Shown: positions 1 to 43,129 of the stretch, piece by piece
Numbering within the stretch: position 1 is the stretch's first letter
Layout of the letters: the number at the start of each line of letters is the position of its first letter
Assembly: GCA_031276195.1 (NCBI GenBank)
Contig: JAISNN010000085.1
Location: forward strand, 1-43,129
DNA length: 43,129 bases
Source: Clostridiales bacterium
Lineage (GTDB): Bacteria; Bacillota; Clostridia; Christensenellales; JAISNN01
Reading direction: 5' to 3'
Notes under the pieces: generated by a model
What the model saw: the letters and a program-made list of their open reading frames with translations, nothing else
The model's database searches: none
Told to the model about the DNA's origin: nothing
Position numbers and translations under genes: made by a program

Positions 1-49
1 TTCCGCTTTTTACCACCTTTACCGACTTGCAATTTTTACATTCTAACAT
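1..49 (-). CDS. Partial zinc-ribbon protein, probable transposase N-terminus
   Basis: Only the first 16 codons are inside the window; the gene runs off the left edge. The ATG is at 47-49 with a GAGGTG ribosome binding site at 55-60. The peptide begins MLECKNCKSVKVVKSG. A CxxC knuckle at the very N-terminus followed by a Lys/Val-rich strand is typical of transposases of the IS1 and IS1595 type, whose zinc ribbon starts in this way. It could equally be another small zinc-ribbon protein. The start is well supported by an excellent upstream promoter; the identity is a guess from 16 residues. Confidence 0.45.
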   Translation of the reverse strand, partial: MLECKNCKSVKVVKSG

Positions 50-79
50 AATAGCACCTCAGAGAACTTATTTTATACT

Positions 80-108
80 ATTATATCATAAATATATCCA
101 TTTGTCAA
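80..108 (-). promoter_or_regulatory. Consensus vegetative promoter for the left-edge gene
   Basis: On the minus strand a perfect TTGACA (103-108) and a perfect TATAAT (80-85) are separated by exactly 17 bases. The start codon of the left-edge gene lies about 30 bases downstream. This is the strongest sigma-A-type promoter seen in the window. Confidence 0.8.
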
Positions 109-109
109 C

Positions 110-455
110 ACTCTCAATATTTTTAGAGTTTATCAGCACGCTACACAGCACGCGGAGGTGAGTGTGCAGATTGTTTTGACTGACCGAATTTTTATGTGTG
201 CCAACCGCTCTTTTGAATCACAAATAAGTGAGACCTCCCGAGTCCGTAAACTTATCTTTGAAAAACGCTATTCATTTTCGTGTTGAGCGGTAAGTCTCTG
301 TCGGTATCCTCGTATTTTTCATCGAGAATGCTTTAATCGTAACGGTTTTATCCTCATCGACACCGACAGCATTTTAGCCTCTTAGCTCTTTCCGCTATCG
401 CTTTTTTAAGCGGTTTTTTTGTTGCGCCGCTACGATGTATTATCTTCCCTTTGTT
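110..455. other. Spacer without a recognisable gene
   Basis: These 346 bases lie downstream of the radical SAM operon and upstream of the left-edge promoter. No convincing open frame is present on either strand. A short minus-strand stretch near 270-375 reads as a coding-like peptide (AVGVDEDKTVTIKAF) but has no start and soon stops, so it may be a gene remnant. I searched here for a Cys-, Thr- or Ser-rich precursor peptide for the maturases and saw none. Confidence 0.4.
392..420 (+). terminator. Possible weak rho-independent terminator
   Basis: CCGCT (392-396) can pair with AGCGG (409-413) and is followed by seven T on the plus strand. The stem is only five pairs. In this orientation it would stop plus-strand transcription, so it is not the terminator of the minus-strand radical SAM operon. 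Confidence 0.35.
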
Positions 456-1388
456 TCAAATTTTTTCTCCTTTAATTGTTTTTAATAAATTGCTTCCCAA
501 ATACTTATAAGCAGAACGCCAAGTTCCACAGCAAATATTTTTAACATCACATTCTGCGCATTCATTATAAAATGTTCCACATTGACTTGCAAATTCTTGG
601 ACGATTTTGTCTTGAAACTCAACATTTGGAGCCATGTAAGTATTTGTACAATTCTTATTGCTAAAATACTTCCAATAATATGGGTCAACAAGGCATAGCG
701 GAGTTTCGATTATTTCTATTCTCCTTGTTCGCCCTCTCTCATTTTGCTCAAAATAATCAAGTGCATTCTCAATGAAAGGCTGAAGTTCTGTATATAAAAT
801 TGCAAGTTTGTCTTGATTCTTCAAAGCTCTACCACAAAAATCCATTACACAAAAACAAATGCTTACTTCTGGAGGAAATGTTTTTGCAATAAAACTACTG
901 TATTCAGTCAATTTTTTATATGAAACCCCATTTAATATATTTTTAATAGTAATTTGGATTCCCTTATCAAGCAAGTTAAATAAGCCGCTAATTGTATTCT
1001 CATGGCTACCTCTTACCCCAGTAATCGCGTCGTGTTCTTCGGCTTTATCTGAATGAATTGCTGTCACTACACTAAATGCTCCCTCTCCAATAGCACTTTT
1101 TATTTTTTTTACATTGTCCTTAGCGGCAAACGTAATTGAATTTGAAAGTAGAGTTATTTTGTAACCTGCCTTGCAAAGGTAATGCATTATCTTTGCAAAA
1201 TCATGATGAAGCGTTGGCTCTCCACCCGAAACAGTAATATGCTGACCAATGTTGTTAATTGTGAGAATAGGATATGCCTTTTTAATCTCATCAAAACTTA
1301 ATGCCTTGTTTAACCTGTCTGCGGTAGTACATGGGCATATAATACAAGCAAGATTACATTTATATCCTAATGCTAAGTACGATGACAT
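456..1388 (-). CDS. Radical SAM protein with C-terminal cysteine cluster
   Basis: The 310-residue protein starts directly with the radical SAM cluster motif: C11, C15 and C18 in KCNLACIICPC bind the 4Fe-4S cluster that cleaves S-adenosylmethionine. GGEP at 55-58 is the SAM-binding motif. The C-terminal third has many further cysteines, including NECAECDVKNICCG, which resembles an auxiliary-cluster (Twitch/SPASM-like) domain seen in peptide-modifying enzymes. The ATG at 1388 has a GGGGAGGATAAC binding site and overlaps the upstream radical SAM gene by 16 bases, so the two are translationally coupled. The absence of any N-terminal extension suggests that it relies on a partner for substrate recognition. 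Peptide maturation is inferred from context; the exact modification cannot be read from the sequence. Confidence 0.85.
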   Translation of the reverse strand: MSSYLALGYKCNLACIICPCTTADRLNKALSFDEIKKAYPILTINNIGQHITVSGGEPTLHHDFAKIMHYLCKAGYKITLLSNSITFAAKDNVKKIKSAIGEGAFSVVTAIHSDKAEEHDAITGVRGSHENTISGLFNLLDKGIQITIKNILNGVSYKKLTEYSSFIAKTFPPEVSICFCVMDFCGRALKNQDKLAILYTELQPFIENALDYFEQNERGRTRRIEIIETPLCLVDPYYWKYFSNKNCTNTYMAPNVEFQDKIVQEFASQCGTFYNECAECDVKNICCGTWRSAYKYLGSNLLKTIKGEKI

Positions 1389-2752
1389 GTTATCCTCCCC
1401 GACATATTGTCTACTGTTTGAGGCTCCGACAAGATCAACTCAATTAATTTCGGATATATGACTTTATTGATAGCACATTCTACCTCATCTATTTCTTCTT
1501 TATTTCCATTGTATCTCCTGCGACTGGCACATCCACCCTTGCAATAATATTCCCATGGACAATTCTCGCATTTTGCTCCTGAATGAACAAAAAAATCGTG
1601 TTGCCTTTTCTTTTCTGCTATCGAATCAAACTCGAATGTGCTATCAAAGATATTTGCAAGTTTTTCATTCGGAAAGTCAAGTGTTTCGCAAGGAAAAATA
1701 TTGCCATCGCAGTCAATTGATATCATTGCCTCCCCGCCTCGGCAACCATTAGATAAGCAAAAATTGTTATTGGTTCTGCTCAGCAAATTCTGCAGACGAG
1801 TAAGAAGATTGTCCTCATTAAAACGAATTCCCATCCGATAATATGCGAATATTGTATCACACAATTCAGCGGCAAACCGCTCTATTTGTACTGTGCTGGG
1901 AGCAAGCCTCGACTCTACAGCATTTGGATTATCTTTAACAATATTAAATTTTACATTTGTTATATTCAAATCATATATATAAAATTGAATTAGATCTTTT
2001 ATTCTGTCAATGTTCATTTTTGTTAGAACATTAATAACGCTAAAATCAACAAAATAATATTTCTTAAGGTTCTTAATCCCTTGTATCACCATTTCGTAGC
2101 TTTTTGAGCCATCTGCTAATCGACGTTGTGCATTATGTGCCTTCTCGTCTCCGTCGATACTGACACCAACCTTAATATTGAGATTCATAAGTTCCTTTGC
2201 TATTGCATCATTAATTAAACTCGCATTCGTTTCGACATCAATACAAACTTCAATACCAGAATTACTAAAGCATTTGCATAGGCTTTTTATCCCTTCAAGA
2301 TATAGCAACGGCTCCCCCCCAAATGCTTGAATCCCAATTTGTTTAATGTCATTTTTTCTACAATAGCCTATAATTTTCATGGCAATTTTTGAAATCGTGT
2401 CACTCGACATTTGGCTATTGGTTAAATGATTTCTAAAACAATACAGACAATTAAAGTTACAGCTTTTTGTGATGTCAATAATAAAATACTTTATCTTAAT
2501 AGGGGCAATTTGCTCACCATGGTGTGCCCCGATAAGAAATCCCCTTTGTATAAGCTTAAAGGCCAGTTGCTCCGAAATCTTATTAATCCTTATCTCTGCA
2601 ACAAACTCTTTATGGAGAATTATTGATTTGCCTTGTTTGTTCAAAAGAAAGCTGTATTCACTCGAATCAGAAAAGACATAAGCCTCTATAAACTCAAATA
2701 TATCACTCGTTAAATAATCTATCGAGAATTTGCCAATTTTCTTATGAGTCAT
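1373..2752 (-). CDS. Radical SAM/SPASM peptide maturase
   Basis: The 459-residue protein has three parts. Residues 1-85 form a small domain (FLLNKQGKSIILHKEF, then LIQRGFLIG) like the leader-binding N-terminus of peptide maturases. Residues about 86-300 are the radical SAM barrel, with C98, C102 and C105 in SCNFNCLYCF and GGEP at 145-148. The C-terminus is a SPASM domain with cysteines in NGCRGGE, IDCDGNIFPCE and CENCPWEYYCKGGC, which bind auxiliary clusters. This architecture is shared by anSME-type, sactipeptide, ranthipeptide and His-Xaa-Ser maturases. The ATG at 2752 has a GGGAGG binding site and overlaps the preceding small gene by four bases. It ends in TAG with a second in-frame TAG two codons on, so this amber codon is a genuine stop. 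Confidence 0.88.
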   Translation of the reverse strand: MTHKKIGKFSIDYLTSDIFEFIEAYVFSDSSEYSFLLNKQGKSIILHKEFVAEIRINKISEQLAFKLIQRGFLIGAHHGEQIAPIKIKYFIIDITKSCNFNCLYCFRNHLTNSQMSSDTISKIAMKIIGYCRKNDIKQIGIQAFGGEPLLYLEGIKSLCKCFSNSGIEVCIDVETNASLINDAIAKELMNLNIKVGVSIDGDEKAHNAQRRLADGSKSYEMVIQGIKNLKKYYFVDFSVINVLTKMNIDRIKDLIQFYIYDLNITNVKFNIVKDNPNAVESRLAPSTVQIERFAAELCDTIFAYYRMGIRFNEDNLLTRLQNLLSRTNNNFCLSNGCRGGEAMISIDCDGNIFPCETLDFPNEKLANIFDSTFEFDSIAEKKRQHDFFVHSGAKCENCPWEYYCKGGCASRRRYNGNKEEIDEVECAINKVIYPKLIELILSEPQTVDNMSGRITCHRT

Positions 2753-3018
2753 TCTACCATGCCTCCCTGAACTAACGCGACAAAAATATTTTCGGCTTCT
2801 TTACAATCACTCTGAAGCAAACGCTTAAACTCAGCTTCTTCAATTCCCTTTCTAATTGCATTATCAATAGCCAAAATTTCTAATTGCCCACCTTTCAATA
2901 GAATCGTTTTTCCGTTAATTTGATTAACAAAATGCATGCCTTCAGCAGCATATTTTGTCCCAGCGTAAGGAGATAAAAAAATAAGATTAATATTTTCCTT
3001 GTTGTATTTGACTTGCAT
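2749..3018 (-). CDS. Small PqqD/RRE-like protein
   Basis: This 89-residue protein has no clear named family. Its C-terminal two-thirds (NGKTILLKGGQLEILAID, a Glu-rich helix, EFKRLLQSD, ENIFVALVQGGMVE) follow the pattern of PqqD-type RiPP recognition elements: a short beta-strand pair, then winged-helix helices ending in a strand after a Gly-Gly turn. Such proteins bind the leader of the precursor peptide and present it to the radical SAM enzyme. It starts 4 bases after the kinase-like gene and overlaps the next gene by four bases (ATGA), so it is made with the two maturases. The alternative that it is itself the substrate is less likely because it has only one Cys and no repeated or core-like tail. 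Confidence 0.5.
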   Translation of the reverse strand: MQVKYNKENINLIFLSPYAGTKYAAEGMHFVNQINGKTILLKGGQLEILAIDNAIRKGIEEAEFKRLLQSDCKEAENIFVALVQGGMVE

Positions 3019-3022
3019 GATT

Positions 3023-4048
3023 TTATGAATTACTCCAATTTGTATTCTCGTTTATATAACGCAGTTTATTAGCAAATTCACCACAACTAATTTTTAAACC
3101 ATAAGAGCTATTGCTTAATACTTCGGAAATCAAATGCATTAAACATTCCTGCCTTGTTGATGACCAATGTTGTAATTTTGCACTCGCAAACTTATAAAAT
3201 GTTTTTTCATCATCCTTCTCAAATCGATAATCCGATAACTTTAGTAGCAACATCTTAGCAATGCAGCATAAATCGCTATGCACACCAATGTTCAAATTAT
3301 CACTTTGCATTAATTCTTTAGGTGCAGTTTCTGGTGAGCAACGAAATTTAGAAGTCTTTGAAATCTTGTTCAGCAATACAATACTATCAAAATCCACCAT
3401 ACGAACTTCAACAATGTTATCCATATCTTTAACAAGATAATTTGATGATTTAATATCTACCATTAACCAACCTAACTTGTGCATTTCCTCCGTCATACTT
3501 GCAATTGATACGCACACTGACAAAATGTGCTCGATAGTTTCATTTTTGAGTTTATCCCATGCAACTCCGTCTTCATGTAAGGACAAAGTGTACAACGTTC
3601 CATTCCCTCTATAGCATCCGCGTAACTTCACAATACAACTTGAAATATTAGGGAAACCACACAATTGCTGTGCAACTTTTGCGGCGAAAACAAAGCGACG
3701 CGCTTCTTTTTTCCATTCTATCCATGAACACAATGTTTTTTTGAGTCTTACAGAGGAATCAACACGAGTAATCAAGCCTTTTTCATACATCCCCTCAGGA
3801 AAAAACTCTTTTAAAACACATTTCACATCAAGCACATCAACTAAATAAGCGAATAGATTATACCCAACGCCGATTAGACTATTGACTACGACCTCGATCT
3901 TTTCATTTCCACGCAAACTGATTTTTACACCATTGCGCAAAGACATTGCATCGCGATTCATTGTGGTTATTTGTACCCATTCCTTAATTGATATTCTGGC
4001 GTTCTTAAACACTTCCAGTCCAACTTTTGAAAATTCCTCACTCCTCAA
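3023..4048 (-). CDS. Protein-kinase-like enzyme of the maturase operon
   Basis: The 341-residue protein keeps the key parts of a eukaryotic-like Ser/Thr kinase. A glycine loop (IGVGYNLFAY, about 59-68) is followed by the ATP-binding Lys K80 in VLKEFFPEG, a context close to the KEYFP signature of bacterial kinases. The catalytic loop reads LMVDIKSSNYL with D198, K200 and N203; the metal-binding DFD is at 219-221; an activation segment (CSPETAPKE, 237-245) and a D259-centred helix follow. The HRD histidine and arginine are replaced (LMVD). All phosphotransfer residues are present, so it may be active. Operon position suggests that it phosphorylates the peptide or a partner. The start is uncertain: TTG at 4048 follows the antiterminator stop by three bases but lacks a good binding site; an ATG at 3961 is an alternative. 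Confidence 0.75.
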   Translation of the reverse strand: MRSEEFSKVGLEVFKNARISIKEWVQITTMNRDAMSLRNGVKISLRGNEKIEVVVNSLIGVGYNLFAYLVDVLDVKCVLKEFFPEGMYEKGLITRVDSSVRLKKTLCSWIEWKKEARRFVFAAKVAQQLCGFPNISSCIVKLRGCYRGNGTLYTLSLHEDGVAWDKLKNETIEHILSVCVSIASMTEEMHKLGWLMVDIKSSNYLVKDMDNIVEVRMVDFDSIVLLNKISKTSKFRCSPETAPKELMQSDNLNIGVHSDLCCIAKMLLLKLSDYRFEKDDEKTFYKFASAKLQHWSSTRQECLMHLISEVLSNSSYGLKISCGEFANKLRYINENTNWSNS

Positions 4049-4051
4049 AAA

Positions 4052-4597
4052 TTACTTTAAATCTTTCGCTATCGCATGAATTATTTCCAACCCGACCGTC
4101 ATTTCACTTATCGCTCCGAAGAACTCAATTTCAATTACGGCTTGTCGCTTGTGTTTGTTTATTCTTTTGATGATGCTTTCCTTGCCCGTTAGTGCGCCGG
4201 CGGTGACAACTATTTTGTCACCCTCTGCAAATCCCACCGAAGTTTCTATGCACCGCTTGTCGCCTATCAGGTATTGCAACGCTCTCTGCTCGTCCTCGCT
4301 TACCGCTATGCGCTCCGAATCGCCGTAGCCCAAAATGCGAATGACGTGGCTTGAGGTTTTTACGAAGACATCTGTCGTTTCCTAAAACCGCTTGCTGTCC
4401 ATCGTGGTTTCGATGAATACATAGCCGGGGAACAGTAACTCCGATTCCAATTTGTCCTTGCCGCCCTTGCGAAACTTGCGCTCGCTCTTGGGTGCGAACG
4501 GCTTGAAATCGAGTCCTTTGAAACGAGTCTTTATCGCTTCAATCACCATGTTTTCGCGCGCCGCCTTTACGAACAGCACATACCAATAAAACGACAA
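4052..4597 (-). pseudogene. loaP: LoaP/NusG-type antiterminator interrupted by an in-frame TAG
   Basis: Read through one TAG codon at 4382-4384, this is a 182-codon frame (181 residues plus the final TAA) with the layout of LoaP, a specialised NusG paralogue. The first part is an NGN domain (SFYWYVLFVKAARENMVIEA, then LLFPGYVFIET); the second, in the same frame with no other defect, contains SSHVIRILGYG, YLIGD and a KOW-like domain (GFAEGDKIVVTAGALTGKES). The start is TTG at 4597, chosen because AAGGAGG at 4603-4609 sits five bases upstream; the longer GTG frame from 4648 has none. LoaP proteins are known to prevent termination in long antibiotic operons, so its place as first gene suggests control of the downstream maturase genes. 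The TAG may be a decay mutation, a sequence error, or suppressed. It is not certain that the gene is dead. Confidence 0.7.
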
Positions 4598-4609
4598 ATA
4601 AACCTCCTT

Positions 4610-5041
4610 GAGGCTACGACTCCGCCAATGCCGTTTGTTAAACGTCACGCGGAAGGATTTGTATGAACCCTACCCTACGCTACCGCGACCCGCCGACAGT
4701 AGTTTTGGATAAGTAATTGAGGGGGTGTCCAATAGCAAAACGGCAAGGAGTTCGCGCCCGTCTTGTCGTTTATTCGGTCATCTTTCGCACAGTTAGTATC
4801 TATACGAAGTTTGCATAATTCAAACGGCTCAAAATCGTTCGGCAACGGAAAATTTTGATGTTGAAATGCCGCTCCGGTTGTTGTACACTTGATTACGAGG
4901 TGTCGGAGGGTGTCGAAAGAGGTGCCAAGCAAAAAAAATATGTTTTTTTGTCGATAGAGAGTAAAAACGCTTGCAATTGCTCGCGTTTTGTTGTATATTT
5001 ATAGATGTTCAATATGCGTATATACTAACTGTGCGAAGTCG
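4610..5041. other. Leader or spacer upstream of the antiterminator
   Basis: About 430 bases separate the antiterminator from the integrase end. LoaP-controlled operons usually carry a leader RNA hairpin in such a place, but I could not identify one by eye. No clean promoter pair was found. A weak 85-codon minus-strand frame at 4675-4932 opens with TTG without a ribosome binding site and is not reported as a gene. Confidence 0.4.
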
Positions 5042-5069
5042 GCGGCTAAAAAATAGTAGCCGCTTTTTT
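5042..5069 (+). terminator. Hairpin with T-tract at the integrase 3' end
   Basis: GCGGCTA (5042-5048) pairs perfectly with TAGCCGC (5057-5063), followed by six T on the plus strand. It would stop plus-strand transcription entering the integrase gene from the left. On the minus strand the hairpin includes the integrase stop codon but has no U-tract. Confidence 0.55.
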
Positions 5070-6011
5070 GTTGCAGAAATATGCGTTGAGCATACTCATC
5101 CCTTTGATTTTCTGTTCTGTTAGGCTGTGAACGTAGCGATTGATTGTTATGGTTGAGTTAGCGTGGCCGAGGATTTCGCTCACGCTTTTGATGTCCATGC
5201 CGATTTCTATCGCCCTTGACGCGAATGTATGCCGGGTTGTGTGGTAGCCGCGATAAGCCACGCCCGCAGATTTGAGCAACTTTGCGTATATCATCTGCAA
5301 GGTTCGCGGATGAACATGCCGACCGTCCGGCATCGCGATTACGTGCCGGCCGTTGCTTTCCGCTCTTGCTTTCAATAGCAATTCACGGAGAAAATCAGTC
5401 AGCGGAATCATTCGCTTTGCGTTTGCCGTTTTCGGTTCTTGTTCGAGCATGACCGTTTTATTCTTGCCGCCGTTTTTGTTCTCGGCGCGGTTCAGCGACT
5501 TTTTGATGTTTATGACTTTGCTCTCGAAGTCGATATTCTCCCACCGCAGACCGCATAGCTCACCTATCCGCAGACCCGTATAAAGGCTTATAATTACACC
5601 CAAGGTTCGATTGTCATCCGACTGCTCTATCGCCGCTTCGATTCGGCTCTGCTCCTCTTGTGTGAACACGTCCACCTCTTTCTCCACGACTTTCGGAAGC
5701 CGCATTCTAACGCACGGATTCTTGCTTATATACTCATAGTCGGCGGCACACTGAAGCGCGCTCGACAGCATTAAGGCAATCACTCGGACAGTCTTTGCCG
5801 CAAGCCCTTTGTCGTCCGTACTCAGCGTGTGGACAAATTGCTGTATCGTCATAGGCTTTATTTCGCCAAGCCTGCAACCGCCCAACAGCCGTTTGATATG
5901 ATTATCGATGTACCCTCGGTATGCCGTGTAGGTGTTAAATCTCACATTCTCGCGGATAGCCGTTTCTACCCACCAGTCCAAGAATTCGTTAAGTGTGCTT
6001 TGCTCGTTCAT
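5046..6011 (-). CDS. int: Tyrosine recombinase (integrase)
   Basis: This 321-residue integrase has an N-terminal SAM-like DNA-binding domain (about 5-95) and a C-terminal catalytic domain. The catalytic set is visible: R148 in YTGLRIGEL, H257 and R260 in YHTTRHTF, H283 in LGHANSTI, and the nucleophile Y293 in NRYVH. The size and motifs are those of Tn916/phage-type integrases of Firmicutes, lacking the usual extra N-terminal arm-binding domain. It would catalyse insertion and excision of the accessory segment. The ATG at 6011 has an AAAGGAGAT binding site which lies inside a long hairpin (see 6019-6086). It ends in TAG. No excisionase or relaxase is visible, so the element is small or decayed. 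Confidence 0.93.
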   Translation of the reverse strand: MNEQSTLNEFLDWWVETAIRENVRFNTYTAYRGYIDNHIKRLLGGCRLGEIKPMTIQQFVHTLSTDDKGLAAKTVRVIALMLSSALQCAADYEYISKNPCVRMRLPKVVEKEVDVFTQEEQSRIEAAIEQSDDNRTLGVIISLYTGLRIGELCGLRWENIDFESKVINIKKSLNRAENKNGGKNKTVMLEQEPKTANAKRMIPLTDFLRELLLKARAESNGRHVIAMPDGRHVHPRTLQMIYAKLLKSAGVAYRGYHTTRHTFASRAIEIGMDIKSVSEILGHANSTITINRYVHSLTEQKIKGMSMLNAYFCNKKAATIF

Positions 6012-6018
6012 ATATAAA

Positions 6019-6086
6019 AATCTCCTTTGGCGATATTCGCCCGCCGCCTATAAGCCGGCAAACAAAGCATATCGTCAAAGGAGATT
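6019..6086 (-). promoter_or_regulatory. Hairpin hiding the integrase ribosome binding site
   Basis: In minus-strand RNA the segments 6086-6069 and 6036-6019 are complementary over 18 bases with a single A-C mismatch. The 3' arm contains the whole AAAGGAGAT binding site of the integrase, and the start codon lies seven bases further. Folding would block translation. This would silence integrase mRNA that is read through from upstream while leaving open control by an event that disrupts the 5' arm. Confidence 0.7.
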
Positions 6087-6252
6087 AAAGTCTACGGGAA
6101 ACGCCCTCGAACATAAAAATTAACAACTGGAAATGGCAATCGGCTCTATATCAAAAACAAAGAGACGGCATTTTTTTAGAGAATGTTGGCTCAACCTGAT
6201 TGCCGTCATTTGTCAGCTTTTTGTGTTTTAATGAAAAACCTCCCAATCCCTA

Positions 6253-7586
6253 CTATTTCAGAATAACCCAATGCCCCTTCGAGCCTCCGACCCGTTTTAT
6301 GAAACCTTTCTCTTTCAGCCCGTCAAGGCTACGGTATACTGCTCTGATTGACTTCGCAACCTTGCCGGTAATCGCTTCTGCGGTGATTCTGTCATCCTTT
6401 TTGATTAGCTTGTAAATCACGAGTTCGTTATCGTCAAGAAACTCTTCCGCCGTAGTTCCGGATATCGGGTTCAGTAACGTCCGCCCGAATTCAAAGGTGA
6501 AGCTTTGTACGCCGTCGCTATATGCCACCTTAACGTCGGTCTCAGCGCATAGCGAAAAAACCTTGCGGAAACCCGTACCGTATTCTTCAATGCGGTTTGT
6601 CTTGTACAGCACATCGGTAATTATCGGATTTTTTAGCACTGACTTTAATCTCCCGCCGGCGTATTCCTCCGGATTTACGGTTTCAGGCAGATTGCCCGGA
6701 TTGAAAATATCAATCTGGCTTGGATACACGTCAATTTCATGCGCCGTAACGATATGCTCATATCGGGCATGGACGAACGAGTTAATGACAATTTCGCGGA
6801 CAGCGTCAACGGGAACTTCCGGAATATCGCGGCGGACTTCCTCGGTTATCTCGGCGCACCAACGCATGTGCTTATGAACAAACAATCTCCCCGCCTTAAT
6901 ACAATCATAAATATTTCCGCGAAAATGCTCTTGGGCTAAAAGGGTTATTCTCTCATCGGTCGCAAATAACGCGAGTTTGAGCATGACCGGTTTATGCTTT
7001 GCAAACAGCACGACGCCCGCGTTCGTGAGCCTCCCCGAACGTAATAAATTTAATTTTGTCAGTACGGTTGCCGCGTCGCTGTAAGGCTCGGAAAGGCGTT
7101 TTACTTCCGCGCCCTATTTGTATGCGGATATCAAAGTTTCCCCGTCGACGTCGTCAAGCGTGTACTCGGTCAGCGCGTTTTCCCAGTCCTCGTAAGTCGG
7201 GGACTGCGCTTTTATAAGGTCAACCAATTGCGCTTGCGTGATAGATTTATCTTCATCGGCGGCGCGGATATAATATCGGCCGTCAGCCGAATACGGCGTT
7301 TCTTTTCCGTCAAACGTCACTTTGATAACCGTTTTTCCACCAACCTCAACGGTTTCAATTTCAAAATACGGCATCGGTTTCACACGCTCATAAATACGGC
7401 TTGAACTATCGCGCGTGGTATCCTTGCCGATTTGGTGTCCAATCACTTTACCGTCGTTCGTTACGCCGAGATACAACTCGCCTTTCTTATGCTTGTTGAG
7501 TATTGCGCTGATTGAAATACAGCCTCATTTACTTCCGCAACTGACTTTTTGAACTCTAAGCGTTCATTCTCATACCCTAATTCCAT
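6253..7586 (-). pseudogene. Broken AlbA/HATPase-domain transcriptional regulator
   Basis: Three pieces of one gene lie in order. From the ATG at 7586 (AAGGAGAAC binding site) the frame encodes MELGYENERLEFKKSVAEV, the start of a Schlafen/AlbA_2 domain. Near 7515-7520 one base is missing; the next frame continues ILNKHKKGELYLGVTNDGKV as the family expects. A TAG at 7114-7116 then interrupts an otherwise continuous frame, which resumes as LTKLNLLRSGRLTNAGVVLF and runs through the C-terminal HATPase_c_4 domain (VREIVINSFVHARYEH, GNLPETV, EYGTGFRKVF) to a winged helix (AITGKVAKSIRAVYRSL). The family (COG2865, once annotated as RecG-like) comprises regulators with nucleic-acid-binding domains. Two separate lesions make decay the best reading. 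A fragment from GTG at 7011 remains open for 252 codons. Confidence 0.85.
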
Positions 7587-7842
7587 AAGATGTTCTCCTT
7601 TTAACTGCCATTTTAACTGACATCGGCTTGGCAGTCAAATCAACCGATTTAGGCTGTTAGACTGCCAAATCGGCGCGTTCACTGCCGCATAACTGCCATT
7701 ATACACGATTATTTTCCGGATGTCAATCTCTTTGACTGCCAAAGGTATGTGCGCTTAAATGCGTTGTCAAACAAAATCCAATAGGCTGAACGTTGGATAC
7801 CGCCATTCGTGTAAGTGTTTATCTGTTCGCGGTAATTTATGC

Positions 7843-8055
7843 TTAACGGCTATTCGACGTTCCATTTTCGCCTCGCCGCTCTTCGCAAAGCGCGGACAAA
7901 CCCTCTTCGCGATAAATCCGCATCCACGAAAGAACCACCTTCTTATCGGCTGCGCCAAACTCTTTCGCGGCAATCTTCGCGCCGTACTTATGCTCTAACA
8001 TCCATTCGATTACTTCTTGCTTGAATTTACCGTCATACTTCCTATTCTTCCCCAT
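7843..8055 (-). pseudogene. IS3-family transposase OrfA fragment
   Basis: This 70-codon frame encodes the N-terminal helix-turn-helix of an IS150-group OrfA: KYDGKFKQEVIEWML, then KIAAKEFG and VLSWMRIYREEGLSAL. Normal OrfA proteins are 100-170 residues; this one leaves the family after EERRG and ends, so the rest of OrfA and the whole OrfB catalytic part are missing. The ATG at 8055 has a GGGAGCGG binding site, and TATAAT lies just upstream at the expected place between the terminal inverted repeat and the gene. It cannot be an active transposase. Confidence 0.75.
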
Positions 8056-8124
8056 ACTTCCGCTCCCTTCTTTTCTATTATATCATAATCTTTTTCCTCT
8101 GTCCAACTCTTGGGGCGCGGTACA
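7843..8124 (-). mobile_element. 5' remnant of an IS3-family (IS150-group) insertion sequence
   Basis: The terminal inverted repeat is at 8100-8124 and reads TGTCCAACTCTTGGGGCGCG on the plus strand, close to the usual IS150-group end. The OrfA fragment follows internally. No matching right-hand inverted repeat or OrfB sequence is visible to the left of 7843, so the element is truncated. It marks the right limit of the accessory segment in this window. Confidence 0.65.
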
Positions 8125-8243
8125 CGGGAGGGGATAAAGAAGCGGAGATTAAACGGAATGAATTTTGAATAGCGGATTTTTTAGATAGAAACCGAATTGT
8201 TTTTGCGGGCAATTCCCTTTTATTAAGGATAAATTATGCCTAT

Positions 8244-8280
8244 AAAAAACTCCTCTCTCAAAATGAGAAAGAAGTTTTTT
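8244..8280 (-). terminator. Rho-independent terminator
   Basis: In minus-strand RNA ACUUCUUUCUC pairs with GAGAGAGGAGU (with G-U pairs) around a short loop and is followed by six U. It lies just downstream of the orphan gene at 8291-8806. The plus strand also has T after the stem, so it may work in both directions. Confidence 0.7.
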
Positions 8281-8290
8281 CGCTTTTATT

Positions 8291-8806
8291 TTAAATATCC
8301 GTCCGACATTTTTCCCATGCGTCCGGCAAGAGGTATGTATAAAACTGCCGAGAGCCGCCCAATTTTCCTCCCGCGTTTTTCTTGACCCATTTCACTATTC
8401 GGTTATGAAACTCCTCTAAGTCCTTTTTAAACTCCCCATATCCGTTCTTTTCACAATCAAACACAGCGGCGCAAGTATTTAAATAAAATCTGCCGTAGAA
8501 CTCGTTTGCGGCGGGCATCGTCTGCCGTCTTCGAAATTCTACGAGCGGTCCGTCCCACAAATTCCCGACATAAAACCCTCCGTAAATATCTTGTTTTATC
8601 AAGGGTTTAAACGAAAATTTTTTATTCAGTATGTAGTATTGTCCGTATTTGTCCGCGTCCGCAAATTCGTCGTGATAAAAATCCGCCTCGTCGGCGGTGT
8701 CAATGGGTCCGCAGACGATCAGTTTAAAGTCGAAATTTTCTCTTAAAAACATCAAAAACGATTTTTCGTCCTCATTCGTCATAACGACCATAATTTGACG
8801 TCCCAT
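8291..8806 (-). CDS. Protein of unknown function
   Basis: I do not recognise this 171-residue protein. It is soluble, rich in Asp, Phe and Tyr, with no signal peptide or membrane segment. The first 35 residues (QIMVVMTNEDEKSFLMFL) look like a small alpha/beta unit in which a strand is followed by a helix, and the middle contains YIL, GGFYVGNLWDGPLVEF and a helix-rich C-terminus (KKDLEEFHNRIVKWVKKN). Lone soluble genes with this look are common among toxin-immunity and phage-related proteins, but nothing next to it supports that. The ATG at 8806 has AAGGAG ten bases upstream, and a terminator follows the gene, so it is a single transcription unit. Confidence 0.6.
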   Translation of the reverse strand: MGRQIMVVMTNEDEKSFLMFLRENFDFKLIVCGPIDTADEADFYHDEFADADKYGQYYILNKKFSFKPLIKQDIYGGFYVGNLWDGPLVEFRRRQTMPAANEFYGRFYLNTCAAVFDCEKNGYGEFKKDLEEFHNRIVKWVKKNAGGKLGGSRQFYTYLLPDAWEKCRTDI

Positions 8807-8961
8807 AGAACCGCCGCTCCTTTTTGTTGTATTTTTTAAGCTCGTATCCGTTTATAAACATTACGATTACGACACTTTTTCAAATAATACGGCATATCAA
8901 AAATCTCTTAAAAACAACTAAAATCCCAACGAATCGGCATTATTTCTATTTAAAATATCGT

Positions 8962-9300
8962 GTCAACGCCTTTCCGAAACACGGCGTACTCAAAAAAAAA
9001 CTGCGCCCGAATAAAAAAACTCCCTTGTTTTGAACATCAAGTCAACGCCTTTCCGAAACACGGCGTACTCAAAAAAAAACTGCGCCCGAATAAAAAAACT
9101 CCTCTGTTTTGAACATCAAGTCAACGCCTTTCCGAAACACGGCGCACTAAAAAAAAACTGCGTCCGAATAAAAAAACTCCTCTGTTTTGAACATCAAGTC
9201 AACGCCTTTCCGAAACACGGCATACTCAAAAACTCTCGCGCTCCGGATAAAAAACGCCTTTATTTTGAATATTCCGTCAACACTTTTCCGAAATACAGCG
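8962..9300. repeat. 4.5 tandem copies of a 78-79 bp unit derived from a gene 3' end
   Basis: Units begin with GTCAACGCCTTTCCGAAACA at 8962, 9041, 9120, 9198 and 9276. The first three steps are 79, 79 and 78 bases, the last 78. The final unit (9276-9300) overlaps the last codons of the flavin reductase, so the array consists of degenerate copies of that gene's 3' end plus its downstream sequence. Copies are more than 90 percent alike by eye except the one in the gene. There are no spacers, so it is not a CRISPR array. Confidence 0.92.
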
Positions 9301-9739
9301 TATGAAAATCCCTTGTTTGGTACAGTTTTGTAAATTTCATAGCGATTTCGTCGGTTATGGGAATTTTTGCGATCACCTTACATTCATAATAGTAGTCGCA
9401 ACCGTTGACGACGTATGTATCGACTTCTTTCGCTTTTACGGTTAAGAGGTCGGTTTCTTGAAACTTATTGCAGTTTCTCCCGCTATGCGAGCCGCAAAAA
9501 GCCAATTCTTTGCCGAGTTTGTCGAACGGTACGCTGACGGTAAACTCATCCGACGCATCGAGTTTGGTTTTCGTATATCTGGAATCTCTGACGGGGACGA
9601 GGAAGATTTTCTGTCCCCACAGAACGCCCGTCATGCCCCAACTGATGGTCATAACGTTCGGCGATTTTCCAGAGATCAAAAACGCGCCGCCGTTAGTCAA
9701 GCGGTTGAGAATTTTGTCCGCGCTGTTAAATTCAAACAT
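9260..9739 (-). CDS. Flavin reductase family protein (flavoredoxin-like)
   Basis: This protein of about 159 residues has the FMN-binding split-barrel fold of the DIM6/NTAB family. The conserved pattern is clear: GGAFLISGKSPNVMTISWGMTGVLW (the FMN-contact strand-turn), then VPVRDSRYTKTKLDASDEFTVS, and C-terminal FHTLYFGKV. Such proteins reduce or bind flavin for partner oxidoreductases. I chose the ATG at 9739 rather than a longer frame starting at 9799 because GGAGAGG lies just upstream and the protein then begins MFEFNSADKI at the domain boundary. The 3' end is the source of the tandem array at 8962-9300. No operon partner is evident. Confidence 0.85.
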   Translation of the reverse strand: MFEFNSADKILNRLTNGGAFLISGKSPNVMTISWGMTGVLWGQKIFLVPVRDSRYTKTKLDASDEFTVSVPFDKLGKELAFCGSHSGRNCNKFQETDLLTVKAKEVDTYVVNGCDYYYECKVIAKIPITDEIAMKFTKLYQTRDFHTLYFGKVLTEYSK

Positions 9740-9799
9740 TGTATTACCTCTCCGTATATACTCGCCGCCCCCGCAAAAAAACGTATCGCGGCAAGTCAA

Positions 9800-10230
9800 T
9801 TTTTTTTAGAATTCTTTGTCGTAAATCGGCAAGTTCGTTTTTAGAATTTTTCTATTTATATTAAAAAGTTCGCTTTTTTAGAATGTGTTTCACAAACCGG
9901 TAAATCCTTTTTTTAGAGTATTTATACCGTTTTACTTTCAAGACAAATCGATTGTATTTTTTCGTCAATCACCTTTAAAATGAGATCAAAATTATTTTCC
10001 AAGAACGGTATTATTATAAGATTATCTCCCCGTTTATCGCTTAGTTTCTTTCTGTATATAAAACACAATCCCCCTCTTTTGTTTGACAGCCAAAACGGAT
10101 AAACGGAAAACGGCCGTTAACCAATCACTAACAAATAGCCGCCGCTAACCATTAGCGTCCGCGATCTAATATAACTGCCTTAACCGATCGCTAAATAATC
10201 GCTAATCACTAACGCTTATCTAACCGACCG
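9800..10230. other. AT-rich spacer with degenerate short repeats
   Basis: No gene is visible. Between 9810 and 9925 a loose repeat of AAGTTCG/TTTTTAGAAT type recurs about three times. Between 10095 and 10225 the minus strand repeats TTAGCGATCGGTTA-like units that begin at the stop codon of the signal peptidase gene, a weak case of the gene-end amplification seen elsewhere. Confidence 0.5.
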
Positions 10231-10926
10231 CTATTTGAGCCATATCTTTATCGTTTTTGTCTTTTCTCCGTCTTTTATATCGCGCATGATCAAAAACGCC
10301 CGTCCGTGGATTGTTTCCTCTTTGAATTCGCCGAAAGTACGGCTGTCCGCGCTGATTGTTCTATTGTCACCCAAGACAAAAACACACCCGTCCGGTACGA
10401 TCCCTCCGTTTTCGTATTTCGACCGTGACTGTACCGAATCGCCGCGCCTATATTTAGTCCCTTCGTATATCTTTTCCTCCTTATCATCATCATTATCTCC
10501 TTTACCTTCGTATATCTTACTGCCAAAAGGAAGATCATAATGCTTTGTATAGTTCTCCTCAATCTTTTCGCCGTTGACATAGACGAAGCCGTCGCCCGGG
10601 ATTTTCACCTCGTCGCCCGCCAGCGCGATCACTCTTTTTATGATATATTTATCGCCCTTTTCGGGGTTATATTCCGGGTTGTCCAGCCGCACTATATCGC
10701 CCGCTTTGACCTTTCCGAAGTTCCAAAGATAAACCCTGTCGTTTTCGATAAGGGTATTTTCCATAGAGATTCCTTTGACCTGCGTTACGGTAACGACGTA
10801 TTCTCTCACGACGACCGAGGCTCCGAAAGCCATCATAATAACGAACATAATTATGAGCAAGTCAAAGATTAAAGTATTTCTCGCCGTCTTTTTTTGCGGC
10901 GCGGGTATCGTATTAACGTTATTCAT
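10231..10926 (-). CDS. lepB: Signal peptidase I
   Basis: The 231-residue type I signal peptidase cleaves secretory signal peptides at the outer membrane face. A single N-terminal membrane segment (about 18-42, FDLLIIMFVIMMAFGASVVV) anchors it. Box B contains the nucleophile S54 in VKGISMENTL; box D contains the general base K97 in YIIKRVIALAGD; box E is GDNRTISADSRTFG. The length is near that of Gram-positive enzymes. A charged insert (about 140-165, with GDNDDDKEEK) lies between boxes D and E and is flanked by two copies of KIYEG, so it looks like a local duplication. The gene stands alone on the minus strand. Confidence 0.95.
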   Translation of the reverse strand: MNNVNTIPAPQKKTARNTLIFDLLIIMFVIMMAFGASVVVREYVVTVTQVKGISMENTLIENDRVYLWNFGKVKAGDIVRLDNPEYNPEKGDKYIIKRVIALAGDEVKIPGDGFVYVNGEKIEENYTKHYDLPFGSKIYEGKGDNDDDKEEKIYEGTKYRRGDSVQSRSKYENGGIVPDGCVFVLGDNRTISADSRTFGEFKEETIHGRAFLIMRDIKDGEKTKTIKIWLK

Positions 10927-10956
10927 CTGCGGGATTTAATCTCCTTAAATACATCG

Positions 10957-11306
10957 TTTCTTCGGTCATTTTTATTATTTTCGCGTTATTTTCGCGTTAT
11001 TTTTACGCTATTTTCGCATTGTTTTTATGCCGTTTTTAGGCTGTTTTCGCGCTATTTTCACGCTATTTTCACGTTGTTTTCACGCTATTTTTACGCTGTT
11101 TTCGCGCTGTTTTTAGGCTATTTTCGCGCTGTTTTTACGCTATTTTTACGTTGTTTTTATGCTATTTTCACGTTGTTTTCGTGCCGTTTTCGCATTCTTT
11201 TTATAATATTTCTTATCGTTTTACGACCGTTTTTTTATCATTTTTTGTGTTATTTTTTATTGTTTTTCCGCTCTTTTTTATTCCGCGTTTTTAAATACGC
11301 GGCGTT
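10957..11306. repeat. Spacer of degenerate ~11 bp tandem repeats
   Basis: From about 10970 to 11215 the plus strand repeats units such as TTTTCGCGCTA, TTTTCACGCTA and TTTTTACGCTG roughly twenty times. The long plus-strand open frame across it is a product of the repeat and is not a gene. The rest is T-rich and empty. Confidence 0.8.
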
Positions 11307-12944
11307 TTATACGAACAAAATATTGTTGAATATAACCCCTTCCGCATCGTCGATTTCCAAAATTTTCGCCTCCGCGAAACTCTCCAACGGGCTTAAAGAC
11401 GCGTCCTTAAACATACGCGGTTCGATAGAAATTCTCCGCCATTCCGCGCCACCCTGAACGTTTACGGGGCAGGTATATTTTTTTTCGCCGTCCTCTCCGC
11501 GCGTATGCAAGGATATATAAAAATCCTTATCGACCGTCGTATATACGTCGGCTTGAATCGCCGCGACGTTTCCGTCCGTGTCGCAGCCGCCTATGCTGTA
11601 ATTCAAAATTCCTCCGTCGGACGCCATAATGCCCTTGATCCCGTACGCGCCCGCGGCGGTTTGCGCGCCGCCCGAAACGATCAATCCGCGTCCTTTCGGA
11701 AAAAAGTTCACGCCCGTCTCGCCCGAATATACGACGCGGTTTTTAAAGCCGCCGTCCTCGTCTAAGCCGCGCGCGTCGAGCCTTAGGGCGTACTCTCTCG
11801 ACGAAATCAAATCGCCGTCGGCGTAAGATATATTCGCGAAAGCAAAAATTATCTTGGCGCGGGGCGTTACGGGCAGCCGCGCGATAAATTCGCCGTTCGC
11901 CGTTTCCTCGGCTTTTACGCTTTTCCATTCGCGGAAAAACGGTTCGGTATCCGTCGTGCTGTAATATACAACCGGCGGTTCTATACCGTCGAAATCGGGC
12001 GTCGTTACGTTGAAATAATACTTGCCGCCGCTCCTTACGATCTCGCCCGCGGGCGTGCTTTTCGGCGGAATTTTCAAGGGGATATTTTCAATCCATTTAA
12101 AGAGATTTTCGGCGGCTTCAACCGATATGCAATCCTGCATTTGCGCCCCGACGATCATTTTTTTCTCTCCCGGAAAGATGCCGAATAGATCCGCCGCTCT
12201 GTCAAAATCGCCGTATGAGCCGTTGGTCGAGAGGAGCATCAAGACGGGTTTATCTATAAATTTCGCGTATGTCTGCGCGTCCGCTCCCGCGATAAAGCAT
12301 TGTCTTTCCTCGTCGATTACGAGTTCTTTTTTGCCGTATTTATATATGCCGCCGTAAGCGGAATAGCCGCTTCCGAATATGGTCGCAAGCCCCGAAAAAA
12401 GCGGATCTATACCGCCCATAAACGCCGCTCCGCAAGCGGACGCTTCGCCGATCAAGATTATATTTTCCGAGCCGTATTCGGTCTTGACGAAGTAGGCGGC
12501 GCGGCGCAAAATTTTTGCCCAGACATACCGGGACGTGTGCTTTGCGTCGGGTTCGGCGAAAGCGTACGCGCGCGATTTTTCGTCGGGGACGCCGAAAGAC
12601 AAACTTTTCGGGTATGACGTGCGGTGTTCGCCGTCCTTAAAGCCGAAATCTATATCCGCGACGAGATTTCCGCGTTCGGCTAAACTCCTCGTCATAACCT
12701 TATCGCTTCCGCGAAAGAGGTCGCCGGCATAGACGACGGCGGTTTTCATATCGCAGCCGCGCTTAAAAGACAGGGAGCAAAAAACTCTGACCTCGCCGTC
12801 TCCCGTCTTTTCCGATGTAAAATATATCTTTCGATTAACTATGCCGTCGTTCTCCGATTCGCCGACCGCGGCGGTCTCCGTCGGAACGGCGTCGGGGATA
12901 TAGTCCGCCCAGAGTTTTGACAGCGTCATAAAATTATATTCCAT
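11307..12944 (-). CDS. Large alpha/beta-hydrolase-like protein of unknown function
   Basis: This 545-residue cytoplasmic protein has no clear family that I can name. Residues about 1-290 look like an alpha/beta-hydrolase core: strands such as KTAVVYAGD, GNLVADIDFG and ENIILIGEASACGAAFMGG, then GLATIFGSGYSAYGG and KPVLMLLSTNGSYGDFDRA, which resemble the strand-turn-helix and late acid loop of acetyl-xylan-esterase or PhoPQ-regulated folds. The nucleophile elbow is not canonical: GEASACG lacks the GxSxG spacing, so it may be inactive. Residues about 300-385 look like a beta-sandwich (YYFNVTTPDFDGIEPPVVYY), and the C-terminal 160 residues like a carbohydrate-binding beta-sandwich (GAEWRRISIEP). 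A sugar-related role is a guess. A good promoter lies upstream. Confidence 0.6.
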   Translation of the reverse strand: MEYNFMTLSKLWADYIPDAVPTETAAVGESENDGIVNRKIYFTSEKTGDGEVRVFCSLSFKRGCDMKTAVVYAGDLFRGSDKVMTRSLAERGNLVADIDFGFKDGEHRTSYPKSLSFGVPDEKSRAYAFAEPDAKHTSRYVWAKILRRAAYFVKTEYGSENIILIGEASACGAAFMGGIDPLFSGLATIFGSGYSAYGGIYKYGKKELVIDEERQCFIAGADAQTYAKFIDKPVLMLLSTNGSYGDFDRAADLFGIFPGEKKMIVGAQMQDCISVEAAENLFKWIENIPLKIPPKSTPAGEIVRSGGKYYFNVTTPDFDGIEPPVVYYSTTDTEPFFREWKSVKAEETANGEFIARLPVTPRAKIIFAFANISYADGDLISSREYALRLDARGLDEDGGFKNRVVYSGETGVNFFPKGRGLIVSGGAQTAAGAYGIKGIMASDGGILNYSIGGCDTDGNVAAIQADVYTTVDKDFYISLHTRGEDGEKKYTCPVNVQGGAEWRRISIEPRMFKDASLSPLESFAEAKILEIDDAEGVIFNNILFV

Positions 12945-13019
12945 GCTTTTTCCTTAAACTTCCGATTTCGGCTTCCGCGCAAAATACCGCATATTCTCCG
13001 TGTAATATATTATGTTGTT

Positions 13020-13048
13020 ATTATACCATAAATCCCGCGCTTTGACAA
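13020..13048 (-). promoter_or_regulatory. Promoter for the hydrolase-like gene
   Basis: On the minus strand TTGTCA (13043-13048) and TATAAT (13020-13025) are 17 bases apart, about 75 bases upstream of the ATG at 12944. The remaining spacer 13050-13377 holds no gene. Confidence 0.65.
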
Positions 13049-13377
13049 TGCCTATCCGAAAGTTTTTTATCTTTTTTGAAAATTTTTTTCCGCTTATGCC
13101 GTTTCGCGTTTAGAATCGCGTTAAAAATATACGGTTTTACCCGTCTTTTTTCGGAACAACGCTTAAACGCATACATAAAAACGCATTTATCCGTTCGCCG
13201 CTTTCCGTTTTTTCCTCATAATTCTCCATAATTTCCGGCATAATTTGAACAACGGAACAATACAATATATAGCTGTATAATATATAGCGGTTAAACTTTG
13301 GAATCAAAACATACGTTTGATTTTAAATTGGTATATCGGTATTCCCGATAGGGTTTTTAAGGAGCGGAACAAAATTT

Positions 13378-13629
13378 ATGGATTTGACGTTCGGCGAACT
13401 TCGCGAAAAAGAAATCATAAACATTGCCGACGGGAAAAAACTCGGCAGACTGATCGACGTCGTGATGACGGGGACGGGAAAGATATTGGGGTTTGTCGCG
13501 CCCGGCGAACGAAAACTCTTTAAGGGCGGCGCGGACAACAACATTTTTGTTCCGTGGTGCAACATCTGCAAGATCGGAAACGACGTTATTTTGGTCGAAT
13601 TGGGCGCGAACCTCCCCGCGGAATTATAG
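13378..13629 (+). CDS. ylmC: YlmC/YmxH family PRC-barrel sporulation protein
   Basis: The 83-residue protein is a single PRC-barrel-like domain: FGELREKEIINIADGKKLGRLIDVVM is followed by GKILGFVAPGERK and the conserved FVPWCNICKIGNDVILVEL. The length and the WxxIxKIGxDVILV motif match the YlmC/YmxH family, found in spore formers and made in the mother cell in Bacillus. Its biochemical role is not known. The ATG follows AAGGAGCGG at a usual distance. It stands alone, with a terminator directly downstream. Confidence 0.9.
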   Translation: MDLTFGELREKEIINIADGKKLGRLIDVVMTGTGKILGFVAPGERKLFKGGADNNIFVPWCNICKIGNDVILVELGANLPAEL

Positions 13630-13652
13630 AAATCATTTAACATATACGCGTT

Positions 13653-13686
13653 AAAAATACGCGCTTTATTTACCGCGTATTTTTTA
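13653..13686 (+). terminator. Rho-independent terminator of ylmC
   Basis: AAAATACGCG pairs with CGCGTATTTT around a nine-base loop and ends in a run of six T, 24 bases after the ylmC stop codon. Confidence 0.8.
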
Positions 13687-13995
13687 ATTTTTCCGCGGTT
13701 CTGTACCGCCGTTTTTTTGGATTTTTTCTGCCTTTTTAGATATGTATTTTTCATTTTTCCGCGGTTCTGTATATCCGTTTTTTTGAATTTTTTTATACCT
13801 TTTTTAAGTATGTATTTTTTAATTTTTACGCGGTTCTGTATCTCCGTTTTTTTAGATTTTTTCTGCCTTTTTTAGATATGTATTTTTCATTTTTACGCGG
13901 TTCTATACCGCCGTTTTTTTGGTTTTCATACGCTTTTATATCGTATTTTTTAAAACTTTATTTCTTTCTTTTCAGAACGGATTTTTTAGTTTTTA
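13687..13995. repeat. Four degenerate tandem units carrying the CGGTTCTATACCG palindrome
   Basis: Units of about 67 bases repeat four times. Each contains a version of the palindrome (13693-13711, 13759-13777, 13828-13846, 13895-13913) followed by seven or more T and then a T-rich stretch with TTTTTCTGCC and AGTATGTATTTTT. The first and last keep a good hairpin; the middle two have lost pairing (TATATCCG, TATCTCCG). No gene is present from 13687 to 14073. Confidence 0.85.
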
Positions 13996-14073
13996 TATCG
14001 CGTGTTTTTTTGGTTTTCATACGCTTCTATCCCGTATTTTTTGATTTTTTTGTCGAAAACAATCGAAAATCGT

Positions 14074-14103
14074 TTGACTTTACCCTATATCATAAGTTAT
14101 TAT
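14074..14103 (+). promoter_or_regulatory. Promoter of the purine permease gene
   Basis: TTGACT (14074-14079) and TATTAT (14098-14103) are 18 bases apart on the plus strand, about 50 bases before the start codon. The short leader leaves no room for a purine riboswitch. Confidence 0.6.
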
Positions 14104-14153
14104 ATATAATATCCTAAAAAGGATAAAAATAATTTTAAGGAGAAATTTTGTCT

Positions 14154-15671
14154 ATGAACCCGTTCAAAAAGAAACTCGACGACTTTTTCGAAATTTCCAA
14201 AAGAGGCAGTTCTTTTAAAATCGAAACTTTCGCCGGAATCGCAACCTTTCTCGCTATGGCGTACATTTTGACCGTAAACCCGGTTATGATGCAAGGCTTC
14301 GGCGCGCTCGGCTTTGACCGCACGGCGGCTCTCATTATCGCGACGGCTTTCGGCGCGATCGTCGGAACCCTCCTGCTCGCCGTCCTCGCAAAAGTACCCT
14401 TCGCGCAAGCGCCCGGTATGGGGCTGAACGCTATGATCGGCGGTCTTATGATCGCGGCGGCTTTCGGCACGGGCACGGCATTTACCTATCAAAACCTTAT
14501 GGCGATAGTGTTTTTGTCGGGCTTGATATTCCTTCTCGTTTCGTTCGTTCCCGTCGGAAAAAACGCGGAAACGGGCGAATACATAACCGCGAGAGAAAAG
14601 ATTTTTGACGGAATCCCTCCCGCGATACGGTCGGCGATTCCCGTGGGAATCGGTCTTTTTATCGCTTTTATCGGTCTTCAAAACGCAAAAGTCATCATCG
14701 GCGACCCCGCGGGAACGCTGGTAAAACTTGTTTCTTTTAATTCTTGGAGCAATCCCGAGGCTCTGGCTCTCGCGGCGAACGCGGTCGTCTGTCTTTTCGG
14801 TCTTATCGTGATCGCGGTTTTGTCGCGCTACAAGGTCAAGGGCGCGATCATAATCGGCGTACTTGCGGCGACGGTTTTGGCGATGCCTTTGGGCGTGGTC
14901 GATTTTGACGTCATAGCGGGCAGCGGCGGCGTTTCGTGGAAATTCTGGGAAAATTTCGGAAAATTTTTCAGTTTCAGCGACACGGAGGGCGCGTTCGGAA
15001 TGCTTTTTAAGGGCGGCTTTGACTTCCCCGCGAATTCGCTTTTCACCGTCATAGTTTTGATTATAACCTTCTCGATGATCGATATGTTCGACACGATCGG
15101 AACGGTCGTGGGCTGCGCGTCGAACGCGGGTCTGATCGACAAAACGGGCAAACCCTTAAACTATTCAAAGATTATGTATTCCGATTCGATCGCGACGGTT
15201 ACGGGCGCGGTGTTCGGAACTTCCACCGTTACGACTTTCGTCGAATCGGGCGCGGGCGTCGCCGTCGGGGGCAAAACGGGCTTTACCGCCCTTGTCGTCG
15301 CGGGGCTTTTCCTCCTCTCGATCTTTGTCCTCCCGGTCTTCGCGTTTATTCCGTCCGCGGCGGCGGCGTCCGCGCTGGTCTATGTGGGCGTGCTGATGAT
15401 CGGACGGGTCAAGGATATCGACTTTCACGACGTACGCGTCGCCGTTCCCGCCTTTATCATCATAATCGGAATGCCCCTCACCTACTCGATCACCAACGGC
15501 ATAGGTCTCGGCATCATCTCGTATGTCTTGATCTCTCTCGTCTGCTATGTCGTCGATATCGTAAAATTCAAAAAATCCGCGGGCGAAAAACCGAAATGGC
15601 CGATCTCGCTTGTAACGGGTATCATCGTCGTTTTGTTCCTCCTCTATTTCTTATTGCCGCAAAGCATATAA
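14154..15671 (+). CDS. NCS2/AzgA-type purine permease
   Basis: The 505-residue membrane protein belongs to the nucleobase:cation symporter-2 group, AzgA branch (PbuG/PbuO-like), which imports hypoxanthine, guanine or adenine. The family signatures are visible: TFLAMAYILTVNPVMM near the N-terminus, QAPGMGLNAMIGG after the second helix, ITFSMIDMFDTIGTVVG, and FVESGAGVAVGGKTGFTALV. About 12-14 membrane segments are apparent. The ATG at 14154 lies eleven bases from AAGGAG; a TTG two codons earlier (14148) is also possible. The next gene is hypoxanthine phosphoribosyltransferase, which supports a purine-salvage role. Confidence 0.92.
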   Translation: MNPFKKKLDDFFEISKRGSSFKIETFAGIATFLAMAYILTVNPVMMQGFGALGFDRTAALIIATAFGAIVGTLLLAVLAKVPFAQAPGMGLNAMIGGLMIAAAFGTGTAFTYQNLMAIVFLSGLIFLLVSFVPVGKNAETGEYITAREKIFDGIPPAIRSAIPVGIGLFIAFIGLQNAKVIIGDPAGTLVKLVSFNSWSNPEALALAANAVVCLFGLIVIAVLSRYKVKGAIIIGVLAATVLAMPLGVVDFDVIAGSGGVSWKFWENFGKFFSFSDTEGAFGMLFKGGFDFPANSLFTVIVLIITFSMIDMFDTIGTVVGCASNAGLIDKTGKPLNYSKIMYSDSIATVTGAVFGTSTVTTFVESGAGVAVGGKTGFTALVVAGLFLLSIFVLPVFAFIPSAAAASALVYVGVLMIGRVKDIDFHDVRVAVPAFIIIIGMPLTYSITNGIGLGIISYVLISLVCYVVDIVKFKKSAGEKPKWPISLVTGIIVVLFLLYFLLPQSI

Positions 15672-15765
15672 AAGCGGCTGGAGTTCTAAATCTGTGCGAT
15701 AAAAAGTCATACCGGTCAAGCAAAATCATCACACAAACTTAGAACTATCAAATTTTTATTTAAAA

Positions 15766-15889
15766 GAATGCGGGAGAGAACTTTTTGAAAAAAGATTCTC
15801 TCCCGCGCCCTCTCTCAAAAACTTTTAATAAAAGTTTAGATAAAAGATACGGGGAAAAACTTTATTCAAAAAGTTTTTCTCCCGCATTC
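15766..15889. repeat. Long inverted repeat between the purine genes
   Basis: The 24-base arm at 15766-15789, beginning GAATGCGGGAGAGAAC, is the near-perfect complement of 15865-15889, ending CTCCCGCATTC. The interior holds a further CTCTCCCGC copy and AAACTTTT/AAAAGTTT pairs, so the RNA could fold into a long branched hairpin. It may act as a terminator or attenuator between the permease and hpt, or be a small non-coding mobile element. Confidence 0.7.
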
Positions 15890-15927
15890 CGCGCTAATTG
15901 CTATTGAAAATATTAAAAAGGATTTTT

Positions 15928-16446
15928 ATGGAATTACAAGAGATTTACGGCAAAGAAACCGTCCGCGCAAGGATCAAAGAACTTGCGGACGAGATAAAAA
16001 AATGGCTTCCGAAAAACGAAACCCTCGTTTGTCTTTGCGTTTTGAGAGGGGCGATAATGTTTTTCGTCGACCTCGTGCGCGAATTGGAGGAATACGACGT
16101 TCGGCTGGACTTCGTTTCGCTGGTTTCTTACGGCGACGCTACGTCGTCCTCGGGAAAGGTTACCCTCCTTCAAGACATTAGGGAAAACGTTGAGGGAAAG
16201 CGCGTCTTGATCGTCGAGGATATCGTGGACAGCGGCTATACGCTTCAATATTTGAAACGCTTCTTTTCGGATAAAAATGTCAAAGAATTCAAAATCGCCT
16301 GCCTGCTCGACAAACCATGCCGTCAAGTGGACGTGAACGCCGACTATACCGCGTTTAAATTAGACTCCGACAGGTATGTCGTGGGCTACGGATTGGACGC
16401 CGCGCAAAAATACCGCAACCTAAACGGAATTTATGAAGTGAAGTAA
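15928..16446 (+). CDS. hpt: Hypoxanthine phosphoribosyltransferase
   Basis: This 172-residue enzyme transfers ribose phosphate from PRPP to hypoxanthine (and usually guanine) to give IMP or GMP. The PRPP-binding loop is at about 95-105 (LIVEDIVDSGYTL), with the acidic pair E-D expected in HPRTs; LVCLCVLRGAIMFFVDL and SYGDATSSSGKV are the two other family motifs. I start at ATG 15928, preceded by AAAAAGGA; the open frame extends ten codons further but without a binding site. It follows the purine permease on the same strand, so the two form a salvage unit. Confidence 0.93.
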   Translation: MELQEIYGKETVRARIKELADEIKKWLPKNETLVCLCVLRGAIMFFVDLVRELEEYDVRLDFVSLVSYGDATSSSGKVTLLQDIRENVEGKRVLIVEDIVDSGYTLQYLKRFFSDKNVKEFKIACLLDKPCRQVDVNADYTAFKLDSDRYVVGYGLDAAQKYRNLNGIYEVK

Positions 16447-16540
16447 TTAAAGCGGCAGACTCTTTTAACGCCGAAAATATCTCGCCCTAAACGAAACCCT
16501 ATGACGTAAAATATAATCATATAATCAATCAAAACAAATA

Positions 16541-16578
16541 AAAAAACCGTTCGGATAATTTCACCGAGCGGTTTTTTT
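16541..16578 (+). terminator. Rho-independent terminator after hpt
   Basis: AACCGTTCGG pairs with CCGAGCGGTT (one G-U/T-A variant), preceded by A and followed by seven T on the plus strand. It lies about 95 bases after the hpt stop and can also act on the minus strand. Confidence 0.85.
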
Positions 16579-16622
16579 GAATTAAACGCCGTTTAAAATC
16601 TTTTTTTAATTACGAAATCGCA

Positions 16623-16662
16623 TATTCCCCTCCGTGGGAGGGGATAAAGGGGTGGGGCGACC
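16623..16662. repeat. Dispersed G-rich element, copy 1
   Basis: The plus strand reads ATTCCCCTCCGTGGGAGGGG followed by ATAAAGGGGTGGGGCGACC. CCCCTCC pairs with GGGAGGGG as a hairpin, leaving a G-rich tail. Near-identical copies occur at 34669, 37439, 38679 and 43071, with a partial one at the window end. Confidence 0.85.
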
Positions 16663-16702
16663 TTATGAACGGAATCTTTTCTTTTTTGCTATTCCGATCT
16701 TT

Positions 16703-16726
16703 CCGCGGTTCTATACCGCGTTTTTT
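16703..16726 (+). repeat. Dispersed palindrome CGCGGTTCTATACCGCG with T-tract
   Basis: CCGCGGTTCTATACCGCG forms a CGCGGT/ACCGCG hairpin with loop TCTAT, followed by six T. It has the form of a terminator for plus-strand transcripts, but its many identical copies elsewhere mark it as a dispersed repeat family. Confidence 0.85.
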
Positions 16727-16749
16727 CTTGAATTCTTTACGTTAAAATC

Positions 16750-19500
16750 CTAAACCTTTTTGATTTTCCAAATCCTGTCCGCGTATTCGGTTACGCTCCT
16801 GTCGGCGGCGAAAAAGCCCGCGTTCGCGATATTCATCAAGGACATTCTATTAAACCCGATCCCGTCGTTATACGCCTTGTCGAGCCGCGCCTGCGCCTCC
16901 GAATACGCCCCGAAGTCCGCCGTAACGAAATACGGATCCGCCTTCCCGTAGACCCCGATCGTCAAACTGTCCGCGATATCGCGGAACGAAACCCCCGCGA
17001 TTCCCGAATTCAGCGCGTCTATAACGCGTTTCAGTTCGAGATTGTGATTATAATAATACGTCGGATTATAGTTCGGACGCAAATCCTCGATTTCGTTCGC
17101 TTGAAGTCCGAAAATAAAGATATTCTCCTCCCCCACGTTCTCAAAAATCTCTATATTCGCCCCGTCCATCGTCCCCATCGTAACCGCGCCGTTGATCATA
17201 AACTTCATATTTCCCGTTCCGGACGCTTCCTTTCCGGCGACGGAGATTTGTTCGCTGACGTTCGCGGCGGGGATAATCAATTCGGCGAGCGTAACGCGGT
17301 AATTTTCCAAAAACACAACCTTGATTTTGTCCTTTATGTCCGCGTCGTTGTTGATCAAGACCGAAAGTTGATAGATAAATCTTATGATCTGCTTCGCCAT
17401 CGTATAACTCGACGCCGCCTTCGCGCCGAAAACGAACACGCGCGGATTGATATCGAGATTCGGATTTTCCTTTAACTTCATATAGAGATTCAAGATATTC
17501 AACGCGTTCAAAAGTTGTCTTTTATACTCGTGAAGTCTTTTGACCTGAACGTCGAAAATAGCGTCGGGGTTGACGGTTACGCCGTTCGCCGTCTTAATAT
17601 ATTCGGCAAGACGGATTTTGTTGCTCCGTTTGATCGCGTCCAAACTCAATAAAACGCCCTTGTCGTCCTTATATTTCTCAAATTTTTTCAATTCCGCGGC
17701 ATCCCTGACAAAACCGTCCCCGATCGTATCGGTCAAAAGTCCGGAAAGTTTCGGGTTGGCGAGCAGCAGCCAGCGTCTGTGCGTTATGCCGTTCGTAACG
17801 TTCGTGAATATCTCGGGGCGCATAAGGTAATAATCCCTAAAAACGCTCTCCTTCAATATGTTTGAATGCAGCGCGGAAACGCCGTTGACGGTGTGCGACG
17901 CGGCGACGCAGAGATTCGCCATACAGATATCGTTTCCTTGAATGATCGCGTTCCGATAGACCGCTCCGCCGTCGTTTTGAAAAAACGCGCCGATCTCCTC
18001 TTTGAAACGTCTGTCGATCTCTTCCGTGATCTGGTATATTCTCGGCAAAAGACTCCTGAAAAGTTCTTTCGGCCACTTTTCCAACGCCTCCGCCATAACG
18101 GTGTGGTTCGTGTATGAAACCGTCCCCTTGACTATGTTCCACGCGTCCTCCCACGAATATGAATATTCGTCCAAAAGAATCCTCATAAGTTCGGGAACGC
18201 ACAGCGCGGGGTGTGTGTCGTTGATGTGAATCGCGACCTTTTCGGGGAGGTTGCTGAGATAGTTATACTTCAAATGTTTCTTTAAAATGCTCTGAACGGA
18301 CGCGGAAACAAAGAAATACTGCTGTTTCAATCTCAAAGATTTGCCTTCGTAGTGATTGTCCGCGGGATAGAGAATTTTTGAAATGCTTTCGGCGTACGAC
18401 TTGCTCTCCGTCGCCTTGACAAACTCGCCCTGCGAAAACAATTTCAAGTCAAAATCGACGGGCGCTTTCGCGCTCCAAAGCCTGAGGGTGTTGACCGCGC
18501 CCGAGTTATAGCCCGAGACGTTCATATCGTATGGAACCGCCAAAACCGCGGTATAGTCCCGTTGTTTTACGGACAATTTTCCGTCGTTCCACTCCTCGTC
18601 GACCCTGCCCCCGAACTTGATTTCAAAAGTATCCTCAACGCGCGGAGCAAGCCAAACGCCCCCTTCGTTGAGCCATTCGTCGGGCAGTTCCAACTGCCAG
18701 CCGTCTACGATTTTCTGCTTAAAAATTCCGTAGTCGTATCTGATCGAAAAGCCCGTCGCGGCATAGCCCTCCGAGGTCAGCGCGTCCATATACGCGGCGG
18801 CGAGACGTCCTAAGCCGCCGTTTCCGAGTCCCGCGTCCTGTTCGATTTCGCAAAGACCGTCGAGGTCGAACCCCAAACCTTTCAAAACCTCCGCTACGCC
18901 GCCCGTGATCCCGAGATTCATAAGGTGATTTTTCAAAGATTTTCCGAGCAGAAATTCGACGGACATATAATAGACCTGTTTTGTCCCTTGCGCGCGCATT
19001 TTTTCCTTAAACGCCACTCTTTTCGAGGTCAAAATATCCTTGACGACGGTGCAGAGGACTTTATACATCTGTTCGTTTTGCGCTTCGCCCGGCATAATTC
19101 CGAACATTTTTTTCATCTGTCCGACAAGACTGTCCGAAAATCTCGCGGCGTCGAACGCCGAACTTACATCCGCGCCCTTACCTTTCTTTAATTCCTTTTC
19201 GGCATTAATCGCCGCGTTTTTTTCTTTCTTTGCTTTGCTTTCGGCATTAATTACCGCGTTTTTTTCTTTCTTTGCTTTGCTTTCGGCATTAATCGCCGCG
19301 TTTTTGTTCGCTTTCGCTTTGCTTCCGGCATTAATTATCGCGCTTTTTTCTTTCTTTGCTTTGCTTTCGGCATTAATTGCCGCGTTTTTTTCTTTCTTTA
19401 CTTCTTTCCCGGCATTCACCGCCGCGTTTTCGTCCGCTTTCTTTTTGACTTTTTTCTCGCTTACTTCAAGTACGATAGTTGTTTCAAGTGTTTTTTTCAT
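16750..19500 (-). CDS. glgP: Glycogen/maltodextrin phosphorylase with repeat extension
   Basis: The 916-residue enzyme releases glucose-1-phosphate from glycogen. Residues from about 118 on match the usual 800-residue phosphorylase: YYMSVEFLLGKSL, EQDAGLGNGGLGRLAAAYMDALTSEGYAATG, HINDTHPALCVPELMR, VFDVQVKRLHEYKRQLLN, and the PLP-lysine region EASGTGNMKFMINGAVTMGTMDGANIEI. The first 117 residues are extra: 25 residues rich in Lys, then six near-identical 14-residue units of the form NAESKAKKEKNAAI, a likely charged helix. The ATG at 19500 has a GGAG site. It is last in the operon after glgA, separated by a strong hairpin. Confidence 0.95.
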   Translation of the reverse strand: MKKTLETTIVLEVSEKKVKKKADENAAVNAGKEVKKEKNAAINAESKAKKEKSAIINAGSKAKANKNAAINAESKAKKEKNAVINAESKAKKEKNAAINAEKELKKGKGADVSSAFDAARFSDSLVGQMKKMFGIMPGEAQNEQMYKVLCTVVKDILTSKRVAFKEKMRAQGTKQVYYMSVEFLLGKSLKNHLMNLGITGGVAEVLKGLGFDLDGLCEIEQDAGLGNGGLGRLAAAYMDALTSEGYAATGFSIRYDYGIFKQKIVDGWQLELPDEWLNEGGVWLAPRVEDTFEIKFGGRVDEEWNDGKLSVKQRDYTAVLAVPYDMNVSGYNSGAVNTLRLWSAKAPVDFDLKLFSQGEFVKATESKSYAESISKILYPADNHYEGKSLRLKQQYFFVSASVQSILKKHLKYNYLSNLPEKVAIHINDTHPALCVPELMRILLDEYSYSWEDAWNIVKGTVSYTNHTVMAEALEKWPKELFRSLLPRIYQITEEIDRRFKEEIGAFFQNDGGAVYRNAIIQGNDICMANLCVAASHTVNGVSALHSNILKESVFRDYYLMRPEIFTNVTNGITHRRWLLLANPKLSGLLTDTIGDGFVRDAAELKKFEKYKDDKGVLLSLDAIKRSNKIRLAEYIKTANGVTVNPDAIFDVQVKRLHEYKRQLLNALNILNLYMKLKENPNLDINPRVFVFGAKAASSYTMAKQIIRFIYQLSVLINNDADIKDKIKVVFLENYRVTLAELIIPAANVSEQISVAGKEASGTGNMKFMINGAVTMGTMDGANIEIFENVGEENIFIFGLQANEIEDLRPNYNPTYYYNHNLELKRVIDALNSGIAGVSFRDIADSLTIGVYGKADPYFVTADFGAYSEAQARLDKAYNDGIGFNRMSLMNIANAGFFAADRSVTEYADRIWKIKKV
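19174..19425 (-). repeat. Six 42-bp tandem repeats inside glgP
   Basis: Residues 26-109 of the phosphorylase are six units of 14 residues, encoded by 42-bp repeats rich in TTCTTTCTTTGCTTTG on the plus strand. The unit length keeps frame. Units differ by a few substitutions (AESKAKKEK, AGSKAKANK, AEKELKKGK). Confidence 0.9.
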
Positions 19501-19586
19501 CCAAAATCTCCGTTTGTTTTTTATTTTTCCCTTCTTGTGATATTCCCTTCTTTCCTTGTTTTATTCGTCTTCACGTATGAGGGCGG

Positions 19587-19617
19587 CTTTTAATCCGTAC
19601 GGTGTACGGATTAAAAG
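19587..19617. promoter_or_regulatory. Perfect hairpin between glgA and glgP
   Basis: CTTTTAATCCGTAC (19587-19600) and GTACGGATTAAAAG (19604-19617) pair over 14 bases with a three-base loop. It sits in the 130-base gap of the operon. On the minus strand no U-tract follows, so an RNA-stability or processing role is more likely than termination; a regulator-binding palindrome is also possible. Confidence 0.6.
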
Positions 19618-19632
19618 TTTAATTAGTATAAT

Positions 19633-21930
19633 TTAAATATTCCTATACAATTCCTCATATTTTCTCGCCGATTCCGCCCACGAAAAATCGCTTTTCATAC
19701 CGTTTTTCACGACTTTCAAATACTCTTCCTTGTCGTGATATACGTCGATCGCGCGCGTGATCGCGTCCAGCATATCGTATGCGTCGTAACTCTTAAACGT
19801 AAATCCGTTTCCGCGTCCCGTAACGTAGTTATACGCCTCCACGGTGTCTTTCAAACCGCCCGCTTCGCGCACGATCGGCACGGTTCCGTATCTCATAGCG
19901 ATCATCTGGCTGAGTCCGCAAGGCTCGAATCTCGACGGCATAAGCAAAAAGTCCGCTCCGCCGTAGATTTTCGACGCGATATCGGTCGAAAAGCCTATGA
20001 CCGCTTTTATTTTGTTCGGATAGTAATTCTCCAAATCCTTTAACATCGTCTCATATTTCCAATCGCCCTTGCCTAAGACGACGAGAGAGAGGTCTTTCCC
20101 CAAGATATCCTCCGCGACTTTCGAGACCAAATCCAAGCCCTTTTGCGAGGTGAGGCGCGTAACCATTCCGATGAGAGGACGCTCCGCCGCGTAGGGCAGG
20201 CAAAGCATATCCAAAAGGTTTTTCTTATTTTCGCGTTTATTTTCAAGCGTTTCCGCGTTATAATTTTTGAGCAGCGCGGGATCGGTTCCGGGGTCGTAAA
20301 ACGACGTGTCTATACCGTTGACTATTCCGGAAATTTTATACTGTCTTTGCTTTAAAATTCCCTCCAAGCCGTATGAATAAAACGGATCTAAAATTTCCGT
20401 CGAATAGGTCTTGCTGACCGTGGTAACGGCGTTCGACGACTCGATCGCTCCCTTCATAAAGTTTACGCATTTGTCATACTCGACGAGACGCATAGCGTTT
20501 TTGTCGATTCCGATGATGTCCTCTCCGATATTTATTCCGTATTTGCCCTGGAATTCGATATTGTGGATCGTGAAAACCGTCTTTATATTATTATATTCAC
20601 CAAAGCGGTAAAACACGTCGAGGAACACGGGGGCGAGGGCGGTCTGCCAGTCGTTGACGTGCAGTATTTCGGGATAGAATCCCGTAACCGCCATAGACGC
20701 CAAAACCGCCTTTGAAAAGAAAGCGAACCTCTCCGCGTCGTCAAAGTGTCCGTAAATCCCGTTTCTTTTGAAATAGTATTCGTTGTCGATAAAGTAGTAG
20801 GTTACGCCGTCGCATTCCGTCGTGAAAACTCCGCAATACTGCCGCCGCCAGCTGAGCGGAACATAGACCGATCCGACGTAGGTCAGTTTTGAGCGCAGGC
20901 TCCAATCGATGTCGAGATAGAGCGGAAGAATAACTCTGATGTCGTTTCCGTTCCTTTTCAACGCCTTAGGCAAAGACGCGGCGACGTCGCCCAAACCGCC
21001 CGAACGAATGAACGGACCGGCTTCCGAGGCGGCGAAAAGGATTTTCAAAGGCTTCGCGCCGTATTGAATTTCCGTTTGGTTCGTTTCGTTTGTTTCGGCA
21101 TATCCGCTTTCCGTTTCCGTTTCGTTTGTTTCGCTTCCGGCTTTAATTTCCGCTTCGCCGCTCTCGTTTCCGACGGCATATCCGCCTTTCGCGTCCGTTT
21201 CGTTTGTTTCGCTTCCTGCTTTTATTTCCGCTTCGTTTGTTCCGTTTTCGATTTTTATTTCCGTTTCGTTTGCTTTATTCCCGGCTTTAATTTCCGTTTC
21301 GCCGTCGTATGCGTGAACGGTTTTTTCATCGGTTTTGACCGTCGGAAAATCCGCTTCTATACCGCCTTTTCCGCTATCAAAAATCACCGTTTCACCGGCT
21401 TGAATTTTCACGGTCGTCCGTCTGCCGCCCCGCTTTTTGGGAACGTCAATTTTGCTTTCCGATATCGCTTCCGCGCTTTCCGCTTTTACGGCTTTTTGTC
21501 TGCCGCCGCGCCTTTTGGGAACGTCCGTTTCGCCGCCCGAAAATACGATTTCGATATTTTCCACTTCTTTGCTTTCCAAAGCCGCCGCGATAACCTCCGC
21601 TCCTTCCGCTTTTACGGTCTTACGTCTGCCGCCCCGCTTTTTAGGGACGTCCTTTTCGCCGCCCGAAAATACGATTTCGATATTTTCCACTTCTTTGCTT
21701 TCCAAAGCCGCCGCGATGATTTCCGCGGCTTCAAGGTTTTCCGTTTTTTCTTTGTTTTCCATGATTTCCGCGTCTTGTTTTTTCGCGGTTTTTTCCGCCC
21801 CGTCGTCGCGGGCGGGATAATCAAATCTCAACGGACGTCCTCTTTTTTTCGGGGCGGCGTCCGCCGTTTGCGGTGTTTCCGTACTTGCGGGTTTTTTATT
21901 TGACCCTTGTTTTCTTTTTTCTGTTTCCAC
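19633..21930 (-). CDS. glgA: Glycogen synthase with long N-terminal extension
   Basis: The 765-residue protein extends alpha-1,4-glucan from ADP-glucose. The GT5 catalytic part starts at about residue 294 (PLKILFAASEAGPF), with the ADP-glucose loop RSGGLGDVAASLPKAL, HVNDWQTALAP, FTIHNIEFQGKYG and the C-terminal FEPCGLSQMIAMRYGTVPIVREAGGLKDTV; this part alone has the usual length of about 475. The first 293 residues are extra: an AT-hook-like PKKRGRP at 27-33, two 42-residue repeats (69-110, 111-152) plus a third partial, each ending VPKKRGGRRKTVK, then a Glu/Thr/Asn-rich tract of NETEIKAGS units. The GTG at 21930 follows GAGGATGCAAACAG; a later start is possible but no better site was seen. 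Confidence 0.92.
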   Translation of the reverse strand: METEKRKQGSNKKPASTETPQTADAAPKKRGRPLRFDYPARDDGAEKTAKKQDAEIMENKEKTENLEAAEIIAAALESKEVENIEIVFSGGEKDVPKKRGGRRKTVKAEGAEVIAAALESKEVENIEIVFSGGETDVPKRRGGRQKAVKAESAEAISESKIDVPKKRGGRRTTVKIQAGETVIFDSGKGGIEADFPTVKTDEKTVHAYDGETEIKAGNKANETEIKIENGTNEAEIKAGSETNETDAKGGYAVGNESGEAEIKAGSETNETETESGYAETNETNQTEIQYGAKPLKILFAASEAGPFIRSGGLGDVAASLPKALKRNGNDIRVILPLYLDIDWSLRSKLTYVGSVYVPLSWRRQYCGVFTTECDGVTYYFIDNEYYFKRNGIYGHFDDAERFAFFSKAVLASMAVTGFYPEILHVNDWQTALAPVFLDVFYRFGEYNNIKTVFTIHNIEFQGKYGINIGEDIIGIDKNAMRLVEYDKCVNFMKGAIESSNAVTTVSKTYSTEILDPFYSYGLEGILKQRQYKISGIVNGIDTSFYDPGTDPALLKNYNAETLENKRENKKNLLDMLCLPYAAERPLIGMVTRLTSQKGLDLVSKVAEDILGKDLSLVVLGKGDWKYETMLKDLENYYPNKIKAVIGFSTDIASKIYGGADFLLMPSRFEPCGLSQMIAMRYGTVPIVREAGGLKDTVEAYNYVTGRGNGFTFKSYDAYDMLDAITRAIDVYHDKEEYLKVVKNGMKSDFSWAESARKYEELYRNI

Positions 21931-22009
21931 CTGTTTGCATCCTCACTGTTATTTAAGATTTTTTACATTAGCCGTCTTTTTAAAACGGATATTTTGACTT
22001 TTAATTTAA

Positions 22010-22092
22010 AACGCGTTATTTTTTTAACGGATTTATAGATTTTTTAAGCGTTACACGTTATTTTTTTAACGAATTTATAGATTTTTTAACCG
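22010..22092. repeat. Two ~41 bp direct repeats in the glgD-glgA gap
   Basis: CGTTATTTTTTTAACGGATT and the following TATAGATTTTTTAA recur from 22012 and again from 22055 with few changes. CGTTA and TAACG within each unit can pair. No gene is present between 21931 and 22108. Confidence 0.7.
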
Positions 22093-22108
22093 CGCTATGC
22101 CGTCTATC

Positions 22109-23215
22109 CTACACTATCTTATCCTTTACGATAACGATCGGGTATGTCTCGAAGCCCGATATCGTCCGGTTTTCCTTTACGACGACGTTTTTGTCCGTTA
22201 TGACGTAACTCATATTTGAGTTATTCAAAATCTGTCCGTTTTCCATAATTATGGAGTTTGCGACTCTCGCTCCCTCCTCGATATTTACGCCTCTGAACAG
22301 GATCGAATTTTCCACGCTGCCGTTAATTTTGCAGCCGTCGGCGATCAGCGAATTTTTCACCGACGCTTTATCGCCGTAGACCGTGGGCGCGCTGTCTTTT
22401 ACCTTTGTATATATATTGCCGCCGCCGTCGAAAAGCCCGTCGCGCGTTTTTTTGTCGAGGAGTTTCATACTCTCGTAGTAATAACTTTTTATGTCGTCGA
22501 TGACCGCGACGAAACCTTTCGCCTCATAGGCAAAAATTTTCAATTCGTGCGTTTTTGCAAGCAAAATATCCTTTTCAAAATCCGACTGCCCCTTATTGAA
22601 AGCCGCCTGAACCAAATCCAAAAGCAAACTTTTTTTCATAAGATAAACGTTCATCGCGACGTCCACGACGGACGACGCGGACACGCCGGACAAGACGATT
22701 TCGGAAACTCTGCCGTTTTTGTCGATTTTGGGGAGGATACGGCGCGCCGCCGCGGTCGTTTTGTATGTCAGCATAGTTATATCGGCGTTTTTTTCGGTAT
22801 GGTAGTCGGAGAGTTTTTCAAAATCGAAATTATACGCGATATTCCCGTTCGTGATGAGGATATAGTCCTCTTTCGCCCATTTGATATAGTCGGCGACGCT
22901 GTAAAGGGCTTCGATTTTACTCTTATACAGATCGCGCGAAGAGTTAGTTACGAAGGGGGGAAACACGGCTATACCGCTGTTTTTTCTGTTCAGATCCCAA
23001 TCCCTGCCCATACGGATATGGTCCATAAGGGAATTATAATTATTTCTCGCGATGATTCCGATCGTCGTGATTCCCGAATTGACGAGGTTTGACAGTATAA
23101 AATCGATCAGCCGGTACCGTCCGCAAAAGGGCAGCGACGCGGTCGTCCTATGTATCGTCAATTCGTTCAGTTTATTTTCGTTATCGCTCGCGAACAAAAC
23201 GCTCATTATATTCAT
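22109..23215 (-). CDS. glgD: GlgD, glucose-1-phosphate adenylyltransferase regulatory subunit
   Basis: This 368-residue protein is the partner of GlgC. It keeps the nucleotidyltransferase frame (LPFCGRYRLIDFILSNLVNSGITTIGI) and the C-terminal left-handed beta-helix of hexapeptide turns (SLIADGCKINGSVENSILFRGV), but lacks the GGxGTRL phosphate-binding loop at its N-terminus: it begins MNIMSVLFASDNENKLNELT instead. This is typical of Firmicutes GlgD, which has little or no catalytic activity and modulates GlgC in a heterotetramer. The ATG has GGAG about ten bases upstream. It lies 63 bases downstream of glgC. Confidence 0.95.
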   Translation of the reverse strand: MNIMSVLFASDNENKLNELTIHRTTASLPFCGRYRLIDFILSNLVNSGITTIGIIARNNYNSLMDHIRMGRDWDLNRKNSGIAVFPPFVTNSSRDLYKSKIEALYSVADYIKWAKEDYILITNGNIAYNFDFEKLSDYHTEKNADITMLTYKTTAAARRILPKIDKNGRVSEIVLSGVSASSVVDVAMNVYLMKKSLLLDLVQAAFNKGQSDFEKDILLAKTHELKIFAYEAKGFVAVIDDIKSYYYESMKLLDKKTRDGLFDGGGNIYTKVKDSAPTVYGDKASVKNSLIADGCKINGSVENSILFRGVNIEEGARVANSIIMENGQILNNSNMSYVITDKNVVVKENRTISGFETYPIVIVKDKIV

Positions 23216-23246
23216 ATACCAAATTTCTCCTTTTTTTTATAACGTT

Positions 23247-23271
23247 TTCCGCGGTTCTATACCGCGTTTTT
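23247..23271. repeat. Dispersed palindrome in the glgC-glgD gap
   Basis: CCGCGGTTCTATACCGCG (23249-23266) followed by five T on the plus strand. It occupies most of the gap between the glgC stop codon and the glgD binding site. In minus-strand RNA it is a hairpin without a U-tract. Confidence 0.85.
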
Positions 23272-23278
23272 CAAGGGC

Positions 23279-24469
23279 TTAAACCATCTCGCCCTTTTTC
23301 ACGACCGCGCCCGCTTCGACCGTCTTGTCCGGACCTATCAGCGCGATTTCCCATTCGCCTTTTCCGTTCGGACCGTTCAAGTCTTCTCCCGCCGCGGCGT
23401 TCTTTTTTATATGCGCGCCCGCGCCGACTATGGCGTATTTTACGACGGCGTTTTCGTCGATCACCGCTCCCGGCATAACGATTGAATTTTCGATTACCGC
23501 GCCGCGTCCGACGACCGAACTATGCGACAAAACGGAATTTTTCAAAGTTCCGTCGATTTCGCACCCCTCGCTGACCAACGAGTTTTTGAGCGTGCCGTTT
23601 TCGCCGACATAGTGCGGCGGTTCGGCGGAGTTTCTGGCATAGATTTTCCATGCGGAGTCGTTGAGGTTCAGACCCGAATTTTTGTCGAGCAGATCCATAT
23701 TCGCCTCCCAGAGGCTGGAAATCGTCCCCACATCCTTCCAATATCCCTTAAAAGAATAGGCGAACAGTCTTTCGCCGTTGCCGAGCATATTCGGAATGAT
23801 ATTTTTTCCGAAATCGTTCTGTGAATTTTTGTCGTTTTCGTCGTCGACCAAATACGCGCGGAGTTTTTTCCAATTGAATATATAGATTCCCATACTCGCC
23901 TTATTGCTTTTCGGTTCTTTGGGTTTTTCGGCGAATTCCGTAACGCGGTTATCCTTGTCCGTGTTCATAATTCCGAATCTCGACGCTTGTTCGATCGGAA
24001 CTTCAAAGACGGCGATCGTGCAATCCGCCTTATTTTTGATATGACCGGAGAGCATCAGCGAATAGTCCATTTTATATATATGGTCGCCCGAGAGGACGAG
24101 GACGTATTCGGGGTTATATCTGTCGATAAAGGCGATATTTTGATATATTGCGTTCGCCGTCCCCTTGTACCATTCGCCCGAACCCGCGCGCATAAAGGGC
24201 GGAAGGACAAAAACTCCTCCGTTCAAACGGTCGAGATCCCAAGGCTGACCGTTGCCGATATAGGTATTCAACTCGAACGGCTGATACTGTGTCAAAACGC
24301 CTATGGTATCGATATGCGAATTGATAGTATTAGACAGCGTAAAGTCGATGATTCGGTATTTTCCGCCGAACGGTACGGCTGGTTTCGCGACGTGTTCCGT
24401 CAAAACGCCGAGTCTTGTTCCCTGCCCGCCCGCAAGCAGCATTGCGACGCATTCTTTTTTTTGATTCAT
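23279..24469 (-). CDS. glgC: Glucose-1-phosphate adenylyltransferase, catalytic subunit
   Basis: The 396-residue enzyme makes ADP-glucose from glucose-1-phosphate and ATP, the committed step of glycogen synthesis. The catalytic loop [14 protein letters not shown] lies at about 11-24, followed by [19 protein letters not shown], the sugar-binding [13 protein letters not shown] and [12 protein letters not shown]. The C-terminus is a beta-helix of hexapeptide repeats ([22 protein letters not shown]). Length is normal. It is second in the glg operon and is paired with glgD, as in other Firmicutes. Confidence 0.97.
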
Positions 24470-24565
24470 AACTTACGATATTCCCCCTTTCGTTTTATTT
24501 GTTTGTCCTTTTTGATTTGCAAAACGCTTTTTAAATTCCCGAAAAGCCTGACATTATTTTTTCCT

Positions 24566-24838
24566 TTTCGGCTTTAATTTTTCGTATTATTTTCGGCTTT
24601 TGTCCCTTTTATTTTATTCTCTCATATTATTTTCGGCTTTTGCCCCTTTTGCTTTATTCTCTCATATTATTTTCGGCTTTTGTCCCTTTTATTTTATTCT
24701 CTCATATTGTTTTCGGCTTTTCTCCCTTTGTTTTAATCCCTTATACTATTTTTCGGTTTCCGCCGTTTTACTTTATTTTTTCATATTATTTTTCGGCTTT
24801 TGCCCTTTTACTTTTTTATATTACTTTTCGGCTTTGCC
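24566..24838. repeat. About seven ~40 bp repeats derived from the glgB 3' end
   Basis: On the plus strand units of TTTTCGGCTTTTGCCC plus TTTTACTTTATTCTCTCATA recur with small changes. The last unit covers the final codons and stop of glgB (AAAGGCAAAGCCGAAAAGTAA on the minus strand, shortened), so the array is made of copies of that gene end. The spacer 24470-24820 contains nothing else. Confidence 0.88.
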
Positions 24839-26749
24839 TTTTTTTTCGGTTTTTGCCGTTCGCGGCGACACTTTTCTGATAAACATCGCGCCGTTCGCCG
24901 GGATTTTTAGTCTGATCAAAAAATCTTCCCCGTGTGTTTTCTTTTTCGCTTTTCTCGCCCTTATGACGGAATTCGATTCGGTTTTTCCTCCGAATTCCGC
25001 GGCGTCGCTATTCAAAATCACCTTATAAGTTCCCTCGTCCGACATTCCGATATCATATTTTTGTCTTTCCACGGGCGAGAAATTTATAACGGCTATTATA
25101 TAATTCCCTTTCGAATCGAACCTCTTGAACGCGATAATATTTTGCGTTTTATCGTCCACGACGATCCACTTATACCCGTTAAAAGAGCAATCGTTTTCGT
25201 GGAGCGGCTTGCACCTTAGGTATAGTTTATTCAACGCCTTGATATAATTATGAAACTCTTTGTGTTTTTGGTATTCCAAAAGCCCCCAATCCAATTCCTT
25301 TTTGTAGTCCCATTCGATAAACTGCGCGAATTCCCCGCCCATAAAGAGCAATTTTTTTCCGGGTTCGGCGATCATATACGACATAAGGGCTTTGAGCGCG
25401 CCGAATTTCTCCCCGTAACTTCCGGGCATTTTGTTTATCATCGAACGCTTCCCGTGAACCACCTCGTCGTGCGAAAAGGGCAGTATATAGTTTTCCGCGT
25501 AAGCGTAAGTGATCGGAAAGGTCAAAAGGTTGTGGTTATCCTTTCTGAAAAACGGATCTAAGGCGGCGTAACTGAGAGTGTCGTTCATCCAGCCCATATT
25601 CCATTTAAAATTAAAGCCCAACCCTCCGTCGTAGGCGGGTTTTGTGATTAGCGGAAAGGCGGTGGATTCTTCGGCGATCATGAGCAGCCCCTTATGCCGC
25701 GACAGCAAGACGGTGTTTAGTTCGCGCAGAAACTCTATCGCTTCCAAGTTATAGTTTCCCCCGTCCTTATTTTTCGCGAATTTGCCGCTCTGTCTTCCGT
25801 AGTCGAGATAGAGCATAGAGGCGACGGCGTCCACTCTGATTCCGTCGATATGATAAAATTCCGCGAAATATTCGGCGGACGAGATCAAAAAACTCTTGAC
25901 TTCCTTGCGTCCGTAGTCAAAGACCATCGTTCCCCAGTCGTAATGCTCGCGCTTTAAAGGGTCGGTATATTCATACAGACTTTTTCCGTTAAATTCAAAA
26001 AGCCCGTGTTCGTCTTTTGGGAAATGCGCGGCTACCCAGTCGAGAATTACGCCGATTTTCGCCTTATGAAGTCTGTCGACGAAGGACATAAAGTCGTGAG
26101 GCGTTCCGAAGCGCGAAGTCGGCGCGAACATTCCCGTAACCTGATAGCCCCAACTTCCGTCGAATGGAAACTCCGTAACGGGGAGCAATTCGACGTGCGT
26201 ATAGCCCGTCTCCTTTATATACGGAATCAATTCGTCCGCGATCATACCGTAACTTTTCACGCTTCCGTCGGGATTTTTGCGCCAGGATCCCAAGTGCATT
26301 TCATATATATTTATAGGCGCGGAATAGGGCGAGAAACTCTCCCGCGCCCTCATCCAGTCCGCGTCGCTCCACAAAAAACCGCCGATATCATATAACTTAG
26401 AGGCGTTTTGTGGCGCGGTTTCGGCGTGATAGGCGTAAGGGTCGGCTTTAAAAACCTCCCCGCCCTTTTTGTCCGTCAAGCAATATTTATATGTGTCAAA
26501 GACCTTCAAACCGGGTACAAACCCCTCGTAAATCTCGTCCGAAATCTTTCGCATAGGATTTTTTTCCTTATCCCAGCCGTTGAAATCGCCCGCGATCGAA
26601 ACGCTCTCGACGTCGGGCGCCCAAACGCGGAAAACAAACCCCTCTTCCCCGTCCAAAACCGCCCTCCGCGGCGAAAAAAGCCTGTGAGCCTCATAGTTCG
26701 TGCCGTTGTGAAAGAGATAAATCGGATCCTTAATTTCCTTTGGAAGCAT
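24821..26749 (-). CDS. glgB: 1,4-alpha-glucan branching enzyme
   Basis: This 642-residue GH13 enzyme adds alpha-1,6 branches to glycogen. An N-terminal CBM48 domain (FRVWAPDVESVSIAGDFNGWD, about 35-60) leads to the catalytic barrel: DWVAAHFPKDEHGL (region I), DGIRVDAVASMLY with the nucleophile Asp (region II), MIAEEST with the acid Glu (region III) and LPFSHDEVVHGK (region IV). The length suits the short-N class. The C-terminal tail after GAMFIRKVSPR is Lys-rich (TAKTEKKGKAEK) and is the source of the downstream repeats. It is the first gene of the operon glgB-C-D-A-P. Confidence 0.97.
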   Translation of the reverse strand: MLPKEIKDPIYLFHNGTNYEAHRLFSPRRAVLDGEEGFVFRVWAPDVESVSIAGDFNGWDKEKNPMRKISDEIYEGFVPGLKVFDTYKYCLTDKKGGEVFKADPYAYHAETAPQNASKLYDIGGFLWSDADWMRARESFSPYSAPINIYEMHLGSWRKNPDGSVKSYGMIADELIPYIKETGYTHVELLPVTEFPFDGSWGYQVTGMFAPTSRFGTPHDFMSFVDRLHKAKIGVILDWVAAHFPKDEHGLFEFNGKSLYEYTDPLKREHYDWGTMVFDYGRKEVKSFLISSAEYFAEFYHIDGIRVDAVASMLYLDYGRQSGKFAKNKDGGNYNLEAIEFLRELNTVLLSRHKGLLMIAEESTAFPLITKPAYDGGLGFNFKWNMGWMNDTLSYAALDPFFRKDNHNLLTFPITYAYAENYILPFSHDEVVHGKRSMINKMPGSYGEKFGALKALMSYMIAEPGKKLLFMGGEFAQFIEWDYKKELDWGLLEYQKHKEFHNYIKALNKLYLRCKPLHENDCSFNGYKWIVVDDKTQNIIAFKRFDSKGNYIIAVINFSPVERQKYDIGMSDEGTYKVILNSDAAEFGGKTESNSVIRARKAKKKTHGEDFLIRLKIPANGAMFIRKVSPRTAKTEKKGKAEK

Positions 26750-26764
26750 CTTGCCCTCGCGTTT

Positions 26765-26885
26765 TCGATATTATTTTTATGACTTTATTAAAACTTATTT
26801 TTATGGCTTTACCGAAACTTGTTTTTATGGCTTTACTAAAACTTGTTTTTATGGCTTTACTAATTTTGACTTCGCCAAACTTTAT
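26765..26885. repeat. Four ~30 bp tandem repeats upstream of glgB
   Basis: CTTGTTTTTATGGCTTTACT-type units recur four times with a period of about 30 bases, just upstream of the branching enzyme start, where promoter and leader would be expected. From 26886 to 27172 the spacer is AT-rich and I see no gene in it. Confidence 0.8.
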
Positions 26886-27172
26886 TTCTATAACTTTGCC
26901 AAAATCTATCCCGATAACTTTTATTTTTAATTACTTAATTATTTCATTATTTGCTTTCCGTTTTGTTTTGAATCGATTTTTTTGCTTTGAATTGATTTTT
27001 TTATTATGTTTATTATATCACATTTCATAAGATTTGGCAATATCTATCTCAATATTTTTTATTTTTTTATTTTTATAACACAATTTATATGATTCCCTTC
27101 AATCCAAAAACCTTTTATAACATAATTTATATAATTCATATCAACCCTCAAAAACCATGCGTTTTCCGTGTC

Positions 27173-27203
27173 AAAAAACGACGGTTCTATACCGCCGTTT
27201 TTT
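27173..27203. terminator. Palindrome acting as bidirectional terminator
   Basis: AAAAAACGACGGTTCTATAC pairs with ACCGCCGTTTTTT: a CGGT/ACCG stem extended by a mismatch, then CG and A-T pairs. It belongs to the CGGTTCTATACCG repeat family and lies 33 bases after the protease stop codon on the minus strand, so it probably ends that transcript. Confidence 0.8.
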
Positions 27204-27235
27204 ATCTTTTTTCCGTTCGGAATTTTTAAAGAAAA

Positions 27236-28690
27236 CTAAAACGCTTGGAACGCTCCCGCCGCCGCGTTCATCGTTACGTCTAAGGTATTGTTTCCCCTTT
27301 TCACCGAAACGACAATCTTATCGCCGACTCTGACGTTCAACAGCATATCTTTCAACTGATGCGAGCGCGTGATCGTCTTTTCGGCTTTGGCGTTATTCGC
27401 CGCGTCAAGTATTTTCACGCTCAAAATCTCGTCGTTCGCTTGCAGTTTTCCGTGCGCCAACGATCCGAAAACCGTACTCTCGATCACGACTTTTTGAATG
27501 AGATTCGTTCTTTGAGTATCGGGGTCATAGACCGCCGCCCCCTCGCGCGCCGTGATCGTTATGCCGATAACGACCTTGCTTCCCTTTCCGTTATTCGCGT
27601 TTCTGATATTTTCCGCGACCGCAACCGCCGCGTTCGACGGGATCGCATACGCGATATTTTCTATATTCGTCGGGGTCAAATCGCCGTTATCCTCCTCTAT
27701 GACGCTGACCATTTTACCGTTGACGATTCCGATCAATTCGCCGTCCGCGTTGAACAAGCCTCCTCCCGAATTGCCGCTGTTGACGGGCGCGTCGATTCTG
27801 ATCAAACGCATTTGCATAGTTCCGCTTGTTCCGTCGAGTTTATCCATATTGACGATCTGTGAATCTTGGCTGACTATTCCGGCGGTTACCGAAAGCCCCT
27901 TGTCCGAAGGATTGCCCACCGCCAAAACGGTATCTCCGGGATATATTCCGTCCGAATCGGCTACGGCGGCCGCCGTAACGAATTCGCTTTTCAAAAGGTC
28001 GTTATCGGCGACCAAAAGCACGGCGATATCGTTCTCCGCCGATCCGCCGATAAGCGAAGCGGTCATACCGTAAAGCGGCGCGCCGCCCGGTTTGAAATAG
28101 TTTTCGCGTCCGTACAAAATCACCTCGATTTTAGACGGGGTTTTCGTTCCGTCGTAGATGACGTGATAATTCGTAACGATATAAGCCGTCCCCGAAACGC
28201 GGTCAAGCGAAAAAATCACGCCCGCGCCCGCGCTCCCCTCCGCTCCGAAATATGAATGAATGACGACCGTCGAACGCAGCGCGGCGCTTGCCGCGTATGC
28301 CGCTCCGCCGCCGCCCGTCTCACCGTAGCCCGTCAAAAATTCCTTTAAAAACTCCTCGAACGACAACTCTCCGCCCTTGTTTTTATACGCGTCGTAGATA
28401 TCTTCGATCGTCTCGTCGGGCGCGTCCGCGCCGTCCTTTCCGGCGGAACCTTTCAGGCTTGCCAGCCAATCGCTCTCCGAACCGGCAAAACCGTTTTCGA
28501 CGGCGATTTCGTAGGCGGACTTGCCCCTCGTGAGACTTTCCAGCCAGTCGCTCTCCGTTCCGACGAAACCGTTTTCGACGGCGATTTCGTAGGCGGATTT
28601 GCCCGTTTGAAAGGGAAAACACGCGGTCAATCCGACGCACATAACGAGAATCAATCCGATCAAAATGATTTTCACGCTCTTTTTTGTCAT
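27236..28690 (-). CDS. HtrA/DegP-like serine protease lipoprotein
   Basis: The 484-residue protein has a lipoprotein signal (membrane helix about 6-23, lipobox LTAC with the lipidated Cys at 24), so it is anchored outside the membrane. Residues 30-55 and 56-81 are two copies of a GKSAYEIAVENGF...SDWL motif known from collagen-like and surface proteins, followed by a short Gly-rich stretch (GSAGKDGADA). The trypsin-like core has His in NYHVIYDG, Asp in ENDIAVLL and the nucleophile Ser in NSGNSGGGLF. A C-terminal PDZ domain (about 375-475, with GKLQANDEILSV) follows. It probably degrades misfolded envelope proteins. The ATG has GGAGG ten bases upstream. Confidence 0.92.
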   Translation of the reverse strand: MTKKSVKIILIGLILVMCVGLTACFPFQTGKSAYEIAVENGFVGTESDWLESLTRGKSAYEIAVENGFAGSESDWLASLKGSAGKDGADAPDETIEDIYDAYKNKGGELSFEEFLKEFLTGYGETGGGGAAYAASAALRSTVVIHSYFGAEGSAGAGVIFSLDRVSGTAYIVTNYHVIYDGTKTPSKIEVILYGRENYFKPGGAPLYGMTASLIGGSAENDIAVLLVADNDLLKSEFVTAAAVADSDGIYPGDTVLAVGNPSDKGLSVTAGIVSQDSQIVNMDKLDGTSGTMQMRLIRIDAPVNSGNSGGGLFNADGELIGIVNGKMVSVIEEDNGDLTPTNIENIAYAIPSNAAVAVAENIRNANNGKGSKVVIGITITAREGAAVYDPDTQRTNLIQKVVIESTVFGSLAHGKLQANDEILSVKILDAANNAKAEKTITRSHQLKDMLLNVRVGDKIVVSVKRGNNTLDVTMNAAAGAFQAF

Positions 28691-28844
28691 AATGTTTTTT
28701 CCTCCGAATATAATTTATTTGTCGTCTTATTATAAGTTATTTTCATCGCTTTTTATTTGTTTTTTTTGTCTGTTATCCGTTTGTTTTTTGTCTTTTTTTG
28801 TATATTTTTCGTTTGCTTTCCGTTTGTGTTTCCTTTGTTTTTTA

Positions 28845-29010
28845 TATCCCGTTTTCCGCGGTTCTATACCGCGGGATTTTACTTTTTTATATCCCGTTTT
28901 CGCGGTTCTATACCGCGGGATTTTACTTTTTTATATCCCGTTTTTGCGGTCCTATACCGTGGGATTTTACTTTTTTATATCCCGTTTTCCGCGGTTCTAT
29001 ACCGTGGAAA
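28845..29010. repeat. Four ~44 bp tandem units with the palindrome
   Basis: Each unit reads TTTTTATATCCCGTTTT, then the palindrome (28857-28873, 28901-28917, 28945-28961, 28989-29007), then GGGATTTTACTT. The third and fourth show compensatory-looking changes (TGCGGTCCTATACCGTG). No gene lies between 28691 and 29135. Confidence 0.88.
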
Positions 29011-29135
29011 ATTCCGCATTTTTTAACTTCGGTTTTCGCGTTTTACCGCCCTTCCGTTTAGTCTAACGCATTAAGCAATAATGCGATAAAACGAACTTGC
29101 GGTCAAGCCTGAAAAACGCCTTTAATCTTGCAATT

Positions 29136-30119
29136 CTAAATAAAATTTTTCAGCAGTCCCTTTTCCTCGAAAAATTTTGCGCCGCCGATAATCGCCGCGT
29201 CCTCATACTCTTTGATGACCATAATCTTTAAGCGGAGTTTTTCGGCGAGATATTCGGGCAATCCGTTGATACGCGCCGTCCCGCCCGACAAAAAAATCCC
29301 GTTTTTGCATACGAAATTATATTCGTCCGCCGGCAGCGACGAGAGTAAAGAATTGATCAAAAGTATAAGTTTGTCGAGAACCGTCCTTACGCACTCCGCG
29401 ACCTCGCCCGCCAAAATCTTGACCGCGCGGTATTCCCCCGAAGACGAATCCCTTCCGCTGACCGAAACCCTCAAATCGCGCCGGTTTTTCTGCCCCGCCG
29501 CCGCGAGTTTAACTTTTTCGGCGGTTCTGCCGCCTATATACATCGCGTGGCGCGAAAGCAAAGTCTTACAAATCTCCTCGTTGACCGCGTTCCCCGCGAT
29601 ATCCGCCTGGCAGCCGGCGATAATTCCCGACGGACAGACAAACCCGACGTTTGAAACCGCGCCGCCGATGTCTACGAAAAAGCCCTTTTCGACGCCCGTA
29701 TAGGCGTAGAGCGCGAAAAGCCCGTCGATGATATAGGTACGCGGCGCGCCCGCCTTTTTCATAACGTTTTCTATATTTTTTCTGTCACCGTACGCCAAGC
29801 CGCAGCCCGTCAAGACGACCGTTCTCATTTTATCGGCAAAGGACGGTCTTATATTCAGTTGATAAAAAAAATTTTTCAACAGCAAGACGGCGATTTCCTC
29901 GTCGACTACGGCGGCGTTTTTTATGGGGCGCACCAATACCGCGCCGCCCTGCATATCGGCGGCGAGCCTCACCGCGCGCGAACCCGTTTCTCTCAGCGTA
30001 ACGCTCCTTGCCCGTTTATCGACGAGGGCGGCGGACGGTTCGTTCAAAATCAGTCCGCCTCCGCGCTTATAAATTTTTATGCTCTCCGAGCCTAAGTCTA
30101 TGACAAGATCGATCAACAT
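29136..30119 (-). CDS. mreB: MreB-type actin-like protein
   Basis: This 327-residue actin-fold ATPase organises cell-wall synthesis along the cylinder. The phosphate-1 loop is near the N-terminus (VIDLGSESIKIYKRG), the connecting region MQGGAVLVRPIKNAAVVDEE matches MreB, phosphate-2 is FVDIGGAVSNVGFV, and the adenosine motif is FLSGGTARINGLPEYL. The sequence departs from typical MreB at several conserved places, so it could be a paralogue (Mbl or MreBH type). The ATG has GAGGAT upstream. maf follows upstream on the same strand, a common pairing in Firmicutes; mreC and mreD are not in the window. Confidence 0.88.
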   Translation of the reverse strand: MLIDLVIDLGSESIKIYKRGGGLILNEPSAALVDKRARSVTLRETGSRAVRLAADMQGGAVLVRPIKNAAVVDEEIAVLLLKNFFYQLNIRPSFADKMRTVVLTGCGLAYGDRKNIENVMKKAGAPRTYIIDGLFALYAYTGVEKGFFVDIGGAVSNVGFVCPSGIIAGCQADIAGNAVNEEICKTLLSRHAMYIGGRTAEKVKLAAAGQKNRRDLRVSVSGRDSSSGEYRAVKILAGEVAECVRTVLDKLILLINSLLSSLPADEYNFVCKNGIFLSGGTARINGLPEYLAEKLRLKIMVIKEYEDAAIIGGAKFFEEKGLLKNFI

Positions 30120-30218
30120 ACCGCTTATCCTCGTTTTTTTGTTGCGCGGACCCGTTTTTTTGACGGTCGTTTTTCGTTATGCGAATCCGCGCGGTATAAA
30201 TATGTTTTTTAAAAAATT

Positions 30219-30265
30219 CGTTATTGCCGTTTTATCGTATAAATCCGTTTTTTCCGCAATGCTTC
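30219..30265. repeat. Decayed copy of the maf 3' end
   Basis: The stretch CGTTATTGCCGTTTTATCGT, continuing ATAAATCCGTTTTTTCCGCA, repeats 30293-30338, which covers the stop and last codons of maf. The step is about 74 bases. The rest of the spacer 30120-30307 is T-rich and empty. Confidence 0.8.
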
Positions 30266-30307
30266 TTTATATAAATTGGCGTTTTTACAATCCGTTATTG
30301 TCTTCTC

Positions 30308-31117
30308 TTATCGCATAAATCCGTTTTTCCGCAATTCGTTTTTTATTTTTTCCACGGGCAGTCCGACGATATTTTTATAACTGCCCTCATATTTTTCGAC
30401 CAGCCGTCCGTCCTGAATCCCGTATGCGCCCGCCTTATCGAAGGGCGCGAAACGCTCTATATATTCGTCTATTTCCGCGTCGGAATTTTCTTTAAAAAAC
30501 ACTCCCGAAAGGTCGTAAAATTTCAATTTCAAAAGTTCCGTAAAATTCCCGATATCCGCGCCGCGCCTCTCCCCCGATCCGCTCAAAATCCGCGGTTCTA
30601 TACCGCGTTTTTTTTCGGCGGTTCGTTCTGCGAAACCGTTTTCCGCAAGGTCGTTTTTTCCGCCGAAACGGCGCCTTATTACGCATACTCCCGAATATAC
30701 GGTATGCGCCTTTCCGTTCAATTTTTTCAACGTATTAAAAGCATCCGCCCTATCTTTCGGCTTACCCAAAAACTCCCCGTTAAAACACACGGCGGTGTCG
30801 CAAGATATAATCAAAACGGAATTATCAAACCGCCCGTCCGCCGCTTCCCGTATCCGCTCCGCGTCTTTTCGCTCCGTCAAAGCGGCTATTTCTTTTTCGT
30901 CTTTTTTTGACCGCTCCGCGTCTTTTTTTAATCTGCGGAAAACTTCCTCCGCTTTTTTCTCCGCCAAATCCATAACCGCTTTTTCGGGTGATTTCTCGTC
31001 GGTTTTTTCGTCGTCAAAGGGCGGAATAATCTCAAATTCCTCAAAAATTTCCTTTAAAAGTTCCGCTCTCCTCGGCGACCCCGATGCAAGAACGACTCTT
31101 TCGCGCATATACCTCAT
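30308..31117 (-). CDS. maf: Maf-type nucleotide pyrophosphatase with internal insertions
   Basis: Maf proteins hydrolyse non-canonical or pyrimidine nucleoside triphosphates and affect septation. The family motifs are present: VVLASGSPRRAELLKEI at the N-terminus, the catalytic Asp in ISCDTAVCFNGEFLGKPKD, AHTVYSGVCV, and FDKAGAYGIQDG near the C-terminus. The protein is 269 residues, against about 190-200 usually. The surplus lies in a charged insert (about 60-95, KDEKEIAALTERKDAER) and another at about 155-195 containing RGIEPRIL, which is the translation of the dispersed palindrome (30590-30607). The frame stays open through both. The start ATG 31117 has AAGGA; ATG 31108 is an alternative. 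Confidence 0.9.
   Translation of the reverse strand: MRYMRERVVLASGSPRRAELLKEIFEEFEIIPPFDDEKTDEKSPEKAVMDLAEKKAEEVFRRLKKDAERSKKDEKEIAALTERKDAERIREAADGRFDNSVLIISCDTAVCFNGEFLGKPKDRADAFNTLKKLNGKAHTVYSGVCVIRRRFGGKNDLAENGFAERTAEKKRGIEPRILSGSGERRGADIGNFTELLKLKFYDLSGVFFKENSDAEIDEYIERFAPFDKAGAYGIQDGRLVEKYEGSYKNIVGLPVEKIKNELRKNGFMR
30590..30607. repeat. Dispersed palindrome in frame within maf
   Basis: CCGCGGTTCTATACCGCG, identical to the intergenic copies, lies inside the maf coding region and is translated on the minus strand as RGIEPR. It is followed by a T-tract on the plus strand like the intergenic copies. Confidence 0.88.
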
Positions 31118-31158
31118 ATTTCCTTACTTTTTCAACGCGGCATTTATTTTTTTGAATC

Positions 31159-31195
31159 CGATTATTTTTCCGTACGGTATGACGAATTCTTTTCC
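31159..31195. repeat. Decayed copy of the recF 3' end
   Basis: GATTATTTTTCCGTACGGTA followed by TGACGAATTCTTTTC repeats 31251-31288 inside the end of recF with three or four changes. The step is about 92 bases. It occupies the recF-maf gap. Confidence 0.82.
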
Positions 31196-31233
31196 CGTTT
31201 TCATTCCGCACACGTCAAGCCCTTTTTATATCC

Positions 31234-32550
31234 CTAATATTCGCCGCGCCCGATTATTTTTCCGTTTGATATGACGAATTCTTTTCTGTGTCCCTCCGCC
31301 GCTATATCGAAATGCGTGCAAGTCAAGATCGTTTGAATCCCCGACGCCGCTTCGATAAGGTTTTTTTGCCTTGCCAAATCAAGTTCCGACAAAACGTCGT
31401 CCAAAAGCAACACGGGCGTCTCGCCCGTTTCGATTCTGAAACTCTCGATCTCCGCCAATTTTAAAGACAACGCCGCCGATCTCTGCTGTCCTTGCGAACC
31501 GAATTTTCTAACGTCAATTCCGTTTTTTACATCGGCTTTACGTTCGTTTTTTTCAATCTCCGCGCCGCCGTTTAAGTCCCCGTTCCCCCCGAAAGTCCGC
31601 GCTTCTATACCGCCGCTTAGACTCTTATTTTTTTCAATTTCCGCGCATACGCCGCCGCCGTTTAAGCCGTCGTTCTCCACGTAATTCCGCGCTTCTATAC
31701 CGCCGTTCAAATCCTTTCCGTCCGCGGCGAATATCTCCGCTTTTAAGTCGTCGCGGTGCGGTCCGATCCCCGTAAACGCCGCGTCGATATCCCTTTGCCG
31801 TCCGTTTTTCAGTTCGCGGATCAAAAATTCCGCGGTTTCCTCTTTCGTCAAGCCCGCCGCTCCCTCCGCCGTTTCGTATTCCAGCGTCAACGTTTCCGTA
31901 CCGCCGCTGATTTTGCGATGCCAATCCGAAGCGGTTTTTTTGAGATTTTCGACGAACCTCCCGCGTATTTCCATAACGTAAGCCCCCGATTTTGCCAACT
32001 GAACGTCAAAAACGTCGAGCATTTCGTCGAGAGACTGTCTTTTGTAGTTCATTTTGAGCAGTTTATTTCGCTGCAAGAGAGCCTTATTGTACGCCGAAAG
32101 ATTTTTCAAATACAACTTGCTCTGCTGGCAAAGGCTGATATCCATAAATCTGCGTCTTTCGGCGGGTCCCTCTTTTACGAGTTTCAATTCGTCGGGAGAA
32201 AAGAATACGATATTCAAGTACCCCAAAAGTTCGGCGATTTTGACCTGCGGAATTCCGTCGATGATGACTCTTTTTTTGCCGCGCGCGTCTATGCGGATTT
32301 CGATTTCGTGTCTGCGCCCCCCTCTGAAAAGAGTGAGTTTGACGACGGCTTCCTCGCCGCCCCAGCGGACGGTTTCGCCGTCCCTGTTTGTTCGCAGCGA
32401 CTTGCCGACTCCCGCGACGTATACGGCTTCTAAGAGGTTTGTCTTGCCGCCCGCGTTCGCGCCCCTCAAAACGTTCAGCCCGGGTGAAAAATCCGCTTCT
32501 TCCGATTCGTAATTCCGAAAGCCTTTCAGCCTCAACCTTTCAATAAACAT
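31234..32550 (-). CDS. recF: RecF with ~70-residue insertion
   Basis: RecF is an SMC-like ATPase that helps load RecA at single-strand gaps. The N-terminal LRLKGFRNYE and Walker A GANAGGKTNLLEA (about 30-42), ISLCQQSKLYLKNLSAYNKALLQRN, TGIGPHRDDL, the signature GSQGQQRSAALSLKLAEIE and Walker B TPVLLLDDVLSELD are all present. Length is 438 residues against about 365; the surplus lies between residues about 277 and 345, just before the signature. It consists of repeated GGIEARNYV, GGIEARTFGG and NGIDVRKFG units with GLNGG and AEIEKN segments. The start ATG has no ribosome binding site. No dnaA or dnaN is near, which is unusual for recF. Confidence 0.93.
   Translation of the reverse strand: MFIERLRLKGFRNYESEEADFSPGLNVLRGANAGGKTNLLEAVYVAGVGKSLRTNRDGETVRWGGEEAVVKLTLFRGGRRHEIEIRIDARGKKRVIIDGIPQVKIAELLGYLNIVFFSPDELKLVKEGPAERRRFMDISLCQQSKLYLKNLSAYNKALLQRNKLLKMNYKRQSLDEMLDVFDVQLAKSGAYVMEIRGRFVENLKKTASDWHRKISGGTETLTLEYETAEGAAGLTKEETAEFLIRELKNGRQRDIDAAFTGIGPHRDDLKAEIFAADGKDLNGGIEARNYVENDGLNGGGVCAEIEKNKSLSGGIEARTFGGNGDLNGGAEIEKNERKADVKNGIDVRKFGSQGQQRSAALSLKLAEIESFRIETGETPVLLLDDVLSELDLARQKNLIEAASGIQTILTCTHFDIAAEGHRKEFVISNGKIIGRGEY
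31515..31725 (-). repeat. In-frame repeat insertion in recF
   Basis: Two copies of a variant of the dispersed palindrome (CCGCGCTTCTATACCGCCG, at 31597-31615 and 31687-31705) sit 90 bases apart within longer 90-bp repeats that encode LNGGIEAR-type peptides. The downstream normal recF segment NGIDVRKFGSQG shows the same pattern, so local duplication also took part. Confidence 0.75.
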
Positions 32551-32560
32551 AATTTATACT

Positions 32561-32589
32561 ATTATAACATAAAAAAAACCGAATGTATA
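32561..32589 (-). promoter_or_regulatory. Possible near-leaderless recF promoter
   Basis: TATAAT (32561-32566, minus strand) lies ten bases from the recF ATG; a 17-base spacer leads to a poor -35 (TATACA, 32584-32589). Initiation would fall within about five bases of the start codon, consistent with the missing ribosome binding site. Confidence 0.4.
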
Positions 32590-32602
32590 TAATTATTGTA
32601 TT

Positions 32603-32640
32603 AAAAAATGCGGTAAAGTTAAAAAACATTACCGCATTTT
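32603..32640. terminator. Strong bidirectional terminator between spoIIIAH and recF
   Basis: AAAATGCGGTAA and TTACCGCATTTT pair over 12 bases around a 12-base loop. On the minus strand six T follow, which suits the end of the spoIIIA transcript. Confidence 0.85.
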
Positions 32641-32774
32641 AGGCTTTTAACCGTAAAATTCTCCCTTCGATACGCCTATTATGTCAAAACCGCGTTTCGA
32701 TCGCTTGCAAAATTTCCGATTTTTTACGGCGTTTACCGCCTTCAAATTTACAAAGGCTTTATTTCCGCCCGATC

Positions 32775-32910
32775 ATTAAACGGGATACGACCTTACGCTT
32801 ATTTGACCAAGCGTGAATTCCGTATTTTCGATGATGAAATTTTTGATTTCCGCGACCTTGACCGCCGTCAAGCCGTTTCCGCGGCGGCAACCGATATACC
32901 GCCTCCGCGA
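32775..32910. repeat. 136-bp decayed copy of the spoIIIAH 3' end
   Basis: This segment repeats 32911-33046, the last 45 codons of spoIIIAH, directly next to it. Identity is above 90 percent by eye, but the copy has frame-breaking changes and in-frame stops, so it is not translated as a continuation. Confidence 0.9.
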
Positions 32911-32911
32911 A

Positions 32912-33391
32912 TTAAACGGGATACGACCTTATGCTTATTTGACCGAGCGTGAATTCCGTATTTTCGATGATGAAATTTTTGATTTCCGCGACCTTGACCG
33001 CCGTCAAGTCGTTGTCCGCGACGGTAACCGATATACCGCCCTCCGCGCAGGCGGCAAGCGACGCGGCGTAACCCTTTCCGAAAAGGAAAGTTTCGACGTT
33101 CGACTCGTATTCCATATACGCGGCGAGTTTATCTCTTGCCGCCTTCGCCGTTTCTATTTCCTCGGGCTTGGACGAAGCCGAATTTATGACCGCGTTGTAA
33201 TAATCGATCGCGCCGTTTCTGTTCGTCGTGCGTTCGGCTTTTGCCGCCGCGAAGAACGTCGCGACCGCGTTGTCGCTCACCGCGTCGTCGGGGGGTTGTT
33301 TTTGGGTGAGGTAGTAATTGAGATAGCCCGACGCCACGAGCAATACCACCATCGCGCACAAAATGATGATTTTTTTCTTGTTTGTTGCCAT
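32912..33391 (-). CDS. spoIIIAH: Stage III sporulation protein AH
   Basis: This 159-residue protein is made in the mother cell and bridges the space to the forespore by binding SpoIIQ through its YscJ/FliF-like ring-building domain. A single membrane helix is at about 7-29 (IIILCAMVVLLVASGYLNYYL), followed by an acidic linker and the C-terminal domain: FFAAAKAERTTNRNGAIDYY, SSKPEEIETAKAARDKL and VTVADNDLTAVKVAEIKNFI, the last being the typical SpoIIIAH ending. It is shorter than Bacillus SpoIIIAH (about 218) because the linker is short. It is the last gene of the cluster. Confidence 0.92.
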   Translation of the reverse strand: MATNKKKIIILCAMVVLLVASGYLNYYLTQKQPPDDAVSDNAVATFFAAAKAERTTNRNGAIDYYNAVINSASSKPEEIETAKAARDKLAAYMEYESNVETFLFGKGYAASLAACAEGGISVTVADNDLTAVKVAEIKNFIIENTEFTLGQISIRSYPV

Positions 33392-33414
33392 AATTCTCTT
33401 TATAACTCCTTTTC

Positions 33415-33655
33415 GTTTTTTATTTTTGTTTTTTATTTTTTTAATTTCGGCATTTTTGATTCCGGCGTTTTTGATTCCGGCATTTTTGATTCCGGCATTT
33501 TGATTCCGGCATTTTAATTTCGGCGTTTTAATTTCGGCGTTTTTAATTCCGGCATTTTTGATTCCGTTTTTTTTGATTCCGGCATTTTAATTTCGGCATT
33601 TTTGGTTTCGGCATTTTTGCTTTCGGCATTTTTGGTTTCGGTTTTTTAAAAATTT
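33415..33655. repeat. ~16 bp tandem repeats between spoIIIAG and spoIIIAH
   Basis: Units of GGCATTTTTGATTCC and GGCATTTTAATTTC type recur about twelve times. No gene lies in the gap. Confidence 0.85.
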
Positions 33656-33675
33656 CGTCCGTTAATTCCGCAAAA

Positions 33676-34275
33676 TTATTTTTGCATCGTAAATATCTCT
33701 ATGATGTCCGCGTTCACGTCCAAAATCCCCGCCGCCGCTTTCAGCAATTCCATTCGCACCGAAACGTTGTCCGCGCCCTCCGCGACGATCATAACTCCCA
33801 AAATCTCGGGCATAATCTCCTTTAATATAATCGGCTTCGACTTGCCGCCCTCGTTGATTATGATCGGCGTACTCGTTTCCGTCGTATTCTCGGTGATTCT
33901 GTCCGCGCCGCCGCTTGTATCCGTCGTCTTGTTTGTGGTAACGCTTTTCGATTCGGCGGTAACGATTTCCATTCCCCCGTCATACATTATCATTACGCTG
34001 ACCTTTCCCGCGCCCTTGATTGCGGACAACATATCCGCGAGTTTAGTTTCCAATTCGCGCAAGGGGTCGCCCGCGGCGGCTGCGGGTCGGACGGACGGTT
34101 TATACAGCGACGCGAATGCCAAAACGACGGCGGCGAGAAGCAGGGCGGCGGCGATGATTTTTATATGTTTGACCGATTTGATCCGCGCGTAAAAACCCTT
34201 CATTTTTGCGGCGAACTGTTCGCCGTTTTGCGGGATTTCTTTTTTTTCATTTTTTTCGACGAGTTGATTCACCAT
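33676..34275 (-). CDS. spoIIIAG: Stage III sporulation protein AG
   Basis: SpoIIIAG forms a large ring in the mother-cell membrane as part of the feeding-tube or secretion-like complex. The protein (199 residues) has one membrane helix (HIKIIAAALLLAAVVLAFASLY) and an extracytoplasmic domain with LETKLADMLSAIKGAGKVSVMIMYDGG, a Thr-rich loop (TTNKTTDTSGG) and the conserved ending PIILKEIMPEILGVMIVAEGADNVSVRMELLKAA. I start at ATG 34275 with AAGGG eight bases upstream; the open frame runs 13 codons further, but those codons are part of the intergenic repeat array. Confidence 0.92.
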   Translation of the reverse strand: MVNQLVEKNEKKEIPQNGEQFAAKMKGFYARIKSVKHIKIIAAALLLAAVVLAFASLYKPSVRPAAAAGDPLRELETKLADMLSAIKGAGKVSVMIMYDGGMEIVTAESKSVTTNKTTDTSGGADRITENTTETSTPIIINEGGKSKPIILKEIMPEILGVMIVAEGADNVSVRMELLKAAAGILDVNADIIEIFTMQK

Positions 34276-34279
34276 TCCG

Positions 34280-34530
34280 CATACCCTTATTCCGTCTTTT
34301 TTTTTATTCCGCAATTCCGCATTCCGTTATTCCGCATTCTTTTATTCCGTCTTTTTTCATTCCGTATTTTTTCATTCCGTATTCTTTTATTCCGTATTCT
34401 TTTATTCCGTACTTCCGTATTCTTTCATTCCGTACTTCCGTATCCCATTATTCCGCATTCTTTCGTTACGCAATTCCGCGTTTCCTTATTCCGTCTTTTT
34501 TTATTCCGCAATTCCGCATTCTTTTTTGAA
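34280..34530. repeat. ~10-11 bp tandem repeats between spoIIIAF and spoIIIAG
   Basis: ATTCCGTATTCTTTT and ATTCCGCATTC variants recur about twenty times up to the spoIIIAG start. The array reaches the presumed ribosome binding region of spoIIIAG. Confidence 0.85.
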
Positions 34531-34601
34531 CGTCTAAAAACGTTGATTGTACTTTCTTTTTTTATATTTTTTTCCCTCGTTTATGTTGTAAAAATTCTCT
34601 A

Positions 34602-34752
34602 TGTCTTTTTTTTGTTCGATATTTCTCACCGTCAAACGCTTACGCGCATCGATTGCGTTTTCTCTTTCAATTCCCCTCCGTGGGAGGGGATTAAGGGGCG
34701 GGGCGACCGAACGTCTTTTTTTGTTCGATATTTCCCGCCGTCAAACGCTTAC
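34602..34752. repeat. G-rich dispersed element (copy 2) flanked by ~40 bp direct repeats
   Basis: The element (34669-34710, TTCCCCTCCGTGGGAGGGGA then TTAAGGGGCGGGGCGACC) lies between two copies of TTTTTTTGTTCGATATTTC...CGTCAAACGCTTACG at 34602-34644 and 34713-34752. The flanking copies differ at only a few bases. No gene is present. Confidence 0.85.
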
Positions 34753-34780
34753 GTTTTTTTGTTTCGCGCTCCCTTTATCT

Positions 34781-35266
34781 CTATATTATCAAAACTCTTA
34801 TATCCTCTTTTTTTATTCCGTATCTTTTGTTGACGGCGTCTTTTATTCCGTCGCTAATATTTATATGCGGAGAATCCCCGTCAATGACTGATTGTTCCAA
34901 AAAAATATTGACGTACAAAATATTTTTTTTATTCGACGGGTCAAACACGATATCGACGTTTTTGACCTTAATTCCCTCGCCGTCCAGATAGTCCGCCATT
35001 CCGGCGGCTTGCGCTTTATACGCGTCGGCGTATACGGCGTATATAAAATTTTCGTCCGTTCCGTAGGCGTTCGACGCGAAGTCGAAAAGTTTGCCGATAT
35101 CCGCGCCGCCTTTCAAAAACCCCGCGACGGGGGCTATGACGACGGTTATGACGACGACGGAAAAAATCCCCTTGATGTATTTATTCGTCTGTCCGTCGGG
35201 CAGGATTATGTCGAGCAGAACCGTCAAGACCATTACGCCCGCGATTGAAATTATCCACGACAGCAT
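34781..35266 (-). CDS. spoIIIAF: Stage III sporulation protein AF
   Basis: The 161-residue protein has two N-terminal membrane helices (IISIAGVMVLTVLLDIIL and IFSVVVITVVIAPVAGFL) separated by PDGQTNKYIKG, a conserved SpoIIIAF feature, and a soluble ring-building domain with VKNVDIVFDPSNKKNILYV and the C-terminal GIKDAVNKRYGIKKEDIRVLII. It is one of the membrane parts of the SpoIIIA complex. The ATG has AAAAAGGAGAACGGTA upstream. Confidence 0.94.
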   Translation of the reverse strand: MLSWIISIAGVMVLTVLLDIILPDGQTNKYIKGIFSVVVITVVIAPVAGFLKGGADIGKLFDFASNAYGTDENFIYAVYADAYKAQAAGMADYLDGEGIKVKNVDIVFDPSNKKNILYVNIFLEQSVIDGDSPHINISDGIKDAVNKRYGIKKEDIRVLII

Positions 35267-35373
35267 TACCGTTCTCCTTTTTTTTAAAAATAAGCGTCGA
35301 TGAGCGGCGGATATGAAAATTTTTCAACCGCGCTTTCAAGCCCGAAGAGTTTTCCGTCCGTCGAATCCAAACG

Positions 35374-36756
35374 CTAAAAAACGTTCGCCGTCATCACGAC
35401 CAGCATCGCGACCAAAAAAAACATAAATCCCGCCCCCAAAACCGAAGAGACGAGGAGTTTCATATCGGACGCCAGCCCCGAAATCATCTTTGAGATTCGC
35501 GCGTCCGCGATGGGTTCGGTGATCGCCGCGAGCAATTTCAACGCCAGCACGAACACCGCGATTTTTATAACGGGCGAAAAAATCATCGTCAGCATTATGA
35601 TAACGCTCGTGAAGCCCACGGCGTTTTTGACGAGTACGAGGCTGCCCAAAACCAAATCGAAACCGTCCGAGAGATAGCCGCCCAAAATCGGCACGTAACT
35701 TGACACCGCGAACTTGACGGCGTTTACCGTAACGCCGTCCAAAGCCGCGCCCGTGATGCCCTTGACGGTTACGAACAGCATAAATAGCGTGAAAACGCCT
35801 CCCAAAATCCAATTCGCCGAAGTCTTAAAAAAATTGCGGAAGCCCTCCAACCGAACGGTTTCCGACATATTCCCGATGACGGAAAAAAATATCGACGCGA
35901 TAAAACACGGCACGACGACGGCGTTTATGACGGAGATTATCCCGACCGCAAGCCCCCCCATAAGGGGTTGATACGCCGCCGCGCCGATGTGTCCGCCCAG
36001 CGCGCTCATAAGGGTCAGCATAACGGGAAAAACGATATTCATAAGGCGCGACATTCCTTGCAAGAGGGTCTTTACGCCGTCGATATAGCCGGCGACCTGC
36101 CTGAGCAAAATGAGAATGACCAGCGCGTAGCATACGAAAAAAATTATTTCGCGCGTGGATTTCTTTAAAAAATTCGACGTTACGCCCGAGACGAAGCCGC
36201 TTAACAGACATATTATCACGACCGCCGCCAAAAGGGGCAGAATCGCGGCGGTATCCCTCAAAACGACGTCCGCGGCAAGCCTGAAAAAGATTTCGGGTCC
36301 GCCGCCCAAATCGCCGTCGATAATTTTTTTTATGTATTCCTCGACGCTCATTCCGAGTCCGCCGCCGAGAGAATCGACAAAATCTTGAAGTTCGCTAAGA
36401 TCCAATTCGCCGAGACTTTTACCGACGTTTTCGTCCAATCCGCGCTCGATTTCTTCGCGGCTCATTCCGTCCGAAGAGGCCGCGAAAGCGTCCGTTTTCC
36501 CGTTTACATTTCCGTTTGTCAATTCGGCATATCCCGCTCCGTTCCGCGAAAAACCGTCCGTTTCCCCGTTTGCATTTTCGTTTGTCAATTCGGCATATCC
36601 CGCTCCGCTCCGCGAAAAACCGTCCGTTTCCCCGTTTATATTTCCGTCCGGAGACGCCGCGGAAACCGCGTCCGTGTGCGAAAAAATAACAAACGAAAAC
36701 AGAGATAAAAAGAATATAAATATAAACGCGCATACCGCTCTTTTTTTTGTTTTCAT
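35374..36756 (-). CDS. spoIIIAE: Stage III sporulation protein AE
   Basis: The multi-membrane permease-like subunit of the SpoIIIA complex. I start at ATG 36756 (460 residues), which begins a signal peptide (AVCAFIFIFFLSLFSFVIFS); the open frame extends 19 codons upstream without a better site. The mature part after about residue 105 matches the family: ELQDFVDSLGGGLGMSVEEYIKKIIDG, then eight or so membrane helices with FPVMLTLMSALGGHIGAAAYQPLMGG and GYLSDGFDLVLGSLVLVKNAVG. Between the signal and this core lie 2.5 copies of a 21-residue unit (NGETDGFSRSGAGYAELTNE), not usual in SpoIIIAE. Confidence 0.94.
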   Translation of the reverse strand: MKTKKRAVCAFIFIFFLSLFSFVIFSHTDAVSAASPDGNINGETDGFSRSGAGYAELTNENANGETDGFSRNGAGYAELTNGNVNGKTDAFAASSDGMSREEIERGLDENVGKSLGELDLSELQDFVDSLGGGLGMSVEEYIKKIIDGDLGGGPEIFFRLAADVVLRDTAAILPLLAAVVIICLLSGFVSGVTSNFLKKSTREIIFFVCYALVILILLRQVAGYIDGVKTLLQGMSRLMNIVFPVMLTLMSALGGHIGAAAYQPLMGGLAVGIISVINAVVVPCFIASIFFSVIGNMSETVRLEGFRNFFKTSANWILGGVFTLFMLFVTVKGITGAALDGVTVNAVKFAVSSYVPILGGYLSDGFDLVLGSLVLVKNAVGFTSVIIMLTMIFSPVIKIAVFVLALKLLAAITEPIADARISKMISGLASDMKLLVSSVLGAGFMFFLVAMLVVMTANVF

Positions 36757-36876
36757 TTCGATTGTTTCCGTTTTTTTCCGTATTTTTTTTATACTAAACC
36801 AACCTCCGATCACTGACCGCCGATAATAAACCGGCTTTACCGGCCGCTCCCTCCGCCGCCGCGCATTCCCGAGTTT

Positions 36877-37263
36877 TCAATACGCCAAACCCGATATAAC
36901 GTCGATAAAAGCCGTCATCACGGGCATCGCCATCAAAAAAATCGTAATTTTCCCGGCGAGTTGAATTTTTCCGGCGATCGACGCGCAATTCATATCGTTG
37001 CAGACTTCCGCCGAATATTCGGTTACATATCCTATCCCGATAATTTTCAATATACCCGAAAAGAGACGTTCGTCGATATTAGTTTTATTGACGAGAGTAT
37101 TAAATGCGTCGATCACGTCGGTAAGCGAATTCAAGACGAAAATTAATATCATAACGCCGGCGGCCATAACGCTGAAAATGACAAATTCGGGCTTTCCGTC
37201 CTTCAAAAATACGCCGATCACCGCGCCTACAATACCCACTCCGATAACCTTAAAAATATCCAA
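36877..37263 (-). CDS. spoIIIAD: Stage III sporulation protein AD
   Basis: This 128-residue membrane protein has four apparent helices and the family pattern IIGVGIVGAVIGVFLKDGKPEF-like start, LIFVLNSLTDVIDAFNTL, RLFSGILKIIGIGYVTEYSAEVCND and the ending MPVMTAFIDVISGL. The start is TTG at 37263, supported by GAGGTGCGGC just upstream. It is paralogous to SpoIIIAC and probably forms a membrane subcomplex with it. Confidence 0.94.
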   Translation of the reverse strand: MDIFKVIGVGIVGAVIGVFLKDGKPEFVIFSVMAAGVMILIFVLNSLTDVIDAFNTLVNKTNIDERLFSGILKIIGIGYVTEYSAEVCNDMNCASIAGKIQLAGKITIFLMAMPVMTAFIDVISGLAY

Positions 37264-37438
37264 GCCGCACCTCTTTTTTTCATAAACTCGCTATAAATTT
37301 GAATGTTTTATCCGCCGCGCCTTTTTAAAAATTACATTTATTGCGCCTTAAAATAAATTCTAACCGATTCTGCTCTCGTTGAAAATCCGCAAGTCAATCC
37401 TCTGATTCCGTTCGGAAAAGTCCGCAAGTCAATCCTCT

Positions 37439-37479
37439 GATTCCCCTCCGTGGGAGGGGTGCAGGGGTGGGGCGGCCGA
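37439..37479. repeat. Dispersed G-rich element, copy 3
   Basis: ATTCCCCTCCGTGGGAGGGG followed by TGCAGGGGTGGGGCGGCC. Just left of it two direct copies of AAGTCAATCCTCTGATTCC occur at about 37391 and 37427, the second running into the element. The gap 37264-37565 has no gene. Confidence 0.85.
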
Positions 37480-37565
37480 TTTAGAATTCTTTAAACACCG
37501 TTTCCGCGGAGAGCAATTTTAAACGCCCGGCTCAACGTTTACGGTTAAAGATATTAAAAGCGGCT

Positions 37566-37763
37566 CTAATACAATCGAAAAATCGACTTCACGCTGTCAA
37601 ACAAACCGCCGATCATATCAATCACCATAAGAATGACGATGATAAGCCCGGCGAGCGTCGTAAACGTCGCGATTTCGTCTTTATCGCTCTTTTTCAAGAC
37701 GATATTTATCACGGCGGTGAGAATTCCCACGCCCGCTATCTTTAAAATAACGTCGATATTCAT
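37566..37763 (-). CDS. spoIIIAC: Stage III sporulation protein AC
   Basis: The 65-residue protein has two membrane helices (ILKIAGVGILTAVINIVL and FTTLAGLIIVILMVIDMI) joined by KKSDKDEIA, matching SpoIIIAC in length and layout. A GGAGG binding site precedes the ATG. Like the other spoIIIA genes it is separated from its neighbours by unusually long repeat-filled gaps. Confidence 0.94.
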   Translation of the reverse strand: MNIDVILKIAGVGILTAVINIVLKKSDKDEIATFTTLAGLIIVILMVIDMIGGLFDSVKSIFRLY

Positions 37764-37854
37764 AAAAAACCTCCATTAAAACGACGGCGCGATAAGCGTA
37801 AATTTAAATATTTCACAGAAAATAGAATACTATATTTTTTGCGGAATATAAAAA

Positions 37855-38033
37855 AATTTTTCCGCGTTTCTCTATCTAGCCGCAAACCGCAATAAGCGCG
37901 CTTCAAGGAAATAGGATACTCTATTTTTACGCAAATTCAAAAATTTTTCCGCGTTTCTCTATCCCGCCGCAAAACCGCGATAAGCGCGCTTCAAGAAAAT
38001 AGAATACTCTACTTTTACGCAAATTCAAAAAAT
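37855..38033. repeat. Tandem copies of the spoIIIAB 3' end
   Basis: Two ~90-bp units (TTTTTCCGCGTTTCTCTATC, then ATAAGCGCGCTTCAAG, AATACTCTA, TTTACGCAAATTCAAAA) end where the gene begins to read ATAAGCGCGATTCCCAAAAG. The gene end itself matches the unit, so these are decayed copies of it. A weaker third copy lies before 37860. Confidence 0.78.
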
Positions 38034-38537
38034 TCAAACCACCACTATCATAAGCGCGATTCCCAAAAGAATGCCCAATTTATACGCCAGACCGCCCTGA
38101 ACCTTATAGGCTTCTTTGGCTTTCGCGGCTATTTCCGCGAATTTATTTTTATAGTGTCCGATATTCGCCGCCTGCGACTCCGAATGGCTTCGCCCCAAAA
38201 TCATCAAAAAGTCGGCGATAACGACTCTCTCCTCTTTTTTCAGCCAGACGCATTCGAGAATTTTCAGGACGCTTTCGCGGTTCGCGATAATCTCCTCTTT
38301 TAGCAGCGCGGCAAAAGCGTTCACGTGTTTTGAAAATTCGTCTTTTTTCATATAGGTAAAGTTGTCGAGTATCTTAAAAAGAGGGGTTTTCAAATGAACG
38401 ATCTCGTCGATAAGGAGGTTACAGAGATTGTTCAGCCCCTCGAAATACTCCGCGCGCGTCTTGTAATAGTGCCTTACGCCCGCGCCGCCGTAAAGAGAAC
38501 CGACGAAAAGCGACGCGCCTGCAATCAATGAAAACAT
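38034..38537 (-). CDS. spoIIIAB: Stage III sporulation protein AB
   Basis: The 167-residue protein has an N-terminal membrane helix (FSLIAGASLFVGSLYGGAGV), a helical GspF-like cytoplasmic domain (GLNNLCNLLIDEIVHLKTPLF, WLKKEERVVIADFLMILGRS) and a C-terminal helix (YKLGILLGIALMIVVV), as in other SpoIIIAB proteins. It may act as the platform for the AA ATPase. The ATG follows GAGGACTAAAAACTT. Confidence 0.93.
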   Translation of the reverse strand: MFSLIAGASLFVGSLYGGAGVRHYYKTRAEYFEGLNNLCNLLIDEIVHLKTPLFKILDNFTYMKKDEFSKHVNAFAALLKEEIIANRESVLKILECVWLKKEERVVIADFLMILGRSHSESQAANIGHYKNKFAEIAAKAKEAYKVQGGLAYKLGILLGIALMIVVV

Positions 38538-38590
38538 AAGTTTTTAGTCCTCTTGTTTTTCAATTTTTCTTACTCTCGTTTTATGCGTTA

Positions 38591-38720
38591 AAATTTTTCT
38601 TTTTCATATTTTTATCCCTTTGTTTTCTATGCTCTGAAAGCGAAAGTATATAAACTTGCCCTTTCGTTTCACCTCCGCAATTCCCCTCCGCGTGAGGGGA
38701 TCAAGTGGCGGAGCGGCATA
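38591..38720. repeat. Copy of the spoIIIAA 3' end plus G-rich element (copy 4)
   Basis: AAATTTTTCTTTTTCATATT and the following TTTATCCCTTTGTTTTCTAT (38591-38630) repeat 38726-38764, the end of spoIIIAA. Between the two copies lies a diverged dispersed G-rich element (38679-38720). The layout, element between two direct copies, is the same as at 34602-34752. Confidence 0.85.
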
Positions 38721-38737
38721 TTTAGAATTTTTCTTTT

Positions 38738-39637
38738 TCACATTTTTGTCCCTTTGTTTTCTATCACCCGAATCTTCCCTCCCGGTCTTTCTAATACCAA
38801 AAAGAAATCGAAAAAGCGCAGCATTCTCTCGAACGGAGTATTCTTTAACGCCTCCGTATCCCTCGCGTGTACGGACGCCATAACGCGCACTCCCGCCCTC
38901 GCGATATCGCAAATCCCCTCCGCGTCGTCCTCTCCGAAAAGTTCGTCCATAACGATCATATCGGGGCGCATAGAGCGGACGGCGTTTTCATAGACGAGTT
39001 TTTTTTCCGCGCCGGCCATAACGTCCGTGAAGTCTCCGGCATCCAGAATACTCTTTCCGTCGGACACGGCGGCGATTTCGTTTCTTTCGTCGATAAGGAG
39101 GATATTATATAGTTTTTCGGAATAGAGCCGCGTCAACTCTCTCAAAAGCGTAGTTTTTCCCGCTCCGGGCGGCGAAACAACCAAAATATTTTTTAAGCCG
39201 CCATCCACGATATACGAAACTTCGCCGGCGCACCCCTTGACCTCGTGCGGAATTCTTATATTCAAACTCGCTATATTTTTCAGCGCGGACACCCTGCCGC
39301 CCTCCGAAACGACCGCCCCGCTCGCGCCGATCCGCATTCCGCGGTATGAGATATAGCCCTTTAAAAGGCTGTCGGAAACCGCGTAGACCGAATGCCCGGA
39401 GGCGACGCTGAGGGCGTATTCCACGTCTTCGGCTTGCGCGACGACGGGTTGGGCGGTATTTTTTTTGCGGTCGGACGGATAGCAAACGCCGTTTTCCGTT
39501 ACGACGGCGTTTCCGAATTTTCCGCAAATCACAAGGGGCTTGCCGATCCTCAACCTGACCTCGAAAAGGCTTTCGGGCGTGATTCCGCATCTTACAATCG
39601 CCTGATATATATTTTTATTCAAAAGATTTTTCAGCAT
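38738..39637 (-). CDS. spoIIIAA: Stage III sporulation protein AA, ATPase
   Basis: SpoIIIAA is a secretion-type ATPase that powers the SpoIIIA complex. Walker A is VVSPPGAGKTTLLREL, followed by LLIDERNEIA (Asp-box), MIVMDELFGEDDAEGI (Walker B region) and ASVHARDTEAL, with the N-terminal RLRIGKPLVI and GHSVYA regions of the family. I start at ATG 39637, giving 299 residues; the frame extends to a TTG at 39679, but those codons belong to the upstream repeat array. Neither start has a good ribosome binding site. First gene of the cluster. Confidence 0.93.
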   Translation of the reverse strand: MLKNLLNKNIYQAIVRCGITPESLFEVRLRIGKPLVICGKFGNAVVTENGVCYPSDRKKNTAQPVVAQAEDVEYALSVASGHSVYAVSDSLLKGYISYRGMRIGASGAVVSEGGRVSALKNIASLNIRIPHEVKGCAGEVSYIVDGGLKNILVVSPPGAGKTTLLRELTRLYSEKLYNILLIDERNEIAAVSDGKSILDAGDFTDVMAGAEKKLVYENAVRSMRPDMIVMDELFGEDDAEGICDIARAGVRVMASVHARDTEALKNTPFERMLRFFDFFLVLERPGGKIRVIENKGTKM

Positions 39638-39669
39638 AACGCATTTAAAGATTTTTTTGCACAACGCAT

Positions 39670-39892
39670 TTAAGGACAACTTACGATAATCGATTTAAGG
39701 ACAATCTATGATAATTAATTTTATGACAATCTATGATAATTAATTTTATTACAACTTATGATAGTTAATTTTATGACAATCTATGATAGTTAATTTTATG
39801 ACAACTTATGATAGTTAATTTAAGGGCAATCTATGATAACCGCTTTAAGAATAATCTATGATAATCGGTTTTAGTATAATCTATTCGGAATT
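39670..39892. repeat. ~24 bp tandem repeats upstream of spoIIIAA
   Basis: Units of ACAATCTATGATAATTAATT plus TTATG recur about nine times and end at the spoIIIAA start. They occupy the place where the sigma-E promoter of the cluster would be expected, and I could not pick out a promoter within them. Confidence 0.85.
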
Positions 39893-39978
39893 ATTAAAAA
39901 ATAAACTCATTTTTTTCTTATATTTCAACGCCGCCGCCGATATAATAGTTCGTTTTTTGTCGCATAATGTCATATCGC

Positions 39979-40007
39979 TTGACTAAAAAATTCAAATGTG
40001 ATAATAT
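39979..40007 (+). promoter_or_regulatory. Promoter for the sulfur amino-acid genes
   Basis: TTGACT (39979-39984) and TAATAT (40002-40007) are 17 bases apart on the plus strand. Transcription would start near 40014, about 390 bases before the next start codon. Confidence 0.6.
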
Positions 40008-40013
40008 TTAAAA

Positions 40014-40406
40014 AAGATACACCTTGAAAATTTTTATCTATATACATTGCGGCGTGTCCGCATAACGCGCCGACGGCGGCTTACGGCGGTTAATCTTTCT
40101 TTTTCGCGTTGTTTTTTCCCCGCATAGCGATGCTATGCCGCGTCAAAAACGCCTTAAAAAGAACAAAAACCGTCTGAAATTCTATCGTTTTCGTTTATGT
40201 GAACGCGCCCCGATAAGTGAACGCGCCATAATGTGAACGCGCCCCGATACGTGAACGCGCCATAATGTGAACGCACGCCGATATGTGAATGCGCGCCGAT
40301 ATGTGAACGCGTCCTAAAACGCCGGATTTGCAAACTAAAACCCGCCGCAAAGACGGCTTACGGTCAATAAATCAGAGATTTAAAAAACGCATATAAGGAT
40401 AAATTT
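40014..40406 (+). other. Long untranslated leader with repeats and hairpins
   Basis: The leader contains a perfect GCATAGC/GCTATGC hairpin (40122-40138), G+C-rich segments around 40050-40095, and about six repeats of GTGAACGCGCCCCGATA type (40199-40315). The length suggests attenuation or a riboswitch for the downstream sulfur genes, but I could not match a SAM riboswitch or T-box by eye. Confidence 0.4.
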
Positions 40407-41546
40407 ATGAAAAAAGAAACTCTCTGCGTCCGCGGAACAAACCAAAAAGCCTTCGACGAACGCACGGGCGCGATCAGCGTCCCGATCTATCAGAGCGCGA
40501 CGTTCGAGCATCCCGCCCTCGGCGAAAGCACGGGCTTCGACTATTCGCGTATGCAAAACCCGACGCGCCTGTCTTTGGAACGCACCGTCGCCGCCCTCGA
40601 AAACGGGAGCGAAGCGTTCGCGTATTCCACGGGTATGGCGGCGGTCGCGGGCGTCGCCGAATTGTTTTCGATCGGGGATAAAATCATCGCGTCGCGCGAT
40701 CTCTACGGCGGCGCGATAAGGCTCTTTAACCGCGTTTCCAAAAAGAACGGAATCGAAACCGACTACGCCGACACGACGGACATAGACGAAATCCAAAGAA
40801 AAATCACGAAAAACACAAGGGCGGTTTTCATCGAAACGCCCTCGAACCCTATGATGGATGTGTCCGACGTCGCGGAGATTTCGCGGCTTACGCGCGCGAA
40901 CGGTCTTTTGCTGATCGTGGACAACACCTTTTTGTCGCCGTATTTTCAGCGTCCGTTGGATCTGGGCGCGGACATAGTAATACACAGCGGCACAAAATTT
41001 TTGGCGGGGCACAACGACACACTGTCCGGCTTTACCGTCGTCAAAGATCCCGCGCTGGGTGAAAAAATCCGTTTTTTATATAAGACCGTGGGCGCGTGCC
41101 TCTCGCCTTTCGACTCGTGGCTGACCCTCCGCGGGATCAAAACGCTCGCGCTGAGAATGGAAAAACAGCAGTCGAACGCGCAAAAAATCGCGGCGTTTCT
41201 CTTGCAAAACCGCCGCGTAAAAAAGGTTTTATATTCGGGGCTGCCCGATTCTAAGGGCTATGAAATAATGAAAAAGCAGGCTTCGGGTTTCGGCTCGATG
41301 ATTTCGTTCGAGGTCGAGTCGTTCGCGCTCGCCGAAAAGATTTTAAAAAGCCTGTCCTTAATCTCTTTTGCGGAGAGTTTGGGGGGGGTCGAGACGCTCA
41401 TCACCTACCCGACGGTTCAGACGCACGCCGACGTGCCTGTCGCCGAACGCGAAGCGCGCGGAATCAACGACAGACTGCTGCGTCTTTCGGTCGGGATCGA
41501 GGACGCGGACGACTTGATCGAAGATTTGGAAAGGGCGATCGGATAG
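40407..41546 (+). CDS. Cys/Met metabolism PLP-dependent enzyme (gamma-synthase/lyase)
   Basis: The 379-residue enzyme belongs to the trans-sulfuration family (MetB, MetC, MetY, CGL, MGL). The PLP lysine is K197 in HSGTKFLAGHND; the phosphate-binding YSTGMAAV is at 73-80, the active-site RMQNPTR at 48-54, and ETPSNPMM and IVDNTFLSPYFQRPL follow. Choosing among cystathionine gamma-synthase, gamma-lyase and methionine gamma-lyase needs more than motifs. The ATG has AAGGATAAATTT upstream. It is followed by a cystathionine beta-lyase-like gene, so a role in methionine or cysteine interconversion is likely. Confidence 0.92.
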   Translation: MKKETLCVRGTNQKAFDERTGAISVPIYQSATFEHPALGESTGFDYSRMQNPTRLSLERTVAALENGSEAFAYSTGMAAVAGVAELFSIGDKIIASRDLYGGAIRLFNRVSKKNGIETDYADTTDIDEIQRKITKNTRAVFIETPSNPMMDVSDVAEISRLTRANGLLLIVDNTFLSPYFQRPLDLGADIVIHSGTKFLAGHNDTLSGFTVVKDPALGEKIRFLYKTVGACLSPFDSWLTLRGIKTLALRMEKQQSNAQKIAAFLLQNRRVKKVLYSGLPDSKGYEIMKKQASGFGSMISFEVESFALAEKILKSLSLISFAESLGGVETLITYPTVQTHADVPVAEREARGINDRLLRLSVGIEDADDLIEDLERAIG

Positions 41547-41599
41547 AGATTTTTATTTATGAATTTCATAAATAATTCCTTATTTTTACGGCATAAAAT

Positions 41600-41700
41600 A
41601 TACGTAAAAAACGATAAGTATAAAATACTCTAAAAACGCAAAACACTCCAAAACACGGAATACTCTAAAACAAAAAATACTCTAAAACAAAAAAAACGGC
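41600..41700. repeat. ~17 bp repeats between the two PLP genes
   Basis: AATACTCTAAAAACGCAAAA, ACACTCCAAAACACGG and ATACTCTAAAACAAAAA variants recur five or six times. The 196-base gap holds nothing else. Confidence 0.7.
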
Positions 41701-41742
41701 TCTCATCTCACATTTTAAAACGCCGCAAAAGGAAAAAACGCA

Positions 41743-42921
41743 ATGCACATCTATAATTTTGACAAGGTTGTCGACCGCCGGAACACGGGTTCGCTCAAAT
41801 ACGACTGCGCCGCGGAGCGCGGTATGCCCGACGGGTTGATTCCGCTTTGGGTGGCGGATATGGACTTTCCGACGGCGGACGAGATTGTCCGCGAACTAAC
41901 GGACCGCGCCGCGCACGGAATTTTCGGCTATTCCGAGCCGTACCGCGAATATTTCGGCGTTTTGAGGTCTTGGATTTCCGAATATTTTTGCGCGGACGTC
42001 GAAAAAGAATGGCTGATCCAAACGCCCGGGATCGTTTTCGCCCTTGCGAACGCCGTCAAGGCATTCACAAAGGAGAACGAAGCGGTGATAATACAGCCGC
42101 CCGTATACTACCCTTTTTCGGAGATTACGCGCGTCAACGGCCGCCGTCTGATCGTCAACAATCTCGTCAATAAAGACGGCGTATACGGCATAGATTTTGA
42201 GGATTTCGAGAAAAAAATCGTCGAAAACGACGTCAAACTCTTTCTGCTCTGCAATCCGCACAACCCCGTCGGGCGCGTTTGGACGGAGGACGAACTGACG
42301 CGGCTGGGGGGGATTTGCCTTAGAAACAACGTCGTCGCCGTGTCCGACGAGATTCACGCGAATTTCGTATACAAAGGACACAAACACGTATCTTTTTTGA
42401 GTTTTCCGGAATTTTTTCCGATTTCCGCGGTCTGCACTTCTCCCGGGAAAACCTTTAATCTCGCGGGCTTGCAACTCTCGGACATATTCGTTCCCGATCC
42501 CGTTCTGCGCGGAAAATTCCTCGCCGAACACAGAAAAAGCGGTTACAGTCAGCTGAATTCTTTCGCGCACGCGGGCGCGCTGGCGGCGTATAAGTTCGGC
42601 GGCGAATGGCTCAGGCAACTCCTCGCCTACCTCGAAAAAAACCGCGGTTTTATGAAAAAATACATAGACGAAAATATCCCCGCGATAAAAATGCACCCGC
42701 CCGAAGGAACTTACCTCGCGTGGCTGGACTTTAACGGTTCGGGTATTTCGTATTGCAAACGCCGAAACGCCGTAGTCGATAAGGCGGGATTATGGCTGGA
42801 TAAGGGCGAGATTTTCGGGGAAGCGGGCGCGGGCTTCGAGAGATTGAACTTCGCGTGTCCGCGTTCGGTCTTGGAAAAAGCTTTGATACGCTTAAAAGAC
42901 GGAATAGAAAAACTAAAATAA
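41743..42921 (+). CDS. patB: MalY/PatB-type C-S lyase
   Basis: This 392-residue class I aminotransferase-fold enzyme is a cystathionine beta-lyase of the MalY/PatB type, which cleaves C-S bonds of cystathionine or cysteine conjugates to thiol, pyruvate and ammonia. The signature IPLWVADMDFPTADEI lies at 33-48, FGYSEP at 61-66, LLCNPHNPVGRVW at 168-180, AVSDEIHANFVYKGH at 199-213 and the PLP lysine K236 in TSPGKTFNLAGLQ. The ATG has AAGGAAAAAACGCA upstream. With the preceding gene it forms a two-step trans-sulfuration unit. Its 3' end is duplicated downstream. Confidence 0.93.
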   Translation: MHIYNFDKVVDRRNTGSLKYDCAAERGMPDGLIPLWVADMDFPTADEIVRELTDRAAHGIFGYSEPYREYFGVLRSWISEYFCADVEKEWLIQTPGIVFALANAVKAFTKENEAVIIQPPVYYPFSEITRVNGRRLIVNNLVNKDGVYGIDFEDFEKKIVENDVKLFLLCNPHNPVGRVWTEDELTRLGGICLRNNVVAVSDEIHANFVYKGHKHVSFLSFPEFFPISAVCTSPGKTFNLAGLQLSDIFVPDPVLRGKFLAEHRKSGYSQLNSFAHAGALAAYKFGGEWLRQLLAYLEKNRGFMKKYIDENIPAIKMHPPEGTYLAWLDFNGSGISYCKRRNAVVDKAGLWLDKGEIFGEAGAGFERLNFACPRSVLEKALIRLKDGIEKLK

Positions 42922-42993
42922 CTTCGCGCGTCCGCGTTCGGTCTTAAAAAAACGCCGATACGCTTAAAAGACGGAATTGAAAAATTAAAATAA
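42922..42993. repeat. 73-bp copy of the patB 3' end
   Basis: The segment from CTTCGCGCGTCCGCGTTCGG to GAAAAATTAAAATAA repeats the last 73 bases of patB (42849-42921), including the stop codon, with no gap. About ten bases differ, so the duplication is fairly recent. Confidence 0.92.
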
Positions 42994-43070
42994 CAAAATA
43001 ATACTCTAATCAAAATCCCCTATCCGTAAAAACAAATGTTAAACGAAAAAATAATTAAACGCATACAAAA

Positions 43071-43129
43071 ATTCCCCTCCGCGGGGGGGATCAAAGGGGT
43101 GGGGCGGCCGCTTGGAAAATTCCCCTCCG
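43071..43129. repeat. Dispersed G-rich element, copies 5 and 6 (last cut by window end)
   Basis: ATTCCCCTCCGCGGGGGGGA followed by TCAAAGGGGTGGGGCGGCC covers 43071-43110, and a second copy begins TTCCCCTCCG at 43120 and runs off the window. Two copies in tandem here match the tandem habit of the other repeats. Confidence 0.8.

Follow-up and report, generated by a model that had tools for sequence, protein, structure and literature searches.

We analysed a window of 43,129 nucleotides from a Clostridiales genome, near the start of which four intact minus-strand frames form a single tight array. These encode a kinase-like protein with a protein-kinase fold (3023–4048, 341 residues; start uncertain, at TTG 4048 or a later codon), an 89-residue protein of unknown fold, P89 (2749–3018), and two radical SAM proteins, rSAM_B (1373–2752, 459 residues) and rSAM_C (456–1388, 310 residues). 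The genes for rSAM_C and rSAM_B overlap by 16 bases and those for rSAM_B and P89 by 4 bases, a gap of 4 bases separates P89 from the kinase gene, and the kinase frame lies 3 bases downstream of the last codons of a LoaP-type antiterminator frame (4052–4585, minus strand). The LoaP frame starts at a TTG (4585) after AAGGAGG, stops at 4052 and is interrupted by an in-frame TAG at 4382–4384. Further upstream, a minus-strand gene for a tyrosine recombinase/integrase (5046–6011; Phage_integrase, E = 9e-28) suggests a mobile island. On the other side of the array, a non-coding stretch (120–455, no strand assigned) separates rSAM_C from the end of an IS1-like insertion element (1–119, minus strand), which comprises a transposase start (MLECKNCKSVKVVKSG...) and its promoter and within which the contig breaks.

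A first-pass annotation had described a five-gene minus-strand operon and counted the LoaP-type antiterminator as part of the system; the four tightly packed genes bear this out, whereas the LoaP frame is broken. Its two halves match the LoaP model NF033641 separately, at positions 1–65 and 84–165, and an intact NGN plus KOW reading frame is absent from it. Recoding of TAG was ruled out as an explanation for the break, given that rSAM_B and other long genes have TAG as their stop and that the window contains no suppressor tRNA. Of the long open frames in the window, 36 in number and not all of them genes, 13 end in TAG, including that of rSAM_B. TAG is thus an ordinary stop in this genome and the LoaP TAG a nonsense codon, so that LoaP is not a fifth intact gene. 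The operon resembles LoaP antiterminator operons in that a LoaP-type gene opens it, and differs from them in the interruption of that gene. An Rfam search of window positions 1–9000 found nothing. A nearby gene (6253–7500) is likewise cut by an in-frame TAG, at 7114–7116.

We found one orthologous array, L108 (contig C108 of genome G898), which comes from a different family of the same order and has the identical gene order. It consists of a kinase gene (593–1588; 29% identity and 125 bits against the window kinase), a P89-like open reading frame (about 1587–1844, start uncertain; 19% identity), an rSAM_B ortholog (1848–3209; 34% identity, 282 bits) and an rSAM_C ortholog (within 3166–4179; 35% identity, 214 bits). 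Among 396 sampled genomes of the order, one rSAM_C ortholog was detected (E = 5e-63, 36% identity), and any other rSAM_C match in the genome samples reached at most 87 bits. Five congeneric genomes lack the kinase; among 391 sampled genomes of the class, where the best other kinase scored 43 bits, neither the kinase nor rSAM_C has a close relative, and rSAM_C has none in 399 sampled genomes of the phylum. A further rSAM_C ortholog was found neither in 250 genomes of the family of G898 nor in all 17 of its genus. Single-protein and steered-alignment scans gave no ortholog in the viral_contigs set and none among the matches listed for the genome_contigs set; the steering alignments (A2–A5) contain invented rows, served for pattern choice only and are not evidence. 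Plasmids and phages yielded only generic SPASM or Hxs relatives.

Several candidate relatives were rejected. A radical SAM protein on a Paracoccus yeei plasmid (26% identity, full length) adjoins an HEXXH protein and has neither a kinase nor an HxsC beside it, loci L013/L015 and L109 have an Hxs-type look with two radical SAM proteins and no kinase, and loci L014 and L020 hold unrelated radical SAM proteins. The co-occurrence of the kinase and radical SAM genes in another genome, proposed earlier as a check, was observed in G898, with the same four genes in the same order. Recurrence in another family indicates that the arrangement is not due to chance, and the identities of 29, 19, 34 and 35% suggest that the cassette has been kept as a unit over a long divergence. 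This description of the cassette draws on two loci from draft assemblies.

L108 also supplies a candidate substrate. An open reading frame preceded by a AAAGGAGG site begins with an ATG 37 bases after the rSAM_C stop and encodes an 89-residue peptide, MDKLQVFSKKLGSAMELSFATAGGTDHIVRS followed by SSWLNSGWSNYSDSWLNSGWNNYSYSWQNNGWNNYSSGWVNSGWSNYGSWSNGGWSNGK, with a leader-like N-terminus and ten Trp-x-Asn motifs. Its core is built of tandem S-x-S-W-x-N-S-G-W-x-N-Y units, is rich in Ser and Tyr, and has all ten Trp residues within W-x-N, a count reached by none of 20,000 core shuffles; the peptide contains no Cys. The sole hint from a family search was GrrA/OscA, at a non-significant E of 0.42. This repeat peptide is the probable substrate of the cassette. 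Its adjacency agrees with the earlier reading of the array as a peptide-modifying system and makes unnecessary the accompanying suggestion that the kinase or the small protein is itself the target. No LoaP gene lies in the 0.6 kb sequenced upstream of the L108 operon. Downstream of the precursor are a third radical SAM gene (4648–5694), genes for a U32-like protein, an AMP-ligase, an acyl carrier protein, a group 1-type glycosyltransferase and a Band 7-like/WxN/TIR protein of 625 residues, a fourth radical SAM gene with a SPASM domain (13569–14963) and then a second TIR protein gene.

The Radical_SAM domain (Pfam) is present in both rSAM_B (E = 1e-15) and rSAM_C (E = 6e-15), as expected from the earlier claim of two different radical SAM proteins. 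rSAM_B has an N-terminal extension of about 85 residues, an intact CNFNCLYC motif and intact SPASM cysteines, and its SPASM match (Pfam, E = 3e-4) falls exactly at the cut-off. Its NCBIfam scores (PapB 127, anaerobic sulfatase maturase 123, DynA 122, HxsB 111, YhhB 99 and GrrM 92 bits) all lie far below cut-off, including those of the named 3-CyFE families (310 bits for GrrM/OscB, 445 for YhhB); the best-scoring families are peptide maturases, and several of these form cyclophanes. Relatives of solved structure are the anaerobic sulfatase-maturating enzyme and other radical SAM structures. rSAM_C carries CxxxCxxC at residues 11–18 and a C-terminal CxxCx5C, and its best family is HxsC, at 122 bits against a cut-off of 267.9 (127 bits for the L108 ortholog). 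The first-pass comparison with two-maturase His-Xaa-Ser sets was to this extent apt, albeit far below the family threshold.

These scores raise the question of whether the cassette is a divergent Hxs system, with rSAM_B as HxsB, rSAM_C as HxsC, P89 in place of HxsD and the kinase as an accessory. Such a system would fit the adjacency of two distinct radical SAM proteins, of which one resembles HxsC most, the match of rSAM_B over most of the HxsB model and the presence of the two-maturase pairs of the Hxs-like loci L015 and L109 among the nearest relatives. However, rSAM_B falls far short of the HxsB cut-off (370 bits), as rSAM_C does of that for HxsC, P89 has no HxsD match, the L108 substrate carries W-x-N and not His-Xaa-Ser repeats, a kinase is present, and the gene order is B then C in the cassette and C then B in L015 and L109. 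We judge a divergent Hxs system quite improbable.

Triceptide enzymes form a crosslink between Trp and the Asn at position i+2 (PMC11002830), and Aro-Xaa-Asn repeats are a hallmark of cyclophane precursors (PMC9062424). On these grounds rSAM_B would be the likeliest crosslinking enzyme. In L108, as in triceptide systems (OscB/GrrM, XncB, YhhB), a SPASM radical SAM protein adjoins a precursor with repeated Trp-x-Asn; unlike those systems, the cassette adds an HxsC-like radical SAM protein, a kinase-like protein and P89, and its crosslink is predicted. Weighing against crosslinking by rSAM_B, the protein reaches the cut-off of no named cyclophane maturase, the third and fourth radical SAM proteins of L108 could be the enzymes that act on WxN, and the window's own genome yielded no WxN substrate, so that a different motif might be the target of the window enzymes.

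Lanthipeptide-type and thioamitide-type systems provide known examples of kinase-fold proteins in RiPP pathways. The window kinase matches Pkinase (Pfam) at E = 1e-5, below the cut-off, with only a kinase domain recognised in its 341 residues and lyase and cyclase domains absent. It was first described as having all phosphotransfer residues, which is true of the window protein (K80, D198, K200, N203 and D219, with DFD in place of DFG). In contrast, its only ortholog found has Arg at the position of the beta3 Lys, K80, reading VLRE where compared kinases have KE after two hydrophobic residues, and DLD at the DFG motif.

Phosphorylation of Ser, Thr or Tyr in the peptide by the kinase might be a real step, giving a phosphopeptide product or a dehydration as in class III, IV or V lanthipeptides. 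The retention of Lys, catalytic Asp, Asn and metal Asp in the window protein, the class IV lanthionine synthetase (LanL) kinase domain as the best family of the L108 kinase (E = 3e-9) and the Ser- and Tyr-rich precursor core argue for this step. The Lys-to-Arg change and the DFD and DLD motifs argue against it, as do the failure to recognise a lyase or cyclase gene in either locus and the lack of Cys for thioethers in the L108 precursor. We consider phosphorylation as a real step possible and rather unlikely; with Arg replacing the beta3 Lys in the ortholog, it stays conjectural, and the coupling of a radical reaction to phosphorylation that the first-pass annotation had inferred is weakened. 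In thioviridamide and kintamdin biosynthesis, kinase homologues without the conserved residues serve as partners (PMC9415263). Judged by its residues, a binding role for the cassette kinase is at least as likely as phosphorylation. It resembles LanKC/LanL and the kinase-like RiPP partners KinD/KinH and TvaE as a kinase-fold protein in a RiPP-type pathway, and differs from these in standing alone, with neither lyase nor cyclase, and in being paired with radical SAM enzymes. Assignment to LanKC/LanL was accordingly rejected, the cut-offs also being missed.

P89 may be a leader-binding (RRE/winged-helix) partner, and the PqqD/RRE-like assignment it had been given was not borne out: searches of Pfam, NCBIfam, PHROG and PDB sequences, PqqD/RRE profiles included, gave no match, and hhalign against the N-terminal domains of radical SAM proteins gave a probability of 4%. 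A single-sequence AlphaFold2 model shows the E-E-E-H-H-H order that an RRE would show, at a pLDDT of 43 that makes the model unusable and too poor for a fold search. The pair score of P89 and its L108 counterpart was reached by 16 of 2,000 shuffles, and their orthology rests mainly on position.

We then considered why the window holds no precursor. Three-frame translation of positions 1–455 showed no precursor-like open reading frame, and searches of the window's assembly (94% complete) for the L108 precursor and for a WxNxxWxN pattern were both negative. The stretch between rSAM_C and the insertion element is the position that the precursor gene occupies in L108. Window positions 1–119, which include the IS promoter (TTGACA-17-TATAAT at 108–80, minus strand), recur at the end of contig C18, at the start of C49 and at C88:14207–14321, a full-length copy lying at about C88:13529–14322. 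Target-site duplications pair C53 with C49 and C28 with C18, leaving the break of the window's contig (C17) unpaired, and an IS-linked rearrangement or an unassembled neighbour beyond that break is possible. The contigs with the other IS end (C33 and C57) run into housekeeping genes and gave no support for a precursor on the far side of the element. The earlier remark that the substrate is not in the window holds, and is better explained by the insertion element and contig break at its expected position.

The insertion element at that position and the broken LoaP gene indicate that the window copy is probably a decaying orphan, which would have been acquired with a mobile island and lost its precursor gene. 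A functional copy, whose target in trans would be a host protein or an unlinked substrate of another motif, would accord with four frames still open despite the broken LoaP gene and with a substrate search that covered linked or W-x-N substrates. Set against these are the insertion element, the LoaP break and the second TAG-interrupted gene nearby, together with the absence of the cassette from five congeneric genomes and an overall picture of decay. We regard such a trans-acting copy as improbable and a decaying orphan as the better account.

We favour, with moderate confidence, the reading that the four intact genes are a maturation cassette for a radical-SAM-modified ribosomal peptide, or for a protein with the same repeat tract; its chemical steps and the roles of P89 and the kinase-like protein are what we infer from the two loci. 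rSAM_B would most likely join Trp to the Asn two residues on, working along the repeats to form three-residue cyclophanes. The HxsC-like rSAM_C could make a second radical modification or help rSAM_B, the likeliest substrate-binding parts would be P89 and the rSAM_B N-terminal extension, and the kinase-like protein may phosphorylate Ser or Tyr of the repeats or be a catalytically weak, precursor-binding partner as in thioviridamide- and kintamdin-type pathways. Against this maturation reading stand the single orthologous locus found and the Arg for beta3 Lys in its kinase. Classification as an Hxs system, a GrrM/OscB triceptide system, LanKC/LanL or a LoaP-controlled operon missed in each case at a defining feature; the cassette appears to work like a radical SAM RiPP maturation system that is a variant differing from described classes. 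To our knowledge, W-x-N repeats accompanied by a kinase-like protein and a pair of radical SAM enzymes occur in no described class, and our search of the open-access literature gave no example.

Radical SAM peptide maturases are a main source of new peptide crosslinks, and the L108 locus provides a concrete substrate together with a gene set small enough to be expressed and tested. It also has a second copy of the precursor core: a stretch of 161 bases, most of the core, recurs with 93% DNA identity in the gene for the 625-residue TIR protein, where the WxN tract lies between a Band 7-like N-terminus and the TIR domain. This copy raises the question of such chemistry on signalling or defence proteins. 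The cassette might, as a tentative suggestion, modify Trp-x-Asn tracts both in the small peptide and in this large multidomain protein. If so, the target of the radical SAM chemistry and its kinase-like partner would be a structural or sensing tract in a TIR signalling protein, and the system would make a natural product in addition or not at all.

At L108, the orthologous locus in a genome of another family (G898, contig C108), the small W-x-N precursor is followed downstream by genes for a third radical SAM protein, a U32-like protein, an AMP-ligase whose matches include AmcH, an acyl carrier protein and a glycosyltransferase (L108:4648-11279), possibly further tailoring enzymes. The W-x-N repeat recurs within a 625-aa protein (L108:11691-13565) with a Band 7-like N-terminus and a TIR domain, in which the embedded tract spans 106 residues with 13 WxN units; part of it shares 93% DNA identity with the small precursor core. 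Downstream of this protein lie genes for a SPASM radical SAM protein and a second TIR protein.

Repeats of other kinds were observed in the window's genome, where housekeeping proteins, identified by inspection as RecF-like, glycogen phosphorylase, glycogen synthase and others, contain long low-complexity repeats as in-frame insertions or extensions, such as NGGIEARxx and KEKNAAINAESKAK (window 31234-32550 and 16750-21930; also L139 and L149). Short tandem repeats at 8824-9112 translate on the plus strand as NAFPKHGVLKKKLRPNKKTPLF.

An IS1-like element of ~793 bases is multi-copy in the window's assembly (contigs C17, C18, C49, C53, C33, C57, C28 and C88), which accounts for several contig breaks. 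Its target duplications are 8 bases long (AAACTTTT, AATAATAA); no duplication matching the copy on C17, the window's contig, was seen among the contigs identified. A window gene at 6253-7500, ATP-binding regulator-like by inspection only, is broken by one in-frame TAG (7114-7116), as is the antiterminator gene LoaP, and both suggest that the window's island is decaying.
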